Shown here: one piece after another, positions 1 to 64,000 of the stretch
How positions within the stretch are numbered: the first letter of the stretch is position 1
Layout of the letters: each line of letters starts with the position of its first letter
Source: Methanobrevibacter sp.
GTDB lineage: Archaea > Methanobacteriota > Methanobacteria > Methanobacteriales > Methanobacteriaceae
Direction of reading: 5' to 3'
Assembly (NCBI RefSeq): GCF_030539665.1
Contig: NZ_JAUNXR010000004.1
Span: 1-64,000, forward strand
Length of the DNA: 64,000 nt
Notes under the pieces: model-generated
What the model was told of the DNA's origin: nothing
The model's input: only the letters and a program-made list of their open reading frames with translations
The model's database searches: none
Made by a program: the position numbers and the translations under genes

Positions 1-51
1 TGGGAATTTCATTTCGCTGCGAGCTCATATTCTCTTTAATTACTTTACTTG

Positions 52-62
52 TTTTTTTTTTT
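52..62 (+). terminator. T-tract, possible terminator of an upstream gene
   Basis: A run of eleven T bases lies just before the first gene. Archaeal transcription ends at such T-tracts, so this may end transcription from outside the window. Bases 1-51 show no recognisable gene. Confidence 0.35.
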
Positions 63-86
63 ATTGCTATTTATTTGGTGATTTTA

Positions 87-1559
87 TTGAATATTAAAGT
101 ATTGGATACTACTTTAAGAGATGGAGAACAAACTCCTGGTGTTTCACTAACTTCTTCTGAAAAATTAAGAATTGCAACTAAGTTGGAAGAGATTGGTGTA
201 GATTATATTGAAGCTGGTTCTGCTATTACTTCAAGTGGAGAAAGAGATTCTATTAAAGAAATTACTAAACAAGGATTTGATACTGAGATTCTTAGTTTCT
301 CAAGACCTTTGAACATTGACATTGATTTTTGTTTAGAGTGTGATGTCGACGCTGTTAATTTGGTTGTTCCAACTTCTGATTTGCATATTTTTGATAAATT
401 AAATACTACTAAAGATCAACTTTTAGAAATGTCAAATGCCGCTGTTGAATATTGTAAAGATCATGGTTTAATTGTGGAATTATCTGCTGAGGATGCTTCT
501 AGAACTGATATTGACTTTTTGAAAACTGTTTTTAAAAGCGCTATTGATGTTGGTGCAGATAGGGTTTGTGTATGTGATACTGTTGGTATTTTTACTCCAG
601 AAACTTCTTATAATATGTTTAATAGCTTAAGGGAGATTGAAGTTCCTATTAGTTGTCATTGTCATAATGATTTTGGTCTTGCTGTTGCCAATACTTTAGC
701 TGCAATTAAGGGTGGTGCTTGCGAGTTTCATTCTACTGTTAACGGTATTGGTGAGCGTGCAGGCAATACTTCCTTTGAGGAAACCGTTGTTAGTATTAAT
801 AGATTGCTTCCTGATTATGACACCAATGTTGACATTAGTCAAATTTATAATATTTCCAAGTTGGTTGCTAGGTTAACTGGTGTTTATATTCAGCCTAATA
901 AGGCCATTGTTGGTGAGAATGCATTTGCTCATGAATCAGGAATTCATTCTGATGGTATTATTAAAAACGCTTCAACATATGAGCCTATGACTCCTGAACT
1001 TGTTGGAAGGTCTCGTAAATTTGTCATCGGAAAACATATGGGCACTCATGGTCTTGATAATAGGTTAAAGGAAATTGGTTTGTCTGTTAATAAGGTTCAA
1101 CTTCAACAGATTTGTGATAATATTAAGGTTTTGGCTGACAAAGGAAAAACCGTTACCGATGTTGATTTGCAGGCTATCGCTGACGACGTTTTAAATGTTA
1201 ATTTTGAGGATAGAATCAAGCTTAAAGAGGTTACTATTGTTTCAGGAAATACTGTTATGCCTACAGCTTCTGTCAAATTAACTATTGATGATGTTGAAGT
1301 TTTGGAAGCGGGTGTTGGTATTGGTCCTGTTGATGCTGCCATTAATGCGGTCAAGAAATCCATTGCTGAATTTGATGATATTGAATTGGTTGAATATCAC
1401 GTAGATGCTATTACTGGCGGTACAGATGCTTTAATTGACGTTATAGTTAAGCTTCAAAAAGAGGATAAAATTATTTCTGCCAGGGGTACTGAGCCTGATA
1501 TTATCAATGCTAGTGTTAAAGCTTATATTGCTGGTGTCAATAGACTTATTGAAATGTAG
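87..1559 (+). CDS. cimA: (R)-citramalate synthase (LeuA/CimA family)
   Basis: The protein condenses pyruvate with acetyl-CoA to citramalate, the first step of the pyruvate route to 2-oxobutyrate and isoleucine. The N-terminal HMGL-like TIM barrel carries [15 protein letters not shown], the metal-binding HCHNDFG motif and GIGERAGN. The C-terminal third is a LeuA-type regulatory (allosteric) domain, giving about 490 residues as in methanogen CimA and LeuA. The stretch EAGSAITS resembles, from memory, Methanocaldococcus CimA more than LeuA or the shorter AksA. GTG at 78 and TTG at 75 are also in frame, but TTG at 87 sits six bases after GGTG and gives the family's usual N-terminus. It could instead be 2-isopropylmalate synthase. 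Confidence 0.72.
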
Positions 1560-2072
1560 GTGTTTGTGTTGGTTATTGACGATTTTGATGTAAGGATTTT
1601 GGGTTTTACTGGTGTTGTGGATTCTGTTGATGATTTGTTATCTGATCTTGATGGTTTGTCTGGCAATGATGATTCTGTTGTTCAATTGCTGGATGCTGAT
1701 GGGATCGCTGGTAAGAAACATGTTTTGCATGCCGTTAATCAATCTATTTTAGCCTTTGATCGTGGCGATAATTTTGCTAACGATTTGGGGGTTGAGGTCT
1801 GTTTAAGATGTTCTGCTCAAAGGCAGATTTCAAAAGCTTTCAGGCTACTTGGTTTAAAAAAAGGTAAAATGAACTTATGCGCAATATTGATTAATGGAAA
1901 TAATAAAATTATTGATTATTTAAATGATAAGTTCGAAAGGAATGACGATGTTTTATTGCCTGTTAGTAGTAATTTAATAAATATATTTGATTTAATGCCT
2001 GAAGAATGTAACTCTTATGCATATGAAGATATTGTTATTGATAGAATTTCAAAACTTGCAGTTGATTATTGA
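1560..2072 (+). CDS. cgi121: KEOPS complex subunit Cgi121
   Basis: Cgi121 is a subunit of KEOPS, which with the Sua5 product makes the t6A modification on ANN-decoding tRNAs. It binds the tRNA 3' end and activates Bud32. The middle of this 170-residue protein (HAVNQSILAFDRG, then EVCLRCSAQRQISKAFRLLG) matches the family core, including the conserved RQI.KA segment. The gene starts with GTG directly after the TAG of the preceding gene, so it is probably translated in the same transcript. Its 3' end overlaps the convergent aminotransferase-like gene by seven bases. Confidence 0.85.
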   Translation: MFVLVIDDFDVRILGFTGVVDSVDDLLSDLDGLSGNDDSVVQLLDADGIAGKKHVLHAVNQSILAFDRGDNFANDLGVEVCLRCSAQRQISKAFRLLGLKKGKMNLCAILINGNNKIIDYLNDKFERNDDVLLPVSSNLINIFDLMPEECNSYAYEDIVIDRISKLAVDY

Positions 2073-3031
2073 TTTTTAAATTTCTCAACCTTTTCTATAA
2101 TCAAATCTAATTTTTCTTTTGTAAGGCAGCAGTAGTCAAGATTTTTAATTTCAATTGCCACTGCCTTTTCTTTTACTCTATTGTAGTTTGGGCATTTTGT
2201 TATGAATCCACTTTTATTTATCTCAAGTTCATGTTTCAGATTCCATGACAAATCCTTCGGTTTTTGATCTTTAATTATTACATTAAGGCCTCTTTTATCT
2301 TGATGGATTACATTGTCTAAGTTGTTTTTTAAATAGGAACATGCATTTATTGTATTCTCTAATTTTTTTTCAATATTATCCAACTCTACATCTATACCAC
2401 TTAAAATAATTTCATTAGGTTTTACTATTTTTTGTTGGATCTTTGTATTTTCAAAAATTTCCCTATTGTTTGTTGAAATTATTCCACCACTTCCAGCATT
2501 TATTATTTTCGGAGAACCTGTTGAGGTTAGGATTATATCTGAATATTCTCCATTTCCCAATCTTTTCTTCCTATCTCCGATTCCTGCTGACGCGTCTTCA
2601 ATTATTGTAATGCTCTTTTCTTTGCACGCTTCGGAAATTTCCTTCAAATTCTGCTCACCACTATAACCTGCAAAACTAGTCAATATCAATGAAGAATTGT
2701 TTTCAAGTTCTTCAATGTCTTCAGAATCTATTATTCCCTGTTCCGTTTTCAAGATAGTTATGTTTTTATTCAAAAGATTTGCAACTTGTTTAAATCCGTT
2801 CCATGCTCCCTGGTCAGGAATTATTATATTCTCTCCCACGCCTGACAATGCAATAAAAATGCTGGCATTTCCGCTGTTAGTCACTCTTACATTTTCATGA
2901 CCAGTATGGCCTTTGATTTTTGAAACTATTGATTCCTCATAATTCTTTGAAGCTCCATTCAAAGCTACGTCAGCCATGGTTTCTTTTGTTTTCAGTGAGG
3001 GTTCTTTAAATTTAAATGTCATGTTAATCAT
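2066..3031 (-). CDS. DegT/DnrJ/EryC1/StrS-family PLP protein
   Basis: This is a fold-type I PLP-dependent aminotransferase-like protein. The family usually aminates keto-sugars. [11 protein letters not shown] matches the family's ED-A--LG segment and [13 protein letters not shown] matches the loop carrying the PLP-binding lysine. At 321 residues it is shorter than the usual 370-400. Its ATG overlaps the stop of nreA (ATGA), so both are translated from one transcript. ATG at 3022 is a possible alternative start. Substrate unknown; the pairing with a DNA-repair protein gives no sugar-pathway context. Confidence 0.7.
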
Positions 3032-4203
3032 TTTTTAAAATAAGCGTCAAGGGTTGTCTGTTTTGTATGTAGCATTTCATTTAGCAACTTTCCAGCTTTC
3101 ACATATCTGCTAATAGGCAATTTCAATTTGGATCCGCAATAAGCTAAAGATTCTTTTAAGGTTTCAAATTCTTTATATGGTAGTTGCATGGCTTCCTTGA
3201 TATTTTCACGAACATTAAATACGCCCAATGGGACGTATCCTTCATATGCTTCTCTCAAAACAATCAAACCTGCTTGTTTTCTTTCACGTCTAAGAGCATC
3301 CAACACAGTCATCTTGCAGGTATAGAAACATCCTCCCACTGTTGAATATTCTTTTTTACCGCTGTTCTTTTCATAATCTGTAAATAGCAATTCTTCTTTT
3401 CCTAGAAGTTTAATGAACGCTTCATACCATTCATATTGCCATTCCGTTGGAGTTAAAATAATTGTATAATAATTCTTAAGACTTCCATACTCATAAACCC
3501 TATAAGTGTCAATTTGTTCAAATTTTCTCACTTCTTTTAAAAACTCATCTGCAAGTGTGGAATCGCATGCTGTAATTGACCATCTTGTAGGCACTAGCTT
3601 TCTCCTGTTTTTGCTTCCGATAGCTCCAACTGAAAATGCTTTTTGCATAGCTGAAAATGGAACGTCCTTGTCATGAAGTTTTGTAACTGCATCGGCAGCC
3701 TTCAAATCAGTATCATAAAACGTTTTTTCCAGTTGCTTGTCCCATCTAACAGCATCTATATCAAACTTTTCAATTGCTGCGCTAGGTCCGTGAGGCATGG
3801 AATCCTCACTGAGGACGGCACCTCTTGGCCTTTTTTTAAATTGTGCTTCACTGTCAATAGACTTTGACGCAAGGGATATGTCTTGAAGCTTTTCAACAAA
3901 TGGATTTTCGAGGTCATCTATCTTGATCAACTGCTTTCCTCGAACTAGATTCATTCTGTAATTGATGATGTCGTCCTGTGTTTTGTTTTCACCTATCCAT
4001 GATTCCGGCGAATCCATTATATATGTATCTCCGGTTTGATTAACCATCATAGGGCCTGCATATACTTTAGGGTAAGACCATCGGCCAATAAAAACGGATG
4101 GGGGTGTGCTTCCTTCCAGGTCTTTTCCAACTTTCACTGACTTCATTTGAATGTTTTCAGTTAACTTTTTAAGATATGCGTTTTTACTTGTAATCATTTT
4201 CAA
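3028..4203 (-). CDS. nreA: Archaeal DNA repair protein NreA
   Basis: Nre proteins are archaeal DNA-damage-response factors that bind the sliding clamp PCNA. The N-terminal block ([20 protein letters not shown]), the central RWSITACDS and C-terminal [13 protein letters not shown] match what I recall of the family. The protein ends in [10 protein letters not shown], a typical PIP-box (Q--L--(F/Y)F) at the very C-terminus. No cysteine-rich zinc-finger is visible at the N-terminus, although many family members have one. The start at 4203 (MKM) or 4197 is uncertain. It is the first gene of a two-gene unit with the DegT-like protein. Confidence 0.85.
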
Positions 4204-4289
4204 TCATTAATAAGTTTGTATAAAAAAAGAAGAAATAAAAAAGGGTTAAACAAATAATTGTTTGTCCATAAAAAATATTATGAACTCAT

Positions 4290-5216
4290 TTAAGCGAATT
4301 CAATGGTGCTTGGTGGTTTATCTGAAATAGATAATGATACATGTGTAATTTCAGAAACTTCTGAGGTGATTCTCTGGGATATCTTTTTAATTACTTCCCA
4401 TGGAAGTTCCGGAACATATGCAGTCATCGCATCCACTGATTTTACAATTCTGATTACGGCTAGATAACCGAAGTCACGTTGATCACCTTTAACTCCAGTT
4501 ACTTTAGTGTCTGTTAAAACAGCAAAGTATTGCCATACTTCTTTATCTATGCCTGCCGCTTCAATTTCTTCTCTAACAATCTTGTCCGCTTTTCTTTCAA
4601 TATCTAATTTTTCTTTGGTTAAAGGTCCAATAACTCTAACAGCAAGTCCCGGACCTGGGAAAGGTTGTCTGTGAACAACTTTGTCAGGTAAATCTAAAAG
4701 CAGTCCAACTTCTCTTACTTCATCTTTGTAAAGATCCCTAATTGGTTCTACAATCTCTAAAACCATTCCGCTTGGAAGTGCAACATTATGGTGGGATTTG
4801 ATTTCTCCATCGGTTTCAATCCAATCTGGTGCAATGGTTCCTTGAACTAAGAATTTAGCATCGGTTTTGTCAGCCTCTCTTTCAAATACATCAATGAATG
4901 TTTTTCCAATGATTTTTCTTTTTTCTTCAGGATCATCCACTCCTTCAAGAGCAGTTAAAAACTCTTCTGAAGCATCAATGTAATTAAAGTTGAGTCTGTC
5001 TTGGAAAGTATTTGTTACTTCTTCAACTTCTCCTTCTCTTAAAAGTCCATGGTCCACAAATATTGCAATCAAATTATCTCCAATAGCTTCCTGAACAAGC
5101 ACGGAACATACGGAACTATCTACTCCACCTGAAAGTGCAATAATAGCTTTTTCATCACCAATTTCATCTTTTATCTTTTGGATTGAATCTTCAATAAATT
5201 CTTCTGGATTAAGCAT
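4290..5216 (-). CDS. guaAb: GMP synthase subunit B (ATP pyrophosphatase)
   Basis: GuaAb adenylates XMP and aminates it with ammonia from subunit A, giving GMP. The P-loop of the N-type ATP pyrophosphatase is plain (LSGGVDSSV, about residues 24-32), followed by FVDHGLLR, and the C-terminal dimerisation domain ends in KPPSTIEFA. The length of 308 residues is normal for the separate archaeal subunit. The start is supported by AGGG about six bases upstream. It is the last gene of guaAa - 89-residue protein - guaAb, with an eight-base gap. Confidence 0.97.
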
Positions 5217-5224
5217 ATTTATCC

Positions 5225-5494
5225 CTATTCCTCATCATCTTCTTTTACTTCTGGTTCATATTCTTCAATAATGGTTTTTATCATTGCTTCCAGTCCTTCA
5301 TCATGACCCTCTTCAATTGCTTCCATTATATCATCATATTTAACATATTTTTCAAGTTTTACAGCTTTAGCACCAATACCGGCAAGTCTAAATCCATATT
5401 CGTCATCACCAATTGGGATGTTTACATATTTTCTTCTTAATCCCATCTTGTTTGCCATAGCTTTATTTTTCAAATCTTCAGCGTTATCAATCAT
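5225..5494 (-). CDS. Small conserved-looking protein inserted between GMP synthase genes
   Basis: I do not recognise this family. The 89-residue protein is charged, with [21 protein letters not shown] near the N-terminus and a very acidic C-terminus (KEDDEE); there is no membrane segment. The ATG at 5494 overlaps the guaAa TAA by one base (TAATG) and has AGGTG upstream, so it is preferred to the GTG at 5503. Translational coupling on one side and eight bases to guaAb on the other make co-expression near certain, which suggests but does not prove a role tied to GMP synthase. Confidence 0.8.
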
Positions 5495-6060
5495 TATTCG
5501 CACCTTTTTTTGCAGATGTCATAGAAATTTTCAAAAATAATAGAACCTTTAGGAGTATGATGAACTTCAGGATGGAATTGGATTCCGTAAACATCCTTAG
5601 TTTTATGTTTAAATGATTCCACATCACAAAGATTGGATTTTGCTAAAATTTCGAAATCTTCGGGAACTATTTTAACTTCATCTTTGTGGGAAGACCAGAC
5701 TTCCATTTTTGGAGCTAATTCATTAAATAAGTTTTCATCATTTAGTATATCTAATTCAACTTTAGCATAACTTTCAGTTTCGGATGTTGAAACTTCTCCA
5801 CCGTATGCTTTTGCTATTAATTGATGTCCAAGACAAATTCCAAGAATTGGTATGTCAAAATGTTTAATATATTCCTCACTATTTCCTGCACCTTCAAGTG
5901 ATGGTCCACCACCTAAAATCAATCCGATTGGATTTTCGGCTTCAATTTCTTCTATACTTAAAGTGTTTGGAACGAGTTTGGATGGTATTTTAAGATATTG
6001 TAAGCTACGTTGAATTCTATGGTTGTATTGTCCTTTATTATTAATAACTAGAATTGTCAT
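5494..6060 (-). CDS. guaAa: GMP synthase subunit A (glutamine amidotransferase)
   Basis: This class I glutamine amidotransferase releases ammonia from glutamine for GuaAb. The catalytic nucleophile lies in [10 protein letters not shown] and the His-Glu pair in [17 protein letters not shown] forms the oxyanion-hole strand. The length of 188 residues is typical of the separate archaeal subunit. AAGGAG lies just before the ATG. It is the first gene of the guaA unit; a TATA-like stretch lies near 6102-6111. Confidence 0.97.
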
Positions 6061-6146
6061 TTTATACTCCTTAGTTTATATATTAATAATATTAGTTTTT
6101 ATTATTATATTAATTTTTGTTTGCTGGCTTTGAATGAAACCATACA

Positions 6147-6158
6147 TTTTATATATAA
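6147..6158 (+). promoter_or_regulatory. TATA-box candidate for the 50-residue membrane protein
   Basis: TTTTATATATAA matches an archaeal TATA box. The expected start about 25 bases downstream gives a leader of roughly 40 bases holding the AAGGAGGAG ribosome-binding site. Confidence 0.5.
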
Positions 6159-6223
6159 TATTGCATAAACTTTAAGTTGACTTTGGTATTTAAAAAGTAT
6201 TTAAAATAAAAAGGAGGAGTTTT

Positions 6224-6376
6224 ATGGAACTTATACAATTGGTTTATGTGATTATTGCAATATTAATAGCATATGTGTTATTACAAATATTCTTCTGGTT
6301 ATTGCCGGTAATAGTTGTATTGCTTATAGCATTCTTTATTTATGTTTTCCTCATGGGAAGAAAAGAAGGTTATTAA
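6224..6376 (+). CDS. 50-residue two-helix membrane protein
   Basis: This short gene begins MELIQLVYVI and ends FLMGRKEGY. It has a near-perfect ribosome-binding site (AAGGAGGAG, five bases before the ATG), its own TATA box and a T-tract terminator. Residues 5-24 and 26-44 form two hydrophobic helices with a basic C-terminal tail, so both ends are probably cytoplasmic. I do not recognise a family. It stands alone between divergent guaAa and convergent trxB. Function unknown; the strong signals argue for a real, well-expressed protein. Confidence 0.75.
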   Translation: MELIQLVYVIIAILIAYVLLQIFFWLLPVIVVLLIAFFIYVFLMGRKEGY

Positions 6377-6379
6377 ATA

Positions 6380-6390
6380 TTTTTTTTTTT
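6380..6390 (+). terminator. T-tract terminator
   Basis: Eleven T bases directly follow the 50-residue gene, which suits archaeal termination. Confidence 0.6.
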
Positions 6391-6412
6391 AAAATAAAAA
6401 AAGGAATGGATA

Positions 6413-7339
6413 TTATATTTCAATGTCCTTGTAGGCGGAAGTTGCAGCTATTGCACCTTCTCCACAAGCAACTATCCATTGTTTTAAACCACCACATACG
6501 TCCCCTGCGGAGTATATGTATTTTTTATTGGTTTTTTGCCATTTGTCTGTTATGATGTGGCCTGTTTCGTCAAGTTCAATTCCTAATTCTTCCGCTATTT
6601 TTGTATGTGGCTTGTAACCGATACTGATGAAAACTGCATCTGTAGGATATTCGCTTAGATCTCCAGTTACTGTATTTTCAAGAGTTACGCTTTCAACCAC
6701 TTGCTGTCCGTTAATGGAGGTGACGGTTGAGTCCATAATTGTTTTTATTCCTTTTTCTTTAATCTTTTTCTGTAATATTTTCTGAGCTCTAAATTCATCT
6801 CTTCTATGAACTACAGTTACCTTACATCCAAGATTGCTTAAAAATAGGGCTTCTTGTAATGCTGTATTTCCTCCCCCTACCATTACAACCTCCTTATCTT
6901 GGAAGAATAATCCATCACATGTTGCACAGTAGCTTACTCCCAATCCTTTGTACTCCAATTCTCCAGGAACATTCAAATGCATATGTTCACTTCCAGTAGC
7001 GATTATGATTGTTTTTGCAAGATAGCTGGCTTTATCGGTCTGAACTTCAAAGTGGTATTCCCCATCTTCTATATCTAAAACTGTGTTTACACCTTCAAAT
7101 TCATGAATTTCAACGTTTTTCTCACATTGTCCCTTCATTTTTTCTATTAATGCCAAACCGGATATAAGGTCAAAGCCAGGGTAATTTTCCATTTCAGGAA
7201 CTTCACGACCTACTCCACCAATGAATCCCTTATCTAACATTAGTGTTTTTGTCCCTTGACGTCCAGCATATATTCCGGCAGTTAATCCTCCAGGCCCTGC
7301 TCCAATAATTATGATATCATATTGTTCCATTTTTTCCAC
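6413..7339 (-). CDS. trxB: Thioredoxin-disulfide reductase
   Basis: This flavoprotein reduces thioredoxin-like proteins. The FAD-binding GAGPGGLTAGIYAGR is at the N-terminus, the redox-active CATC (in SYCATCDGLFF) is near residue 140, the second nucleotide-binding GGGNTALQEALF follows, and the C-terminal FAD motif is SAGDVCGG. The length of 308 residues is standard. The NAD(P)-site segment VVHRRDEFRAQK contains the HRR basic motif often linked to NADPH; some methanogen enzymes use F420H2 instead, so the donor is open. GGTGG lies before the ATG. It stands alone. Confidence 0.95.
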   Translation of the reverse strand: MEKMEQYDIIIIGAGPGGLTAGIYAGRQGTKTLMLDKGFIGGVGREVPEMENYPGFDLISGLALIEKMKGQCEKNVEIHEFEGVNTVLDIEDGEYHFEVQTDKASYLAKTIIIATGSEHMHLNVPGELEYKGLGVSYCATCDGLFFQDKEVVMVGGGNTALQEALFLSNLGCKVTVVHRRDEFRAQKILQKKIKEKGIKTIMDSTVTSINGQQVVESVTLENTVTGDLSEYPTDAVFISIGYKPHTKIAEELGIELDETGHIITDKWQKTNKKYIYSAGDVCGGLKQWIVACGEGAIAATSAYKDIEI

Positions 7340-7461
7340 CTTCTATTTTCAATTATTAATTAATTAATTATTTGTTTTTATATTTAATAGTTTGAAAAAT
7401 TCTTAAAAATGAGAAAGTATTCTTAATTTCAAATCAATCTTCAAAAGAAAAAAAAGTAAAA

Positions 7462-9327
7462 TTAAAGAAGTTTTTGGATTTCTTCTTTAACTATTTTATT
7501 TACAACGCTTCCGTCTGCTTTTCCTTTAAGCTGTTTCATACTCATTCCCATTAAAGGACCCATAGCTCCCATTTGGCGTTGCTCTACCATTGAAGCATTG
7601 TTAACTACAATTTCAGCAATAATTTCCTGTACCTTTTCTTCACTAAGCAAAGTTAGGTTATTGCTTTCTGCTAAAGCTTCAATTTCAGTTTCAGGTTCTT
7701 CCATAACTGCGATTGTTAGTTTTGTAATGCTATCTTTTGCAATTTTTTCATCTTTAAGCAATGTGAAAATGCCGATAAGATGCTCATCACTTAAAACATC
7801 AATTTCCGCTCCGTCCCTTTTAAGATCTTTTAAATCATATGCAAGCAGTGAAGCAACAGGAGTGGCATCTACATCAACAGCTTCCAAAATAGTTTCAAAC
7901 CTGTCAGCTACAAGATTTTTAACAAGTTGTGTTGCCAAATCATCACTTAATGAGTACTCTTCAATTATACGAGCCTTTTTCTCATCAGGAAGTTCCGGAA
8001 GGTTGTTTTTAATTTCTTCAACCATTTCCTTATCTATTTTAAATGAAGGAATATCTGTTTCAAGATACATTCTATTTGCAGTAGGTAAAGGACGCATATA
8101 TTCGGTATTGCCGTCATCTAATGATTTACGGGTTTCCTCAACAACACCTTCAAATCCAAGATTTGCCCTTCTTTTAACCTCTTCAAGAGCGGAAACCGCA
8201 ATGTCGTTATCATGAGCTACAATGATAAATGAATCCTGTTCTCCAATGTTCAAATGTTCTGCTACAGCATCCACTTCCTCTTGGGTTATGCCATATGCCG
8301 GAAGTTCGTCACTGTGGAAAATACCTGAAACTCCACGTTTTTTGGCATAGCTTGCAATTTCAGTTCCAAATCTTCTTCCAGGTTGGACTTCCTTTCCTAT
8401 TAATCCGTCAAATCCTTTTAAGACAACAGCCTTTATAGATTCTGCTGATTTTAAGATTTTGGAATCTGTATTTTCGAATAATTCATCCAAATCGTGAATT
8501 TCTTCTAAAACTTCGGCGTTTCTGGCATTAAGTTCTTTTTTAATTTCAATCAATGCCAATTGTCTTTGAACTTCATTCTTTACGATTTCACTCATCAGAT
8601 CAAGGTTTTGAACACCCTTAATTTCCACACGTGCTCCTTCAGCGATTGAAATATTTAAATCCTGTCTGATTGTACCTAGACCACGCTTTACATTGGTGCT
8701 TCTTAAAACCTGACCTATCATATATGCAACTTCACGGACTTGATCCGGATGGTGCATAGAAGGATCGGTGGTGATTTCTGCAAGCGGAATTCCAAGTCTG
8801 TCAAGTCTAAACTCTGTAAATTCATCGGTGGTTTCTATTCTTCTTGCAGCATCCTCTTCAAGACCCAAACTTTCAATTGCAACTTTTCCGTATGGTGTAT
8901 CAAGATATCCGTCAGTAGCCACTAGTCCTGTTCTTTGGAATCCACCAGTGTTACTTCCGTCAATTACCTGCTTTCTCATTGTATGGAATTCGTCAACCAC
9001 ATGCATGTTCATCAAAGAAGCAATAATGATGGAAATCTCCAATGCTTCTTCATTCAAGTCATGTGGCGGTTCATCATCTGTTTCCACAAGGCAGGTATGA
9101 TAATCATAAGCTTCATATTTAAAATTAAGCTTTCTTAAAGACTCTTGAAGAGCAGCCCTGTCAATCTGACCCAATTCACTTTGTGTAGGTCTTAAATTCC
9201 TTAGAATCAACTCATCATATTCATCATCAGTAAGCTCGGTTTTACAAGGACAGAATAATTTATGAGCAGTATTTAATTGCTGATGAATTTCAAGTCCCAT
9301 TTTAAGTCCTAATTTTTCCCAATCCAT
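7462..9327 (-). CDS. gatE: Glu-tRNA(Gln) amidotransferase subunit E
   Basis: GatE is the kinase/transamidase half of the archaeal GatDE enzyme, which converts Glu-tRNA(Gln) to Gln-tRNA(Gln). The GatB-like cradle is evident from [10 protein letters not shown] and the CPC of LFCPCKTEL, and an AspRS-like (GAD) insertion lies roughly at residues 270-410. The C-terminal YqeY-like tRNA-binding domain ends with [10 protein letters not shown]. The length of 621 residues is normal. It lies thirteen bases after gatD at the end of the long minus-strand run. Confidence 0.97.
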
Positions 9328-9340
9328 ATTTTACAACTCC

Positions 9341-10651
9341 TTAATTCAAGAAATATTTGATTGAAGATTTTTCATTAAATTCTCCAGCAACATTTGTGTT
9401 GATGATTTCTTCAACTTCTTCTTTATTCTCTGTTTGCCCTAGTGCCCAGCATAATTTAACATAGGCTGTTTCAGGTGTCATGTCCCTTCCAGATATGACT
9501 CCAGCATCTATAATTTGACGTCCTGTACTGTAAACATTCATATTTACCCTACCATAAAGGCATTGTGATGTCATTATTACAGGAATATTTTCTTCATTTG
9601 CTCTTGCTAAACTGCCAATCAAATTATCAGGGACATGTCCAAGTCCAGTTCCTTCTATAACAAGACCTTTATATCCTTTATCAATATGATATTCGATAAA
9701 TTCATTGGAAATTCCCGGGAAGCTTTTAATGAAACCAACCTTTTCCTCAATGGCACTGTTTACCTTTAGCTCTTTCTCATTTCTTTTTATGTAGTCATGA
9801 TGAGGATTTATTTCAATAGAATCATTTTCTATTTTAGCTATAGGTTCATAGTTTATGCTTCTAAAGGTGTCTCTTCTGGAAGTATGCATTTTCCTGACTT
9901 TTGTTCCTTTATGTAGGTAAGTATAGGAATCGTTTAAGCTGCCATGCATACAAACACTAACTTCCGCCAAATCGGATTTTGCAGCTATTACAGAATCAAT
10001 AAGGTTCATATGAGCATCGCTGGATGGCCTATCTGAACTTCTTTGAGCACCAGTAATGATGATTGGAACTGGAGTTTCAAGCATAAAACTGAGTGCCGCT
10101 GCAGTATAGTGGAGAGTGTCGGTACCATGTGCGATTACAACACCGTCGCTACCATCAGAGATGTCATTTGCTATTGATTCAGCAGCTTCAACCCAATATT
10201 TTGGCCTCATATTTTCACTTAAAATGTTATATAATGCTTTTACATTGTAGTTTGCATATTCTAAAAGTTCAGGATTCGCTCTTAGAAGATCTTCTGCGGT
10301 AAATGCGGGATGCACAGCACCTGTTTTATAATCAATAATTGATGAAACGGTACCTCCTGTGGATATGATTGAAATATCCATTTTCGATGGGTCCTTTTCA
10401 ATTTCATTACCACTATAACCAATATTTGGCTTATCTCCAGTTTCTATTAACTCGACAGTTGTCCCTTCGATAGCCACACCAATATTATAACCGCTGGAAA
10501 GTTTTAGTACTAAATATCCGTCTTCACTATCTTCTGATCTGTCAAGCAAGATACCTTCATAAGAAATGTTCTCTTTATTAATTTTAATGGTATCTCCGAT
10601 ACTTATTCCATTATTATCTAAATAGTTCTTAGCTATTTCTTTATAAGTCAT
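9341..10651 (-). CDS. gatD: Glu-tRNA(Gln) amidotransferase subunit D (asparaginase-like)
   Basis: GatD is the glutaminase that supplies ammonia to GatE. After a roughly 80-residue N-terminal domain come the two asparaginase active-site segments: STGGTVSS with the nucleophilic threonine, and [11 protein letters not shown] with the TD-K-type catalytic residues. Its start lies nine bases after the stop of vorA, which is close enough for shared transcription with the vor genes. Confidence 0.97.
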
Positions 10652-10660
10652 AAAATCACT

Positions 10661-12121
10661 TTAGGAATTATTTTTTAACCATTCTGCACCAGCTCTTAAA
10701 ACATCAATATTCACATCAATCACTTTTGGCTTTGATGCAAACATTTGTTTTATGGCATTTTCATAGGATTCCTGGGATAAACTATTTTGAAGCTCCATTA
10801 AAACTCCGATAAGAGCGGTATTTGCAGTTCTAGCATTTCCATGTTCTTCAGCTATTTCTACAGAAGGAACGGCAATTATATTAACATCACGGTCTGTAGT
10901 GAATTCACCGATACGTGAATCGTAGATTATGGTTCCTCCTTCTTTAACGTCTTCAGCGAATTTTTCAAGAGAAGGTTTGTTTAAAGCTATTAGAATGTCC
11001 ATTTCATCTACAACAGGAGTTCCAATGGTTGTTCCGGATATTACAATTGAACAATTTGAGCTTCCTCCTCTTTGTTCTGGACCGTAGCTAGGATACCATG
11101 AAACATGTTTGCCTTCACTACATGCGGCTTGTGCTATTGTAAGGCCAGCACTTAAAACTCCCTGACCTCCGAATCCGGTAATCTTAATTGAAAGAGGTTT
11201 CAAATCCGGTTCATCAACATATCCTGAATCGTCACTTCTGTCAACATTAAAGATTTCATCTAATTTTTCAATTGAAAAATCATTTTCAGGTCTGATGATA
11301 GGTTCGGCATCTCCGTAGTTGTTCCTGAAGTTTCCAAGAGGGAATTCCTTTTCCATCTGTTTTTCTATAAATTCCTGTGCACCTAATGCATTTTGTTTAA
11401 GGTTGGTTGGACAAGGTGCAAGGACTTCTACAAACGCATATCCCTTTTGTTCTTTTTGTATTGTTAATGCATTTTTAACAGCCACTTTTGCACGTTTGAT
11501 TTTTTCTGGAGTAGCTAGGGAAACACGCTCGATGTAGACAGGAGCCTTTAATGTATTGATTAGTTCACACATGTGGATCGGATAGCCGGCATATGCAGGA
11601 TCTCTTCCTTCCTGACAGGTGATTGTTTTTTCACCAACCAATGTGGTAGGAGCCATTTGTCCGCCTGTCATTCCATAAACGGTATTGTTTACAAAGAAAA
11701 CAACGATTTTTTCTCCTCTATTGGCAGCCTGCAATGTTTCATTTAATCCTATTGATGCTAAGTCTCCATCTCCTTGATAGCTCATTACAATAGCATCATC
11801 TTCAGCTCTTGAAATTCCAGTAGCTACTGCAGGAGCTCTACCATGTGCGGTTTGAACGTTTCCACAGTTAAAATAGTAATATGCAAATACTGCACATCCT
11901 ACTGGTGAAATCATAACGCATCTGTCTTGAATTTCAAGCTCATCCATTGCTTCTCCAATCAATTTGTGTAAAATACCATGCCCACATCCTGCACAATAAT
12001 GGGTTGAGGTCTGATTTGTTTCTCCTTTTCTAGGATATGAGTCATAAAGTGAATCTGGATGTTTTAAAATTCTTAAATCTAAGTCTTTGTTGTTATTTGG
12101 TTCAAAACTTTTCTTACTCAA
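10661..12121 (-). CDS. vorA: 2-oxoacid (ketoisovalerate):ferredoxin oxidoreductase, fused beta-gamma subunit VorA
   Basis: VOR interconverts branched 2-oxoacids and acyl-CoA plus CO2 with ferredoxin; in methanogens it can run in the carboxylating direction. The N-terminal beta domain binds thiamine diphosphate ([16 protein letters not shown] followed by [13 protein letters not shown]). From about residue 310 a gamma domain follows ([13 protein letters not shown]). This fusion and 486-residue length match the Methanothermobacter VorA layout as I recall it. Order on the strand is vorC-vorB-vorA. A related KOR-type specificity cannot be ruled out by eye. Confidence 0.88.
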
Positions 12122-12133
12122 TTTAACACATCC

Positions 12134-13261
12134 TTAATTAACTAAGCTTGGGTCTGGTATTGACGGTTCTTTAGCCTTTTTAGTTTCTTTTTTAGATATT
12201 TCTTCATCTTCAATGCCGCCCACTTCATAAATTTTAGCTAAAACGTCTTTTAATTCAAGAAGATTTCCACCCATTCTGCTTACGATATAAGTGTCTTCAG
12301 TTCTTTCAATCATACGTTGAACATCTTCTAGCAGTTGGCCTTCGCTCATTTCTACAGAGATTATGCTTACTCCTTTATCGCCCAATGCTTTGATTTCTTT
12401 TTCAGGGAATGGGAATAGTGTTATTGGTCTGAATAATCCTACTTTAAGGCCTTTTTCTCTTGCTTTATCTACTGCAGTTCTAGCTATTCTACTACTGATT
12501 CCATAAGAAACGAGGATAATGTCTGCATCTTCAGTCATGTATTCGTCAACTATAGCTTCATTTTCAGCTATTTCCGCATATTTTTCCATTAACTCGTAAT
12601 TAAAATCTTCCAGTTGGTCAAAGTCAAGATAAATTGAAGTTACAAGATTTTCCATAGTTTCTTCGTTTCCACGAACAGCCCAACTGTTGTCTATTGTTGG
12701 TTCAATAGCTTCTTTTGGGAATTGTAACGGTTCAGCCATCTGTCCTAAGGTTCCATCTGCAAGAACTACAACGGGATTTCTATATTTGTCGGCCAATTCA
12801 AATGCCTTGATTGTTAAATCACACATTTCCTGAACGCCATTTGGAGCTAAAACAATATTTTTATAGTTTCCATGACCTCCTCCTTTGACAATCTGGTTAT
12901 AATCAGCTTGTTCCGGTCCAATGTTTCCAAGGCCAGGTCCTGCTCTCATAATATCTACAATAACTGCAGGCAATTGTGCTCCAGCCAAATATGTAAATCC
13001 TTCCTGCATCAAACTAATTCCAGGTCCTGATGATGCGGTCATTACTCTATGTCCTGTAGCCGCTCCCCCATAGACCATGTTGATTGAAGCTTCTTCACTT
13101 TCGGCTTGTACAAAATTTCTGTTGGCTTTCGGGAAGTATTTTGATGCTTCATGAAGAACTTCACTTGCAGGAGTAATTGGATATCCAAAGAAACAGTCAC
13201 AGCCAGCATACATAGCTCCAATAATAACTGCAGTATTTCCTTTTACCATTTGATTACTCAT
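12134..13261 (-). CDS. vorB: 2-oxoacid (ketoisovalerate):ferredoxin oxidoreductase, alpha subunit VorB
   Basis: This is the alpha subunit of the VOR complex. It has the PFOR/KOR N-terminal signature ([20 protein letters not shown]) and a C-terminal domain II ([23 protein letters not shown]). The C-terminal 25 residues are rich in Glu and Lys. Its ATG overlaps the vorC stop by four bases and it is followed by vorA after twelve bases. Confidence 0.9.
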
Positions 13262-13548
13262 TTGTTCTGCCTCCTTACTTTTGATTTAATAAGTACGCTC
13301 ATTGGATTGCTTTTTCTTTTAAAACTATGAATCTCCAGTGCAATCGGTTCAGGACAAGTATAGTAACAATCTCTACAACCTACACATCCTTCCCCTAGGT
13401 AATATGCATATTGGTATCCTGCATCGTTGAATTCGCTGCTTATGCCAATGCAGTTTTCTTTACAAGCTAAAACGCAACGTTGGCATCCCTTGCACTCTTC
13501 TTTAGATATTGCAGGATATGGATTTCCATTATTGTTTTGATTGGTCAT
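13258..13548 (-). CDS. vorC: VOR ferredoxin-like delta subunit VorC
   Basis: This 96-residue protein carries electrons between the VOR catalytic core and free ferredoxin. It has two [4Fe-4S] motifs: [11 protein letters not shown] followed by a further cysteine at KENC, and [14 protein letters not shown]. It overlaps the end of the acyl-CoA synthetase gene by 20 bases and vorB by four. Confidence 0.9.
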
Positions 13549-15199
13549 TTTCTCTAATTTCCACTCTTCTTATTTTTCCACTAATTGTTTCTGGAATTTC
13601 ATCTACAAAATCAACTATTCTTGGATACTTGTATGGAGCTGTTGTATGTTTTACATGGTTTTGAATGTCTTTCTTAAGCTCTTCTGATGGTTCATATCCA
13701 GGTTGGAGAATAATTGTTGCTTTTACGACCTGTCCTCTAATTTCATCAGGGAACGCAGTAATAGCACAGTTTAAAACAGCCTTATGTGACAATACGGCAC
13801 TTTCTACTTCGTACGGTCCAATACGATAACCTGAACTTTTGATAATGTCATCGTTTCTTCCAACAAAGTGGATATATCCGTCTTCATCTTTCCATGCAGT
13901 ATCTCCGCAGTGGTAGTATCCGTCATGCCATGCTGCAGCTTGTTTTTCAGGGTCTTTATAGTATTCTTTAAATAATCCTGGTTGTGGTCCTTCACTTAAA
14001 TCTACACAGATTTCTCCTTCTTCCCCAATGTCCACTTCCTGATCGTTTTCATCAAGCAACTTAACTCTAAATAATGGGCTTGGCTTTCCAATAGAACCAA
14101 GTTTTGGTTCAATCCATTCATAGGTTCCGATAGCCAAGGTTGTTTCGGTCTGTCCAAATGCTTCGTGAATTCTTAAACCTGATGCCTCATAGAATTTGTT
14201 GGACACTTCAGGAGGTAATGGTTCTCCTGCAGTTGAAACGTGGGTTAAATTGGAGAAGTCATATCCGTCAATATTTCCTTTAATGAGGAATCTGTATATT
14301 GTTGGAGGAGCACAGAAGGTGTTTACTTTGTTTTCAATAACTTTTTCAAGAAGTTTGATTCCATCAAAACGGTCATAATCGTAAATAAACAAAGCGGTTC
14401 CTGCAATCCATTGGCCGTAGAAGTTACCCCAAACAGCTTTTCCCCATCCAGTATCTGAAGTGGTATGGTGAACTCCATCCTCCACTACTTTATGCCAGTA
14501 TTTGGCGGTTGGTATATGGCCTAAGCCGTAGGTGTGCTTATGAGCTACCATTTTTGGAAGTCCGCTGGTTCCTGAAGTGAAATATATTAAAAATACGTCG
14601 TCAGCCATCGGTTTATCTTCGCCGGTTGGTCTTTCAAAGACGTCACTTTCTTCTTCAATTGCCTTGTTGAAGTTGGTCCATCCATCAAAATCTCTTTCAA
14701 TTACAAGTTTTTTAAGATCATAATCTAGGTCCTGTTCTGCTTTTTCGTAATCTGGGATAAGGTCATCTTCTTCAACGGTTACAATCATTTTTACATTAGC
14801 CTTTTCCAATCTGAATGTAATGTCCTTGTGTTTTAACATGTGTGTTGCAGGAATAGCTATTGCCCCTATTTTATGCAATGCAATCATTGTAATCCAGAAT
14901 TCATATCTGTTTTTCAAAGTGAGCATTACCTTATCTCCTTTTTTAATTCCCATTTTCTTAAAGAGATTAGCGGTTTTATTACTTAGTCTTTTCAAATCCT
15001 CAAAGGTAAATGTGTGTTTTTCGCCTTCATCATTTACCCAGATTAAAGCTCTTTTTTCAGGGTCTATTTCTGCATACTTGTCGATTACATCAAATCCGAA
15101 GTTGTAATCGTCGCCGTATTTTAATTTAAAGTTTTCATAGAAATCTTCATATGAGTTGAAATCCACTCTTTCAACAAAATCACTAATTAAGCTTGTCAT
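13529..15199 (-). CDS. Medium/branched-chain acyl-CoA synthetase (MACS type)
   Basis: This AMP-forming synthetase activates a carboxylic acid to its CoA ester. The core motifs are [24 protein letters not shown], the [10 protein letters not shown] hinge and the catalytic lysine in ETISGKIRR. The layout resembles MACS enzymes, one of which in Methanosarcina prefers 2-methylbutyrate. Because it overlaps vorC, a simple reading is that it charges isobutyrate, isovalerate or 2-methylbutyrate so VOR can carboxylate them to 2-oxoacids. The substrate is inferred from context only. Confidence 0.88.
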
Positions 15200-15210
15200 T
15201 TATCATCCCT

Positions 15211-15771
15211 CTACATTATCATTGCTAAAAATTTAGCCTTTTGGCCGTTAAGTGCGGACATCGCATGTCTGTGACTTGCATCAAATATTACAGAGTCCCC
15301 TTCATTGAGGATAATTTCATTGTTGTGTATGTACAATTTCATTGATCCTTCAAGGATGTAATTGAATTCTTGTCCGGCATGTGTGTTTAATGAAGGCACT
15401 GAATCTTCTTCAGGATCCACAGTAACAATAAACATTTCTGCCTTTTTATTCTTGAATTTGTCACATAAATTTTCATAAGCATATTCTTTTCTTCTAGATA
15501 TGGTTATTCCTTTATCTGCACGAGTTACATCGAAAATGCTCATTCTAGTTTCTTCACCAGTTAAAAGTAAACCTAAATCTACTTGGAATTTATTTGCAAG
15601 TTCGTAAACAAAACTTGCAGGAATATCAACTTCGCCAGTTTCATATTTTTCATAAAGCTCTTCATCAATATTCATTTCTTCTGCAAAGTCAGAAATTGTA
15701 ATATCAGAAAGTTCTCTAAGTTCTTTTATTCTATTTCCAATATCTTTGTTGTATTCATTCAAAATAAACAC
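15211..15771 (-). CDS. XRE-type HTH regulator with C-terminal cupin
   Basis: The N-terminal 65 residues form an XRE helix-turn-helix ([22 protein letters not shown]), and residues 115-186 form a small cupin ([40 protein letters not shown]). Such proteins are usually ligand-sensing transcription factors. It is first in the acyl-CoA synthetase-vor-gat run, eleven bases before the synthetase, so it probably controls that unit; the cupin could sense an organic or amino acid. AAGGTG lies six bases before the ATG. A perfect inverted repeat lies upstream. Confidence 0.9.
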
Positions 15772-15806
15772 CTTAAAAAAAATTATAAAATAATAATAAA
15801 TGTAAA

Positions 15807-15824
15807 ATGTTATTTTTATAACAT
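15807..15824. promoter_or_regulatory. Perfect 7-4-7 inverted repeat, candidate operator
   Basis: ATGTTAT-TTTT-ATAACAT lies about 36 bases upstream of the regulator gene, overlapping or just downstream of a minus-strand TATA-like sequence (near 15825-15835). This position suits an autoregulatory binding site. AT-rich context makes chance palindromes possible. Confidence 0.45.
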
Positions 15825-15930
15825 ATTATAAATTTTAATTTTCTATTTATATAAACCTTATGACAAATCGTGATAATTATGCATGTTCCATCAAATGATT
15901 TGATTATTTTAAATGGGGTAAAATTTAATA

Positions 15931-15941
15931 GTTTATATACT
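15931..15941 (+). promoter_or_regulatory. TATA-box candidate for the 123-residue protein
   Basis: GTTTATATACT precedes the ATG by about 50 bases, leaving a short leader containing AAAGGAGG. Confidence 0.55.
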
Positions 15942-15984
15942 AGAATAATTAATATTGAATTTGATACTTAAAGGAGGTTGAAAA

Positions 15985-16356
15985 ATGTCAGATATTGATA
16001 ATGTTGTAATATTTAAAAAGCAATTAGGTTTAAATTTAGAGGTCGAAGATCGTTTTGTAGGACTTAAAATGAAAGAAAACAAGATAATGGCTTTTAATTT
16101 TATCGGTCCTGAAAAACTTAAGGATGAAGTTGAAAACTACTTCTCCAAATTCAAAATGCAAGAACCAATCAAAGTGGATATAGGCAATACCGGTGACATT
16201 AACTGTTATTTCAAAGGAGTATCTCCAGTAACAGAACATACAATTGACGATATTCCAGTATACAACTTCACAGTATATTTGCAAGAACTTGAAAAAACAC
16301 CAATTCCTGGTGAAGAAGAAGCTTGTGAAACCTGCTCTGGATGCGGATTCCACTAA
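15985..16356 (+). CDS. Uncharacterised protein with a cysteine-rich C-terminal tail
   Basis: I do not recognise the family. The 123-residue soluble protein has an alpha/beta-looking body (residues 1-108) and ends in CETCSGCGFH, a C--C--C cluster that could bind an FeS centre, zinc or another metal. The ribosome-binding site AAGGAGG is near perfect and a TATA box and a T-rich terminator flank the gene, so it is a monocistronic, probably well-expressed gene. Confidence 0.85.
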   Translation: MSDIDNVVIFKKQLGLNLEVEDRFVGLKMKENKIMAFNFIGPEKLKDEVENYFSKFKMQEPIKVDIGNTGDINCYFKGVSPVTEHTIDDIPVYNFTVYLQELEKTPIPGEEEACETCSGCGFH

Positions 16357-16383
16357 AAGTTTTGAAAACTAATTTTTAGTTTT

Positions 16384-16400
16384 CTTTTTTTTTATTTTTT
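16384..16400 (+). terminator. T-rich bidirectional terminator region
   Basis: A long T-rich tract separates two convergent genes and suits archaeal termination for the plus-strand gene. Confidence 0.5.
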
Positions 16401-17331
16401 ACAATTGTGTTTTAAACCAATTTATTGTTTCTACTAATTGGTCCTCAAAATCATCAGAATTTACTTTATAGCCAATATTTTTCATGTTTTCAACATTTGC
16501 CAGTGAGTGTTTTATGTCTCCTTGTCTTTCTGGAAGATATTCAGGTTCAATCTTGCTGCCTAACGTTTTCTTTATGATTTCATATAGTTTATTGATGGAT
16601 AACTTTTCCCCTGAAGCTACATTTACAACTCCATTGTAGTCAGACTCTGCCGCCTTTATATTTGCATTTACAATATCTTTAACAAATACGAAATCTCTGG
16701 TTTGCTCTCCATCCCCATAGATTACTGGCTGTTCCCCTTCAAGAAGGGCACTTATAAAATTAGGGATTACTGAAGCGTATTGTGAATTCTTATCTTGTTT
16801 CGGGCCGAAAACATTAAAATATCTTAAAGCCACTGCATTCAAACCGTATGATTCTGTAAAACTTTTGAGATACAGTTCTCCGCTTGCCTTTGACGCTGCA
16901 TAAGGTGAAGTTGGCATCAATGGCTCTGTTTCTTTTAGAGGCATGTTTGTATTTTCGCCATAGACTGCTGCTGAAGATGAGAAAACAACTTTTTCAACAC
17001 CTGCATCTTTAGCGGCTGTTAATAATTTTATGGTGGCTGTTATGTTGTTCTCATTACATTCAATAGGTTTGTCTACGCTTAATGGAACGCTGGCCATAGC
17101 TGCAAGGTGGAAAACATAGTCTTTGTCTTTTAAAATTTCATTCAAATCTAATTCATTTAAATCTCCAATTATGATTTCTAAGTTTTCATGATTGGGATTT
17201 GAAAGATTTTCCATTTTTCCAGTGGATTTATTGTCAATTATTGTAACTTCATTTTCATCAATTAACTCATCTACAATGTGTGAACCTATAAATCCAAGCC
17301 CACCGGTTACTACAACTTTTTTATTTTCCAT
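16399..17331 (-). CDS. NAD-dependent nucleoside-diphosphate-sugar epimerase (GalE-like)
   Basis: This extended short-chain dehydrogenase probably epimerises a UDP- or dTDP-sugar for glycan synthesis. The NAD-binding GGLGFIGSHIVDEL is at the N-terminus, the LAAMASVPLSV segment follows, and the catalytic YAASKAS contains the Y---K pair with the upstream SSSAAVYG serine. ALRYFNVFGP and GDGEQTRDFVFV are typical of UDP-glucose 4-epimerase-like proteins. The length of 310 residues is normal. It stands alone, so the sugar cannot be named. Confidence 0.9.
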   Translation of the reverse strand: MENKKVVVTGGLGFIGSHIVDELIDENEVTIIDNKSTGKMENLSNPNHENLEIIIGDLNELDLNEILKDKDYVFHLAAMASVPLSVDKPIECNENNITATIKLLTAAKDAGVEKVVFSSSAAVYGENTNMPLKETEPLMPTSPYAASKASGELYLKSFTESYGLNAVALRYFNVFGPKQDKNSQYASVIPNFISALLEGEQPVIYGDGEQTRDFVFVKDIVNANIKAAESDYNGVVNVASGEKLSINKLYEIIKKTLGSKIEPEYLPERQGDIKHSLANVENMKNIGYKVNSDDFEDQLVETINWFKTQL

Positions 17332-17380
17332 AATACCACTATAAAATTAGTTTAATTATATAATAATATGAAGTAATAAT

Positions 17381-17392
17381 ATTTATATATTT
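17381..17392 (+). promoter_or_regulatory. eha operon promoter (TATA box)
   Basis: ATTTATATATTT lies about 50 bases before the first eha gene, at the expected distance from a start near 17410. The ribosome-binding site AAGGAGGAG follows at 17414-17422. Confidence 0.6.
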
Positions 17393-17431
17393 TTAAGGCC
17401 TAATTTAAATATCAAGGAGGAGTCTTAATAT

Positions 17432-17818
17432 ATGTTTAATTTAATTTTTGAGAGTTTCAATTCTGTTATTTTTACAGGAACATCTAATGGGATTTATACA
17501 GTTTTAGGCTCATCAAATTTAATAATTGATTATTTAATTGTTATTGCTGTATCAATTATTGTAGCTTTATTACTTAGACTTCCATTGCTTCCTGATAAAC
17601 CTTACAGATATTCGTTTAATGTAAGTGCATTATATCCGACTCCAATTATAGCTGTAGGTATTTTATCTTTCTTTTTCATTTTGAACTATTCATTCTGGTC
17701 TGAAGGAAAAATCCTTGCTTTAATTATTGGTATTTGCTCTGCATTGTTTGTAAAATATTTATTTTTTTACATATTTCCAAAACCTCCAGCTGAACAACTA
17801 GAGGGGGCTGGAAAATGA
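17432..17818 (+). CDS. ehaA: Energy-converting hydrogenase A subunit A
   Basis: EhaA is a small integral membrane subunit of the Eha complex. The sequence shows about four hydrophobic segments, near residues 31-48, 65-86, 88-105 and 103-116, and a conserved-looking [13 protein letters not shown] loop. It begins the operon with a strong ribosome-binding site and ends in an ATGA overlap with ehaB. The name rests mainly on its position at the head of the recognisable eha gene order. Confidence 0.82.
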
Positions 17819-18312
17819 ATACTATTATTGGAATTATAATTGCGGCAGTTATTAGCTGGCTAAATTTTGTCATAATTGATACTTATTTCGGTCTTCCTGA
17901 ACAACCTGGTGTTAAAGGGGCTGAAAATATTGGGGAATCAATTAGTGAGAGAGATGGAGATATTGCAGGTGGATTTTTCCAAGGAAACATTCTTTGTTCT
18001 CCTGATGCATCTGCTGGAACTTTGATTGCAACTATTGGTTATATGCTTATGGGGATTCCTGGAGGGTTATTTGCAGCATTAATTATTTTCATTGGAAATA
18101 GGTTATGCGCCGATCCAGGTTATGCTGGTACTTTAGGATCATTTACAATTACTATTATCTTATATTTGACTTCATTTGTGGGTTTAACACCTGAAATGTT
18201 CATTACAGGAATGATAATAGCTATTTTAACTATTCAAGGAATTGATCAGGTTGCTGCTTCCAAACTATTGGGAAAAATTGCAGAAAGGTTTAATAGGCAT
18301 GCTGAAGAGTGA
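17815..18312 (+). CDS. ehaB: Energy-converting hydrogenase A subunit B
   Basis: This is a 165-residue membrane subunit with hydrophobic segments near the N-terminus and through residues 65-150. The loop between them (residues 24-60) contains [13 protein letters not shown] and [17 protein letters not shown]. It overlaps both neighbours. Function is known only as a component of Eha. Confidence 0.82.
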
Positions 18313-18317
18313 TTAAA

Positions 18318-18566
18318 ATGTATGAAGAGATTATCGGAGTAATTATTATATTCGTTGCTTTAAGGGCACTAATTACAAAAAATAAGGCTGAACGATTGCT
18401 ATATATAAACGTGATTGGTTTTGGTGTGTCTGCTCTTATTGCATTGGTTATTGCTACACCTTTTGCTCTTATTGTTGCGGCGGCATTTTTCATTTGTTCT
18501 ACTATTAGTGCAAATGCAATTGCATATTGCTTAAAAAGATTGGATAACGAGGTATTATTGGATTAG
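18318..18566 (+). CDS. ehaC: Energy-converting hydrogenase A subunit C
   Basis: This small membrane subunit has two to three hydrophobic segments. I choose ATG at 18318 rather than the GTG at 18309 because GAGTGAT lies at a suitable distance and the GTG overlaps the ehaB stop. This gives 82 residues. Confidence 0.8.
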   Translation: MYEEIIGVIIIFVALRALITKNKAERLLYINVIGFGVSALIALVIATPFALIVAAAFFICSTISANAIAYCLKRLDNEVLLD

Positions 18567-18578
18567 TAGGGGATTATA

Positions 18579-18851
18579 ATGGAAAATATGGTCGTAACAA
18601 TTATTGCAATAGCTTTAATGTTAATAGGTTCATTCGGTATCATATTATTGAAAAAACCTTTTGATAAGGTCATAATGTTTTCAATCCTTGATGCTGGATT
18701 TGTTTTAGCTGTTGTTCTATTCAAATATTTGGATGTGGCGTTGTTTATTGCAATAGCCGATCCAATTGCAACTATTGTATATTTGGTGTCTATTGTTAAA
18801 ATTAAAGAGATAAGGACTAAGAAAGTTGAAAGTGGTGAGATACATGATTGA
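18579..18851 (+). CDS. ehaD: Energy-converting hydrogenase A subunit D
   Basis: This 90-residue protein has three membrane segments and the form of an MrpC/MnhC- or NuoK-related subunit (LLKKPFDKVIMFSILDAGFV, then an ADPIATIVYL segment). AGGGGA precedes the ATG. It overlaps ehaE by eight bases. Confidence 0.82.
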   Translation: MENMVVTIIAIALMLIGSFGIILLKKPFDKVIMFSILDAGFVLAVVLFKYLDVALFIAIADPIATIVYLVSIVKIKEIRTKKVESGEIHD

Positions 18852-19104
18852 TGTTCAATTATTCTTTTATTTTGGTATCTTTTTAGTTATTGTAGGAAGT
18901 TTAGCTACAGCATGGGGTCCTGGTGTTAACGATCCTGTTGTAAGGGTATTCAATGCAGAGGTTGCATCAATAGGTGTTTCACTGATCTTATTGTCATATA
19001 ATCATATGCTGGCACTTTTTACTCTTGTAGCTGCAAGTGTGGCAATGTCTTTGATCTTATTTAGGGCTATTATTCGTCTCGAGGAAATGGGGGCTGATTT
19101 ATGA
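18844..19104 (+). CDS. ehaE: Energy-converting hydrogenase A subunit E
   Basis: This 86-residue three-helix membrane subunit starts MIDVQLFFYF. The ATG at 18844 is preferred over an upstream TTG at 18826 because GGTGAG lies five bases before it. It contains GPGVNDPVVRVFNAEVASIG, similar in form to MnhG/NuoK-type subunits. It ends in an ATGA overlap with ehaF. Confidence 0.82.
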   Translation: MIDVQLFFYFGIFLVIVGSLATAWGPGVNDPVVRVFNAEVASIGVSLILLSYNHMLALFTLVAASVAMSLILFRAIIRLEEMGADL

Positions 19105-19694
19105 GAATTTCAAGGTTATGGAATAAACTTGCCGACCCTAAAAACATTCCTAGATTGTTTGCTTTTGCATTGGGTGTTATTTTGATAGTTGGTTTTGTTG
19201 TTCCAATGGATTTAAACGTTGATCAGATTTATGTAAGGTCAGCTCCTCAAGTTCAAGTTGACGAAGGGTTAGCTATTGCACCTTATGATAGGGGTGGTGA
19301 AGTTTTAAAAGAACCTGGTATATCCATGGCTCAATATCCTGAAAATGCGCCGGAATTAGGGATGATTAACTCTTATATGACTCCTTTAGCACTTTGGGTT
19401 TCATCTATTTCACCGTATTTCGGGACAACAATCTACTCCTCTCCAGGTGGTTTGATAGATGAGATTTTGTATTATACAAGAGGTTTTGATACAATTTTGG
19501 AATCCTCCATTTTGATGATGGCGTTCATTGTAGCTTCCTGGCTGGCTGTAAATTACACTATGGATAGGAAAAATCAAAAGGAAGAAATTCATAGGGACGT
19601 TAAAAAAGCTATTGCCGATTCAAGCAGAGTAGCTAGTGAAGTTAGAGTTAACGATATTAAGGCTCGTAATAAACAAAATAGGAGGGAGAGATAA
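19101..19694 (+). CDS. ehaF: Energy-converting hydrogenase A subunit F
   Basis: EhaF has two membrane segments (about residues 18-36 and 136-152) separated by a loop of about 100 residues that is probably outside the cell, and a highly charged cytoplasmic C-terminal tail of about 40 residues. It overlaps ehaG by one base (TAATG). Its role in the complex is not established. Confidence 0.82.
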   Translation: MRISRLWNKLADPKNIPRLFAFALGVILIVGFVVPMDLNVDQIYVRSAPQVQVDEGLAIAPYDRGGEVLKEPGISMAQYPENAPELGMINSYMTPLALWVSSISPYFGTTIYSSPGGLIDEILYYTRGFDTILESSILMMAFIVASWLAVNYTMDRKNQKEEIHRDVKKAIADSSRVASEVRVNDIKARNKQNRRER

Positions 19695-20389
19695 TGATTT
19701 TAGTACCTGCCCATGTTCCTGAGGTATTTGTCACAATGTATCTTCCTTCAATTTATGCAGCATTGATTGTAGGATTTATAGCTACAATGGCGATTGCTTT
19801 AAAAAGGGAAGAAATTCATATATTGATTCTTACTGATCTTGTAGGTTTTGCAATGATGATTGTGGTGTCTGCTGTCGGAACCGACCTTGCGGAATCCTTG
19901 ATTTTACCGGGATTGGTAGTTGAATTGGCTGAAATCATGGCAATTTCTGAAATTTTACTTTCAAGGGAAATGCATAAAATTGAAGCCAATCCTCATAAGA
20001 AGCTTAAAAAGTCAGATTCATTATTCCCAGTGCCGTTTGACTTCGATTTAGAAATAATGCATACTGCACCTAATTTCATAGCTTTAATTTTAATAGCTTA
20101 TGGTATATTCTTAACAGGATTTACTGGTGGGGCAGTTGCTGGTGCCGGAATGACTTTCTATGCATTGTCCAAAAAAGCAAGAGGTCTTCCAATTGTAACA
20201 ATAGACGGTCTTAGTGGAATTTCTGGAATTTCCTGGTGTTTGTGGATTATTGGATTTGCAGTTTTCTTCTTGGCTCCAAGTTATTGGTTGATTGCATTAT
20301 TGCTTGCAGCATGTGGTTTATTCTTGAAAGTAGCTTCAAAAGTAGGTTTGATTGGAGTGCTTATGAACGAGGATATTGATAGGAAATAA
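19694..20389 (+). CDS. ehaG: Energy-converting hydrogenase A subunit G
   Basis: This 231-residue membrane subunit has about six hydrophobic segments with a cytoplasmic loop (LSREMHKIEANPHKKLKKSD) in the middle. ESLILPGLVVELAEIMAISE resembles, in placement, an acidic membrane helix of proton-pumping subunits. Followed by ehaH after 16 bases. Confidence 0.82.
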   Translation: MILVPAHVPEVFVTMYLPSIYAALIVGFIATMAIALKREEIHILILTDLVGFAMMIVVSAVGTDLAESLILPGLVVELAEIMAISEILLSREMHKIEANPHKKLKKSDSLFPVPFDFDLEIMHTAPNFIALILIAYGIFLTGFTGGAVAGAGMTFYALSKKARGLPIVTIDGLSGISGISWCLWIIGFAVFFLAPSYWLIALLLAACGLFLKVASKVGLIGVLMNEDIDRK

Positions 20390-20405
20390 TTGAGAGGTTT
20401 TTAAC

Positions 20406-21077
20406 ATGGATATTACAACACTTGGTGGAAATTTACTTGGAACTATTCCTTTTGGTGATATAGTATTGTATGTAACACCTTTCAATTTGCTTTTATTTGC
20501 AATATTGTTGGCATTTACAATATTGATTGCTATTAGTAATACAGAAACTCAAGTAGAGGCTACATTCGGTTCTCTTAAAAATACTGATGTGGCTGTTGGT
20601 AAAAAAGAATTTAAACAAAGAAGATTTTTATCTGTAATTTGTGGTATTGCTTCTGCAGGGGCAATGATTACTGGAGACCTATTTAACTTTACTTTGTTCA
20701 TGGCTTTGATAGGTATTTTAAATATAGGTATTGTATCTGCAGTAAGACAGGTTAGTGTTCTTAACTCAGCATTCAATTATGGTTTGATAGCTATGATGTG
20801 TAGTTTGCCATTGTTTGGTGGTGCGGCCATTATTTTAGCTTCAACAGGAACATTAAGTTTATTTGCTTTATCTCAAATTCATGCAACACCTATGGTAACA
20901 TTCGGTGCGGTTTTAATGTTATTGGGTGTTTTAGGAGAAAGTGGTGTGGCACCGTTCTTTGCATCAAAAGCTGAAATGTTTAGGACTGCAGGATCACCAT
21001 TTTTAGTAATTATACATTTAAGCTCATTGTTTATTATTATAAGGGCTATTGAGATTTTATTGTTGGTTTTGTTATGA
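20406..21077 (+). CDS. ehaH: Energy-converting hydrogenase A subunit H (antiporter-like)
   Basis: EhaH is a shortened relative of the NuoL/M/N and Mrp antiporter subunits, likely part of the ion channel. [20 protein letters not shown] and [13 protein letters not shown] match the conserved helices 4-5, and [22 protein letters not shown] corresponds to the lysine-containing channel segment. At 223 residues it is half the length of a full NuoL/M subunit, as is usual for Eha. Confidence 0.88.
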
Positions 21078-21087
21078 GGTAATAATT

Positions 21088-21303
21088 ATGATTAGTCAGA
21101 AAACAATTTCTAGTATATTGTTAATCTTATCCACATTAGCTATTCTATATGCTTTAATATTTCCAATTTCAGTTTGGATGGTTTATGCTATAGCTATTAT
21201 TTGCATTCCTTTATGGATTTTGTGTTTGGGATTAGTTACAATGGCAAAACCAAGAAAAGGCGATAAAGAGGGAAGGGTCAAAGAACCGTTTACAGGATAT
21301 TAG
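21088..21303 (+). CDS. ehaI: Energy-converting hydrogenase A subunit I
   Basis: This 71-residue membrane protein has two hydrophobic helices and a basic C-terminal tail ([15 protein letters not shown]). ATG at 21088 is chosen over a start at 21049, because GAGGT lies eight bases before it and the longer form overlaps ehaH with no signal. Confidence 0.8.
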
Positions 21304-21310
21304 TGATATT

Positions 21311-22171
21311 ATGTATTTAATGGCGGAAATTTTAATTAATGTAATCATAGCATTTCTTGGAGGAAGTCTTTTATTGGGATTACATAGGAAAATCATGGCT
21401 CGTGTTCAAAGAAGGCCTGGACCTCCAATCATTCAAAATTTATTGCACTCTTTGAAGTTTTTCTTTAAAGAAACAGACACTCCGAAAACAGCGGCCATGC
21501 CATTCTATATGGGGATCATATTCATATTGGCTGTTGTATGGGTTATTGGGGTTATTGCAGGGCCAGTAACTGAAAATTCACTTTTGATTCTATTTGGTGT
21601 TTATGCGGTTTATAAAATTGTAGAGCATAATGCAGGATCAAGTTCAGGTTCTCCTTACGGTAAAATGAGTTGTGTAAGGGCTGTTTTGTCAGCAGCAACC
21701 GAGCTTCCTTTATTTGGAGCTATCGTTCTAGTTTATGCTAAAACAGGCACAATGAACATTGCAAAGATTATTGGCTATCAGTCTGTTCATGGGCCATTGG
21801 TAGCAGTAATACCTCTTGCTGCATTAATGTTTTTCACTTTATTGTTAACAAAGTCACCTTATTCTCCTTTTGCCATTACTAAAGGGAAAGATTTGGTTAC
21901 TGGGTATGAAACAGAACATTTTGGTGTATTGAGAGGATTTTTAATGTTTTCAGAATCTGTTGCATGGTTTGTTTTGTGCTGGTTGTTCTTAACCGTATTC
22001 TTCGGACCGATTTCAATATTGTGGTTGGTTGTTGGTTTGGTTTTAATTTCAGTCATTACTGGATTTATAAATGCTACAACTCCTATGTTAAGTCCGAATC
22101 ATGCTGTGATGGCTCAGATTACAATTTGTTTCGTGTGTTTTGTTGGAACAATTATAATGATGATTATATAA
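21311..22171 (+). CDS. ehaJ: Energy-converting hydrogenase A subunit J (NuoH-like)
   Basis: EhaJ is the membrane anchor related to NuoH/HyfC/EchB that links the hydrogenase module to the ion channel. Seven to eight hydrophobic helices are visible. The conserved cytoplasmic loops are [23 protein letters not shown] at the N-terminal side (only part quoted by position: residues 25-47) and the [23 protein letters not shown] region (residues 177-203). ATG at 21320 is an alternative start. Confidence 0.9.
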
Positions 22172-22184
22172 GGTGATGGTGAAG

Positions 22185-22442
22185 ATGAATAAAGATAATG
22201 CAATTGTATATTTCTGTTCCTTGGTTGCTTTGGGAATCATTTTTATTGGATTTACAGTAAGCTATTTCCAAAGAATGGTGGCCCTTCCTATAATGGCAAT
22301 TGGAATAATTTTATTTGCTTTAGTGATGGTTGTAAACAGGGGACATTGGGCACATCATCTTGAGAATTTGGAGAAAGTATTTTTCTTTATTACAATAGCG
22401 GTAATTTGCATATTGTTTATAATGCATTTTAAACCATTCTAA
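22185..22442 (+). CDS. ehaK: Energy-converting hydrogenase A subunit K
   Basis: This 85-residue membrane subunit has three hydrophobic segments. ATG at 22185 is chosen, with GGTGAT upstream; GTG at 22173 or ATG at 22176 are possible and would add up to four residues. Confidence 0.78.
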   Translation: MNKDNAIVYFCSLVALGIIFIGFTVSYFQRMVALPIMAIGIILFALVMVVNRGHWAHHLENLEKVFFFITIAVICILFIMHFKPF

Positions 22443-22454
22443 GGAGATTATTGG

Positions 22455-22763
22455 ATGATTGATTATTTGATTTACTTATTAACATTTGTCATAGGTTCCA
22501 TTGCTGGACTGTTATGGAGTTATAAGATTCATTCAGAACCTTATGTTATTATGGGTATTGATACAAAATCACTTGTTGTTGCTGTAATAGGTTGGATTTT
22601 GGTTCTTAATGCTTATTTCTCATGGATATTGTTGGCTATCGGATTCTTCTTAGTAGGTTTCGTACTTTGTGAAAGGCCAGGATATGGTAGAAAAGAAACA
22701 GTGATTGGAATTGTGGTTGGAGGAGTGATTTATTTAATATGTCACTTAATTCTAATGGTGTGA
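22455..22763 (+). CDS. ehaL: Energy-converting hydrogenase A subunit L
   Basis: This 102-residue membrane subunit has about four hydrophobic helices; CERPGYGRKET forms a cytoplasmic loop. AAGGAG lies upstream of the ATG. It is followed by ehaM after five bases. Confidence 0.8.
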   Translation: MIDYLIYLLTFVIGSIAGLLWSYKIHSEPYVIMGIDTKSLVVAVIGWILVLNAYFSWILLAIGFFLVGFVLCERPGYGRKETVIGIVVGGVIYLICHLILMV

Positions 22764-22768
22764 TTAAT

Positions 22769-23170
22769 ATGAATGATGAAGAACGTTTGATATTAATGAA
22801 ACAAAGAATTATTCAAAGTTTCAGATGGCATAAAGATATAATTGTTCCAATAGCGGATGAATTTGGAATAACTGAAGAGGAAATGGCAGATATCTTTATG
22901 AATGCCTTGGATATGTCTTCTCTTGAATCACTGCATTCAACATTGGATTCTGCTGAATATATTGCTCTTAAAGGACAGATTTATATTGATTTAAGATTAT
23001 GTTGGTTATCCAGAACTTTGGAATTAGTTACACCTGAACAAGCGGAGGATATTCAGATAAGATTGGCCGATGCTGTTTATGATCATGGAAAACCTTATGA
23101 AGATGCATTGGAAGAAGGTAGAGCAGAAATTTTGGAAATCTTAAGAAATACTAGTATTAAAGAGGAGTGA
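22769..23170 (+). CDS. ehaM: Energy-converting hydrogenase A subunit M
   Basis: EhaM is a soluble, all-helical subunit of the Eha complex. I take ATG at 22769 ([10 protein letters not shown], 133 residues) rather than an earlier in-frame ATG at 22739 inside ehaL, because GGTG lies eight bases before it. No catalytic motif is visible; the two halves contain repeated acidic helices. Confidence 0.83.
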
Positions 23171-23175
23171 ATACA

Positions 23176-23625
23176 ATGTTAAATACTATTAAGGATATTG
23201 TAAGAAAAAGCTCAATTCATGTTTGTATTGTAAATTGTGGGGGATGTAATGGTTGTGATGTGGAATTAGTTGCATTATTATCTCCAAGATACGATTTAGA
23301 GCAATATGGTATTTATGTTCACAACAATCCTCGTGAAGCTGATGTTCTATTGCTTACTGGAGCAGTTACAGAGCAATGGGTAACTGACCTTAAAAGAATT
23401 TATGATAAAGCACCTGAACCAAAGATTGTTGTGGCAGTTGGTAATTGCCCTATTTCTGGGGATGTATTTAATCAGGAAGGTGGGAAAGTTCATGCTCCTG
23501 CATCAAATTTCATACCTGTGGATGCATCTATTCCAGGTTGTCCGCCACGTCCAAGCGAGATTTTAGAAGCTATTCTTGCTGTTGGACCAGATGCTATAGC
23601 TCAACGTGGGAGGGAAGATGGATGA
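23176..23625 (+). CDS. ehaN: [NiFe]-hydrogenase small subunit EhaN
   Basis: EhaN is the small subunit that holds the proximal [4Fe-4S] cluster, taking electrons from the NiFe site. Ligand cysteines are in [19 protein letters not shown] and [11 protein letters not shown] at 23176 follows AGAGGAG by eight bases; GTG at 23167 is in frame but overlaps the ribosome-binding site. It overlaps ehaO by four bases (ATGA). Confidence 0.93.
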
Positions 23626-24746
23626 TATTACCTATTGGACCAATTCATCCAGGTTTAAAAGAACCTTTAAGGCTTAAACTTCAAACTGAAGGTGAAAGGG
23701 TCATTAAAGCTGAAATTGAATATGGTTATGTTCATAGAGGAATTGAGAAAATAATTGAAGGTAAAAATTGGCAAAAAGCTATTTATTTATGTGAAAGGGT
23801 ATGCGGTATCTGTTCTTATGAACACACTCAGACTTTCGCAGAATCAATTGAAAGGATTTCAGGAGTGCAGGCACCGTTAAGAGCTCAATTTTTAAGAGTA
23901 ATTACCAACGAACTTGATAGGATTCAAAGTCATTTGCTTGCTAATTCAACATTTTTCAAGTGTCTCGATCATGAAACATTATTCATGCAAGTTCTGGACA
24001 TGAGAGAATACATTATGGATTCTATTGAATTGCTAACTGGAAATAGGGTTAATATGGGTTGGAATGTAGTTGGTGGAGTTAAAATGGATGCCGATGAAAG
24101 ATTTTTCAATCCTATTCTCGAAAATCTTAAAATTGTTGAAAAACAATTGCCTCTTACTCGTGAATTATATGCAGAAGGGCCTGTTGTGGCTTTAAGGTCA
24201 AAAGATGTAGGAAAAATGACCAAAAAAGAAGCTATTAAAGGAAGAGCAGTAGGGCCTATTGGAAGAGGATCAGGAATAAAATACGATTTTAGAGAAGAGC
24301 ATTACACTTACAAGGACCATTTCGATTTCAAACCGATCTGGAGAAAGGAAGGAGACAATTATGCAAGAACTTTAAACAGGTTTGATGAAATTCCAGAATC
24401 CATTAGCTTAATAAGGCAAGCTATTGACAACATGCCTAAAGGAGATATAAGAACTCCTGTAGATATTAAAACAGGATTCGTAACTCATAAAAATGAGGCT
24501 CCTCGTGGTGAAGTTACCTATATGGTTGAAACTAACGGTAATCTAATAAAAAATATTTCCATAAGGACTCCTAGTATTTCCAACATCGATGCTTGCGCTA
24601 AATATATGTTGAAAGATGTGGCAACCATTGCTGATGCTGTTGCAACTTATGCTTCTAGTGATCCATGCATTGCATGTGCTGAAAGGGTAGCTATTACTAA
24701 TGAACATAATCAGACAGTTAAAAAAGACTTATTTGAGGTAATTTAA
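23622..24746 (+). CDS. ehaO: [NiFe]-hydrogenase large subunit EhaO
   Basis: EhaO carries the NiFe centre that splits or makes H2. The N-terminal motif is [10 protein letters not shown] with Cys61, Cys64 and His68, and the C-terminal motif is [10 protein letters not shown] with Cys349 and Cys352, so all four nickel-ligand cysteines are present. About 20 residues follow the last motif. ATG at 23622 ([10 protein letters not shown]) matches group 4 hydrogenases; an earlier in-frame ATG at 23538 lies inside ehaN and is rejected. Confidence 0.95.
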
Positions 24747-25787
24747 ATGTCTTCTCTAATTTGGTACATTTATGATTTTGCAAGAAAGGCATGGGTGGAT
24801 AAGTTTTCCAATGCATACACTCGTCAAAATATTATGGATAAACCTCAAAGGTTCAGAGATTTTCCAAAGGTTAATAAGGAGTACTGTATAGCTTGTGGTG
24901 CATGTACTGCTTCATGTCCGTCTCCTCATGCAATTATCCTTGTCAGGGATGAAGACGGCGAAGAAGGACAAGGACTTACCTATCCTGTCATTAATAATGG
25001 GGCATGCATTCGTTGTGGTTTTTGTGCTGAAGTTTGTCCAACCGATCCTAAAACATTGGAATGTGGTGAAAATCATCTTATTAAGCCGGAATTCAACATA
25101 ATTCCTTCCAAAAGACAGTACATAGTTGATGATTATCTTTGCATTAGATGTAAAAAATGTATGAAAACATGTCCTGTTAATGCAATATCTGTTGTGGATG
25201 ACAGAATTGTAGTGGATCAACTTAAATGTATTCATTGTAATGAATGTGTTGATGTTTGTCCTGTGGAAGGTGCAATGAAAGCAGTAATTGTGGATAATTT
25301 GCAAGATCAAAAAGATTTAATTGCTCTTGTTGTGACTTTCTTGGAGAACTTTATTGAATCCAAAACTGATGATTTAAGAAGCCTTAAAAAGGATTCATTA
25401 TTGCAATATGAAGTTCCAATCACTGAAATTTGGGATCAGGCACTGGAGATAATTCCTGATGGTGAAATTGCTATGGAAATTATTAGGAAAGCAGTTAATA
25501 GAATGAAAATAAGGATTATTGATTGGGATTCTGAAAAATGTAAAAAATGTCAATTATGTATTCCTGAATGTCCTACTGATGCAATTAGTTTCGATGAAGA
25601 AAATGATATTGTTGTTAGGGACTCTGAAAAATGTTTAAGATGTAGTATTTGTTATCAGACCTGTCCTTTTTCAGTTATTAAGTATTTCCTGGCTAAATTT
25701 GCACTTGAACAGAATGAAGATGGTGATGAAGTAATTTACGTTAGTGTAAGAAATTCTAATTTATCTAATGATATTGTGGTGGACTGA
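24747..25787 (+). CDS. ehaP: Polyferredoxin EhaP, six [4Fe-4S] motifs
   Basis: EhaP is predicted to wire electrons between the hydrogenase and soluble ferredoxin. Six complete C--C--C---C motifs are present: CIACGACTASC, CIRCGFCAEVC, CIRCKKCMKTC, CIHCNECVDVC, CKKCQLCIPEC and CLRCSICYQTC. Between the fourth and fifth lies a helical spacer of about 90 residues without cysteines. The count of six matches the Eha six-cluster polyferredoxin. It starts immediately after ehaO. Confidence 0.93.
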   Translation: MSSLIWYIYDFARKAWVDKFSNAYTRQNIMDKPQRFRDFPKVNKEYCIACGACTASCPSPHAIILVRDEDGEEGQGLTYPVINNGACIRCGFCAEVCPTDPKTLECGENHLIKPEFNIIPSKRQYIVDDYLCIRCKKCMKTCPVNAISVVDDRIVVDQLKCIHCNECVDVCPVEGAMKAVIVDNLQDQKDLIALVVTFLENFIESKTDDLRSLKKDSLLQYEVPITEIWDQALEIIPDGEIAMEIIRKAVNRMKIRIIDWDSEKCKKCQLCIPECPTDAISFDEENDIVVRDSEKCLRCSICYQTCPFSVIKYFLAKFALEQNEDGDEVIYVSVRNSNLSNDIVVD

Positions 25788-25792
25788 TATTA

Positions 25793-27157
25793 ATGATTGA
25801 TAGTTATACAAAGACTCCAAGACCAATTAGGGATGTGGATATTGAATATTCAATAGATCAAAGTAAATGTGATATTTGCGTAGACAAGCCATGTCTTGCC
25901 TCTTGTCCTATTGAAGCGATATTGCTTGATCCTGTTGATGGCCATACTAAAATCAACAGTACATGTTTTGGTTGTGTATTATGTCGTAATGCATGTCCTT
26001 ATGATGCAATTACAATTCATAAGCATATGGCTCCACCAATCAAAGAAAACGTTCCAAACATTAATTCTAAATTATGTAAGGCTTGTGGGGCATGTGTGCA
26101 GGCTTGTAAAACTGGTGCTATTCATATTAATGCCACAGGCTCTGGAGAAGCCCACAGTGAAATAGATCCTGAAAAGTGTATTCGTTGTGGATATTGCTTC
26201 AGGGTATGTCCTACAGATGCAATCAAGTATGGTGAGCTAATTCCAAAAACTGTAAAGGGTGGAAAAGCTATTGTTATTCGTGAAAATGATTGTATTGGGT
26301 GCATGACATGTACTCGTGTTTGTCCATCCATGGGAGCAATCGAGGTTAGTAAAACAAGCAGATTGCCTTATATCAATCCATCTTATTGTGCTAGATGTGA
26401 GGAATGTATGCATTCCTGTCCTTCTGGAGCTATTAAATACTCTTCACGTAAAAGGGCTTTTTCAACTTATGCTGACATTAAATACTTTGATATTGTTTCT
26501 GAAATTGTTAATAAAGACATGAAAAAGCTTTCTTTCAATATTGTGGGCCTTAATGATGTTTTATCAAACATTGCAAATAATTTGATGTTGCAGTTTGATG
26601 ATGAGCCTGCTGTGGAATATAGGGAAGTGGAAGTTTCTAAAATATTGATAGAAAAAGAATTGGGATTGGTTCTTGATAGCAGTATTGAAGTGGATAAATT
26701 TGGAAATATTCTTGACAGCAAGCTTGTTAAAAGACATATTGATGTCATGGCTTCAAAATGTATTGCATGTGGTGAATGTTTAAATGTCTGTCCTGTATCT
26801 GCAATTAGGTTAAACCCTCCAAATCCTATTGAAATTCAGGACAACTGTGTTTACTGTGGTTTATGTGCAGATATTTGTAAATTTGATGCTATTAAGGTTT
26901 ATGATGACTATTATTACAGCAAAGACGATAATCTCTACTTTGCCCGTCGTTATGTTGACGGAAAAAGGAAAGGCAATTTCTCATTGTCTGATTGCAAATG
27001 CCAAGTCTGTACAATCTGTGTTAAAAATTGTCCAACTGCTACACTTTCCTGCGAGGATGAAAAAATCCTCTTTGATGAACCTAAGTGTATTTATTGTAGG
27101 GAATGTGAACAGATATGTCCTGTGGACGCCATTGTTATAAAGTTTGATGAAGAATAA
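25793..27157 (+). CDS. ehaQ: Polyferredoxin EhaQ, ten [4Fe-4S] motifs
   Basis: EhaQ contains ten cluster motifs, matching the ten-cluster polyferredoxin of Eha. The first is a variant with longer spacing (CDICVDKPCLASC). The third and eighth have Lys in place of Pro after the last Cys (CKACGACVQACK, CVYCGLCADICK). A cysteine-free spacer of about 100 residues separates motifs six and seven. It lies five bases after ehaP. Confidence 0.92.
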   Translation: MIDSYTKTPRPIRDVDIEYSIDQSKCDICVDKPCLASCPIEAILLDPVDGHTKINSTCFGCVLCRNACPYDAITIHKHMAPPIKENVPNINSKLCKACGACVQACKTGAIHINATGSGEAHSEIDPEKCIRCGYCFRVCPTDAIKYGELIPKTVKGGKAIVIRENDCIGCMTCTRVCPSMGAIEVSKTSRLPYINPSYCARCEECMHSCPSGAIKYSSRKRAFSTYADIKYFDIVSEIVNKDMKKLSFNIVGLNDVLSNIANNLMLQFDDEPAVEYREVEVSKILIEKELGLVLDSSIEVDKFGNILDSKLVKRHIDVMASKCIACGECLNVCPVSAIRLNPPNPIEIQDNCVYCGLCADICKFDAIKVYDDYYYSKDDNLYFARRYVDGKRKGNFSLSDCKCQVCTICVKNCPTATLSCEDEKILFDEPKCIYCRECEQICPVDAIVIKFDEE

Positions 27158-27172
27158 GTTGGAGTTGTAAAA

Positions 27173-28216
27173 TTGAAAGCAAAATCTTACATCACAGATT
27201 GTGAAGGGCCATTGTCTTTAAATGATAATGCCTATGAATTGGCAGACCATTTTATTGAAGATGGGGGAGAATTGTTTAAAACTCTTAGCTTATATGATGA
27301 TTATTTGGTTGATGTTGTTAAGAAGGAGGATTACAAGGCAGGCAATACATTAAAGCTTATACTTCCATTTTTCTTAAATGAGGGCATTACTAATGATGAT
27401 ATGGTTGAATTTTCCCGAAACAACATTTTTATCTTGAAGGATTCTGAAGATTTAATTAATCACATTAAAAATACAATGAATCATTATATAGTTAGTACTA
27501 GCTATGGTCAATATATTGAAGCACTCTCTCAATATATGGACTTTCCATTTGAAAATACATTTTTCACAGATGTAGATATGGATATGACCATTACAAATAA
27601 TGAAAAGGAATCGATTAATAATTTCAAAAAACAGATTCTTGAAAACCCCGAAAACTACGAATTGTTTGATAAAATATTCTTTGAAGAAATTCCGAAGATG
27701 GGCTTCTACAACTCAATAAAGGATATCGAAGTTGTTGGAGGGGAAGGTAAAAAAATAGCTATTGAAAGAATAATCGAAGACGAAAACATAGACCAGAACA
27801 ATATCTTCTACATTGGAGACAGCATCACTGATGTCGAACCATTGGAATTTGCAAAAGACCATGGTGGAATCAGCGTTTCATTTAATGGAAACAAGTATTC
27901 ACTTAAGGCGGCGGAAATCGCTATCGTATCTCCATCTGCAGCTGCAAGTCTTCTGATTGCAGATTTGTATAATAGAAACGATAAGGATGCTGTTTTAAAG
28001 TTCATTGGGGAATATAACCAGTCAGAAAATATTGAAGAATTGTTAAATAGATATAATATTGATGATTCGGTAAAAAGCAAATTTTTAAATACTTTTTCAA
28101 ATAAAACTTATCCGCTTATTAAAATTATAACTGATGATAATTTTGATGAAATTTTAGATATAAGTAGTGAAATGCGAAATACAATTCGCGGACAAAATAT
28201 AGGAGAATTAGGATAA
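27173..28216 (+). CDS. ehaR: Energy-converting hydrogenase A subunit R (HAD-like)
   Basis: This hydrophilic protein has the form of a haloacid-dehalogenase-family phosphatase: motif I is ITDCEGPLS near residue 8, motif II VSTSYG, and motif IV GDSITDVEPLEFA. The second aspartate of motif I is replaced by Glu-Gly, and family members in methanogens are annotated EhaR. Start is TTG at 27173, with GGAG eight bases before it. Whether it is an active phosphatase or a structural or regulatory part of Eha is not known. Confidence 0.82.
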   Translation: MKAKSYITDCEGPLSLNDNAYELADHFIEDGGELFKTLSLYDDYLVDVVKKEDYKAGNTLKLILPFFLNEGITNDDMVEFSRNNIFILKDSEDLINHIKNTMNHYIVSTSYGQYIEALSQYMDFPFENTFFTDVDMDMTITNNEKESINNFKKQILENPENYELFDKIFFEEIPKMGFYNSIKDIEVVGGEGKKIAIERIIEDENIDQNNIFYIGDSITDVEPLEFAKDHGGISVSFNGNKYSLKAAEIAIVSPSAAASLLIADLYNRNDKDAVLKFIGEYNQSENIEELLNRYNIDDSVKSKFLNTFSNKTYPLIKIITDDNFDEILDISSEMRNTIRGQNIGELG

Positions 28217-28228
28217 AGAGGTAATAAT

Positions 28229-29119
28229 ATGGATTATAGTCACGTGGAAGACACTTATTTCGAAGCTTTTGAAGGAAAATATGTAAGGGCATTAATAACT
28301 GCTCCAAATATGGAAATTTTAAAAAAGGCAGCTTATGATTCAACTGCAACTCCAAGTGCGGTAATTGGTAGAGTTGAAGGTGGAGTTGAAGGGTTTTTAC
28401 CGAAAAGTGAAACTCCTGACGGCCGTTATGGTGCAGTAGTGCAATACTGGCTCGGTGGAGATGATGTGGATAAATTCGCATTTGAATTATCTTATAGATT
28501 AAGGCAGGATATTCTTGTAAAACCGTTCACACGTGTTTTTGATTATGCCGATAAGGTTTCTGACGAATATATTGAAATGATGGATATTGTGGGCCACTGT
28601 GGAGATGGCTACGAATGGATTATTGAAAAATACAATAGGAGAATGATTAACGTTCCGATTGCAGTTCCTGACTTCCAAATCGAAGAGAAATTCACATTGA
28701 ATGATGGGATTATGGGCGCTAACTTCTGGTATTTGTGTTCAACACAGGAAGCGGTTTTAAGAGCAGGTAAAAAGGCTCTTGATGCGATAATGGCTGTGGA
28801 AGGAGCTACAACTCCATTTGACGTATGTTCTGCAGCTTCAAAACCGGAGACTAATTTCCCGGAAATCGGACCAACCACAAACCATGTTTACTGTCCGTCA
28901 TTGAAGGATAGACTTGGAGAGGAGTCCAAGGTGCCTAATGATATTAATTACATCCCTGAAATCGTAATTAACGCAACTGACGAAAAGGCAATGAAAGAAG
29001 CTGTAAAGGCAGGTATTGATGCTGTTTTAGAATTTGAAGGCGTCCTTGCAGTATCTGCAGGTAATTATGACGGTAAACTTGGAGATAAAATTTATAATTT
29101 ACTTGATTTGTTAAAATAG
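28229..29119 (+). CDS. Formylmethanofuran:H4MPT formyltransferase paralog in the eha operon
   Basis: The 296-residue protein is full-length for Ftr, the enzyme moving the formyl group from methanofuran to tetrahydromethanopterin in CO2 reduction. VEDTYFEAFEGKYVRALITA at the N-terminus and TPDGRYGAVVQYW follow the Ftr pattern. Ftr paralogs are known near eha in Methanobacteriales and have been discussed as accessory Eha proteins (EhaS or EhaT); the letter is not certain. GAGGT precedes the ATG. It could be a second Ftr or a non-catalytic partner. Confidence 0.85.
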   Translation: MDYSHVEDTYFEAFEGKYVRALITAPNMEILKKAAYDSTATPSAVIGRVEGGVEGFLPKSETPDGRYGAVVQYWLGGDDVDKFAFELSYRLRQDILVKPFTRVFDYADKVSDEYIEMMDIVGHCGDGYEWIIEKYNRRMINVPIAVPDFQIEEKFTLNDGIMGANFWYLCSTQEAVLRAGKKALDAIMAVEGATTPFDVCSAASKPETNFPEIGPTTNHVYCPSLKDRLGEESKVPNDINYIPEIVINATDEKAMKEAVKAGIDAVLEFEGVLAVSAGNYDGKLGDKIYNLLDLLK

Positions 29120-29129
29120 GTTTAATAAT

Positions 29130-30074
29130 ATGAGAATTCTAGATAACGATATTGATGTGGATGTAATAGGCTTCGGTGCTTTAAACGTTGATAAGCTTTT
29201 CAGCGTTGAAAATATTGCATGCAAGGATCAGGAAAGTTTTGTAAAATCACAAAAAGACACACCTGGCGGCTCTGCAGCTAACACCATAATAGGCCTTTCC
29301 AGATTGAACAGGAAAACATCCATCATCGGTAAAATAGCTGAAGATGATGAAGGTGAAGTTATTGAGCTTAATTTAGCTTTCAATGGTGTTTATACAAATA
29401 ATTTAATTTACTCATCAGAAGGCAGTACAGGTAAGGTATTGGGTTTTGTTGACAGTGAAGGAAATCGTGCACTTTATGTTGATGCCGGTGTAAATGATGA
29501 GATAAAAATAGCCGAAATAAATCCGAGAAATGTCAATGTTTCCAAGATAATGCATTATACTTCATTTGTGGGGGACAGCTTTAAAACTCAAATAGAGCTT
29601 TTGGATGATTTAAAGGAGGACATGATTTTAAGCTTTGACCCTGGAATGATCTATGTTGAAAAGGGTTTGGAAGCACTAAAACCAATATTGGAAAGGACCA
29701 ATATCCTTTTGATTAACGAATCCGAATTAAGAATTCTTTACGATGATTTAGAGGAATCATCCATAGAGGAACTGGCTAAAAAGGTTTTGGATTCTGGAAT
29801 AGAAACCGTTGTTGTTAAAAAAGGAAGCGAAGGAGTGTATGCAACCACTTACACTGAAAAATGCGATGTTCCTGCCTTTAAAAGCAAGGTTGTAGACACC
29901 ACTGGTGCAGGAGACAGTTTCAACAGCGGATTTTTATATGGCCAGTTAAACGGATTCAATTTGGAGCAGTCTTGCATATTGGGTAACTTTACAGCAAGCA
30001 AGGCTATTGAAGCTATTGGAATGGAAAATTTCCCTACTGAAGAGGATTTAAAAAAATTGATTAACAGTTGGTAA
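29130..30074 (+). CDS. PfkB-family (ribokinase-like) kinase
   Basis: The N-terminal GGSAANTIIGLSRL and C-terminal DTTGAGDSFNSGFLYG are the two PfkB signatures; the latter holds the catalytic aspartate. It phosphorylates a sugar, nucleoside or similar small molecule, but the substrate is unknown. It lies ten bases after the Ftr paralog and four before the next ferredoxin gene, so it is part of the extended eha transcript. Confidence 0.88.
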   Translation: MRILDNDIDVDVIGFGALNVDKLFSVENIACKDQESFVKSQKDTPGGSAANTIIGLSRLNRKTSIIGKIAEDDEGEVIELNLAFNGVYTNNLIYSSEGSTGKVLGFVDSEGNRALYVDAGVNDEIKIAEINPRNVNVSKIMHYTSFVGDSFKTQIELLDDLKEDMILSFDPGMIYVEKGLEALKPILERTNILLINESELRILYDDLEESSIEELAKKVLDSGIETVVVKKGSEGVYATTYTEKCDVPAFKSKVVDTTGAGDSFNSGFLYGQLNGFNLEQSCILGNFTASKAIEAIGMENFPTEEDLKKLINSW

Positions 30075-30078
30075 TATT

Positions 30079-30912
30079 ATGGACATATCTTTTGATAAAA
30101 AAATAAAAAGTTTAGAACATAGCGTTTATTTGAAATCTGTTGATTTGGAAGACAATAACGATGATTTTAAATTTGAATTGGGGGATTTCCAATCTGAAGT
30201 GGAATTGATAGCTATTGGTTCTGATTGTGTTAGATGCAATCTATGTGTTGAGGTATGTCCGGTTGATGCAATCGATGAGGCCAATCTTTTTAAAATAGCT
30301 GAGATACGACAGGATGACTGCGTTAAATGTGAAATCTGTGTTCAAACATGTCCAATCACATGTATTAAAATCATTAAGAACCTTGTTGAATTCAGTGCAG
30401 ATGAAGGGGATGTTGTTAAATATTACCTCTCTGAAAGAACCATTCCCCATAGAATCATTAGGATGGAGGACATAGCCATTGATTATGAGACATGTAATGC
30501 TGAGGGGGACGTTCCTAAATTCTGTCCGACAGGTGCATATACCTTTGAATTTAAGGAATACTTCGAAGATCATGATATTGAAGTTGATATTGCTCTTGAA
30601 GAGGATACTCTTTATCCGGTCATTGATAAGAAACTATGTATTGGATGCGGTGCCTGTCTTGTAACTTCAATCGGCGACTTTATAACTTTAAAGAGGTATG
30701 TCGGATCTTTGATAAATACCAAAAATCTTGAAATTAATCAGGATATTTGTGTAAACTGTTATTTATGTGAAGAAAATTGCCCTACAGATGCAATCAAACT
30801 TGAAAATGGAGAAGTTGTTTTAGATGATGACAAATGTATAAGATGTATAGAATGTACCAGCTGCTGCCCTGTAGGTGCATTAAAACTTGTAAAAGAAGAG
30901 GAGGATGAATAA
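30079..30912 (+). CDS. Additional polyferredoxin with two degenerate cluster sites
   Basis: Four full [4Fe-4S] motifs are visible: CVRCNLCVEVC, CVKCEICVQTC, CVNCYLCEENC and CIRCIECTSCC. Between them are two degenerate sites: CNAEGDVPKFCP, and CIGCGACLVTS, which lacks the last cysteine. It may carry electrons for the Eha complex. Its last codons overlap the ribosome-binding site of the CBS gene. Confidence 0.9.
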   Translation: MDISFDKKIKSLEHSVYLKSVDLEDNNDDFKFELGDFQSEVELIAIGSDCVRCNLCVEVCPVDAIDEANLFKIAEIRQDDCVKCEICVQTCPITCIKIIKNLVEFSADEGDVVKYYLSERTIPHRIIRMEDIAIDYETCNAEGDVPKFCPTGAYTFEFKEYFEDHDIEVDIALEEDTLYPVIDKKLCIGCGACLVTSIGDFITLKRYVGSLINTKNLEINQDICVNCYLCEENCPTDAIKLENGEVVLDDDKCIRCIECTSCCPVGALKLVKEEEDE

Positions 30913-30913
30913 A

Positions 30914-31549
30914 ATGAGAGCTAAACAATTGATGGATACAAAATTTGCATATATTCATGCTAATGATGCAGTGGAAGATGTTGCAAAGGTAATGGAAGAA
31001 ATTCGTAGATTCACTTGTCCTGTTGTAGACGAAGACATGAAATTGATAGGTTGGGTAACTTCCTTTGACATTACAAGGGGACTGCGTGAAGGCATAGATA
31101 AAATTTCAGATGTCATGAGTTCCGCTGATGAGGTGGAGACAATAAACGAAAATGCACCGGCAAGATTGGCAGTAATAATGACTGCAGACAATCATTATGT
31201 CGCAGTGCCAGTTTTAAATGACAATAATCAGGTTGTCGGTATTATAAGATCATGCGATATTGTAAAGCTATTGTCAGCACTTTACGATATTAAGGTATCA
31301 AGCATATATGAAGCTATGCAAAAGCAGCTCAAGGGAGTAAGCTGGGAAGACTTAATGGAAGCTTCCGCTGCAGTTTCCAGAAGGGCTACTGGAAGAAAAA
31401 TCACTCCTGAGGAATATGAAAACAACATAAACAATTCAACATTCGGTGAAGCTATTTGGGCAACTGGAGGTCTTGAAAACTTCTTCGCAGGCTTGATTTC
31501 TGTTGGTGAATTAGTTTTAGCACGTCGTGTTGGAAGAGCGAGAAAATAA
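30914..31549 (+). CDS. CBS-domain protein linked to eha
   Basis: Residues 1-120 form a pair of CBS domains (KQLMDTKFAYIHANDAVEDV; ISDVMSSADEVETI), which usually bind adenine nucleotides or SAM and act as sensors. The C-terminal 90 residues are not a domain I recognise (WEDLMEASAAVSRRATGRKI). ATG at 30914 is preferred to 30905 because GAGGAGG lies nine bases before it. It may tune Eha activity to energy state; that is inference from position. Confidence 0.85.
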   Translation: MRAKQLMDTKFAYIHANDAVEDVAKVMEEIRRFTCPVVDEDMKLIGWVTSFDITRGLREGIDKISDVMSSADEVETINENAPARLAVIMTADNHYVAVPVLNDNNQVVGIIRSCDIVKLLSALYDIKVSSIYEAMQKQLKGVSWEDLMEASAAVSRRATGRKITPEEYENNINNSTFGEAIWATGGLENFFAGLISVGELVLARRVGRARK

Positions 31550-31577
31550 TTATTTTACCTTTTTAGGAAGTTTTAAT

Positions 31578-32702
31578 GTGGTAGATGGAAAAATTTTAGA
31601 AAAGCAAAATCAATTGATTGAATTGGTATCTAACTTTTGTGATGAGGAGTTAGACGAAGGATATAAAAACGCATCCATATCTTTAATTGAAAAAATGGGT
31701 GAAATGGAAGATGTTCCTTTCAAAAGAGGAAAGCTTGAAATCTGGGCAAGCGGAATAATCAACGCTTTAGGCCAGATCAATTCCCTTTTTGACAAGGATT
31801 TAGAGTTTAATAAAACTCCTGATGACATTTGCAATTATTTCCAGACCAAAAAACCTACTGTATCTCAAAAATCAAAACTAATTAGGGACATGTTTGATTT
31901 GGATGAGGACGGAAAAGAATTTTTAATAGGTGATGATGTTGAAACAGAAAGTTCATCAGATTCAGATTCTGAAGGTTTGTTGGTTCCTGCTGACAATGAG
32001 GATGGTCTTGATGACCTTTATAAGGAAATGGTTGGAAAATCCATTAGTATAGCTGATAAGGAAGATGTTGCAGGTTTGAACGAATCAGATTATGGTGTTG
32101 GCAATTACCATAGTAATTTCAGTTCGTTGGAGGAGTATGAATTTGCAATTGATCATTTCAAGGAAATGAAAGGTGAAGATTATTTCGCTGAAAACAAGGG
32201 CAAGTTTTGGCAGCTTTTAGAAACAAGGTATTTCATGCAGAACGTAATGGATTATGCAAATTTACTTTGGCGTGTTGGTAGAAAGCAGGATGCTGTTGTT
32301 AATTTGGAATATCTTCTTGAATTAAATCCTGGGGATCATCAGGGAGTTAGGGACCTTTTAATTAACTATCTCATTAATTTGAATAGGTTGGATGAAGCTG
32401 AAAAGTTAATCAATCTTTATGATTTTGAATCTACTGCAAACTGGGACTATTCAAAATTGTTGATAGCTATTAAAAATAAGGAAGGCAAGGATGTCATTCG
32501 CGAATTGTATGATGATGCGTTTTCCAACAATCATCATGTGGTTGATTTCATCCTCTCTAAAAAGCAGTTTGGGGAATGTCCTAGAACCTATGTTCTTGGG
32601 GATGAAAACGAAGCTATTGTTTACATGTTCCTGTCCGAAAACAATTGGAAAGACAAGAAGGCTTTAAAGACTCTAAAGAAATTGTCTAAAAACAAGTTTT
32701 AG
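31578..32702 (+). CDS. DUF6398-like plus TPR-type protein
   Basis: The N-terminal 110 residues (KRGKLEIWASGIINALGQIN; PTVSQKSKLIRDMF) resemble DUF6398. An acidic, serine-rich linker follows (about residues 125-160), then helical repeats with a TPR look (WRVGRKQDAVVNLEYLLELNPGD). GTG at 31578 is chosen, with AGGA nine bases upstream; starts inside the CBS gene lack a signal. Function unknown; it ends the eha-linked gene run. Confidence 0.75.
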   Translation: MVDGKILEKQNQLIELVSNFCDEELDEGYKNASISLIEKMGEMEDVPFKRGKLEIWASGIINALGQINSLFDKDLEFNKTPDDICNYFQTKKPTVSQKSKLIRDMFDLDEDGKEFLIGDDVETESSSDSDSEGLLVPADNEDGLDDLYKEMVGKSISIADKEDVAGLNESDYGVGNYHSNFSSLEEYEFAIDHFKEMKGEDYFAENKGKFWQLLETRYFMQNVMDYANLLWRVGRKQDAVVNLEYLLELNPGDHQGVRDLLINYLINLNRLDEAEKLINLYDFESTANWDYSKLLIAIKNKEGKDVIRELYDDAFSNNHHVVDFILSKKQFGECPRTYVLGDENEAIVYMFLSENNWKDKKALKTLKKLSKNKF

Positions 32703-32722
32703 ATTCATTTCTTCTATTTCGG

Positions 32723-32754
32723 ATATTGGTTTGAATTTAAGGTTCCACCAATAT
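32723..32754 (+). terminator. Inverted repeat downstream of the eha run, possible transcript end
   Basis: ATATTGGT and ACCAATAT pair perfectly across a 16-base loop, 20 bases after the last eha-linked gene, and a pyrimidine-rich tract follows. It could stabilise or end the long transcript. Confidence 0.4.
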
Positions 32755-32793
32755 TTCTTCCAATTTTAATTTTTGAAACTAATTTATCGAAAA

Positions 32794-32842
32794 CTTTATA
32801 TATGTCAATAAACTAATAGTATGTAATCGGTCGAAAGCCGAT
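32794..32842 (+). promoter_or_regulatory. TATA box followed by a short hairpin
   Basis: CTTTATATATG at 32793-32803 is a TATA candidate. About 27 bases downstream lies a six-base-pair hairpin (32826-32842, ATCGGT-CGAAA-GCCGAT with one G-T pair) at the expected transcript start. No coding region of size follows, so a non-coding transcript is possible. Confidence 0.35.
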
Positions 32843-32928
32843 TTGATTATATGTGATATTGGTTGTGATGTAATATTTTAACCACAAAATAACAACATTT
32901 ATATAATATTAAACACATATATTATAAT

Positions 32929-33044
32929 GTAGGCGATTGCTTCCTACTGATTTTGTAGATGTCTAATTTATGCTAAAGATATTATGACCTGACGTAATAG
33001 ATGATGAACAGCTTTCAAGAACAATCAACGATTTATTTTTTTTT
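32929..33044 (+). ncRNA. Candidate small non-coding RNA
   Basis: A second TATA box (32898-32908, TTTATATAATA) predicts a start near 32930. The predicted RNA starts with a hairpin (GTAGG...CCTAC, 32929-32947) and ends at a run of nine T bases (33036-33044), about 116 bases. It contains no long open frame. No known RNA family was recognised. Confidence 0.35.
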
Positions 33045-33164
33045 AAACAAATGTTGTTTTTTGGCTGTTTTGGCTTTGAACTGATTTGTAATGATGTGTT
33101 AGCTTGGCTCATCGTTAAAATCAGGCGAATTGGACATGGTGAGTAAATAAAATTTAAAGATACA

Positions 33165-33344
33165 ATGTCAATCTATAATACCCACATTCAAAAACAGAAC
33201 GAAGTCCTTTGTATTGTTGCAAACTCAATAGGTTATTTTCATGTAATGTCTGAAAACGTTCCTTCCCTTAAGGATTATAATGCGGAGCTTTCCAGATACA
33301 TGTGGACCCTTAACCTTGTTGATTTAAGGAATATGGAATCCTAA
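33165..33344 (+). CDS. Small hypothetical protein, doubtful
   Basis: A 59-codon frame begins MSIYNTHIQK and ends LVDLRNMES. The codon choice looks coding-like and the length exceeds chance in this AT-rich sequence, but there is no clear ribosome-binding site. It may be a genuine small gene or a remnant. It lies 60 bases before the TFB gene. Confidence 0.35.
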   Translation: MSIYNTHIQKQNEVLCIVANSIGYFHVMSENVPSLKDYNAELSRYMWTLNLVDLRNMES

Positions 33345-33405
33345 CCTTTTATTTTTTTATTAGGCATGGTGTTAATTGAAATTTTTTCATGATAGAGGAT
33401 AGAAA

Positions 33406-34392
33406 ATGGTTTTAGATGCAAAAAGTATTTCAAGGTATTCAACTGATAAATCAAATAAGAGAATTATGCAAGAGAATGTTTATGAAAACAACCGCAAAAA
33501 ATGTCCTGATTGCGGATCTGAAAATCTGTATGCTGATGGCAGAAAGGCTGAGGTCTTTTGCTTGTCCTGCGGTTGTGTTTTGGATGAAAATATTATGGAT
33601 CAGGGTCCTGACAAGAGATCATATTTTTCTTATGACGCAAAGACAAATTCCAGATGGGGAGCTCCAACCTCCGGTAGAACTCATGACAGGGGAATGTCCA
33701 CCACTATTGGCAATCTGACTCGAGATGCAAATGGGAGGACAATTCCTGCAGCCAATAGGGCCAAGTTTTTCCGCTTAAGAAAATGGAATAACAGATGCAG
33801 AGTCTCCAATGGAAGGGAACGCAATCTGGCTGTGGCCCTCTCTCAGCTTGACAGATGTTCCTCTAATCTAAGCCTTCCGAAAAGCATACGTGAGGATGCA
33901 TCTTCAATATATCGCCAGGCTTTTGACAATAATTTGATTCGAGGTAGAAAAATCGAGGAGGTTGTTGCAGCTTCAATTTATGCGGCTTGCAGAAGATGTG
34001 GAGTTCCAAGAACTTTAAATGAGATTTCTGAAGTTTCATCACTTTCAAGAAAACAGATCGGGCGCAATTACAGGCACCTATCAGGCAAATTGAATCTGAA
34101 TGTAAATCCGAGTTCGCCTAAGGATTATGTTCCAAGATTTGCAAGCAGTCTTGAACTGTCCGGTGAAATTCAGGCAAAAACCATGGATCTGATTCAAAAG
34201 GCTTCAGACAAGGGGTTGCTTACTGGGAGAGGCCCTGCAGGTATTGCTGCTGCTGCGTTGTATGTTGTATGCAATTTAATGGGTGAGAGAAGAACTCAAA
34301 GGGAAATAGCGGAAATAGCTGGAGTTACTGAAGTCACCATAAGAAATCGCTACAGGGAATTGTCAGAAGTTTCATTGGGAATCTCTATATGA
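33406..34392 (+). CDS. tfb: Transcription initiation factor B (divergent TFB paralog)
   Basis: TFB recruits RNA polymerase to TBP at archaeal promoters. The N-terminal zinc ribbon is CPDCGSENLY...CLSCGCVLD, the B-finger/linker follows, and two cyclin repeats occupy residues 130-328 (ASIYAACRRCGVPRTLNEIS; AAALYVVCNLMGERRTQREIA; the last helix VTEVTIRNRYRELS). Compared with the usual methanogen TFB from memory, the B-linker (RSYFSYDAKTNSRWGAP) diverges from the common acidic version and a 25-residue N-terminal extension is present. It may be a second, specialised TFB. Confidence 0.93.
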   Translation: MVLDAKSISRYSTDKSNKRIMQENVYENNRKKCPDCGSENLYADGRKAEVFCLSCGCVLDENIMDQGPDKRSYFSYDAKTNSRWGAPTSGRTHDRGMSTTIGNLTRDANGRTIPAANRAKFFRLRKWNNRCRVSNGRERNLAVALSQLDRCSSNLSLPKSIREDASSIYRQAFDNNLIRGRKIEEVVAASIYAACRRCGVPRTLNEISEVSSLSRKQIGRNYRHLSGKLNLNVNPSSPKDYVPRFASSLELSGEIQAKTMDLIQKASDKGLLTGRGPAGIAAAALYVVCNLMGERRTQREIAEIAGVTEVTIRNRYRELSEVSLGISI

Positions 34393-34479
34393 TTCCTTCT
34401 TTTTTTTTAGCTATTTATGTTCATCTAAGGAATTTTTGATGAAAATGAATTTTGTAAGGAATTGGAATTGGGAGGATTT

Positions 34480-34866
34480 TTATCCGTACCCAAATGTCGC
34501 TATGTTCCCTTTAGGGTCGTAAATCCTGAAATAGCCGTCCTCATAGCTGACCCTTTTGTATCCCTCACCATAATATTCTGTTGAAACAGGCTTTACAGGT
34601 AATTCCCTGTCGGAATAGGACTGTGTCTTTTCATTCCAAACCTTGTCTGATGATTGTGAGCTGGATTTGGAACTTGATGTGCTCTGCTGTGAAGTTTCGC
34701 TTACTGCATCTTCAGTTATGTTTTTAATCGGTTCTGTTGCATTTGTCGTGTTGTCAATAGCTTCAACAGCAGCATTGTTTTCATTTGAAATTATCAATGC
34801 TCCTGCAACTATGCAACAGCCGACGATGACGGCTGCCGCAATTATTATCATTTCATTGGTTTTCAT
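34480..34866 (-). CDS. Membrane-anchored small surface protein, paralog A
   Basis: The 128-residue protein starts MKTNEMIIIA and has a single N-terminal hydrophobic helix containing GCCIVAGALI, then a Ser/Thr/Asn-rich linker and a Tyr/Gly-rich C-terminal domain (GYKRVSYEDGYFRIYDPKG). A TATA-like box at 34889-34899 predicts a start at the ATG itself, so the transcript is probably leaderless and the longer frame to 34911 is wrong. It is paralogous to the protein at 37834. Function unknown; probably exposed outside the membrane. Confidence 0.75.
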   Translation of the reverse strand: MKTNEMIIIAAAVIVGCCIVAGALIISNENNAAVEAIDNTTNATEPIKNITEDAVSETSQQSTSSSKSSSQSSDKVWNEKTQSYSDRELPVKPVSTEYYGEGYKRVSYEDGYFRIYDPKGNIATFGYG

Positions 34867-34970
34867 GGTACTATTTCTGTTAGCACATGATATATAATTG
34901 GCCCTTTTCACAACATTTAATTACTTTTTCCGACCAATGATATTACATATAGTACATATCGGTGATATTT

Positions 34971-35804
34971 ATGGGTGAAGACTTATTGTTAAAAAACACT
35001 ATCGAAAAGGTCAAGGACTTTTTGAGTGATGAAATAAAAGAGATAACTGTTGAAAGGGCAGTGATAGGCCTGTTTTTTACAGGGGTTAAGCTAAATGTTG
35101 GCGAGGGAGGTGTCTGTTTTACACCAATTAAGGAAATTCCTGAAGCCGTTTGTTGTCCAAGTTCAGCCAGGGCAATGCCAATGTCAGGTAAGCTAAGTGG
35201 GAGAGGTGTTGAAAAGTACTTGAAGGATATTTTCAGTGGAAACATAATGCGTAGGACTTTGGGAATAGCTACTTTAAATGCGCTTAGTGCTTATTGCTGG
35301 AGCAAGGGTATTGATAGAAACTATGAAATAATTGAAGGAAAAGATGCATTTGATGATATTGTTTTTGAAAATGGTGAAAAAACTGTAGTTGTAGGTGCAT
35401 TGGTTCCTGTTTTAAGAACACTTATTGCAGGAAATCATGATTTCAGAGTTCTTGAGATGGATGCATCAACACTTAAGGGTAAGGAATTGGATCATTTTTC
35501 ACCTTCACAGGACTATCCTCTTTATGTTCCTGAAGCAGATCACATTATAATAACGGGGGTTACAATTCTAAACGATACATTGATGGATATCTTGAAGGAA
35601 GCTAAACCGGGGGCGGAGATTCTGGTAACAGGTCCTACAGCAAGCATGCTTCCAGACGCGTTCTTTGACGAGGGAGTGACTGCAATGGGCGGAATATTGG
35701 TTACCAAACCTGATGAATTGCTTGATGTAATTTCAGAAGGCGGTTCAGGTTATCATTTCTTTGGAAAATCTGCTGAACGTCTTGTTATTAGGAAGAATGA
35801 ATAA
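34971..35804 (+). CDS. DUF4213/DUF364 protein (putative heavy-metal chelatase-like)
   Basis: The N-terminal domain resembles DUF4213 (VIGLFFTGVKLNVGEGGVCF; CCPSSARAMPMSGKL) and the C-terminal Rossmann-like domain resembles DUF364 (ITGVTILNDTLMDILK; VTGPTASMLPDAFF). The family is annotated as putative heavy-metal chelation but has no firm function. ATG at 34971 is used with GGTGAT just before it. It stands alone. Confidence 0.8.
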   Translation: MGEDLLLKNTIEKVKDFLSDEIKEITVERAVIGLFFTGVKLNVGEGGVCFTPIKEIPEAVCCPSSARAMPMSGKLSGRGVEKYLKDIFSGNIMRRTLGIATLNALSAYCWSKGIDRNYEIIEGKDAFDDIVFENGEKTVVVGALVPVLRTLIAGNHDFRVLEMDASTLKGKELDHFSPSQDYPLYVPEADHIIITGVTILNDTLMDILKEAKPGAEILVTGPTASMLPDAFFDEGVTAMGGILVTKPDELLDVISEGGSGYHFFGKSAERLVIRKNE

Positions 35805-35832
35805 TTTCTTCCATTTTCTTATTTTAACACAA

Positions 35833-35842
35833 TTTTTATATA
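35833..35842 (+). promoter_or_regulatory. TATA box of a probably leaderless gene
   Basis: TTTTTATATA is centred about 25 bases before the ATG at 35863, so transcription should begin at or next to the start codon. Confidence 0.5.
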
Positions 35843-35862
35843 CTATTTAATAACAAAATAGT

Positions 35863-36168
35863 ATGTTAGAAATAATTAGTATAATATTGTTCATAGCTCA
35901 AATCATAATATCCTTTTTATTGATTTACGAAGCTTTGAAGAACAAGGGTGAAAACTATATTCTTACAGTAATGGCAGGTATTGCATTTTTACTATTGGGA
36001 TTATGCGGATTGTTTATAAACGTTTATATGGCTGTGATTTTGGTAGTTTTCATGATTGCATATTCAATATTGATAATCAGAGCTAAAAATGTAATGAAAT
36101 GGGATTTGATCATTTATGTTGCCATATTATTGCTTGCAATAGCTAGGGAAGCTATCATATTATTTTAA
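35863..36168 (+). CDS. Small multi-helix membrane protein
   Basis: The 101 residues consist of four hydrophobic segments with a short charged loop (EALKNKGENY). I recognise no family. The promoter geometry suggests a leaderless mRNA. Its stop overlaps the end of the convergent azlD gene by four bases. Confidence 0.75.
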   Translation: MLEIISIILFIAQIIISFLLIYEALKNKGENYILTVMAGIAFLLLGLCGLFINVYMAVILVVFMIAYSILIIRAKNVMKWDLIIYVAILLLAIAREAIILF

Positions 36169-36497
36169 ACAAAGACCAATTGGATGAGAACCATATAAAC
36201 AGCAGTTCCTCCAACAATGCTTAAAATAATGTTTTCTTTCCAATACTGCAACACAGCTACAATTGCACAAGCTAAAGCTTCTGGAATTCCAAAGGGGGAA
36301 GTTACAATCGAAACTGTACGTAAACAGTAAATTATGAGCATTGCTATGATTGCCTCTGGCAAAATGTCACCAAGATAAAGGATGATTTTAGGAGTTTTTT
36401 CAGGGTCGTGGAAAATCAAAAATGGAGTTTCCCTTAATAGGATTGTTACAATTGACATTATGGCAATAGCTATTGCTGCCATCATCGGTTCATTCAC
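36165..36497 (-). CDS. azlD: AzlD-family branched-chain amino acid export subunit
   Basis: AzlD is the small partner of AzlC in a two-protein exporter of branched-chain amino acids and analogs. Four helices with the RETPFLIF segment near residue 25 are typical. GTG at 36497 is chosen because GGAGGAG is six bases upstream; ATG at 36485 or 36482 would be too far from that site. It overlaps azlC by eight bases. Confidence 0.85.
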   Translation of the reverse strand: MNEPMMAAIAIAIMSIVTILLRETPFLIFHDPEKTPKIILYLGDILPEAIIAMLIIYCLRTVSIVTSPFGIPEALACAIVAVLQYWKENIILSIVGGTAVYMVLIQLVFV

Positions 36498-37191
36498 AGA
36501 CCTCTCCTCCAACATTTTCTAGTTTTTCACGGAACAATAGCAATGCAAATGTAATCATAAGCATGGCAGGTATGAGAAATCCTTCGCTACCGAATATTAT
36601 TAAGCAGACAACAGAGCATGCTATGCCGATAATGGCAGGAATGTGGTTGTCTGTGGCTTTCCATTGTGACACAAAGGCAGCTACGAAAATTGCAGTCATC
36701 GAAAATTCAATTCCGGAACTGTTGAAGGGCAAGATTTCTCCCAGAAGGTTCCCTATAATCCCTCCAACAATCCAATAGCACTGATTGAACATTGAAAGGA
36801 AAAAACGATATTCGTGCTTGTTGGTACCTTCAGGATAATGCCCGTCACATAATAGTGAATAAGTTTCATCAGTTAAAGCGAATGCAAGATAGGCCTTCTT
36901 TTTTCCAGCTCCTCTATACTCCTTAATCATTGAAATGCTGTAGAATAAATGGCGAGCGTTAACTGCAAATGATGTTATGATGATGTTTATTATTCCTGCC
37001 CCTCCTGCTATGAGGCCCACTCCAACATATTGCAATGCACCTGCATATATCAGAACTGACATTGCAAAGGCCCAGAGAACACCATAACCTGCATCACGAA
37101 GTAGAACACCAAAACCAATTCCCAAAAGTAGATATCCTGCCATTATTGGAATGGATGTTTTAAACGCTTCTTTAACTGCAGTTTTTCTCAT
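36490..37191 (-). CDS. azlC: AzlC-family branched-chain amino acid permease
   Basis: AzlC is the large subunit of the exporter. The N-terminal signature PIMAGYLLLGIGFGVLLRDAG and the following YAGALQYVGVGLIAGG, NARHLFYSI and ALTDETYSL segments are diagnostic. The length of 233 residues is normal. It has its own short upstream region and overlaps azlD. Confidence 0.92.
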   Translation of the reverse strand: MRKTAVKEAFKTSIPIMAGYLLLGIGFGVLLRDAGYGVLWAFAMSVLIYAGALQYVGVGLIAGGAGIINIIITSFAVNARHLFYSISMIKEYRGAGKKKAYLAFALTDETYSLLCDGHYPEGTNKHEYRFFLSMFNQCYWIVGGIIGNLLGEILPFNSSGIEFSMTAIFVAAFVSQWKATDNHIPAIIGIACSVVCLIIFGSEGFLIPAMLMITFALLLFREKLENVGGEVCE

Positions 37192-37238
37192 GATTCACCA
37201 AATAAAGGAAGTTTTTATATTGAAAAATATGAATTGAT

Positions 37239-37736
37239 TTATTTTTTATTGCTTTCCATTATGGAATGAACGCTTTCGATGAAGCCAATTTCATCTTTCA
37301 AGTATTTGGAATCTTCCTCTGCAATTATCTGCTTGCATAATTCCATTGTTTCTTGATAGGCCTCTTCATTCTCTTGTTCAAGATATAATGTTAACTTGGC
37401 TATTATTGCCTCATCCTTCCTGTCAGTTCTGTTTTCTATCAATTCATCAAAAATAGCTATTGCATCATCATATTTTCCAATTTCGGTGTAAACCTGACCC
37501 TTCTTAAGTTTTGCATCATTATTTTCAGGATCCAGGCTCAATATTTTGTCATAGCAAATCATTGATTCGTCATTGTGTCCTGTTTCAAACAGTGCAACTC
37601 CCATCAAATCCCATGGCCTGATGTCGGTAGGTTCAATTTCAATGGCCTTTTCGGTTAATTTCAAGACCTTTTCAATGTCATCTTCTCTAAAGTATGCGTG
37701 TTCTGCCTCTTCCATGATTTTGTCGATTTCGCTCAT
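37239..37736 (-). CDS. TPR-repeat protein
   Basis: The 165-residue protein is built of tetratricopeptide-like helices (LTEKAIEIEPTDIRPWDLMG; YDKILSLDPENNDAKLKKGQ; GKYDDAIAIFDELIENR), about three to four repeats. Such proteins act as docking scaffolds. No partner is evident. GAGAG lies just before the ATG. Confidence 0.85.
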   Translation of the reverse strand: MSEIDKIMEEAEHAYFREDDIEKVLKLTEKAIEIEPTDIRPWDLMGVALFETGHNDESMICYDKILSLDPENNDAKLKKGQVYTEIGKYDDAIAIFDELIENRTDRKDEAIIAKLTLYLEQENEEAYQETMELCKQIIAEEDSKYLKDEIGFIESVHSIMESNKK

Positions 37737-37833
37737 CTTGCTCTCTCCTTTATTTGAATATATGATTTATGATTAATATATATCGTTAGTTTTATAATAT
37801 TATGTATACATATTTTACATGAGATTTTAATAA

Positions 37834-38220
37834 ATGAATAACAAACAACTGTTGATAATCGCTGTAGCCATCATTTGTGGCTGTTGCATAATTGCAGGTG
37901 CTCTGGTTTATTCCAGTAGGATGGCTGATGCAAATGCCGCTGCAATTAACAATACTGCAAATTCAAGTGAAGAAATTAAGAATGTAACTGAAGACGTCCA
38001 AACACAGTCTTCAGGCAGCCAATCATCATCCAACGGCAAATCCGGCGACGGCTCCTATAAGGAATGGTCTGACCAGGCAGGAGGATACATTACAATAAAT
38101 GGTTATGATGATTTGGGTAATGGGTACAAATCTTACAATTATAAGGGTTCCGATGGTGTGACCTATTATAATATCTATGATTCAAATGGTCGTGAATGCA
38201 CTGAGGAATACTACAACTAA
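37834..38220 (+). CDS. Membrane-anchored small surface protein, paralog B
   Basis: This 128-residue protein shares with the one at 34480-34866 an N-terminal helix with GCCIIAGALV, the NNTAN/NVTED linker, and a Tyr/Gly-rich C-terminal domain (GYKSYNYKG; YYNIYDSNGRE). A TATA-like box at 37791-37801 leaves a leader of about a dozen bases. It is probably a surface protein; function unknown. Confidence 0.75.
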   Translation: MNNKQLLIIAVAIICGCCIIAGALVYSSRMADANAAAINNTANSSEEIKNVTEDVQTQSSGSQSSSNGKSGDGSYKEWSDQAGGYITINGYDDLGNGYKSYNYKGSDGVTYYNIYDSNGRECTEEYYN

Positions 38221-38354
38221 ATAAAATAACCATCATGTTTATAAATAATCAAAACATATTATTTACTATCGTTAACTTATTAACGATTAACAACTTTTTT
38301 TGGGATGAATTCCCTGGATGTGGCCATTAAGGCTGAACGAAAAGGTGTTTAAAT

Positions 38355-38915
38355 ATGTCAATGTATAAATATATTAGAGATGCATGGAAAAACCCAGATG
38401 AGTCCTACGTACGTGAACTCATGTGGCAAAGAGCTCCTAAATGGAGAAGAGAAAAAGCTGTTCAAAGAATTGACAGACCAACTAGAGTAGACAGAGCTAG
38501 AAGCTTAGGATACAGAGCTAAAAAAGGTTTTGTTTTAGTAAGAACTAGAGTAAGACGTGGTGGAAGAAGAAAATCACGTTTCAAACATGGTCGTAGGCCT
38601 AAAAGAATGGGTGTAAACAAAATTACTCAAGCTAAATCTATTCAAAGAATAGCTGAAGAACGTGTAGCTAAAAAATATCCAAACTTAGAAGTTTTAAACT
38701 CCTACTGGGTATGGGCTGACGGTAAATATAAATATTATGAAGTAATTTTAGTTGATCCACAAAGTCCTTCCATTGTTAACGATAAAAAGATCAATTGGAT
38801 CTGTTCCAACAAACACACTAACAGAGCTCTTAGAGGTTTGACTAGTGCTGGACACAAAGGACGTGGATACAAAAGCAAAGGAAAAGGTAGTGAACAAGCA
38901 AGAAGACAAGGTTAG
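38355..38915 (+). CDS. rpl15e: Ribosomal protein eL15 (L15e)
   Basis: This large-subunit protein is universal in archaea and eukaryotes. [12 protein letters not shown] at the N-terminus, the basic [20 protein letters not shown] segment (about residues 62-81) and the final [20 protein letters not shown] are diagnostic. AAAAGGTG precedes the ATG; ATG at 38361 is a near alternative. The upstream region holds an inverted repeat (CGTTAA-CTTA-TTAACG) near 38271-38286. It is followed by an RNA-binding protein. Confidence 0.97.
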
Positions 38916-38968
38916 TCTTCTTTCCTACATTTTTTCTTTTTTTTAAATAAACTTTTTTTCTGATTAAA

Positions 38969-39388
38969 ATGATACACAACATTCGTTTTCGTGAGTTCGT
39001 CTATGAAGATGAGGATTTGGATGAACTTAAACAGGCAATACTTAATATCTTTCCCGATGCTGAAATAGAGGTTGAAGAAGCTGAAGGAATGACTGAAAAT
39101 AAAATTCTGATTTTATCTGGCGTTATTGATAAAAAAAGACAGACCAAAGAATTTTTCAACAAGCTATTGGAACTTGATGATGAGATTTTGGACAAGCTTG
39201 TGGATGATCTTGACAGAAAGGTTGATGAGAATGGTAACCTTTTCTTAAGACTTTCAAAGGAAGATGCTGTTGATGAGAAGATGACCATTGTGGATTCTGG
39301 AGATTCAATTCACTTAAAAATCAAAATCGCCGCATATCCTGCAAAGAAGGATGTGGCCATTAAAAAGTTAAAAGAAGCTATTGAATAA
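38969..39388 (+). CDS. RNA-binding protein, COG1325/DUF54 (exosome-associated)
   Basis: The 139-residue protein (MIHNIRFREFVYEDED; ILSGVIDKKRQTKEFFNKL; DSIHLKIKIAAYPAKK) resembles the archaeal RNA-binding family COG1325, which commonly sits next to rpl15e. A role in RNA processing is inferred from that linkage. No clear ribosome-binding site is seen; the ATG lies about 50 bases after a T-tract. Confidence 0.8.
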   Translation: MIHNIRFREFVYEDEDLDELKQAILNIFPDAEIEVEEAEGMTENKILILSGVIDKKRQTKEFFNKLLELDDEILDKLVDDLDRKVDENGNLFLRLSKEDAVDEKMTIVDSGDSIHLKIKIAAYPAKKDVAIKKLKEAIE

Positions 39389-40115
39389 TTTTATTCTATT
39401 TTTTCTATCTTTTTGTTTATTTTCAGATTTTTTCAAATAATCTTTACAATATTCTTGTTATATTTCTATTTTTTCTATCTTTATTCATTTTAAACGATTT
39501 ATCTATTTTTTTTGGTTTGACTAAATTAATTTCATTTTTTTTAGGAATGCTTAAAATTTATTTAATTTTTTCCACCAATAAAACGAATTTGTTTAATAAG
39601 TTCAATGAAATTTAATAATTTCTGACTTTTATCAACTTTTTTTTAATAATTTTGAATAATCTTCAGAAAATGTCTATTTTAACTAAATAAACCCAATTCA
39701 AACTTATTTTTGTTATTGGGGTAATATTTATATAGTTAATTAGATATATAAAGGTATAGATTGGTATTTTAAATTATGTTTATTATATTGATCTGTTTTT
39801 TTATATATTTCCCAGCTCGAATATAAGTCACTGTCAAAAATTAGTGTGTTTACAAGTTGCAATTTTATGGGCTATGTTTCTTGATAAATTCATGCGTTTT
39901 TTGTTTTAGCATAGCTAATCGAATCACAAATTTTTGATTTAAACAATATTCAAAAATAAAGATTGGAAATCTATTCTAATTTTGTCCAAAATTTTTTTAT
40001 AAATTTCTAATCGCCCAAAATTTTTGAATGAACCAAATTTAGAAACTGTCTTTGACCTTAAACGGTTAGGAACAACCCGATATTTTAATCAAAAGTTAAA
40101 ATAGGAGGTTGGAAA
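39389..40115 (+). other. 727-base AT-rich gap, long upstream region of mgtA
   Basis: No gene is visible. TCTATTTTTTCTATCTTT occurs twice (near 39395 and 39467). TATA-like sequences lie near 39726-39737, 39800-39810 and 39995-40005. Just before mgtA there is a small hairpin, CGGTT (40063-40067) with AACCC (40074-40078), then AGGAGG. No known Mg2+ riboswitch class is recognised, though a regulatory leader is plausible. Confidence 0.4.
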
Positions 40116-42878
40116 ATGAAATTAATGAAAAAAGAGGTTCAAACAAAAAAATCAAGCGAAAATGTTACAAGAAGGATGAGAGAAGATGAAAAAATTAATT
40201 ATGCTGCAACTCACGACGTTGGTGAGGTTCTTTCCAATTTAAACTCGGATTTAAACGGATTAGATACATTTGGAGTAGATGATAGTAGAGACAAATACGG
40301 CGACAATAAAATTTCCTATGGTGAGGAACAGTCCCTGATTAGCAAGATCGCCGATGCATTCATTAATCCGTTTACTTTAGTACTATTATTTTTAGCAGGA
40401 GTATCTGCATTAACAGACATGGTATTCCCATTTTTTGAACTGTTTGGAAATACCGTAGGTGATTTTGACTGTTTAACAGTAGTCATTATTGTTGTCATGG
40501 TATGCATCTCAGGTGGATTGCGTTTTATTCAAGAACAGAGAAGCGGAAATGCCACAGAAAAGCTATTGTCAATGATAACAACAATCTGTGATGTAATACG
40601 TAATGGAAAACAGGAAGAAATTGATCTTGATGATGTGGTAGTCGGAGATATTGTCAAATTGTCTGTAGGGGACATCATACCTGCAGACATGAGGATTTTG
40701 GAAGCTAAAGACTTATTTATCAGCCAATCATCTCTTACAGGGGAAAGCGAACCAATCGAAAAGGTAGCTACTGTTGACACCAAGCACGATGCGATAACAG
40801 AATACAACAACATTGCTTTTATGGGGAGCAATGTAATTTCAGGATCAGCTTATGGTGTTGTTGTGGCTGTAGGTGACAATACCCTATTCGGTAGCATGGC
40901 TGCTGAAGTAGGAAAGGAACATGTTGAAACAAGCTTTACAAAAGGAATAAACTCAGTGTCATGGGTTCTAATAAGATTCATGCTGATCATGGTCCCTGTT
41001 GTATTCTTCATAAACGGATTCACTAAAGGAGACTGGCTCCAGGCATTCTTGTTTGCAATTTCCATTGCAGTGGGTTTGACTCCTGAAATGCTTCCGATGA
41101 TAGTTACAACCTGCCTTGCAAAAGGTGCAGTTGCAATGAGTAAAAAGAAAACTATCATTAAAAATTTAAACTCAATTCAAAACTTCGGAGCTATCGACGT
41201 TTTATGTACAGATAAAACAGGCACATTGACTCAGGACAAGGTAATTCTGGAATATCATTTGGATGTTATGGGAAATGATGATGACCGCGTACTAAGGCAC
41301 GCTTATCTAAACAGCTATTTCCAAACAGGTTATAAAAATCTAATGGATAAGGCCATCATTGAAAAAACAGAAGAACAAGAAAATGAAAATCCAAAATTGC
41401 TAGATTTATCAGAAGCATATGTTAAAGTAGATGAAATTCCATTTGATTTTACACGTAGGAGATTGTCCACTGTAGTTAAGGACAAAAACGGCAAAACACA
41501 AATGGTTACAAAAGGTGCTGTTGAAGAGATGCTAGATATCTGTTCATCAGTTGAATATAATGGTAAAGTTGAAAAATTAACCGAAGATTTAAAAGAAAAA
41601 GTGTACAATCAAGTTAACAAACTCTCTGAAGAAGGATTCAGGGTAATTGCACTTGCACAAAAGAACAATCCGTCTCCTGTAGGGGAATTTTCTGTTGATG
41701 ATGAATGTGACATGATTCTAATGGGATATCTGGCTTTCTTAGATCCTCCTAAAGAATCAACAGAGGAAGCTATCAAAGCCTTAAAAGAATATGGCGTAGT
41801 TACCAAAATCCTAACAGGAGACAATGAAAAGGTTACAAGGACTATCTGTAAAAAAGTAGGTATGGAAGTCCGCAACATGGTTGTCGGAAGTGAGATTGAT
41901 GCTTTGACTGATGAGGAATTGGCTGAAATAGCTCAGGAAACTGATGTATTTGCTAAATTAACTCCTGATCAAAAATCAAGGGTTGTAACTGTTTTAAGAG
42001 AAGCAGGACATGTTGTCGGATACATGGGTGATGGAATAAATGATGCAACAGCAATGAAGGCATCAGACATTGGAATTTCTGTAGATACTGCAGTGGATGT
42101 TGCAAAGGAATCCGCTGACGTTATCTTGCTTGAAAAGGACTTGATGGTTTTGGAAGAAGGAATCATCGAAGGACGTAAAACATATGCAAACATGATTAAG
42201 TACATCAAAATGACTGCGTCCTCAAACTTCGGAAACATGTTTTCCGTATTGGCCGCATCTGCACTGCTTCCATTTTTACCAATGTTAAGCATTCAAATCA
42301 TTTTATTGAACTTAATCTACGACTTGTCATGTACTGCAATGCCATGGGACAATGTTGATAAAGAGTTCCTACAAATCCCTAGAAAATGGAATGCATCATC
42401 AATTGGCAAATTCATGATTTGGATTGGCCCTACAAGTTCGATATTTGACTTTACAACCTACATTTTCATGTATTTTGTATTCTGTCCGATATTCGTATCA
42501 AACGGTATTCTCTTTACAGATCTCCCAGCACATTTCTCAGGTGCAGAACTGGCCAGGGTATCAGCATTATACATTGCAATGTTCCAGGCAGGATGGTTTG
42601 TTGAATCAATGTGGAGTCAAACATTTGTTATCCATATGTTACGTACACCAAAACTTCCATTTATACAAAGTAGAGCATCCTTGCCGGTTACAGTATTGAC
42701 ATTTACCGGAATTATTGCATTGACACTCATTCCATTCACTCCATTTGGAGTAGCTTTAGGAATGACTGCATTGCCAATGTCTTACTTCATTTACCTGATA
42801 CCATGTATATTGCTGTACATGCTGCTAGCTACAAGCTTGAAGAAGGCATTCATACGCCATTACGGAGAACTATTATAG
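40116..42878 (+). CDS. mgtA: Magnesium-importing P-type ATPase
   Basis: This P3B-type ATPase imports Mg2+ across the membrane. The actuator motif [12 protein letters not shown], the phosphorylation motif [11 protein letters not shown] and the hinge [14 protein letters not shown] are intact. Ten hydrophobic helices fit the MgtA/MgtB fold, with the final helices after residue 690. The length of 920 residues is normal. AGGAGG lies seven bases before the ATG. A 55-residue membrane protein follows after twelve bases, so the two are co-transcribed. Confidence 0.93.
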
Positions 42879-42890
42879 GGAGGTAATAAA

Positions 42891-43058
42891 ATGGAATGGA
42901 ATAGTATTTGGTTAAGCCTTTTTGGAACAACAGATTATTTAGGATTTAACATGGGATTCTGGGTCTCCTTAGTTGTTGTTGCATTGGTGGTCGTTATAAT
43001 GAACGTAGTATTCTGGAACATGAAACCTTATAGTGAAACACAGTCAAAAGAAAATTAA
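42891..43058 (+). CDS. 55-residue single-helix membrane protein in the mgtA operon
   Basis: This small gene starts MEWNSIWLSL and ends ETQSKEN. GGGAGG lies eight bases before its ATG and it begins twelve bases after mgtA. Residues 21-45 form one hydrophobic helix; residues 1-18 look amphipathic and the C-terminus is polar. Bacterial MgtA transporters are controlled by tiny membrane proteins (MgtR, MgtS), so this may be an archaeal counterpart; no sequence similarity is claimed. Confidence 0.78.
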   Translation: MEWNSIWLSLFGTTDYLGFNMGFWVSLVVVALVVVIMNVVFWNMKPYSETQSKEN

Positions 43059-43267
43059 AAATGGTTTTTATCAACCATTTTTCCTCCATTTTTTTTATTT
43101 TTCCCTATTTTCATACCAATAAAAAATGTTTTGAGAGGAAGATAAATGATGTTGTCCTCCCTTTCGATATTTTGGGTTGTATTGGATATGATTATTCCAT
43201 ATTCTGATTTGTAGTTGCTTATGGCTTTTGATATCTGTTTTTTACTTTTTTTACTAATGAAAGACAT
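43055..43267 (-). pseudogene. Remnant resembling the C-terminus of an archaeal ATPase (DUF4143/DUF234-like)
   Basis: The 70-codon frame contains AISNYKSEYGIIISNTTQNI and NIIYLPLKTFFIG. This looks like the last strand-helix unit of the ATPases with a C-terminal PD-(D/E)XK-like domain (AAA_14/DUF4143). The ATPase and nuclease core are absent, so this is probably a gene fragment. It overlaps the end of the mgtA partner gene by four bases on the opposite strand. Confidence 0.4.
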
Positions 43268-43602
43268 TCTCGTTTACCTCACACTTTTTTTATTTGCTGT
43301 TTTTATAATGAAAGTGATGTAAACGACAGTAGATATTAATGTTGTTTTACTCTACACTTTTTTCATATACTTTTGCAATATTTTTTTTAGTAAACCTCTT
43401 ATTTTTGAAACAATATGATGGTTTACCCAATATTTTTTTATAAATATCATTTTAGAAAATATTATTAATGAATATTTTTCATAAAATTGTTCTAGTTTTT
43501 GGCAAATTAATGTTTAGTTATATGCAAGAGTTAGATTTTTTCCAATAATATTCAAATAGCGAAAATATTGGAATTTTCACTAATATTTTTGAAAGAGCCA
43601 TT
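43268..43602 (+). other. AT-rich gap upstream of the MFS gene
   Basis: No open frame or RNA family is recognised here. Several repeated AAATATT-type runs are present, and the promoter and operator sites of the transporter follow directly. Confidence 0.4.
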
Positions 43603-43665
43603 GTTGTATCTCGCAACATTTATATATTTCTTTTTTCTAATATTTTAATTGTTGACAAATGCAAC
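43603..43665 (+). promoter_or_regulatory. Promoter with two GTTG-N7-CAACATTTAT operators
   Basis: GTTG-N7-CAAC occurs at 43603-43617 and again at 43651-43665, and each copy is followed by ATTTAT. The first copy abuts the TATA box (43618-43629, ATTTATATATTT) and the second falls near the expected start of transcription. This double placement suits a repressor that blocks TBP/TFB or polymerase. The cognate regulator is not encoded next door. Confidence 0.6.
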
Positions 43666-43677
43666 ATTTATGAAATA

Positions 43678-44928
43678 ATGTATATGAAGAAATTTGTATT
43701 TGGAAGACTTAAATCAAAAAATAAAAGAAAATATTTAAGAATGGTTGGTATAATGAGAGATAAATTGAGTATTATTATTTTTTTATTAGCTTTTGGTACA
43801 TTTGGTATTTTAACTACTGAAATGGGTTTTGTAGGAATATTGCAATTAGTTGCAACAAAATTCAATGTATCTGTAGGTCAGGCTAGTCTTTTTGTAAGCT
43901 TATTTGCATTGGGAGTAGCTATTGCAGGAATTATAATGCCATTAATCTTTTCTAAATTTAATTATAAAAAATCTCTGCTTTTGGTTTTGTTAATTTTTGT
44001 TATTTCCAATATTTTATCAATATTTGTAACAGATTTTAATTTAGCTTTAATAATTAGGGTTATTCCTGCTTTTTTTCATCCGATATTTTGTTCATTTGCA
44101 CTTACTTTGGCTGCTGATTTAGTTAATCCTGATGAATCATTAAAAGCAGTTTCAAGAGTAATAATGGGTGTTTCTGCAGGAATGGTTCTAGGAGTGCCTA
44201 TTATTAACTTTTTAGCATTTAATGGATCTTATCAAATTGCAATGTTGTTTATGGCTATAATTAATGCAATATCATTTATAGGATTGCTTATTTTCATGCC
44301 ATCTATAGAACCAAAAGAATCAATTTCTTATGGTGATCAGGTATCTGTAATTAAAAAACCAGTATTTTTATTATCTATTTTAGGAGTAGTATTTTTAACT
44401 GCAGGTCTTTATAGTGTTTATAGTTTTATTTCCGTTTATTTAAGCGATGTAAGTCATATTGTTGGATTTGTTTTAACATTTGCACTATTTTTATATGGCC
44501 TTACAAGCATTATTGGAAATTATATTGGTGGTCATTTGCTATCTTTCAAACCAATTAAAACAGTTTTTGCATTTCCTTTTGTATTATCTGCAATTTATCT
44601 ATTGATTTTTGGATTTAATCAATTCGTTGTAGTTATGTTAATAATTATAGCAATTTGGGGAGTTATTGCAGGACTTGGGAATAATATCCAACAGTATTGG
44701 ATTGTATCATCAGCACCTGAAGCACCGGAATTTGCAAATGGAATATTTTTATCAAGCGGAAATGTAGGTATAACTATAGGGACTGGATTAAGTAGTATGT
44801 TAATTGCAGGTATTGGAATTGATTATATATTATTTGGAGGTATTTTTTGGTTAATATTGGCACTTATAAGTGTGGTGATTAGAAATATTTTCAATAAAAG
44901 GTTACATAATACAAATCAATCCTACTAA
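43678..44928 (+). CDS. MFS efflux transporter (DHA1/AraJ type)
   Basis: Twelve hydrophobic helices are visible and the protein resembles multidrug or sugar exporters of the DHA1 class (FGTFGILTTEMGFVGILQLV at the first helix; RVIPAFFHPIFCSFALTLAADLV around helices 4-5). The substrate is unknown. The ATG at 43678 gives an unusually basic 25-residue N-terminus; ATG at 43741 or 43753 would give a normal length of about 391-395 residues and may be real. Two candidate operators precede the gene. Confidence 0.82.
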   Translation: MYMKKFVFGRLKSKNKRKYLRMVGIMRDKLSIIIFLLAFGTFGILTTEMGFVGILQLVATKFNVSVGQASLFVSLFALGVAIAGIIMPLIFSKFNYKKSLLLVLLIFVISNILSIFVTDFNLALIIRVIPAFFHPIFCSFALTLAADLVNPDESLKAVSRVIMGVSAGMVLGVPIINFLAFNGSYQIAMLFMAIINAISFIGLLIFMPSIEPKESISYGDQVSVIKKPVFLLSILGVVFLTAGLYSVYSFISVYLSDVSHIVGFVLTFALFLYGLTSIIGNYIGGHLLSFKPIKTVFAFPFVLSAIYLLIFGFNQFVVVMLIIIAIWGVIAGLGNNIQQYWIVSSAPEAPEFANGIFLSSGNVGITIGTGLSSMLIAGIGIDYILFGGIFWLILALISVVIRNIFNKRLHNTNQSY

Positions 44929-44954
44929 ATTTTACCAATTTTAAATACAAGACC

Positions 44955-45323
44955 TTTAAATACTACATTGGATTAATAATAATTAAAAATTTTTAAGGAG
45001 ATGAAATTATGAAAGGTGGAGTTTTCTACGGTAAAGGTATTAGAGAGTTAAAATAGGAAGAACCAGATTTATACACACTTGCAGAATCAATCAGCAATGT
45101 TTGTTATAACGGTCAAGTTCTTGACTACAAAACACAAAAATTAATAGCCATTGGAATTGAAGCTTCCAAATCAGATGCAAGAGTTATTAAACAACAAATG
45201 ATCAGTACCATGCAAGAGTTAGGTGCTACAAAAGAAGAAATAATGGATGTTTTAAGATTAGTTCTCATCACATCTGGAATGCCTGCTTTCAATAAAGCAT
45301 TTAAAATCTTTAATAGCATCTAA
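44955..45323 (+). repeat. Duplication unit, copy 1 (promoter and CMD gene)
   Basis: Bases 44955-45005 are almost identical to 49484-49534 (51-base upstream region with AAGGAG) and the gene that follows matches 49539-49853 closely. Most differences inside the gene are silent. Confidence 0.85.
45009..45323 (+). pseudogene. Carboxymuconolactone-decarboxylase-family gene with an internal TAG
   Basis: The gene is the same length (315 bases) as the intact copy at 49539 and begins MKGGVFYGKGIRELK. Codon 16 is TAG at 45054-45056, where the intact copy has GAG (Glu). The frame after it is open and nearly identical (changes include ARVIK for ARAIK and FKIFNSI for VKILNSI). The ribosome-binding site remains. 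The nonsense change looks recent; stop read-through or a restart downstream would be needed for function. Confidence 0.85.
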
Positions 45324-45567
45324 ATATTATTACTTTTTTTTATTTGGGGGTGTTCGCTAGATGTGGGTTTTGAATTTTGGTGCGAAAATTTTTTTGATTA
45401 ATTTTTAGTTATTTTTCCATATTTCTTTTTTGTAATTTTGATTTTGTATTTTTTTTTGTTTTGTTATTTATATTTTTAGTGGTTTTTATGTGGTTAAATT
45501 ATATATTTATTGTATAAATGTTATATTGGGTATAAGTTGTGATGTAATGAATTTTTATTAATATTTT
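45324..45567 (+). other. T-rich gap between the CMD pseudogene and the flavoprotein operon
   Basis: The stretch is rich in T runs likely to end transcription from the left. No reading frame or RNA is recognised. Confidence 0.4.
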
Positions 45568-45602
45568 AAGTATCTATTTGATACTTGTCATTTTATATAT
45601 AT
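45568..45602 (+). promoter_or_regulatory. Inverted repeat AAGTATC-N5-GATACTT next to a TATA box
   Basis: A perfect seven-base inverted repeat (45568-45574 and 45580-45586) ends four bases before a TATA box (45591-45602, TTTTATATATAT). The start codon at 45622 lies about 25 bases after the TATA centre, so the mRNA is probably leaderless and the repeat sits on or next to the BRE. A dimeric regulator could bind here. Confidence 0.6.
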
Positions 45603-45621
45603 GATTTTATGAAATATTAAT

Positions 45622-46239
45622 ATGGATTTGCAAACATGTTTGAAATTATTGAGAGAAATAAAAGATGTGGCTTTTGCAACTGTTGATGAAAATAATCATC
45701 CTCAGGTTAGAATAATTGATGTAATGAATGTTGAAGATGATAAAATCTATTTTTTAACTGCCCAAGGTAAAGATTTTTACAATCAGCTAATCAATACCAA
45801 AAAGGTTGCAATTGTTGGTCTTACTAAAGATTATGAGTCAATCCGTGTTAATGGTAATGTTCATCTTTTAGATAATCAAAAAGAAGAAATAGATAAGATT
45901 TTTGAATTAAATCCTTCAATGAATGATGTTTATCCAGGTAACTCAAGGTATATTCTTCAAGCATTTTGTGTTTATGAGGGAGAAGTGGAATACTTCAATT
46001 TGGTTAAAGAACCTATTTTTAGAGAAAGCTTTTCGTTAAACAATTACAAAATAGCTGAAAAAGGATTTTTAATAACTGATGAGTGTTTAAAGTGCGGATT
46101 ATGTTATAAGAATTGCCCTCAAAAAGCAATCAAAGATAATCCATATAAAATCCAACAAGAACATTGTCTCCATTGTGGATTATGTTATTTTAACTGTCCA
46201 AATGAAGCTATTATGAGGATAGAAAATGATAATAACTGA
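45622..46239 (+). CDS. Flavin-binding (PNPOx-like) protein fused to a two-cluster ferredoxin
   Basis: Residues 1-130 are a split-barrel flavin domain (VAFATVDENNHPQVRIIDVM; FLTAQGKDFYNQL). Residues 145-205 are a ferredoxin with CLKCGLCYKNC and CLHCGLCYFNC motifs. Such fusions suggest electron transfer between ferredoxin clusters and FMN or F420. No ribosome-binding site is needed if the mRNA is leaderless. It overlaps the transporter gene by 14 bases. Confidence 0.88.
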   Translation: MDLQTCLKLLREIKDVAFATVDENNHPQVRIIDVMNVEDDKIYFLTAQGKDFYNQLINTKKVAIVGLTKDYESIRVNGNVHLLDNQKEEIDKIFELNPSMNDVYPGNSRYILQAFCVYEGEVEYFNLVKEPIFRESFSLNNYKIAEKGFLITDECLKCGLCYKNCPQKAIKDNPYKIQQEHCLHCGLCYFNCPNEAIMRIENDNN

Positions 46240-47755
46240 TGTATTTAATTTAATAAGCTCTCAAAGAGACTTTTTTATAAACTTAACAATTCAACATTTA
46301 CAGATTTCTTTAATTTCCATTGTATTGGCTATTATAATAGGATTGGGGTTAGGGATAGCTGTTGGAGAATATAAAAGGAATAAATGGATTTTAGTAGTTG
46401 TTAATTTGATTTATACAATTCCTTCCATCGCATTGTTTGGTTTTCTAATTCCAGTTACAGGTATTGGTGATGTTAGCGCAATCATAGCTTTAACAGTTTA
46501 TGCTTTGCTCCCGATGGTCAGAAATACATACACCGGAATTACAACAATTGATAAAAATATTTTGGAAGCTGCAGAAGGAATGGGTGCAACTAAATTTCAA
46601 ATTTTATACAAAATCAAACTTCCTTTAGCAATGCCTCATATAATATCAGCTATTAGAAACATGGTTATAATGACTGTTGCTCTTACAGGTATTGCAGCAT
46701 TTATTGGTGCTGGAGGACTTGGTGTTGCAATTTACAGAGGAATTACAACTAATAATATAGTTATGACAGTTGCAGGAAGTCTTTTGATAGCTATCCTAGC
46801 AATAGTTTTAGATCTTATTTTAGGCCAAATCGAAAAGATATTTGATTATAACAGGAAAATTAAAGTCAATAAAAAGTATTTATTGGCTGCACTTATTGTG
46901 ATTATTCTTTTAATTGGAGGCAGTCTTTATGCAAACTCTCAAAATGACACGATTCATGTTGCAACAAAGCCAATGACGGAACAGTATATTATGGGTTATA
47001 TGCTTAAGGAAGTGATTGAGGCAAATTCAGACTTAAAAGTTGATCTTTCTACAGGAATTGGTGGTGGAACAAGCAATATTCATCCGGGAATGCTTAAGGG
47101 AGATTTTGATATCTATCCGGAGTATACAGGAACCGGTTGGATGGAAGTTCTTAAAAAGGATGGGATTTATAACGAAGAACAGTTTAATACTCTTCAAAAA
47201 GATTATAATGAACAGTACAATATTACATGGGTTAATGATTACGGATTTGAAGACACCTACGGAATAGCTGTTACTGAAGAAGTGGCTGATAAGTATAATC
47301 TTAAAACATATTCTGATTTAGCTAGTGTATCTAATCAATTGACTTTTGGAGCAGAGTATGATTTCTTTGAAAGAGAGGATGGTTATGATGCTCTTAAAAA
47401 TGAGTATGGGATGAATTTTAAGTCAACTCAAGATATGGATATTGGTTTAAAATATGATGCTATTAAATCAGGGCAAGTAGATGTAATCAATATATTCACA
47501 ACAGATGGTAGATTAAGTGATTCAAATGTGGTTGTTTTAGAAGATGATAAGCAATTCTACCCATCATATGAGTGCTATAATATTGTAAGGATTGATGTGT
47601 TAAATGAACATCCGGAACTTAAAAATATTTTATTAAGTCTAAATAATACAATAACATCTGAAGATATGGCAAAAATGAATTATGAAGTAGAAGTAGAGAA
47701 AAAAGAGCCTCAAGATGTAGCTCACAAGTTTTTAGTAAGAAAAGGGATAATATGA
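46226..47755 (+). CDS. Betaine/choline-type ABC transporter: permease fused to binding protein
   Basis: Residues 1-215 are the OpuB/ProW-type permease (GMGATKFQILYKIKLPLAMP loop). Residues 240-509 are an OpuAC-type binding protein (ATKPMTEQYIMGYMLKEVIE; GDFDIYPEYTGTGW; DFFEREDGY), probably held outside the cell by a helix near residue 225. Family members import glycine betaine, choline or carnitine; substrate not resolved. It overlaps the ATPase gene by four bases. Confidence 0.9.
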   Translation: MIITDVFNLISSQRDFFINLTIQHLQISLISIVLAIIIGLGLGIAVGEYKRNKWILVVVNLIYTIPSIALFGFLIPVTGIGDVSAIIALTVYALLPMVRNTYTGITTIDKNILEAAEGMGATKFQILYKIKLPLAMPHIISAIRNMVIMTVALTGIAAFIGAGGLGVAIYRGITTNNIVMTVAGSLLIAILAIVLDLILGQIEKIFDYNRKIKVNKKYLLAALIVIILLIGGSLYANSQNDTIHVATKPMTEQYIMGYMLKEVIEANSDLKVDLSTGIGGGTSNIHPGMLKGDFDIYPEYTGTGWMEVLKKDGIYNEEQFNTLQKDYNEQYNITWVNDYGFEDTYGIAVTEEVADKYNLKTYSDLASVSNQLTFGAEYDFFEREDGYDALKNEYGMNFKSTQDMDIGLKYDAIKSGQVDVINIFTTDGRLSDSNVVVLEDDKQFYPSYECYNIVRIDVLNEHPELKNILLSLNNTITSEDMAKMNYEVEVEKKEPQDVAHKFLVRKGII

Positions 47756-48468
47756 GTAAAATAAAATTTGAAAATATTTCCAAAAAATATGGGGATAAAA
47801 CAGTTGTAGATGATTTTAACATGGAAATTAACGAAGGGGAGTTCATAACAATAATTGGAAGTTCGGGAAGTGGAAAAACTACTGTTCTTAAGATGATCAA
47901 TGGTTTAATAAATCCTACAAGTGGAAACATCTATATTGATGGGGTGGACATTTCAAAATTAAACAAAGTTGATTTAAGACGTAAAACAGGTTATGCAATT
48001 CAGGGAAATGTTCTTTTTCCTCATCTTAATGTTGAAGAGAATATAAACTTTGTTTTGAATTTGGATAAAAATAATTCATTAAATGTAGCTAAGGATTTAA
48101 TCAAAACAATTAATTTGGATGAAGATCTACTTGAAAGAATGCCCTATGAATTGTCTGGAGGTCAGCAGCAAAGGGTGGGAATTGCAAGATCCCTTGCAGC
48201 AAATCCAGATATCCTTCTTATGGACGAACCATTTGGGGCTATTGATGAAATAACAAGAGAGCAGTTACAGGATGAGATAAAAAGGATTCATAAAAATAAA
48301 AACTTAACAATAGTTTTCATCACTCACGACATTAGGGAAGCTTTATATTTAGCAGATAAAGTTATAGTGATGAACAATGGAAAAATAGAACAGTATGGCA
48401 CTCCCGAAGAAATCATTAATAATCCAAAAACAGATTTTGTTAAAAAGTTAACGAGGAGAGTTTCATGA
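47752..48468 (+). CDS. Betaine-type ABC transporter ATPase
   Basis: This ATP-binding subunit has Walker A GSSGSGKTTVLK, the Q-loop AIQGNVLFPHL, signature LSGGQQQRVGIARSLAANP and Walker B ILLMDEPFGAID. It lacks the long C-terminal CBS pair found in ProV/OpuAA, being 238 residues. It overlaps both neighbours (ATGA). Confidence 0.92.
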   Translation: MSKIKFENISKKYGDKTVVDDFNMEINEGEFITIIGSSGSGKTTVLKMINGLINPTSGNIYIDGVDISKLNKVDLRRKTGYAIQGNVLFPHLNVEENINFVLNLDKNNSLNVAKDLIKTINLDEDLLERMPYELSGGQQQRVGIARSLAANPDILLMDEPFGAIDEITREQLQDEIKRIHKNKNLTIVFITHDIREALYLADKVIVMNNGKIEQYGTPEEIINNPKTDFVKKLTRRVS

Positions 48469-49412
48469 AGGCAGTTGTATTGGAAAAACCATGTTTGGCT
48501 AATGATTTAAAAGTATCAGAAGTTCCAAAACCTAAAATAAAACCTGGAACTGTTTTAGTTAAAATAAAGGCATTTGGTATTAATAGATCTGAAATTTTTA
48601 CAAGGCAAGGATTTTCACCATCTGTTAAACTTCCAAGAATTATGGGTATTGAATGTGTAGGGGTTGTGGAAGATCCTGGAGATAGCAATTTTTTAAAAGG
48701 AGATAAAGTAATATCTATGATGGGTGGTCTTGGTCGTCAATTTGATGGAAGTTATGCTGAGTATACATTAATTCCTAAAAATCAAGTTTATTCAATTCAA
48801 ACAGATTTGGATTTTACAACTCTTGCAGCTATTCCTGAAATGTATTATACAGCATATGCATCATTATTTAATGCATTGCAACTTAAATCTGGAGAAACTT
48901 TGTTAATCCGTGGAGGTACTAGTTCTGTTGGAATAGCAAGTATACAGCTTGCAAAAGCATTAGGAGTTTATACAATAGCTACCACAAGAAACAAGTCTAA
49001 AGTTGAGTTACTTAAACAATTAGGGGCTGATGAAGTAATAATTGATGAAGGAATTTTGAATTGTTCTAAGAAGGTTGATAAAATCCAAGAACTTATTGGT
49101 ACAAAAACTCTTAAGGATTCTCTTAAAAATGTAAAACAAGGGAGGATTGTTTGCATGACTGGAATATTGGGTGGGGAATGGGAATTCAATTCGTTTCTTC
49201 CAATGGAAGATATTCCATCTGAAGTCTACTTAACTTCCTTTGATAGTGAAGTAATCAAACAACAAGTTATCGATAATTTATTGAAATTCATAGGCGAACA
49301 TTCAATTAAACCAATTATCTCAAAAGTTTTTAGATTAAATGAAATATCACATGCACATGAACTAATGGAAAGTAATAGTTCCAATGGAAAAATTGTTGTA
49401 GAAGTTGATTAG
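48465..49412 (+). CDS. Quinone-oxidoreductase-like MDR protein
   Basis: This medium-chain dehydrogenase lacks the catalytic zinc cysteines and resembles the QOR/crotonyl-CoA reductase branch: AFGINRSEIFTRQGF, the IECVGVV segment and the nucleotide-binding IRGGTSSVGIASIQLAKALG. It likely uses NADPH. Its ATG overlaps the ABC ATPase stop. The substrate is unknown; the co-occurrence with a flavin/ferredoxin protein and betaine-type transporter is the only hint. Confidence 0.88.
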   Translation: MKAVVLEKPCLANDLKVSEVPKPKIKPGTVLVKIKAFGINRSEIFTRQGFSPSVKLPRIMGIECVGVVEDPGDSNFLKGDKVISMMGGLGRQFDGSYAEYTLIPKNQVYSIQTDLDFTTLAAIPEMYYTAYASLFNALQLKSGETLLIRGGTSSVGIASIQLAKALGVYTIATTRNKSKVELLKQLGADEVIIDEGILNCSKKVDKIQELIGTKTLKDSLKNVKQGRIVCMTGILGGEWEFNSFLPMEDIPSEVYLTSFDSEVIKQQVIDNLLKFIGEHSIKPIISKVFRLNEISHAHELMESNSSNGKIVVEVD

Positions 49413-49483
49413 TTCACTTCCAGATAATTTTTATTATTTAAATATAAATAATAATATAAAAGTTGGCATATTATAACAATACA

Positions 49484-49853
49484 TTTAAATACTACATTGG
49501 ATTAATAATAATTAAAAATTTTTAAGGAGATGAATATTATGAAAGGTGGAGTTTTCTACGGTAAAGGTATTAGAGAGTTAAAAGAGGAAGAACCAGATTT
49601 ATACACACTTGCAGAATCAATCAGCAATGTTTGTTATAACGGTCAAGTTCTTGATTATAAAACTCAAAAATTGATAGCTATTGGAATTGAAGCTTCCAAA
49701 TCAGATGCTAGAGCTATCAAACAGCAAATGATCAGTACCATGCAGGAATTAGGTGCTACAAAAGAAGAGATTATGGATGTTTTAAGAGTGGTTCTCATCA
49801 CTTCTGGAATGCCTGCTTTCAACAAGGCTGTAAAAATATTAAATAGTATCTAA
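49484..49853 (+). repeat. Duplication unit, copy 2 (promoter and intact CMD gene)
   Basis: See copy 1 at 44955. The upstream 51 bases are identical or nearly so; this copy has an extra base between AAGGAG and the ATG. Confidence 0.85.
49539..49853 (+). CDS. Carboxymuconolactone-decarboxylase/AhpD-like protein
   Basis: The 104-residue helical protein belongs to the CMD family by length and layout. Family members include AhpD-type peroxidase partners with a C--C site, but here only one cysteine (in NVCYNGQVL) is present, so a disulphide reductase role is unlikely. ATG at 49539 has AAGGAG nine bases before it. It lies 126 bases after the MDR gene and has its own leader. Confidence 0.88.
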   Translation: MKGGVFYGKGIRELKEEEPDLYTLAESISNVCYNGQVLDYKTQKLIAIGIEASKSDARAIKQQMISTMQELGATKEEIMDVLRVVLITSGMPAFNKAVKILNSI

Positions 49854-49985
49854 ATACTATTTTCCTACTTTTTTTTAAATTATTGTTTTCTTATTTTTTA
49901 TTGGCTGGTTTTTGGTGATATTGTACAGATTCACATTATAATATTTTTTTCTTCAACTTGTGGCCATATCAATCTTTTTAAATAA

Positions 49986-50040
49986 ATTTATAATATTTTA
50001 ACACCAAAATAATAATGTTAGGAATTAATACGTATTAATT
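49986..50040 (+). promoter_or_regulatory. Adhesin promoter with an 18-base perfect palindrome
   Basis: A TATA-like box (TTTATAATATT, 49987-49997) is followed 27-35 bases later by AATTAATACGTATTAATT (50023-50040), a perfect palindrome near the expected start of transcription. Its position suits a repressor site. Confidence 0.5.
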
Positions 50041-50115
50041 TTATAATTGTAAAAATGATTATTAAATTGTTTTTTTCCTAATGACTTTAAAATCGATTAT
50101 TAAAGAGGTGAAAAA

Positions 50116-53100
50116 ATTCTTAATAACAGATTTAAAGTCTTTTTAGTGCTAATTTGTGCTTTAGTAATCTTATTGGGTTCTATTGCAGCCATTAGTGCAG
50201 AAGACTACTCTGTTAGTGGGAATTTTACAAATCTAAATAACGCAATTAGCCATTCGAGCGCTGGCGATGTTATTAATGTGGAAGATAACATAACCTTGCA
50301 GAATAGTGAATCAAGTTCATATGGGAATGGAATCAAAATTGATCATTCTATTACAATTGAAGGAAATGGACATGTCATTGATGCAAAAAGTGCAAATAAC
50401 AAGAGAGCTTCCGTTTTCTCAATTAGCAATAGGGCGAATGTTATTATAAAGGACTTAGTAATTATGAATGCATTTAGACAATCTATGGGTGGGGCCATAA
50501 CCGTTGCAAGCGGCTGTACTTTGACCCTTGTTAACTGTACTTTCATAGCTAACGAAGGTGTTAATAATGGTGGTGCTATCTATTCGACCGGTTCCTTAAC
50601 AGTCAAAGGCTGTAATTTTGAGAACAACACCATAAAACAGGGGACTGCTTATGGTGGTGCCATTTGTGTTAGGGGTGCCAATCTAAATGTATCATACACA
50701 AACTTTACTAATAACTACTGTAGTAACACCGCAGGAGGCAACGACAGTTCCAACGGAGGAGCTGTTAGTTACTATAACGGTAATTTCATACAGTTAAGCA
50801 ATTGTAATTTCATTAACAACACTGCTCATGGTACTAAGCTTTCAACAGCTGTTGGCGGTGCAGTCTATGTAATCGAAACCAGATTGGTCAACATTACTGA
50901 CTGTAACTTTACAGGTAACTCAGTAAACTGTGAAAGAAGTGATTATTTAAGAGGTATTTCACGTGGAGGGGCAATCGCCGTATATGATGACAAGAATCAT
51001 AAGGACTATTTCCAATATGTGACCAATTGTAGATTCATCGGCAACCATGCCGAAGACGCTGCTGGTGCACTTAGAAGTACTGGTTTTTTAACAATCAATA
51101 ATTCTTACTTTGCTCAAAATTATTTGACAACACCAGATCCTGATGCAAAATTGGGGCTTAACGGTACATTTGGTACAGCTATTGCAAACGATAGGGGAGG
51201 AAACCTTTACATTGCAAATACAATCATTGAAAATCACGAAGCCAAAAACAACAATTCATATGGTACTGTTTTCTATCACGACAACGCAGACATCATTTTC
51301 GAAAATGTTACCATGAGAAACAATTATGCAAGTTATGGAGGAGCTATTTATAACTACAACGGTGATAAATCAACATTCAACATCACCGATTCAAGATTTA
51401 TAAATAATACTGCACTTCACGGAGGAGCAATCTTTAATGCAGGTCAGGTATTGAAAATAAACAATACAGACTTCATTAACAACACCGCTCTTTTGGAAGG
51501 AGGAGTTATTTCATCTGATGAAGTTAACAAGACAAGTAGTACAGCAATTTTAGAGGTTAATAACACCAGGTTTATTAACAGTACAGCAAAAACCGAAGGT
51601 GGAGCTGTATATGCAAACCAGGGTTCTCCTATTTTCATCTTAAATTCTTACTTCACCAACTCCACTGCAAATGCAGGGGGTGCAATATACTCCAAGAACA
51701 ACAAAAACATTATTATTGACAACACCACTTTCGTCTATAATAATGCTAAAACTAACGGTGGGGCAATACTTGCTTCAAACGATTCAGTAATTAATTGTTC
51801 ATTATCTACATTTAATGACAACAAAGCTAATGTTGGTGGTGGTATAAGTGCATCTTCAGATTCTGAGGTTAATTTGATTGAATGTGCTTTTAATAGGAAT
51901 TCAGCTACCTTTGATGGGGGAGCTATTTCAGCTAATGAAAGTTCCATTATCAATGTCGTTAACTCAACTTTATTGGACAACAACGCAACCCATTACGGAG
52001 GAGCTATCGCTGCATCCACTAAAGTATTGGTTAACATGTCCAATGCTGTATTTAAAAACAACACTGCCCTACGTGGAGGGGCGGTCTATGAAAATGCAGA
52101 TTCAAGTTTCATTGGCGTCAATTCCACTTTCATCTCAAACCATGCAACCGAGTATGGTGGAGCTATTGATGGATCTTTAAATGTAGGGATATACCTTTAC
52201 AATTCCACATTTAACAAGAATACTGTCGATGATGACGGTGGAGCAATCTATGCCAATGTAGGATCTAAAATTCACATAGAAAACACCAACTTCACTAACA
52301 ACAGCGCAAATGGTGCAGGTGCAAATAGTACTGGTGGAGCTATTTCAGGTTATAAAAATGTCTATATAGATATTTCCAATTCCAATTTTGAAAATAATAG
52401 TGCAGAATACGGTGGTGCGATTGGAGGGGATTACAACTCAGTAATCGACGTCACCAATTCCACTTTTATTAAAAACAATGCATCTGTTTTGGGAGGAGCT
52501 ATTTCAGCTACTGAAAATGTTAGGTTTAACATTACTAACTCTACCTTCGATAGGAACGCCGCCAAAAAGGGTGGTGCAATAAGTGGAGACTACAACTCCC
52601 TCATTGACGTGCAGAAGTCCAAATTCACAAACAACTCCGCAACAACTGATGGCGGAGCCATTGCAGGACTTGAAAACGTAAGGGTTGTAGTTTCCGATTC
52701 AGTATTTGAAGAAAATACTGCTGTCAACGGTGGAGCGGTCAGCGGTGATAAGGATTCATTCATTAACATAACCGAATCTAGCTTTGAAAACAACAGAGTA
52801 TCACAAAACGGTGGAGCAATTAACGGAGCTCAGGTTACCATTAGCGATTCTAATTTAACTAAAAACAAAGCTGGAGAAAACGGTGGGGCCATTTATAGTT
52901 CAGCTAATTCTTATATTGGCTACAACAATTTTAATAATAATTCCGCATTAAATAATGGGTCTGCAATTTATTCCAGCGGAGACAAAACAATAGTTAAAAA
53001 TACTATCAACGAAGAGGACGTTGAAGGGTTCTCTTCAATCTATCTTACAAATGACGAATATACTAGAAACGCTACTCTGACTCAAAACACCATATATACC

Positions 53101-54693
53101 AATCTGATTCCGATTTACAATGATGGAAACCTGATTGTAAGTCCTACAAAGCTGGTGATTATCAACAATGAATCATACGTTGTGCCGATCAACAGAACTC
53201 AAGCCCTTTGGGCACATTTATATGATGACAATGACAACACAATAGGATCCAGTTCAAACGTAATCATTACAGTATGGAATCCTGAGAAAAACTTCAATGC
53301 TAAGTTTGACAGATTTTCATTGGATTTCGATTCAGCTATTCCATTTAAGGTGGAAAAGGTTGGAATATTCCCAGTTAACGGATACTATAACAATGCTGTG
53401 TTTGATAACCAAACAATATTGCCTGGTTTAATTTCTACAGGCAATATTCCTACTGATGTAGTTATTAACATACCTAATCACAAATACAACCAAACTACCA
53501 GAGGTACAGTAAATCTGACCAATGAATACGGTTACAACATGTCTGGTAACGTGACTGTTGTTATTGACGGAACCATAACAATAATTGTTCCTATCTATGA
53601 TGGGCTTGGATATATTGTAGTAAATGATACTTTGATGGTTGGAAATCACTCTGCTACTGTTAAGTTCGCAGGTGATGACGTATTCTTGCCTTCCAACAAT
53701 GATACAACATTTAATGTAACTAAATTGGATACAAAAGCTACAATTACTGTTCCCAATATAGTTGAAGGGGACAATATAACCGGTACTATTACCTTGGTCG
53801 ATGAATATGACAAAAACATAACTGGAAATGTTACAGTTAATATTGCTAACTTCCCTCCTTTTGTTGTGGAAGTTATAAACGGTATAGCTAACTTTACTCT
53901 CAATGAAACATTGCCTCAGGGCATTGGTTACGATGCACATGTTCATTTCAATGAAACCGAAATCTACAACCCCTCTGTAAACGACACAACATTTACAGTC
54001 GGCAAGATAAAAACTGACGTATCAATATTCATCCCAGATCACAAGGTGGATGAAAAGGTTACTGGTGTTGTTGACCTAATAGATGCAAATGGAAACAGGA
54101 TTAACGGAACAGTTTCCGTATCTATCAATGGAACACAATACAGCGTAACAGTAACAAACGGAAAAGGAACACTTTTAGTAAGTGGCCTATATGCAGGAAA
54201 TTACACAGCTAATGTGGAATATCCTGGAAACAGCAAATACTATTCATCTGCAAACAATACAGTATTTACTGTTTCAAAACACAAAACCCCGATTAACCTA
54301 ACAGTTAATCAAACTGATAAAGACATTATTATATTTGTAGAAATTCCTTCAGACATTAATGATAATGTAACAATCACTGTAGACGGAAAACCTTATGTTG
54401 TTCCTGTTCAAAACGGAACCGGAAAACTCGTTCTTCCAATGCTTCCTGAGGGAAACCATACGGTGGCTGTTGAGTATGTAGGAAATTATAAATATTTAGA
54501 AAACAGTACAGACACTACTTTTACTGTTTCAAATGGAAATCAAGGGGATAATGGTACACATAGCAATGTTTCAGCAAAAGACAAAGCTATGGGAGAGAAT
54601 GTTGAACGTGAAATGTTAAAAACAGGTAATCCAATGGTTCTATTGCTATTGGCTTTATTTGTTTTACCAATAAGAAGAATACTTAAAAAATAG
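50116..54693 (+). CDS. Adhesin-like protein with parallel beta-helix and Ig-like repeats
   Basis: A signal peptide (about residues 5-28) is followed by a long right-handed beta-helix made of at least 25 repeats with GGAI(Y/S) turns spaced about 30-40 residues apart, then about four Ig-like domains (starting TDVVINIPNHK, TKATITVPNIV, TDVSIFIPDHK and TPINLTVNQTD) and a C-terminal membrane anchor preceded by TGNPM and ending RRILKK. Many N-x-S/T sites suggest glycosylation. The first ATG/GTG in frame is GTG at 50146, but this removes the basic n-region (NNRFK); ATT at 50116 lies five bases after GAGGTG and restores it, so an unusual start is assumed. Confidence 0.88.
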   Translation: MLNNRFKVFLVLICALVILLGSIAAISAEDYSVSGNFTNLNNAISHSSAGDVINVEDNITLQNSESSSYGNGIKIDHSITIEGNGHVIDAKSANNKRASVFSISNRANVIIKDLVIMNAFRQSMGGAITVASGCTLTLVNCTFIANEGVNNGGAIYSTGSLTVKGCNFENNTIKQGTAYGGAICVRGANLNVSYTNFTNNYCSNTAGGNDSSNGGAVSYYNGNFIQLSNCNFINNTAHGTKLSTAVGGAVYVIETRLVNITDCNFTGNSVNCERSDYLRGISRGGAIAVYDDKNHKDYFQYVTNCRFIGNHAEDAAGALRSTGFLTINNSYFAQNYLTTPDPDAKLGLNGTFGTAIANDRGGNLYIANTIIENHEAKNNNSYGTVFYHDNADIIFENVTMRNNYASYGGAIYNYNGDKSTFNITDSRFINNTALHGGAIFNAGQVLKINNTDFINNTALLEGGVISSDEVNKTSSTAILEVNNTRFINSTAKTEGGAVYANQGSPIFILNSYFTNSTANAGGAIYSKNNKNIIIDNTTFVYNNAKTNGGAILASNDSVINCSLSTFNDNKANVGGGISASSDSEVNLIECAFNRNSATFDGGAISANESSIINVVNSTLLDNNATHYGGAIAASTKVLVNMSNAVFKNNTALRGGAVYENADSSFIGVNSTFISNHATEYGGAIDGSLNVGIYLYNSTFNKNTVDDDGGAIYANVGSKIHIENTNFTNNSANGAGANSTGGAISGYKNVYIDISNSNFENNSAEYGGAIGGDYNSVIDVTNSTFIKNNASVLGGAISATENVRFNITNSTFDRNAAKKGGAISGDYNSLIDVQKSKFTNNSATTDGGAIAGLENVRVVVSDSVFEENTAVNGGAVSGDKDSFINITESSFENNRVSQNGGAINGAQVTISDSNLTKNKAGENGGAIYSSANSYIGYNNFNNNSALNNGSAIYSSGDKTIVKNTINEEDVEGFSSIYLTNDEYTRNATLTQNTIYTNLIPIYNDGNLIVSPTKLVIINNESYVVPINRTQALWAHLYDDNDNTIGSSSNVIITVWNPEKNFNAKFDRFSLDFDSAIPFKVEKVGIFPVNGYYNNAVFDNQTILPGLISTGNIPTDVVINIPNHKYNQTTRGTVNLTNEYGYNMSGNVTVVIDGTITIIVPIYDGLGYIVVNDTLMVGNHSATVKFAGDDVFLPSNNDTTFNVTKLDTKATITVPNIVEGDNITGTITLVDEYDKNITGNVTVNIANFPPFVVEVINGIANFTLNETLPQGIGYDAHVHFNETEIYNPSVNDTTFTVGKIKTDVSIFIPDHKVDEKVTGVVDLIDANGNRINGTVSVSINGTQYSVTVTNGKGTLLVSGLYAGNYTANVEYPGNSKYYSSANNTVFTVSKHKTPINLTVNQTDKDIIIFVEIPSDINDNVTITVDGKPYVVPVQNGTGKLVLPMLPEGNHTVAVEYVGNYKYLENSTDTTFTVSNGNQGDNGTHSNVSAKDKAMGENVEREMLKTGNPMVLLLLALFVLPIRRILKK

Positions 54694-54821
54694 TTTTTGG
54701 GAATTTCTTCTAACAAAAAAGTTTCAGGTTGTTGAACGTCACATAAAAAAGAAAAAACATGGGATATGTTTTATTGAAGGTTTTAAATGGATTTTCAATG
54801 GATATATTCCATAACTCTTTT

Positions 54822-55742
54822 TTATACTATAATAGTATATACTATTTCTATTACAAAAAATAATATGAAAAGAGCCATCCCTACATTTAATAAACTTGTT
54901 TTCAATGGATTTTCAATGTTGTTCTTGAATTTTCCAAATATTCTGCTCCATTTTATTATATAGGCCAATCCAATAACAAGAACAATTGCCAATATTAGGA
55001 AGTAGGCAATGTTAACTCCAATTCCAAATATTGTGTTTCCAAGTGATTCAATCAATGACTGGACAGCTAATGTCACTACAGACCCGAATGTGTTTGTTAG
55101 CATATGCAGGATGATGGGATAGATGATCTTTCCTGTTTTTATGTATATGCAGGCAAAGAAGCCTCCAAGGAAAAACGCATAGAAGAATTGGTTTAAGTTC
55201 CCATGGAAAAGGCCGAACATTAGTGCAGATAAAATTATTGAGATTTTGGCACCATATTTTATGGTTCTATCTATCAAAAACTTTCTAAAAAATATTTCCT
55301 CAAAAATCGGAGCTATTAACGATATTAAGATAAGATTTACCATTATGCTGGAACTGTTTATAAGGTTTACAATCGGATTTATAACTTCAGTATGTTTGAA
55401 TACTTCAATAATTCCGGTTATTGAAAGTCCGATAATGTTTCCGATATACATCAATGCGAAGGTAATGCAAAAACATATTGCAAATTTCCTTAAGCTTAGG
55501 CTGTGCCTTTCAATGTCGGTTTTTTCTATTTTCTTAAGCAATAGGTATAGGACTGGGAATGGCACTATATATTGGCAAACGAAGCTGATGGTTGTTGTTA
55601 TGTTAACGTTGGTCAGTATCTCCGGATTGAATTTGGAGACAATGACTGCTATAAATATTTGCGAAACGATTGCCAATATTCCCATTGTCAAATAACTAAA
55701 TCCTATTCTTGAAAAATCTTTCTTTGCAATCTGCTTCATCAA
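54822..55742 (-). CDS. CPBP-family intramembrane protease (Abi/CAAX type)
   Basis: Eight hydrophobic segments and the three glutamate/histidine motifs (EEIFFRKFL; FGLFHGN; HMLTNTFG) identify a CPBP-family glutamic protease. Archaeal members may process membrane or surface proteins. It ends 128 bases after the adhesin gene, convergently, and starts next to the divergent acyltransferase promoter. Target unknown. ATG at 55739 is an equivalent start. Confidence 0.88.
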   Translation of the reverse strand: MMKQIAKKDFSRIGFSYLTMGILAIVSQIFIAVIVSKFNPEILTNVNITTTISFVCQYIVPFPVLYLLLKKIEKTDIERHSLSLRKFAICFCITFALMYIGNIIGLSITGIIEVFKHTEVINPIVNLINSSSIMVNLILISLIAPIFEEIFFRKFLIDRTIKYGAKISIILSALMFGLFHGNLNQFFYAFFLGGFFACIYIKTGKIIYPIILHMLTNTFGSVVTLAVQSLIESLGNTIFGIGVNIAYFLILAIVLVIGLAYIIKWSRIFGKFKNNIENPLKTSLLNVGMALFILFFVIEIVYTIIV

Positions 55743-55793
55743 TACACCACAATTCTATAATAAATATATATTAGTTGTAACAAACTTTTATAT
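55743..55793. promoter_or_regulatory. Divergent promoter region of the protease and acyltransferase genes
   Basis: AATAAATATATATTA (55758-55772) sits about 27 bases before the acyltransferase ATG, predicting a leaderless mRNA. A minus-strand TATA for the protease may share the same region. Confidence 0.45.
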
Positions 55794-56855
55794 ATGTTTT
55801 ATAATAAGGATAGTAAAAGGATTTTATGGGTTGACTGGTTAAAGGTTTTTGCTATAATTGGAGTTTTAGGTCTCCATTCCTCAACTCAATTTTTCGATCC
55901 ATCTATTCTTTATTCTTTCAATTGGTATGTGGGAGTATTTTTCGAATCCTTGTGCAGATATGGGATTATTCTATTTTTAATGGCATCCGGATTTTTGATT
56001 TTAAGAAAGCCCGAGCCGATTACAAATTTCCCAAGAAGATTTAAACGTGTTTTCATACCTTTTGTATTTTGGCTCTTTGTCTATGGAATTATTAAGTTTT
56101 ACATGATAAACCATTCATTCAATCCTGTAGGCATTGTCATTTACCTGCTTGAGGCTTTTTTAAATCCAACTAACGTTTCTATCCAGTTCTGGTTTGTATA
56201 TATGATAATTGGGCTTTATCTTTTTGCACCGATTTTGTCAAAATGGCTTGAGAACTGTTCCGTTATGGAAATTGAATATTTCCTGGTTATTTGGGTTTTC
56301 GTATCAGTTTTCCAGTTTCTCAATGTTGACACAATCATTCTCGATTACCTTAGGTATTTCTCAGGAGCTATAGGCTACTTTATTTTGGGTTATTATTTGG
56401 CCTTTAAGGATTCAAGATATCTTCAAAGCAGAAAATTCGGTTTATTCCTGTTCCTTTTAGGTACAGCTATCTGTTTTGTAGGTACAACAGTTGGAAGCAT
56501 TGTCATTGGTGGACCTTGTTACCTCTTCTTTGGTGTTGGCGAGATAACTCCTAACGCTTGTTTGCAGGGTATTGGCTTGTTCATAATGATTAAGAACACA
56601 GATTTCGGGAAATTGTCTGACAGGATTAACAGCTTTGCTGTTTTGATAAGTTTGGAATCTTATGGCGTTTACTTGTGTAATATTTTAATCATTGAGTTTC
56701 TGGAAAAATTCGGAATCTTTTCAATTTCCGGAAATGCTCTTGTAGCTATACCTGGAGTATTTGTCATTAGTTTCATTATTGCAAATGTGCTGATTTATGT
56801 CATGAGCAAGTTGCCTTTCTTGAATAAATTCACCGGATTTAAATCAATTTTGTAA
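55794..56855 (+). CDS. Acyltransferase 3 family membrane protein, copy 1
   Basis: This 353-residue protein with about ten helices belongs to the acyltransferase 3 family, which acetylates or acylates surface glycans or lipids. The conserved N-terminal VDWLKVFAIIGVLGLHSS carries the family's histidine and the RYxx/FxxxxxFF-like segment follows. It is a close paralog of the gene that follows. Location next to an adhesin and a protease suggests work on the cell surface. Confidence 0.88.
   Translation: MFYNKDSKRILWVDWLKVFAIIGVLGLHSSTQFFDPSILYSFNWYVGVFFESLCRYGIILFLMASGFLILRKPEPITNFPRRFKRVFIPFVFWLFVYGIIKFYMINHSFNPVGIVIYLLEAFLNPTNVSIQFWFVYMIIGLYLFAPILSKWLENCSVMEIEYFLVIWVFVSVFQFLNVDTIILDYLRYFSGAIGYFILGYYLAFKDSRYLQSRKFGLFLFLLGTAICFVGTTVGSIVIGGPCYLFFGVGEITPNACLQGIGLFIMIKNTDFGKLSDRINSFAVLISLESYGVYLCNILIIEFLEKFGIFSISGNALVAIPGVFVISFIIANVLIYVMSKLPFLNKFTGFKSIL
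56367..56443 (+). repeat. 77-base tract shared with the second acyltransferase (copy 1)
   Basis: Identical to 57488-57564 at 76 of 77 positions, far above the similarity of the flanks. Confidence 0.85.
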
Positions 56856-56869
56856 TAATTTACTAATAG

Positions 56870-56881
56870 TTTATATATTTT
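56870..56881 (+). promoter_or_regulatory. TATA box of the second acyltransferase
   Basis: GTTTATATATTT is centred 27 bases before the ATG at 56903, predicting a leaderless transcript. Confidence 0.5.
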
Positions 56882-56902
56882 AAAATCAAAAATAATAACT
56901 GT

Positions 56903-57976
56903 ATGTTTTATAATAAGGATAGCAAAAGGATTTTATGGGTGGATTGGATTAAGGCACTTGCCGTTTTTGCAGTTGCAATAATTCATGTATCTGGAAGATA
57001 CCTTGAAGAAAACTTATTATTTACATCAAACTGGTTTATTGCTGTAGGTTTCGAATCATTAACAAGGTATGCTGTCGTATTCTTTATTTTAGCTTCCGGA
57101 TTTTTGATTTTAAGAAAGCCAGAACCAATAACTAATATTCCTAGGCGTTTTAAACGGATTTTTGTTCCTTTTGTTTTTTGGATGTTTATTTATGCAATTT
57201 GCTATTATTTTTTAATTGATGGATATTCCGACGTTTTCGGATTCGTTAAATATTTCTTCTACGGTTTCATTGATCCGACCAGTGTCTGTCTGCTGTTCTG
57301 GTTTGTATATATGATTATTGGTCTTTATGTTTTTGCACCTATTCTATCAAAATGGATTGAAAACTCTTCTTTTAAAGAAATAGAATATTTTTTAGCCGTT
57401 TGGATTGTTGTGATGATTTTGTATTTGGCAATGACACTTACAGGTTATGACACTATAATCTATGACTATCTAAGATATTTTGGTGGGGCTATAGGCTACT
57501 TTATTTTAGGTTATTATTTGGCCTTTAAGGATTCAAGATATCTTCAAAGCAGAAAATTCGGTTTGCTGCTGTTCATCATTGGAACTTTTATGTGTTTTGT
57601 GGGAACTGTTGGTGTGGCATACATTACAGGCGTTCAAACATTTGCATTCATGTCCGTTGGAGACATTACTCCAAATGCGTGCTTGCAAGCCGTTGGTTTA
57701 TTTATCATTGTTAAGAATACTAGTTTCAATAAGTTAAGTGATAGGATAAATTCAATCATCGTATTGATAAGTCTTGAGTCATATGGATTTTATTTGGCTC
57801 ATTTGCTGGTGATTGGGGCTCTTAAGAAATTATCAATATTTTCTTTAGAGAACAATGCATTGGTCACAATTCCGCTTTTTTCAATATGCGTTTTGGTTTC
57901 AGTCAATGTTTTGATTTATATTATGAGCAAGATTCCATTCTTAAATAAATTTACAGGATTTAAATCCATTTTATAA
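56903..57976 (+). CDS. Acyltransferase 3 family membrane protein, copy 2
   Basis: The 357-residue paralog begins with the same MFYNKDSKRILWVDW and ends with the same FLNKFTGFKSIL as copy 1. The middle (ITGYDTIIYDYLRYFGGAIGYF) differs modestly. The separate promoter and conserved reading frames suggest both copies are used, perhaps on different substrates. Confidence 0.88.
   Translation: MFYNKDSKRILWVDWIKALAVFAVAIIHVSGRYLEENLLFTSNWFIAVGFESLTRYAVVFFILASGFLILRKPEPITNIPRRFKRIFVPFVFWMFIYAICYYFLIDGYSDVFGFVKYFFYGFIDPTSVCLLFWFVYMIIGLYVFAPILSKWIENSSFKEIEYFLAVWIVVMILYLAMTLTGYDTIIYDYLRYFGGAIGYFILGYYLAFKDSRYLQSRKFGLLLFIIGTFMCFVGTVGVAYITGVQTFAFMSVGDITPNACLQAVGLFIIVKNTSFNKLSDRINSIIVLISLESYGFYLAHLLVIGALKKLSIFSLENNALVTIPLFSICVLVSVNVLIYIMSKIPFLNKFTGFKSIL
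57488..57564 (+). repeat. 77-base tract shared with the first acyltransferase (copy 2)
   Basis: Partner of 56367-56443. Confidence 0.85.
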
Positions 57977-58036
57977 AAACTTTATATATTTTCAATACAC
58001 AATATTAAATGTTAATTGAATTTTTAAAGTGATAAT

Positions 58037-58777
58037 GTGTATAAAAATAAGTTTACACCTGTAATTTTACCGATTATAATTATTATCGTATGGTATATAA
58101 TAACTTCTGTTCTACATCTGGTAACTCCATATACATTGCCAAGTCCTGTTGATGTTTGCATCTCTGCATGGCACATCATTTTGACTGGAGAACTGTTTAC
58201 AGATTCATTTGATACTTTATTTAAGGTATTTGCAGGTATGGCAATTGCTTCCATTGTTGCAATTCCTTTAGGAATATTGCTCGGTGCTTACAAAATACTT
58301 GAGGATATCTGTACTTTCGTCATCAGTATTTTAAGGCCGATTCCTCCAGTTGCATGGATTCCATTTTCCATCCTTTGGTTTGGAATAGGAACTGTTCCTG
58401 CTGTATTTATTATTTTTATGGGTTGTGTATTCCCTATTTTAGTTTATACAATTGATGGGGTAAAGAGAACTGACAAGGTTTTGATTGAAGCAGCAAGAAC
58501 TTTAGGGGCTGATGACACAACTGTTCTAACTAAGGTCATTTTGCCTTCTGCTGTGCCGTATATTCTTTCAGGACTTAAGGTGGGGGTTGGAATAGCATTG
58601 ATGTGTACAATCTCTGCTGAGATGATTGGATCAAGCAGCGGTTTGGGTTATATGATTTTGACAGCCACAAACCTTTTTGACACAGGTACAACAGTTGTTG
58701 GAATGTTGACTATTGGTATTATCGGATTGGTATTGGATTATATATTTGGTAAGATCCAAAGCTACGTATTCTGGTAG
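58037..58777 (+). CDS. SsuC/TauC-type ABC transporter permease
   Basis: The 246-residue permease has six helices and the EAA loop (EAARTLGADDTTVLTKVILP). Related systems import nitrate, sulfonates, taurine or thiamine precursors. It starts with GTG (58037), directly after AAAGTGATAAT. No binding protein is encoded beside it. ATPase follows after eleven bases. Confidence 0.88.
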   Translation: MYKNKFTPVILPIIIIIVWYIITSVLHLVTPYTLPSPVDVCISAWHIILTGELFTDSFDTLFKVFAGMAIASIVAIPLGILLGAYKILEDICTFVISILRPIPPVAWIPFSILWFGIGTVPAVFIIFMGCVFPILVYTIDGVKRTDKVLIEAARTLGADDTTVLTKVILPSAVPYILSGLKVGVGIALMCTISAEMIGSSSGLGYMILTATNLFDTGTTVVGMLTIGIIGLVLDYIFGKIQSYVFW

Positions 58778-58788
58778 GAGGATTTAGA

Positions 58789-59535
58789 ATGTCAATTGAA
58801 GTTAAAAATATTAACAAATCATTCAAGACTAATAAAAAGGATTTGGATGTTTTAGAAAATGTTAATTTGGATATTGAAGATGGAAAATTCGTTTGTCTAT
58901 TGGGTCCTTCCGGTTGTGGGAAAACTACTCTTTTGCGTCTTATAGCTGGTTTGGATACTCCCACTTCAGGTGAAATCATTGCTGATGGCGAAGTCGTCAA
59001 GAAACCGTCAGGCGATAGGGCAGTCATTTTCCAGCAATATTCTCTCTTTCCATGGCTAACAGTCCTTGACAATGTAATGTTCGGCCTTAATCTCAATAAC
59101 AAATCCAAGGAGGAGAATCTGAAAAGTGCAGAAACCTATCTTGAAAGGGTTGGGCTAATAGAGTTTAAGGATGCATATCCTCATGAGCTTTCCGGAGGAA
59201 TGAAGCAAAGGGTGGCTATTATACGCTCTCTCTTAAACCATACTCCAATATTGCTTATGGATGAGCCTTTCTCTGCTTTGGACATGCAGAACAGACACAA
59301 GTTGCAAGAGCAGTTGATAGGAGTCTGGAAAAGGTTTGAAAATACCATCGTTTTTGTAACTCATGATGTTGATGAGGCCGTTTATCTTGCTGATGACATA
59401 GTTATTATGGGTAGGGACCCTGGAAGAATCAAGGAAATCTTCCATGTGGATCTTGAGAGGCCAAGAAAAAGGGAATCTCAGGAATTTATTCAAGTCCAAG
59501 AGGAAGTAATTTCAAAATTGGATGCATGGGACTAA
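58789..59535 (+). CDS. SsuB/TauB-type ABC transporter ATPase
   Basis: This 248-residue subunit has Walker A GPSGCGKTTLLRL, signature LSGGMKQRVAIIRSLLNHTP and Walker B ILLMDEPFSALD, with the HDVDEAVYLAD switch. It pairs with the permease upstream. The absence of a binding protein here means the substrate is unknown; thiamine or sulfonate routes are candidates. Confidence 0.9.
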   Translation: MSIEVKNINKSFKTNKKDLDVLENVNLDIEDGKFVCLLGPSGCGKTTLLRLIAGLDTPTSGEIIADGEVVKKPSGDRAVIFQQYSLFPWLTVLDNVMFGLNLNNKSKEENLKSAETYLERVGLIEFKDAYPHELSGGMKQRVAIIRSLLNHTPILLMDEPFSALDMQNRHKLQEQLIGVWKRFENTIVFVTHDVDEAVYLADDIVIMGRDPGRIKEIFHVDLERPRKRESQEFIQVQEEVISKLDAWD

Positions 59536-59630
59536 TTATTGTCCTTCACTTTTTTTTATTTTTCTTTGCATAATTGCTTTTATTTCACACAAAAAGCTTT
59601 TAAAGTTGTTCATTTAAACTAATATTTGCT

Positions 59631-60203
59631 ATGACAACTACTTTAGACTATTTCAACTTTGTAGATAAAAATTTGTCATTGGGACTTAAAAATGAGCTTC
59701 TCTTTTCAAAAATGAGAAGAAACAAATATATTGAGTTTTCAAAGGAGGAAATTCCCTGCTTTGACAAGTTGAACTTCAATAAGGATAATGTTCTGATTCC
59801 CCTTCTTGACTATGATGACGTTTTGTATCTGATGAAGGACGTTTTGGCCGAGTTTGGAGTTTTGGTTTTTGAAGCTCAGGGAGTGGCTAGTGACGAGTTT
59901 AATGGATGTAGTTATTACTTCAATAATCTTCCTTTCATTCTTTTGAATGGCAAGAATAGCTATGGAAAAAGGATTGCAAGTTTGATTAAGGCTATTGACT
60001 ACTTGAAAATTAAAAAAACAAAACTGTTTAAAACAAGGGATTGCTTAGATCTGGATGAGTATTTTGTTGAGAAGTTTTTCAAATACAATGGCTATCCTTA
60101 TACCAATGTCATGCTGGATGCCTATGTAAAAAAAGAAATGTCTCATGAGGATATCATAAGAAATTTAAGAATGCCTTTAAGTGAGATTAGAAAGTTTATC
60201 TAA
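59631..60203 (+). CDS. Unknown protein, possibly a degenerate ImmA/IrrE-like peptidase
   Basis: The 190-residue protein has no recognised catalytic motif. SYYFNNLPFILLNGKNSYGKRIASLIKAIDYLKI is laid out like the core of ImmA/IrrE (M78) metallopeptidases, but the HE--H zinc site is absent (IKAIDYLKI in its place), so any peptidase activity is doubtful. The C-terminus is a predicted helical domain (MSHEDIIRNLRMPLSEIRKF) that could bind DNA. It stands between an ABC pair and thiD. Assignment weak. Confidence 0.7.
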   Translation: MTTTLDYFNFVDKNLSLGLKNELLFSKMRRNKYIEFSKEEIPCFDKLNFNKDNVLIPLLDYDDVLYLMKDVLAEFGVLVFEAQGVASDEFNGCSYYFNNLPFILLNGKNSYGKRIASLIKAIDYLKIKKTKLFKTRDCLDLDEYFVEKFFKYNGYPYTNVMLDAYVKKEMSHEDIIRNLRMPLSEIRKFI

Positions 60204-60210
60204 TCTCTTT

Positions 60211-60948
60211 TTATATTTTTGGAATTAGGGTTCCGTAATTGCCGTTTTCAATTGCTGAATGAGTATATTTTTCAGCCAATCCTATTGCATTTTCCAAGGT
60301 TTCTCCTTTTGCAAGGTAGCTTACGATTGCTGCGGAGAAATTGCATCCGCTTCCGTGAAGGTTGCCTGTCTCTATAAGTTCCTGCCTACTGACGGTAATC
60401 TTTGAGTCAATGTTTATCACATTGTTTCCTTGAAGATGGCCTCCAGTAATCATGTTGTTACAAAACTTTCCTAATTTTAATGAAGCGTCTTTTGCAGTAT
60501 TTACGTCATTAATTTCAACATCAGTTAATTTAATTGCTTCATCTACATTTGGTGTTGTAAAAATAGCTACTTTTAACAGTTTTTTAAAGGCTTCCACAAG
60601 CTCATTCCTATATAGCGCACCGCCGGAAGTTGCAACCATTACGGGATCAACAACACATTTCAGGTCATGCTCCCTAATTTTGCCGATTACAACGTCAACA
60701 ACCTCCTTGGAATAGAGCATTCCTGTTTTTATGTAGGTTATATCATAGCTGTCAAGAACGGCATCAATCTGTTCCCCTATAAAATCCGCTTCAATGGGCT
60801 TTATGGAATAAACTTTATTTGGGTTTTGTGCAGTAAGGGCAGTTACAATTCCGGTTCCATAGACTCCCAATGCCTGGAACGTTTTCAAATCTGCGTAAAC
60901 TCCTGCACCTGCTGACGGATCAACGCCGGCAATGCTCATAACTATCAT
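60211..60948 (-). CDS. thiD: Hydroxymethylpyrimidine/phosphomethylpyrimidine kinase
   Basis: ThiD phosphorylates the pyrimidine precursor of thiamine. GVDPSAGAGVYADLKTFQAL at the N-terminus, IKTGMLYS and GNLHGSGCNFSAAIV near the C-terminus (the last carrying the catalytic region) are typical. The length of 245 residues shows no ThiN fusion. It lies three bases after cofC. Confidence 0.95.
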   Translation of the reverse strand: MIVMSIAGVDPSAGAGVYADLKTFQALGVYGTGIVTALTAQNPNKVYSIKPIEADFIGEQIDAVLDSYDITYIKTGMLYSKEVVDVVIGKIREHDLKCVVDPVMVATSGGALYRNELVEAFKKLLKVAIFTTPNVDEAIKLTDVEINDVNTAKDASLKLGKFCNNMITGGHLQGNNVINIDSKITVSRQELIETGNLHGSGCNFSAAIVSYLAKGETLENAIGLAEKYTHSAIENGNYGTLIPKI

Positions 60949-60951
60949 AAG

Positions 60952-61623
60952 CTATCCTCTGGTGACCCTTAGCCTTTCGGATCCATGAATCGATTCCACG
61001 TTTATTTTCAGTTTCTTCAGATATTTTCTGGTGTGGGTATTTTCACCATGGACCATGATTTCTCCCAAATCTTCAGTGGTGTTAACATCCAAAGCCATAA
61101 AGAATGAATCGTGAACTTGAGGATTAAGTTTTTTACGATCAGCTGCATTAACATGTTCCTTATAGCTGAAATCTCCAAATCTGGTTCTTATTGCTGATGG
61201 TTCCAAAATGATTGCATTGGTTCCGCCACCTTTTGACGGAACAATGATGAAATCTAAGGATTTGCTTGATTCAATTAGCATTTGGATGTTGGTCTTGCCA
61301 ATCAACGGAACGTCTGAAGGCATGATGATTACCTTTTTAGCGTTGCCTTTGCAGTAGTCCATTGCCTGTTTCAAGGCCTTGTTCAGGTTTGAGTTTTCAT
61401 TTTCCTTCAAGACATCCAGGTTGATGCTTTTAGCATAATTGAGAACTTCCTCGTCGGCACTGATTATGATGATTTTGTCAACGTGCCTTTTCAAGGAGTC
61501 TGTAACGTCTTTCAGCATTACCTTTAAAAGTTCTTCACGTTCCTTTTCACTTAGAAAGGGAGAAAGACGGGTTTTGGCATTTTTAAATTTGCTAACTGGT
61601 ATAATCCCATAAATTTCATCCAT
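60952..61623 (-). CDS. cofC: 2-phospho-L-lactate guanylyltransferase
   Basis: CofC makes lactyl-2-diphospho-5'-guanosine, an early step in coenzyme F420 synthesis. IPVSKFKNAKTRLSP at the N-terminus and MPSDVPLIG and VPSKGGGTNAIIL are the nucleotidyltransferase motifs. The length of 223 residues is normal. It lies between proS and thiD with gaps of nine and three bases, forming a housekeeping operon. Confidence 0.95.
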   Translation of the reverse strand: MDEIYGIIPVSKFKNAKTRLSPFLSEKEREELLKVMLKDVTDSLKRHVDKIIIISADEEVLNYAKSINLDVLKENENSNLNKALKQAMDYCKGNAKKVIIMPSDVPLIGKTNIQMLIESSKSLDFIIVPSKGGGTNAIILEPSAIRTRFGDFSYKEHVNAADRKKLNPQVHDSFFMALDVNTTEDLGEIMVHGENTHTRKYLKKLKINVESIHGSERLRVTRG

Positions 61624-61632
61624 GATATCACT

Positions 61633-63045
61633 CTAATATGTTTTAGCTATAAGTGCAATGTATTTTGCATCCTCTTCAGGATTGTTGATGCATTTAAGGC
61701 CGGATTCGCCGTCAAGCTCTTCGTAGATTCCTAAAATGTCATAGCCGGTCTCTTCCTCAATCTGCTTACCGCACTCGTCATCTCCACACCAGTTAAATGA
61801 GACAACATTTCCTGCCTCTATCAGTTCTGGGATTTCTTCCAGTTCGGATGCGAAGATCACATGTTCCTCAAGGAAGTTCCATGAGCTTGTGTTCAAGTCC
61901 TTATCATATTCGTTGATGAGGTTAACAACATTGTCAACAAGCAGCTCATCCAAAGCAAGCTCCACTTTCTCCAGATTGTCTCTGCGCATTGCAATGGTAA
62001 TGTTGTTCTCCAAATCCCTTGGTCCAAGTTCAAGCTTGATCGGTGTTCCCTTAAGCTCCCAGTCATAGAACTTTTTACCAGGTCTAATGTCCCTGTCATC
62101 AATATTGACACGGAGTCCTGCAGCCTCCAGCTTTTCCTTGATTTCCATACATTTGTCCATAACCTCTTCCTTGCCCTTTTTAAATAAAATAGGGATTATT
62201 GTAACTTGTGTAGGTGAAACCATTGCCGGAAGGCGCAAACCCTTTTCGTCACCATGATTGGCTATCATTGCAGCTACAACACGGTCTGACAATCCTGCAC
62301 AGGTCTGGTATACATATTTATGTTCTCCGTCCTTGTCTTCAAAGGTTATGTCAAAGGTTTTTGCAAAGGTCTGGCCTAAATTGTGTATTGTACCTATCTG
62401 CAGGGTTTTTCCATCAGGCATTATTGTATCGAAAGCCATTGTGTAGTCAGCTCCAGGGAACTTGTCCCAGGATGGTCTTTCGCTGATGAGATATGGAATT
62501 CCTAAATCATTGAAGAATTCTTTGTAAAGTTCAATGTAGTCATCCACCTGTTCCTTTGCCTCTTCTTTGGTTGCATGGGCAGTATGGGCTTCTTTGAATG
62601 TAGTGATTTCACGAACCCTGATCAATGGCCTTGTATGTTTTGTTTCATATCTGAAGGTATTCACTATCTGGTAGTATTTTATTGGCAAGTCAATGTGTGA
62701 CCTGATCCATAATGAGTACATTGGATAGATTGCGGTTTCACTTGTAGGCCTTAAAGCCAACTGTTCATTCAAATCCTTCTGACCGCCCTTTGTAACCCAG
62801 TAAACCTCGTCTTCAAATCCCTTGACATGAATTCCTTCCTTGGCCAATTCAGCTTCCGGAATGAGCATTGGGAATAAAACCTCTTCATTGTCCTTATCCA
62901 ACAATTCTTTCAATAATTCTAATGTGTATTTTCTAATTTGAAATCCATAAGGCATCCAGATTGCCATTCCTTTTACAGGATATCTGGAATCAGTAATGTT
63001 TGCCTCTTCTAAAATATTATGGAACCATTCGCTAAAATTCTCCAC
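61633..63045 (-). CDS. proS: Prolyl-tRNA synthetase (archaeal/eukaryotic type)
   Basis: The class II motifs are visible: motif 1 near residue 25 ([13 protein letters not shown]), the [13 protein letters not shown] motif-2 region, and motif 3 ([23 protein letters not shown]). A C-terminal zinc-type extension ([13 protein letters not shown]) is present. The length of 470 residues is typical of the archaeal type. It leads a three-gene unit with cofC and thiD; divergent from egsA. Confidence 0.96.
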
Positions 63046-63146
63046 TATATCACCATATTAATTTATTGTCTTTACTTACTTTTAATATTTAGTTTTAATT
63101 CATAATTTTGAATTGTTTGATTTCCTCAAGTTAAAAAGAAAGAAGT

Positions 63147-63155
63147 TTATATTAA
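63147..63155 (+). promoter_or_regulatory. egsA TATA-box candidate
   Basis: TTTATATTA lies about 45 bases before the ATG, leaving a leader of about 20 bases with a GGGGA ribosome-binding site. This gap of about 150 bases also serves proS. Confidence 0.45.
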
Positions 63156-63196
63156 GCATTATATAATTATTATATTAATTACTAATGGGGAAAATT

Positions 63197-64000
63197 ATGG
63201 ATTCTAGAGTAATACAAATGCCTCGTGAAGTTCATATTGGGCCGGGTGTGGTTCATGACACAGGCAATATTTGTGATGGTTTAAAGCTTGATAAGAAGAT
63301 TCTTATTGTAACGGGCCAAAAAACTTATGATATTGGAGCCAGATTCGCTATCGACAGTCTGCAGCAAAATGATTATGATGTGGAGGTAGCTAAGGTTACA
63401 GAGGCTTCATTTGAGTCTGTTGGCCAGGTGGAAGATCTGATTGATGAAAACACTACTGTTATAGGTGTTGGTGGAGGGACCGTTATTGACGTTGCAAAAT
63501 TGTCCTCCAGCAATAAGGGCGTTTACTTTATTTCAATGCCGACAACTGCTTCACATGACGGTATTGTTTCTCCGTTAGCTTCAATCAAGGGTGCAAACAA
63601 TTCGACTTCACTGAAGGCACATGCTCCAATAGCAGTTATAGGGGACAGTGAAATAATCTCAAAGTCTCCCTTCCGCCTATTGGCTGCAGGATGTGCGGAC
63701 CTTATTTCCAATTTCACAGCAATCAAGGACTGGCAGTTGGCGAAACGTTTGAAAAACGTTCCATATAGTGAATCTGCAGCTTCTCTTTCAATAATGTCTG
63801 CAAAGATGATTACAAACAATATAGAATCTATCAAACCGAACCTTGAAGAAAGCGCTCGTGTAGTTCTCAAAACCCTTTTCAGCAGCAGTACCGCAATCAG
63901 CATTGCCGGTTCAAGCAGGCCTGCAAGCGGTTCCGAACATAAATTTTCCCATGCATTAGATTTGATTTTAGACAAGCCCGCCCTTCATGGAGAGCAGTGT
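63197..64000 (+). CDS. egsA: sn-Glycerol-1-phosphate dehydrogenase, truncated by the window edge
   Basis: The enzyme makes sn-glycerol-1-phosphate, the backbone of archaeal lipids, from DHAP. The first 268 residues are present (full length is about 350). VGGGTVIDVAKLSS is the NAD-binding motif, PTTASHDGIVSP and the metal-binding HKFSHALDL near the end are typical of the family. GGGGA precedes the ATG at 63197. The frame is open to the last base. Confidence 0.95.
   Translation, partial: MDSRVIQMPREVHIGPGVVHDTGNICDGLKLDKKILIVTGQKTYDIGARFAIDSLQQNDYDVEVAKVTEASFESVGQVEDLIDENTTVIGVGGGTVIDVAKLSSSNKGVYFISMPTTASHDGIVSPLASIKGANNSTSLKAHAPIAVIGDSEIISKSPFRLLAAGCADLISNFTAIKDWQLAKRLKNVPYSESAASLSIMSAKMITNNIESIKPNLEESARVVLKTLFSSSTAISIAGSSRPASGSEHKFSHALDLILDKPALHGEQC

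Follow-up and report, generated by a model that had tools for sequence, protein, structure and literature searches.

The ehaR-ehaS-ehaT genes behind an archaeal eha operon as a candidate cassette for the first formylation of purine synthesis

The window analysed here is a 64,000-nucleotide stretch from Methanobrevibacter sp. (contig NZ_JAUNXR010000004.1, positions 1 to 64,000). It carries ehaA to ehaQ as ORFs at 17432..27157 on the + strand, with orthologues in the same order in related loci; the Eha large subunit gene among them (23622-24746, +) served as the Eha marker in our genome survey. Behind ehaQ lie six further ORFs on the same strand, the first after a gap of 15 nt and the others after gaps of 12, 10, 4, 1 and 28 nt; an earlier note on this DNA had pointed out this tight packing behind ehaR, and it is borne out, with gap sizes that depend on the start codons we chose. 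The first three ORFs are ehaR (27173..28216, +), encoding a HAD-superfamily phosphatase-like protein that scores above the Pfam Hydrolase_3 cut-off; ehaS (28229..29119, +), an Ftr paralog with Pfam FTR and FTR_C domains, for which we propose the function of a GAR (phosphoribosylglycinamide) formyltransferase; and ehaT (29130..30074, +), a PfkB-family kinase (Pfam PfkB). They are followed by a polyferredoxin gene (30079..30912, +; Pfam Fer4), placed after ehaT as in Methanothermobacter, by a gene for a protein with two Pfam CBS domains and a C-terminal tail conserved in an alignment of 22 orthologues (30914..31549, +), and by a gene for a DUF6398/TPR protein (31578..32702, +), in which DUF6398 scores above and TPR below its cut-off. 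The last ORF may open at 31527 instead. Rfam and tRNA scans gave no match within the window.

The genes behind ehaQ form three unrelated groups: EhaR, EhaS and EhaT; the polyferredoxin and the CBS protein; and the DUF6398/TPR protein. The Ftr paralog and the PfkB kinase, which the earlier note had taken for extras beyond the named operon, are in fact the published EhaS and EhaT: in print EhaR, EhaS and EhaT count as Eha subunits, and PMC3087415 uses the names EhaS and EhaT and describes the cassette as cotranscribed with ehaA-R in M. marburgensis. A 6[4Fe4S] polyferredoxin downstream of the eha operon is likewise already in print. For Methanococci, passages of PMC8479958 and PMC1852104 give MMP1466 as a CBS protein and MMP1467 as an 'EhaT' restricted to Methanococcales and Methanopyrales; given this restriction, the names EhaS and EhaT in Methanococci need not denote the genes of the window.

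The published names, like the larger Eha supercomplex suggested in the earlier note, imply that EhaR, EhaS and EhaT are Eha subunits or assembly factors, with EhaS a dead formyltransferase turned structural, and the cotranscription in M. marburgensis speaks for this, as does the position of ehaRST directly behind ehaQ in most of the Methanobacteria loci mapped. We surveyed 151 Methanobacteria genomes for these genes. The Eha large subunit was absent from 22 of them, and contig ends were not the cause; 20 belong to a single genus, which we take to be Methanosphaera, and the other two are G001 and G007. In agreement with this, Table 2 of PMC2686161 has Methanosphaera without Eha. Four further genomes (G020, G070, G072, G084) had no Eha large subunit match, yet retained the polyferredoxin and the CBS protein on fragmentary contigs; they were left out of the Eha-less count because we read them as assembly breaks. 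An EhaO-like match in G001 was considered as Eha and rejected, since it belongs to a different hydrogenase cluster (identities of 42% for N, 36% for O, 24% for J and 33% for a Q-like match) that lacks A-H. All three of ehaR, ehaS and ehaT were retained in 22/22 Eha-less genomes, where their neighbours in Methanosphaera-like genomes were uninformative. EhaR, EhaS and EhaT are thus not confined to genomes with an Eha core, and EhaR groups with EhaS and EhaT, not with the hydrogenase. The earlier note, which had tied the Ftr paralog and the kinase to Eha, had itself named independent promoters together with poor co-occurrence with eha as a refutation, and the second half of this is what the survey returned. 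As a general role, that of Eha subunits is already contradicted, and we regard it as very improbable.

The next two genes behave differently in the same profile, neither the polyferredoxin nor the CBS protein gene being found in any of the 22 Eha-less genomes (0/22 each). Both lie beside Eha; in the g18 genome that was mapped (L038) they come straight after ehaQ, with ehaRST located elsewhere. Lost with Eha and encoded beside it, the two proteins are credible Eha partners. In the window polyferredoxin four CxxCxxCxxxC clusters are intact and two are degenerate, which upholds the earlier description; the cluster loss is local, as 17 of 23 orthologues have six intact clusters, two have five and four, the window's included, have four. 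The DUF6398/TPR gene was rejected as a member of the set, being an unconserved neighbour: any match to it occurs in only 31/151 genomes, and the matches listed outside the window's genome each lie on a different contig from the listed CBS gene of their own genome. Of the Eha accessory set that the earlier note had assembled, the polyferredoxin and the CBS protein therefore stay, whereas the Ftr paralog, the PfkB kinase and the DUF6398/TPR protein leave it.

The distribution of the cassette beyond Methanobacteria points to another pathway. A search for EhaR relatives found 318, of which the best 80 were fetched; 62 of these loci are archaeal and non-methanobacterial, and the genomes behind the fetched loci as a whole are mostly MAGs whose completeness is not reported. 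Among these 62 loci, drawn from the best 80 of 318, 57 have purD as the next gene upstream of EhaR, at a median gap of -4 nt, and 50 have EhaS as the next gene downstream; S and T are adjacent in 47, and at least one pur gene of any kind is present in 59; the remaining three have no pur gene, and two of them are on short contigs. In Bathyarchaeota, EhaR, EhaS and EhaT sit inside a purine cluster with no eha gene at the locus, at the place of the GAR-to-FGAR formylation, which further detaches the Ftr paralog and the kinase of the earlier note from Eha. Two loci (L074, L128) have the purD-EhaR pair, with EhaS not found within 10 kb downstream and neither PurN nor PurT above cut-off. In the Methanobacteriales loci checked, the cassette has no purine gene for a neighbour, the sole exception being purF near EhaR in L058.

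Purine synthesis is near universal. PurN and PurT, searched for with controls that scored, were each above cut-off in 0/151 Methanobacteria genomes and in 0/49 genomes behind the related loci; in the latter, EhaS is encoded beside purine genes with neither enzyme above cut-off. PurT matches in Methanobacteria were rejected at 64 bits or less against a cut-off of 502; most come from ORFs of about 1065 aa, which by their size would be the carbamoyl-phosphate synthase large subunit. The only PurN match in the 151 genomes (G030) is called Fmt by NCBIfam and is probably contamination. The gap itself is on record: PMC3261824 (2011) lists the GAR formylation enzyme as missing in Archaeoglobi, Methanothermobacter, Methanosphaera, Methanobrevibacter and Methanopyrus, and a passage of PMC9012536 (2022) states the same for ANME-1. 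The remaining purine pathway in Methanobacteriales was taken from print. We found no assignment of EhaR, EhaS or EhaT to this step in the open-licence PMC literature.

An identical purine context would be expected if EhaS instead hydrolysed formyl-methanofuran or formyl-H4MPT to formate, in the manner of PurU, for the AICAR step catalysed by PurP, with EhaR and EhaT acting in nucleotide salvage; an Ftr-type protein does occur in a Methylorubrum formyltransferase/hydrolase complex (title of PDB 6s6y). Because neither PurN nor PurT scores above cut-off, this explanation leaves GAR formylation unfilled, and it does not account for what is found in four bacteria, where the Ftr-like gene next to EhaR is replaced by a PurN-like gene. 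We consider it quite improbable. The gene order in three of these bacteria (L109, L114, L118) is PfkB, a PF00551-type protein, EhaR, and in the fourth (L121) the contig begins inside the PF00551-type gene next to EhaR. The best named family of the PF00551-type protein is PurN, and among solved structures the L114 protein comes nearest to GAR transformylases; at 52-68 bits against the TIGR00639 (PurN) cut-off of 150.1, the bacterial cassette proteins fall short of assignment to PurN. The single other TIGR00639 match in the four genomes is Fmt-like, and no other PurN was seen. The PurN phosphate loop lies in the N-terminal part of the enzyme. In the complete bacterial proteins the PurN-model matches begin at model positions 13, 14 and 44, leaving this part unmatched. 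That feature, and the fact that known GAR formyltransferases need no counterpart of EhaR or EhaT, would suit a cassette that formylates another ribosyl amine branching off purine intermediates, with the GAR step left to a different enzyme. The position directly after purD in 57/62 loci and the PurN-like enzyme in bacteria showing no other PurN argue against this, and we judge it unlikely.

EhaS belongs to the Ftr family without being a canonical Ftr. It scores 195 bits (window) and 237 bits (L060) against the TIGR03119 equivalog cut-off of 292.6, forms a clade apart from four canonical Ftr sequences (support 0.973) and has no match to the PurN family. Its AlphaFold model (pLDDT 89.1) superposes on 1m5s and 1ftr with a TM of 0.88, so the Ftr fold is predicted together with the FTR and FTR_C domains. 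Glu244, invariant across 34 aligned sequences, aligns with Glu245 of M. kandleri Ftr (numbering from the alignment), which we take to be the catalytic Glu. A median identity of 58% between Methanobacteria and the others, together with this residue, makes EhaS too conserved for a dead scaffold, and the reading of EhaS as a decayed Ftr was rejected because conservation and intact motifs argue against it. According to a passage of PMC3949148, Archaeoglobus has two ftr genes.

Archaeoglobus also carries an EhaR homologue. The EhaR profile matches PDB 1y8a, AF1437 of Archaeoglobus fulgidus (E 5.8e-53), a protein for which no paper using that name was found in open-licence PMC. The EhaR AlphaFold model (pLDDT 95.9) has the HAD fold, with Z 39.5 to 1y8a and about 20 to SerB phosphatases; SerB-type phosphatases rank first after 1y8a, and the Foldseek list is the only one to contain 5'-nucleotidases. 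HAD phosphatases usually have a second Asp in motif I, where EhaR has Glu. Motif I reads D-C-E-G-P in 77/80 EhaR sequences (the best 80 of 318), and the pattern used found DxD in none; the residues of the other HAD motifs are conserved, motif IV being GDSxTD. Among proteins of solved structure, EhaT is most closely related to MJ0406 (2c49, 'sugar kinase MJ0406'; E 5.3e-30), presumably a nucleoside kinase, and is itself a PfkB-type kinase by its GAGD motif, kept in the window protein and present as [GA]AGD in 66/67 relatives.

We propose, with a probability of about 0.7, that ehaR-ehaS-ehaT is a self-contained cassette for the conversion of GAR to formyl-GAR in archaea without PurN and PurT, and that EhaS is the GAR formyltransferase. 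From its persistence where Eha is lost, its place in purine operons, the lack of PurN and PurT above cut-off, the bacterial swap and the Ftr fold with its Glu, we infer the reaction, the formyl donor and the roles of EhaR and EhaT. EhaS would transfer a formyl group from formyl-methanofuran or formyl-H4MPT, not from folate or free formate, and EhaR (phosphatase fold) and EhaT (a riboside-type kinase) would act on the acceptor or the product, because both remain when the donor-specific enzyme is swapped. In Methanobacteriales the cassette is attached to the eha operon and would have been mistaken for hydrogenase subunits. PMC3261824 quotes labelling experiments in which acetate C2 gave rise to purine C8 in M. 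stadtmanae but did not do so in M. smithii. This would fit a formyl group carried on a pterin or furan and supplied from serine or CO2, whereas N10-formyl-H4MPT as a usable donor is doubted in the same text. More doubtful, though worth stating, is a phosphate-free detour in which EhaR strips the 5'-phosphate from GAR, EhaS formylates glycinamide riboside and EhaT re-phosphorylates the product to FGAR; in some bacteria the formylating enzyme would instead be PurN-like, with a changed loop in its N-terminal part. EhaR and EhaT would then be needed whatever the formyl donor, as the exchange of the middle gene suggests.

The cassette names a candidate gene set for the first formylation of the purine pathway, unfilled in Methanobacteriales, Archaeoglobi, Methanopyrus and ANME-1, and EhaR, EhaS and EhaT would drop out of models of the Eha hydrogenase, for whose electron transfer and control the polyferredoxin and CBS pair offers a sharper target. 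Nucleotide synthesis may then draw directly on formyl groups bound to methanofuran or H4MPT, which, if true, would explain the retention of the cassette in Methanosphaera, unable to make methane from CO2. The riboside detour, if true, would add a third class to the known modes of GAR formylation, and no earlier one runs via ribosides.

Several known systems resemble parts of this cassette. With the Eha energy-converting hydrogenase (EhaA-T) it shares the operon position in Methanobacteriales and the published names, but R, S and T outlast Eha loss and occur far outside Eha. EhaR has the fold of AF1437 and the SerB-type HAD phosphatases and differs by Glu at motif I +2. Compared with the formylmethanofuran:H4MPT formyltransferase Ftr, EhaS has the same fold, about 40% identity and the aligned Glu; it differs in its own clade below the TIGR03119 cut-off, in EhaS-specific residues such as R92, Q93, H123, W167 and H219, and in the loss of a PGG-type stretch. 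The folate-dependent PurN would have the same reaction and pathway place, and in bacteria a PurN-like protein stands in for EhaS; EhaS is without PurN sequence match, would use methanofuran- or H4MPT-bound formyl as donor and is accompanied by HAD and PfkB proteins. With PurT, the formate- and ATP-dependent GAR formyltransferase, the cassette would share the product FGAR and possibly, through EhaT, the use of ATP, whereas no protein in the 151 and 49 genomes exceeds the PurT cut-off.

In the window, ehaQ is followed on the (+) strand by genes encoding a HAD protein (EhaR, 27173-28216), an Ftr paralog (EhaS, 28229-29119), a PfkB kinase (EhaT, 29130-30074), a polyferredoxin (30079-30912), a two-CBS protein (30914-31549) and a DUF6398/TPR protein (31578-32702), with successive spacings from ehaQ of 15, 12, 10, 4, 1 and 28 nt. 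The tight run described in the earlier note is therefore sound (gaps of 1-28 nt between the six ORFs). As an observation it is mostly already known, because the first three products bear the published names EhaR, EhaS and EhaT; according to PMC3087415, which also mentions the 6[4Fe4S] polyferredoxin next in line, the original annotations were formyltransferase for EhaS and ribokinase for EhaT. EhaS and EhaT were reported there to be cotranscribed with ehaA-R, so that a role in CO2 reduction or sugar activation was deemed unlikely. The host, a Methanobrevibacter-like methanogen (1.62 Mb in 13 contigs), carries two Ftr-family genes, namely 28229-29119 and a canonical copy elsewhere. Directly 3′ of the gene set, an ORF resembling transcription factor B by eye (33406-34392) is preceded by an AT-rich stretch of ~700 nt (32703-33405), which contains a TATA-like sequence and a 59-aa ORF (33165-33344) without Pfam or NCBIfam match, and in which Rfam gave no match.

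A common set of 151 genomes from the phylum was searched for each gene, with the Eha large subunit as marker. This subunit was detected at < 1e-100 in 125 of the 151 genomes and was not found by this search in any of the 20 genomes of genus g12 or in G001 and G007, which together formed the Eha-less set (n = 22). Four fragmentary assemblies (G020, G070, G072 and G084), in which the large subunit is missing but the polyferredoxin and CBS genes are kept, were left out of it. EhaR, EhaS and EhaT were present in 148, 150 (147 at < 1e-100) and 149 of the 151 genomes and were each retained in 22/22 Eha-less genomes, whereas the polyferredoxin and the CBS gene (127 and 125 genomes in total) were found in 0/22. 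Because EhaR, EhaS and EhaT outlast Eha while the other two vanish with it, the gene set splits in two, and the co-occurrence with eha expected from the earlier note is borne out for the polyferredoxin and CBS protein, which behave as partners of Eha, but not for EhaS and EhaT. The TPR gene, with a match in only 31/151 genomes, is a local neighbour and drops out of the set. The two degenerate clusters of the polyferredoxin represent a loss confined to relatives of the window.

On gene maps of G007 and five g12 genomes, R-S-T (the EhaR-EhaS-EhaT cassette) was contiguous and had no further eha gene alongside. In G001 the cassette runs T-R-S and belongs to an apparent operon (L033, 7928-13392) that also encodes a protein of 94 aa, a ParA-like ATPase and a radical SAM enzyme weakly similar to B12-binding types. 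One g18 genome, whose Eha large subunit is 59% identical to that of the window, has R-S-T with only an ehaA-like gene (L037, 6423-7827) remote from the remaining eha genes, ehaB-Q, where the polyferredoxin and CBS genes directly follow ehaQ (L038, 8867-19444); this arrangement suggests that an ancestral operon was broken up or that Eha was replaced. On contig 51 of G142 (L049, genus g17) Eha is divergent, its large subunit being 57% identical, and R-S-T still comes behind it together with the polyferredoxin and CBS genes.

An EhaR profile searched against named species genomes identified 318 relatives, and the best 80 of these 318 loci were analysed (14 methanobacterial, 62 from other archaea, nearly all Bathyarchaeota, and 4 bacterial). 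EhaS, mostly 58-66% identical to that of G001, and EhaT immediately follow EhaR in most of the 62 archaeal loci (ehaS directly 3′ of ehaR in 50; ehaS and ehaT adjoining in 47, median -4 nt). All ORFs of the 80 loci were clustered and one example per recurrent family was named by Pfam and NCBIfam, giving PurD (260.9 against a cut-off of 288), PurF (example from L058), PurQ, PurL, PurS and PurM beside the cassette. The gene order is purF-purD-ehaR-ehaS-ehaT, with purQ-purL-purS-purM facing the cassette; purD lies directly 5′ of ehaR in 57/62 loci (median gap -4 nt, <=5 nt in 53), the purF-purD-ehaR run occurs in 39/62, and at least one pur gene is present in 59/62, the exceptions being L061, L092 and L097. 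Kept without Eha and placed in a purine context, EhaR, EhaS and EhaT fall outside the larger Eha supercomplex or regulation that the earlier note had proposed, a reading that stands in part for the polyferredoxin and CBS protein. Two archaeal loci (L074 and L128) have purF-purD-EhaR but no EhaS <=10 kb downstream, and their genomes gave no PurN or PurT over cut-off; EhaS may lie elsewhere in the genome or have been replaced.

The cassette is a candidate for the long-missing purine enzyme of GAR formylation, the step between PurD and PurL/Q/S. Neither PurT nor PurN was found over cut-off in the 151 genomes or in 49 genomes that stand behind 50 of the 80 loci (all bacteria, the EhaS-less loci and most Bathyarchaeota; L070 left out). 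Of 14 control genomes, 4 gave a match above threshold in the PurT search and 11 in the PurN search. EhaS is absent from 4/4 bacterial EhaR loci. In L109, L114 and L118, PfkB comes first, then a formyltransferase protein of the folate type, then EhaR, and the contig of L121 starts inside the formyltransferase gene; that of L118 was read by translation and its protein scanned as L140. The top NCBIfam match of these proteins is PurN, under cut-off, and the nearest solved structures to that of L114, where purM lies ~7 kb off, are GAR transformylases. In each of the four bacterial genomes, the sole other match to the PurN model TIGR00639 fits methionyl-tRNA formyltransferase best; three of these proteins exceed the cut-off of the methionyl-tRNA formyltransferase model and one falls under it. 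In L109 (9962-13162), a UbiA prenyltransferase gene follows the EhaR gene. Because the bacterial loci swap the middle gene, EhaS and a PurN-like protein share the slot between PfkB and EhaR beside the same partners, and we therefore infer that EhaR and EhaT are linked to the acceptor rather than the donor.

Seventy EhaS sequences form a clade separate from four canonical Ftr (support 0.973), with a median identity of 58% between methanobacterial and other EhaS and 40% between EhaS and canonical Ftr. The predicted EhaS structure (pLDDT 89.1, lowest confidence at residues 208-213) has a TM of 0.88 to Ftr, and Glu244, aligned to Glu245 of M. kandleri Ftr, is invariant in 34/34 aligned sequences; R92, Q93, H123, W167 and H219 are fixed yet unlike Ftr, and a PGG-type stretch is lost. 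On the simplest reading of sequence and model, EhaS would still be catalytically active but act on a different substrate. The closest solved relative of EhaT is MJ0406, and its GAGD motif is kept. EhaR has DxE instead of DxD at motif I (DCEGP in 77/80, DxD in 0/80 by the pattern used).

The proposed mechanism builds on the Eha independence, purine-cluster position, absence of known enzymes over cut-off, middle-gene swap and fold computed here. Formyl-methanofuran or formyl-H4MPT would be the donor from which EhaS formylates GAR or its riboside, and EhaR and EhaT may act on the 5′-phosphate or a related acceptor feature. A possible route, dephosphorylation, formylation and rephosphorylation, is speculative in this detail and compatible with the R-S-T order and the constant pairing of EhaR and EhaT. 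Methanosphaera, according to PMC13135261, has lost molybdopterin synthesis and thus CO2 reduction via formylmethanofuran dehydrogenase, so that its formyl groups would come from serine and thus acetate C2; those of Methanobrevibacter smithii would come from CO2. Labelling data quoted as inconsistent in PMC3261824 would agree with this donor route.

The same paper describes seven archaea with an otherwise near-complete purine pathway and no GAR formyltransferase; those it discusses include Methanothermobacter, Methanosphaera and two species of Methanobrevibacter. PMC9012536 reports likewise for ANME-1, calling the enzyme as yet unidentified. The first structural neighbour of EhaR is AF1437 of Archaeoglobus fulgidus, with SerB-type phosphatases next; Archaeoglobus, placed in print among lineages lacking PurN and PurT (PMC3261824) and carrying two ftr genes (PMC3949148), thus also has an EhaR homologue.

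Follow-up and report, generated by a model that had tools for sequence, protein, structure and literature searches.

A candidate accessory subunit with one membrane span for a subclade of P3B Mg2+-ATPases, encoded just behind mgtA in gut bacteria and in a Methanobrevibacter genome

What is the short reading frame that directly follows the magnesium pump gene mgtA of a Methanobrevibacter sp., and does its product work with the pump? The window analyzed here comprises 64,000 nucleotides of contig NZ_JAUNXR010000004.1 (assembly GCF_030539665.1). An earlier note on this DNA proposed a single-helix membrane protein, co-transcribed with the Mg2+ ATPase, that might be an archaeal equivalent of the bacterial pump regulators MgtR and MgtS. 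Its first claims hold: the 55-residue reading frame at 42891-43058, 12 bases after mgtA, is real, as confirmed by its coordinates, ribosome-binding site and conservation, and the upstream gene encodes a P3B Mg2+ ATPase according to NCBIfam (Table 1).

Table 1. Positions of the mgtA and small-gene features in the window
Feature	Position	Strand	Basis or remark
AGGAGGT ribosome-binding site of mgtA	40103..40109	+	Read from sequence
mgtA, P3B magnesium-translocating P-type ATPase, 920 aa, bacterial type	40116..42878	+	NCBIfam
End of M7 and extended M7-M8 outer loop, MgtA residues ~793-818	42492..42569	+	Extension only in the small-gene clade
M10 and C-terminal end, MgtA residues 896-911; clade signatures P896, C897, L900, S907, A911	42801..42848	+	
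GGAGGT ribosome-binding site of the small gene	42879..42884	+	Within the 12-nt gap; 6 bases 5' of the ATG
Small gene, 55-aa membrane protein, proposed accessory subunit of MgtA	42891..43058	+	ATG start, TAA stop
Weak inverted repeat AAATGGTTTTTATCAACCATTTTT, -5.7 kcal/mol, then T-rich DNA; possible transcript end	43059..43105	+	

The pump matches NF011702 (1147 bits; cut-off, 975) and TIGR01524 (1111 bits; cut-off, 611) over the whole protein and thus scores above the curated cut-off in the P3B test TIGR01524/PRK15122. Its phosphorylation motif DKTGT and the Mg2+-coordinating Ser and Asp of M7 (SSIFD) are present and align with those of solved MgtA chains. It is the single MgtA of the archaeal genome at an E value of ≤1e-150 and is up to 74% identical to MgtA of Clostridia. 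No Rfam Mg2+ riboswitch or leader was matched 5' of mgtA. The unusually long (0.7 kb) and very AT-rich stretch at 39389-40115, between the gene for an archaeal RNA-binding protein and mgtA, likewise has no Rfam match and could contain a promoter or leader controlling the acquired pump. Elsewhere in the window, a glycine-betaine-type ABC transporter at 46226-47755 combines permease and substrate-binding domains in one protein (BPD_transp_1 plus OpuAC), and a 4Fe-4S ferredoxin domain is joined to a pyridoxamine-phosphate-oxidase-like domain at 45622-46239.

The ATG of the small gene lies 12 nt past the mgtA stop codon (42876-42878), and the inverted repeat behind the gene begins at the base immediately after the small-gene stop codon; a stricter terminator scan did not flag this repeat. 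No Pfam or NCBIfam family covers the small protein, its weak matches being chance ones to membrane segments. The small subunit family of sodium/substrate symporters (TIGR03647, DUF4212) was matched weakly by some homologues, below the curated cut-off (best E value, 0.003), and not at all by the window protein in NCBIfam at E≤0.1. V-ATPase subunit e, the sole match of a PDB profile search (E value, 0.05), was dismissed.

The small protein of the window carries the motif GFWxx...MNxVFWxMKP. Five residues (F11, F23, M37, N38 and W42) are invariant among it and the homologues described below, and the window protein has this conserved core together with one membrane helix. The description of the protein as single-helix stands for the membrane span but not for the protein overall: AlphaFold2 (three sequences; mean pLDDT, 71) predicts two helices, residues 3-16 and 21-43, and only helix 21-43 has the length and hydrophobicity that a membrane span requires. 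Lys and Arg residues total 51 on the C-terminal side and 15 on the N-terminal side of the small proteins, which suggests a topology with the N terminus outside and the C terminus inside.

The small gene is a real protein-coding gene under strong purifying selection. The earlier note had allowed that nonsynonymous change might prove to be as frequent as synonymous change, but pN was lower than pS in all 120 pairs formed by 15 bacterial homologues and the window gene (median pS, 0.74; median pN, 0.29), and the closest pair, of the Collinsella type, had a dN of 0.03 versus a dS of 0.60. Across the 16 aligned copies, differences at codon positions 1, 2 and 3 numbered 1966, 1166 and 3221, respectively.

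A scan of genome contigs gave the first two clear homologues, in an uncultured Eubacteriales bacterium (53% identity) and in Collinsella aerofaciens (63% identity); in both, the gene directly 5' is an mgtA whose product is 72% and 70% identical, respectively, to that of the window. Profile searches then found true cases in 5 of 291 genomes of the class and 9 of 299 of the family of the Eubacteriales genome, and in 2 of 149 genomes of the class and 3 of 45 of the genus of the Collinsella genome; one further homologue was met via its MgtA. With repeats across samples removed, 16 bacterial genomes remained, from the Clostridia sample and from Collinsella-type Coriobacteriia. In every one of them the homologue lies just 3' of mgtA, at a distance of 12 to 331 nt, and always behind the same MgtA subclade, which strengthens the idea of a small membrane protein working with the Mg2+ pump. 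A homologue away from mgtA was never seen in the survey, and a ribosome-binding site precedes the small gene in all 15 homologues inspected. These small proteins are a bacterial family that lacks a description in the open-licence literature, to which the search was confined. The small protein was absent from the plasmids and phages searched with tblastn, and both it and the pump were absent from viral contigs.

Pump and small protein should be transcribed together, judging from the arrangement of the genes. In the Collinsella-type pair and at three other loci (L083, L086 and L089), a strong terminator-like hairpin occurs within ~60 nt after the small gene, and the short gap between mgtA and the small gene has none, from which a shared transcript would follow. 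For the window, the 12-nt gap, the terminator-like element and the conserved arrangement argue for the same.

Many of the bacteria possess a longer cassette, in which a second P3B paralogue and then an OmpR-type DNA-binding protein (PF00486) come before mgtA and the small gene. At L032, L033, L084, L089 and their relatives, the paralogue 5' of mgtA is 33 to 46% identical to the window MgtA and the OmpR-type protein is an orphan in which a recognized receiver domain is absent; cassettes of this type may be Mg2+-response modules. The archaeon holds only the last two genes, mgtA and the small gene, and a single MgtA. Whatever function conserves the small protein therefore requires neither the regulator nor the second pump.

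How did the pair come to be in an archaeon? The suggestion of an archaeal equivalent of the bacterial regulators does not survive the survey: among 67 genomes of the genus and among 152 of the phylum, the small gene occurs in one only, the window's own, and the archaeon most likely acquired a bacterial pair. With the single protein as the query, archaeal relatives gave chance matches only (E>0.04); a match in genome G017 (E value, 6e-4) was rejected because its reading frame is broken by a stop. No MgtA with >61% identity to that of the window was found in 150 genomes of the class, and the mgtA genes that do occur there (≤61%) have no small gene behind them; the small gene is not an archaeal counterpart shared across Methanobacteriales. 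By the earlier note's own criterion, a partner protein would be refuted if relatives did not conserve the gene beside mgtA; that lack is literally what the archaea show, but distant bacterial homologues overturn the conclusion. In a related archaeon (L051), a long AAT trinucleotide repeat lies 3' of mgtA.

In maximum-likelihood trees the window MgtA is nested in a bacterial MgtA clade (SH-aLRT, 100), and the genes immediately 5' of mgtA, for ribosomal protein L15e and an archaeal-type RNA-binding protein, are archaeal. Contamination of the metagenome-assembled genome was rejected because these two genes stand just upstream on the same contig. Together, the bacterial placement of the pump and the archaeal flanking genes make it most likely that pump and small partner were acquired jointly from gut bacteria. 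This agrees with the many bacterial transporter genes taken up by the gut methanogens Methanosphaera and Methanobrevibacter (PMC3445992), although the text of that survey mentions neither magnesium, mgtA nor P-type pumps and does not describe co-transfer of a pump with a microprotein.

Is the small gene tied to a particular kind of pump? A first tree gave a perfect carrier clade, but it was the small gene itself that had led to those carriers, and 21 unbiased MgtAs from an MgtA search of the same family sample were therefore added. In this unbiased survey, the small gene accompanies 8 of 11 MgtAs within the clade and none of 10 outside it, and all carriers, the window included, fall in one MgtA clade (SH-aLRT, 100). 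The tree requires three changes, namely, one gain and two losses (one in G917 and one in G1073 with G977); presence at L060, where the contig ends at mgtA, was not judged. The small protein is useful but not indispensable, since three members of the clade live without the gene. At the G917 locus (L105), a leftover ribosome-binding site and ATG stand ~66 nt after mgtA, followed by a membrane protein reading frame that by eye resembles a spore maturation protein, an arrangement that would fit a deletion of the small gene.

The pumps of this clade carry marks of their own, which point to a candidate docking surface. First, the M7-M8 outer loop measures 46 residues between fixed motifs in all 15 carriers and all 3 secondary losers; it measures 35 to 38 residues in the 8 paralogues examined and in 22 MgtAs from outside the clade. 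Second, clade signature residues occupy 9 of 46 positions in M7 and the M7-M8 loop and 6 of 70 in M9-M10, versus 20 of 804 elsewhere; two control clades without the small gene have no signature concentration in M7 and its loop, and the paralogue clade has no signature excess there over its other membrane regions. Third, the sister losers G1073 and G977 have changed carrier-invariant sites at 5 of 47 and 7 of 47 positions in these regions, versus 8 of 358 and 10 of 358 elsewhere, i.e., ~5-fold more change (one-sided Fisher P values, 0.011 and 0.0014), where the regions were chosen after the signatures had been seen and the two losers count as one event. Carriers put through the same comparison gave ratios of 0 to 3.8. 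The loop extension and signatures could reflect co-evolution with the small gene or a coincidence of shared ancestry; the two are not separable here because there was a single origin and loop, signatures and small gene mark the same branch.

Partnership of the small protein with MgtA is well supported by this comparative evidence, and from it we infer that the two bind physically, where the small protein docks and which way it acts on the pump. On balance we favor, as somewhat probable, a small gene that encodes a dedicated one-span accessory subunit of this P3B subclade, docking on M7, M9 and M10 and the extended loop. Pump and subunit would be translated from one transcript. The subunit would consist of a single membrane helix preceded by an interfacial helix, the N terminus probably lying outside and the positively charged C terminus inside. 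It would most likely pack on the M7/M9/M10 face of MgtA, its Trp-rich N-terminal helix lying against the lengthened M7-M8 outer loop. There it could stabilize the pump or tune its Mg2+ affinity or turnover, a stabilizing or activating effect being likelier than an inhibiting one. It may also occupy a face on which MgtA is otherwise free to oligomerize, since M7 and M10 make the contacts of antiparallel oligomers in Lactococcus MgtA (PMC13174805). That only these two genes were transferred, leaving the bacterial regulator and second pump behind, and that they stayed together speaks for a subunit; the activity of Lactococcus MgtA without any such subunit speaks against one (PMC13174805). A bolder form of the proposal falls just short of being probable: an obligate-type P3B microprotein, comparable to a beta or gamma subunit, that co-evolved with the longer M7-M8 loop in one pump clade of gut bacteria, was transferred to the methanogen as a two-gene unit and works without FtsH-type proteolysis.

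The small protein might instead set the amount of MgtA by steering its proteolysis via FtsH rather than act as a standing subunit. Known small partners of MgtA and MgtB do work through proteolysis, which MgtR promotes and MgtS or MgtU prevents (PMC10710835, PMC10925321). The position of mgtR-type genes behind the pump gene also resembles the window locus, but the small protein lacks sequence similarity to MgtS or MgtR, a longer outer pump loop is not expected for a protease adaptor, and the gene was retained after transfer to the archaeon. Methanogens of this group are not known to possess FtsH. We therefore regard a role in proteolysis as doubtful.

It is less probable still that the protein is an inhibitory or gating peptide, lowering MgtA turnover when Mg2+ is sufficient. 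The models would be phospholamban or sarcolipin on SERCA and MgtR, which lowers the Vmax of Lactococcus MgtA: addition of MgtR reduced the maximal activity of the purified pump from 1.3 to 1.0 μmol/min/mg (PMC13174805), and many P-type pumps are inhibited by proteins with one membrane span (PMC10654040). A constitutive inhibitor on the same message as a scarcity-induced pump would, however, be a less natural design.

Neighborhood by itself is no proof of binding, and MgtS has a second target, PitA (PMC10710835), so that a real protein co-expressed with mgtA might act elsewhere, on another Mg2+ transporter or in membrane stress signaling. We consider this quite improbable for a gene never seen away from mgtA in the survey, limited to one MgtA clade and accompanied by nothing but the pump when it crossed between domains. 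That the reading frame arose by chance or is a noncoding element, as small size and the unmatched Pfam and NCBIfam families might suggest, is refuted by codon-level purifying selection, the ribosome-binding sites of the homologues and cross-domain conservation.

An accessory subunit would bear on a question left open in an MgtA structure paper, namely, whether small partners of many P-type pumps have been overlooked (PMC10925321). The family described here is concrete and widely distributed; its docking surface is predicted, natural losers can serve as controls, and MgtA structures have been solved. The case also suggests that archaea can acquire a bacterial membrane pump together with its microprotein partner as a single working unit, in which case their interaction is probably independent of a bacterial protease or regulator.

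Among known systems, the closest comparison is with MgtS, MgtR and MgtU, small proteins that control the stability of MgtA or MgtB in enterobacteria (PMC10710835, PMC10925321). MgtR of Salmonella (30 aa) and MgtU (28 aa) are likewise tiny proteins with one membrane span that are produced with, and act on, a P3B Mg2+ pump (PMC10710835). Members of the present family, however, exceed them in length, share a conserved N-terminal helix and the GFW...MNxVFWxMKP core, and go with a single pump clade whose outer loop is extended. MgtS of Escherichia coli (31 aa) is a small membrane protein that binds and stabilizes MgtA (PMC10925321); its gene sits away from mgtA, in contrast to the present gene directly behind the pump gene. 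In hhalign comparisons, similarity was negligible to both MgtR (probability, 2%; one aligned column) and MgtS (probability, 1%; six aligned columns). Kinship with either is thus absent at the sequence level: the alignments place the small protein apart from both, and any resemblance is one of function at most.

Further afield, KdpF of the KdpFABC K+ pump is a one-span subunit encoded in a P-type pump operon and reported to stabilize the complex (PMC10925321); KdpFABC differs in belonging to the P1A family and having additional subunits. The beta and gamma (FXYD) subunits of animal Na,K-ATPase, Cdc50 of the P4 flippases, and phospholamban and sarcolipin are also accessory membrane subunits of P-type pumps, although their sequences are unrelated and beta and Cdc50 have large outside domains that the 55-residue protein lacks. 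In P4A flippases, longer outer pump loops accompany the partner, and the partner-free Neo1p has short loops (PMC10654040); the extended M7-M8 loop of the small-gene clade follows the same pattern.
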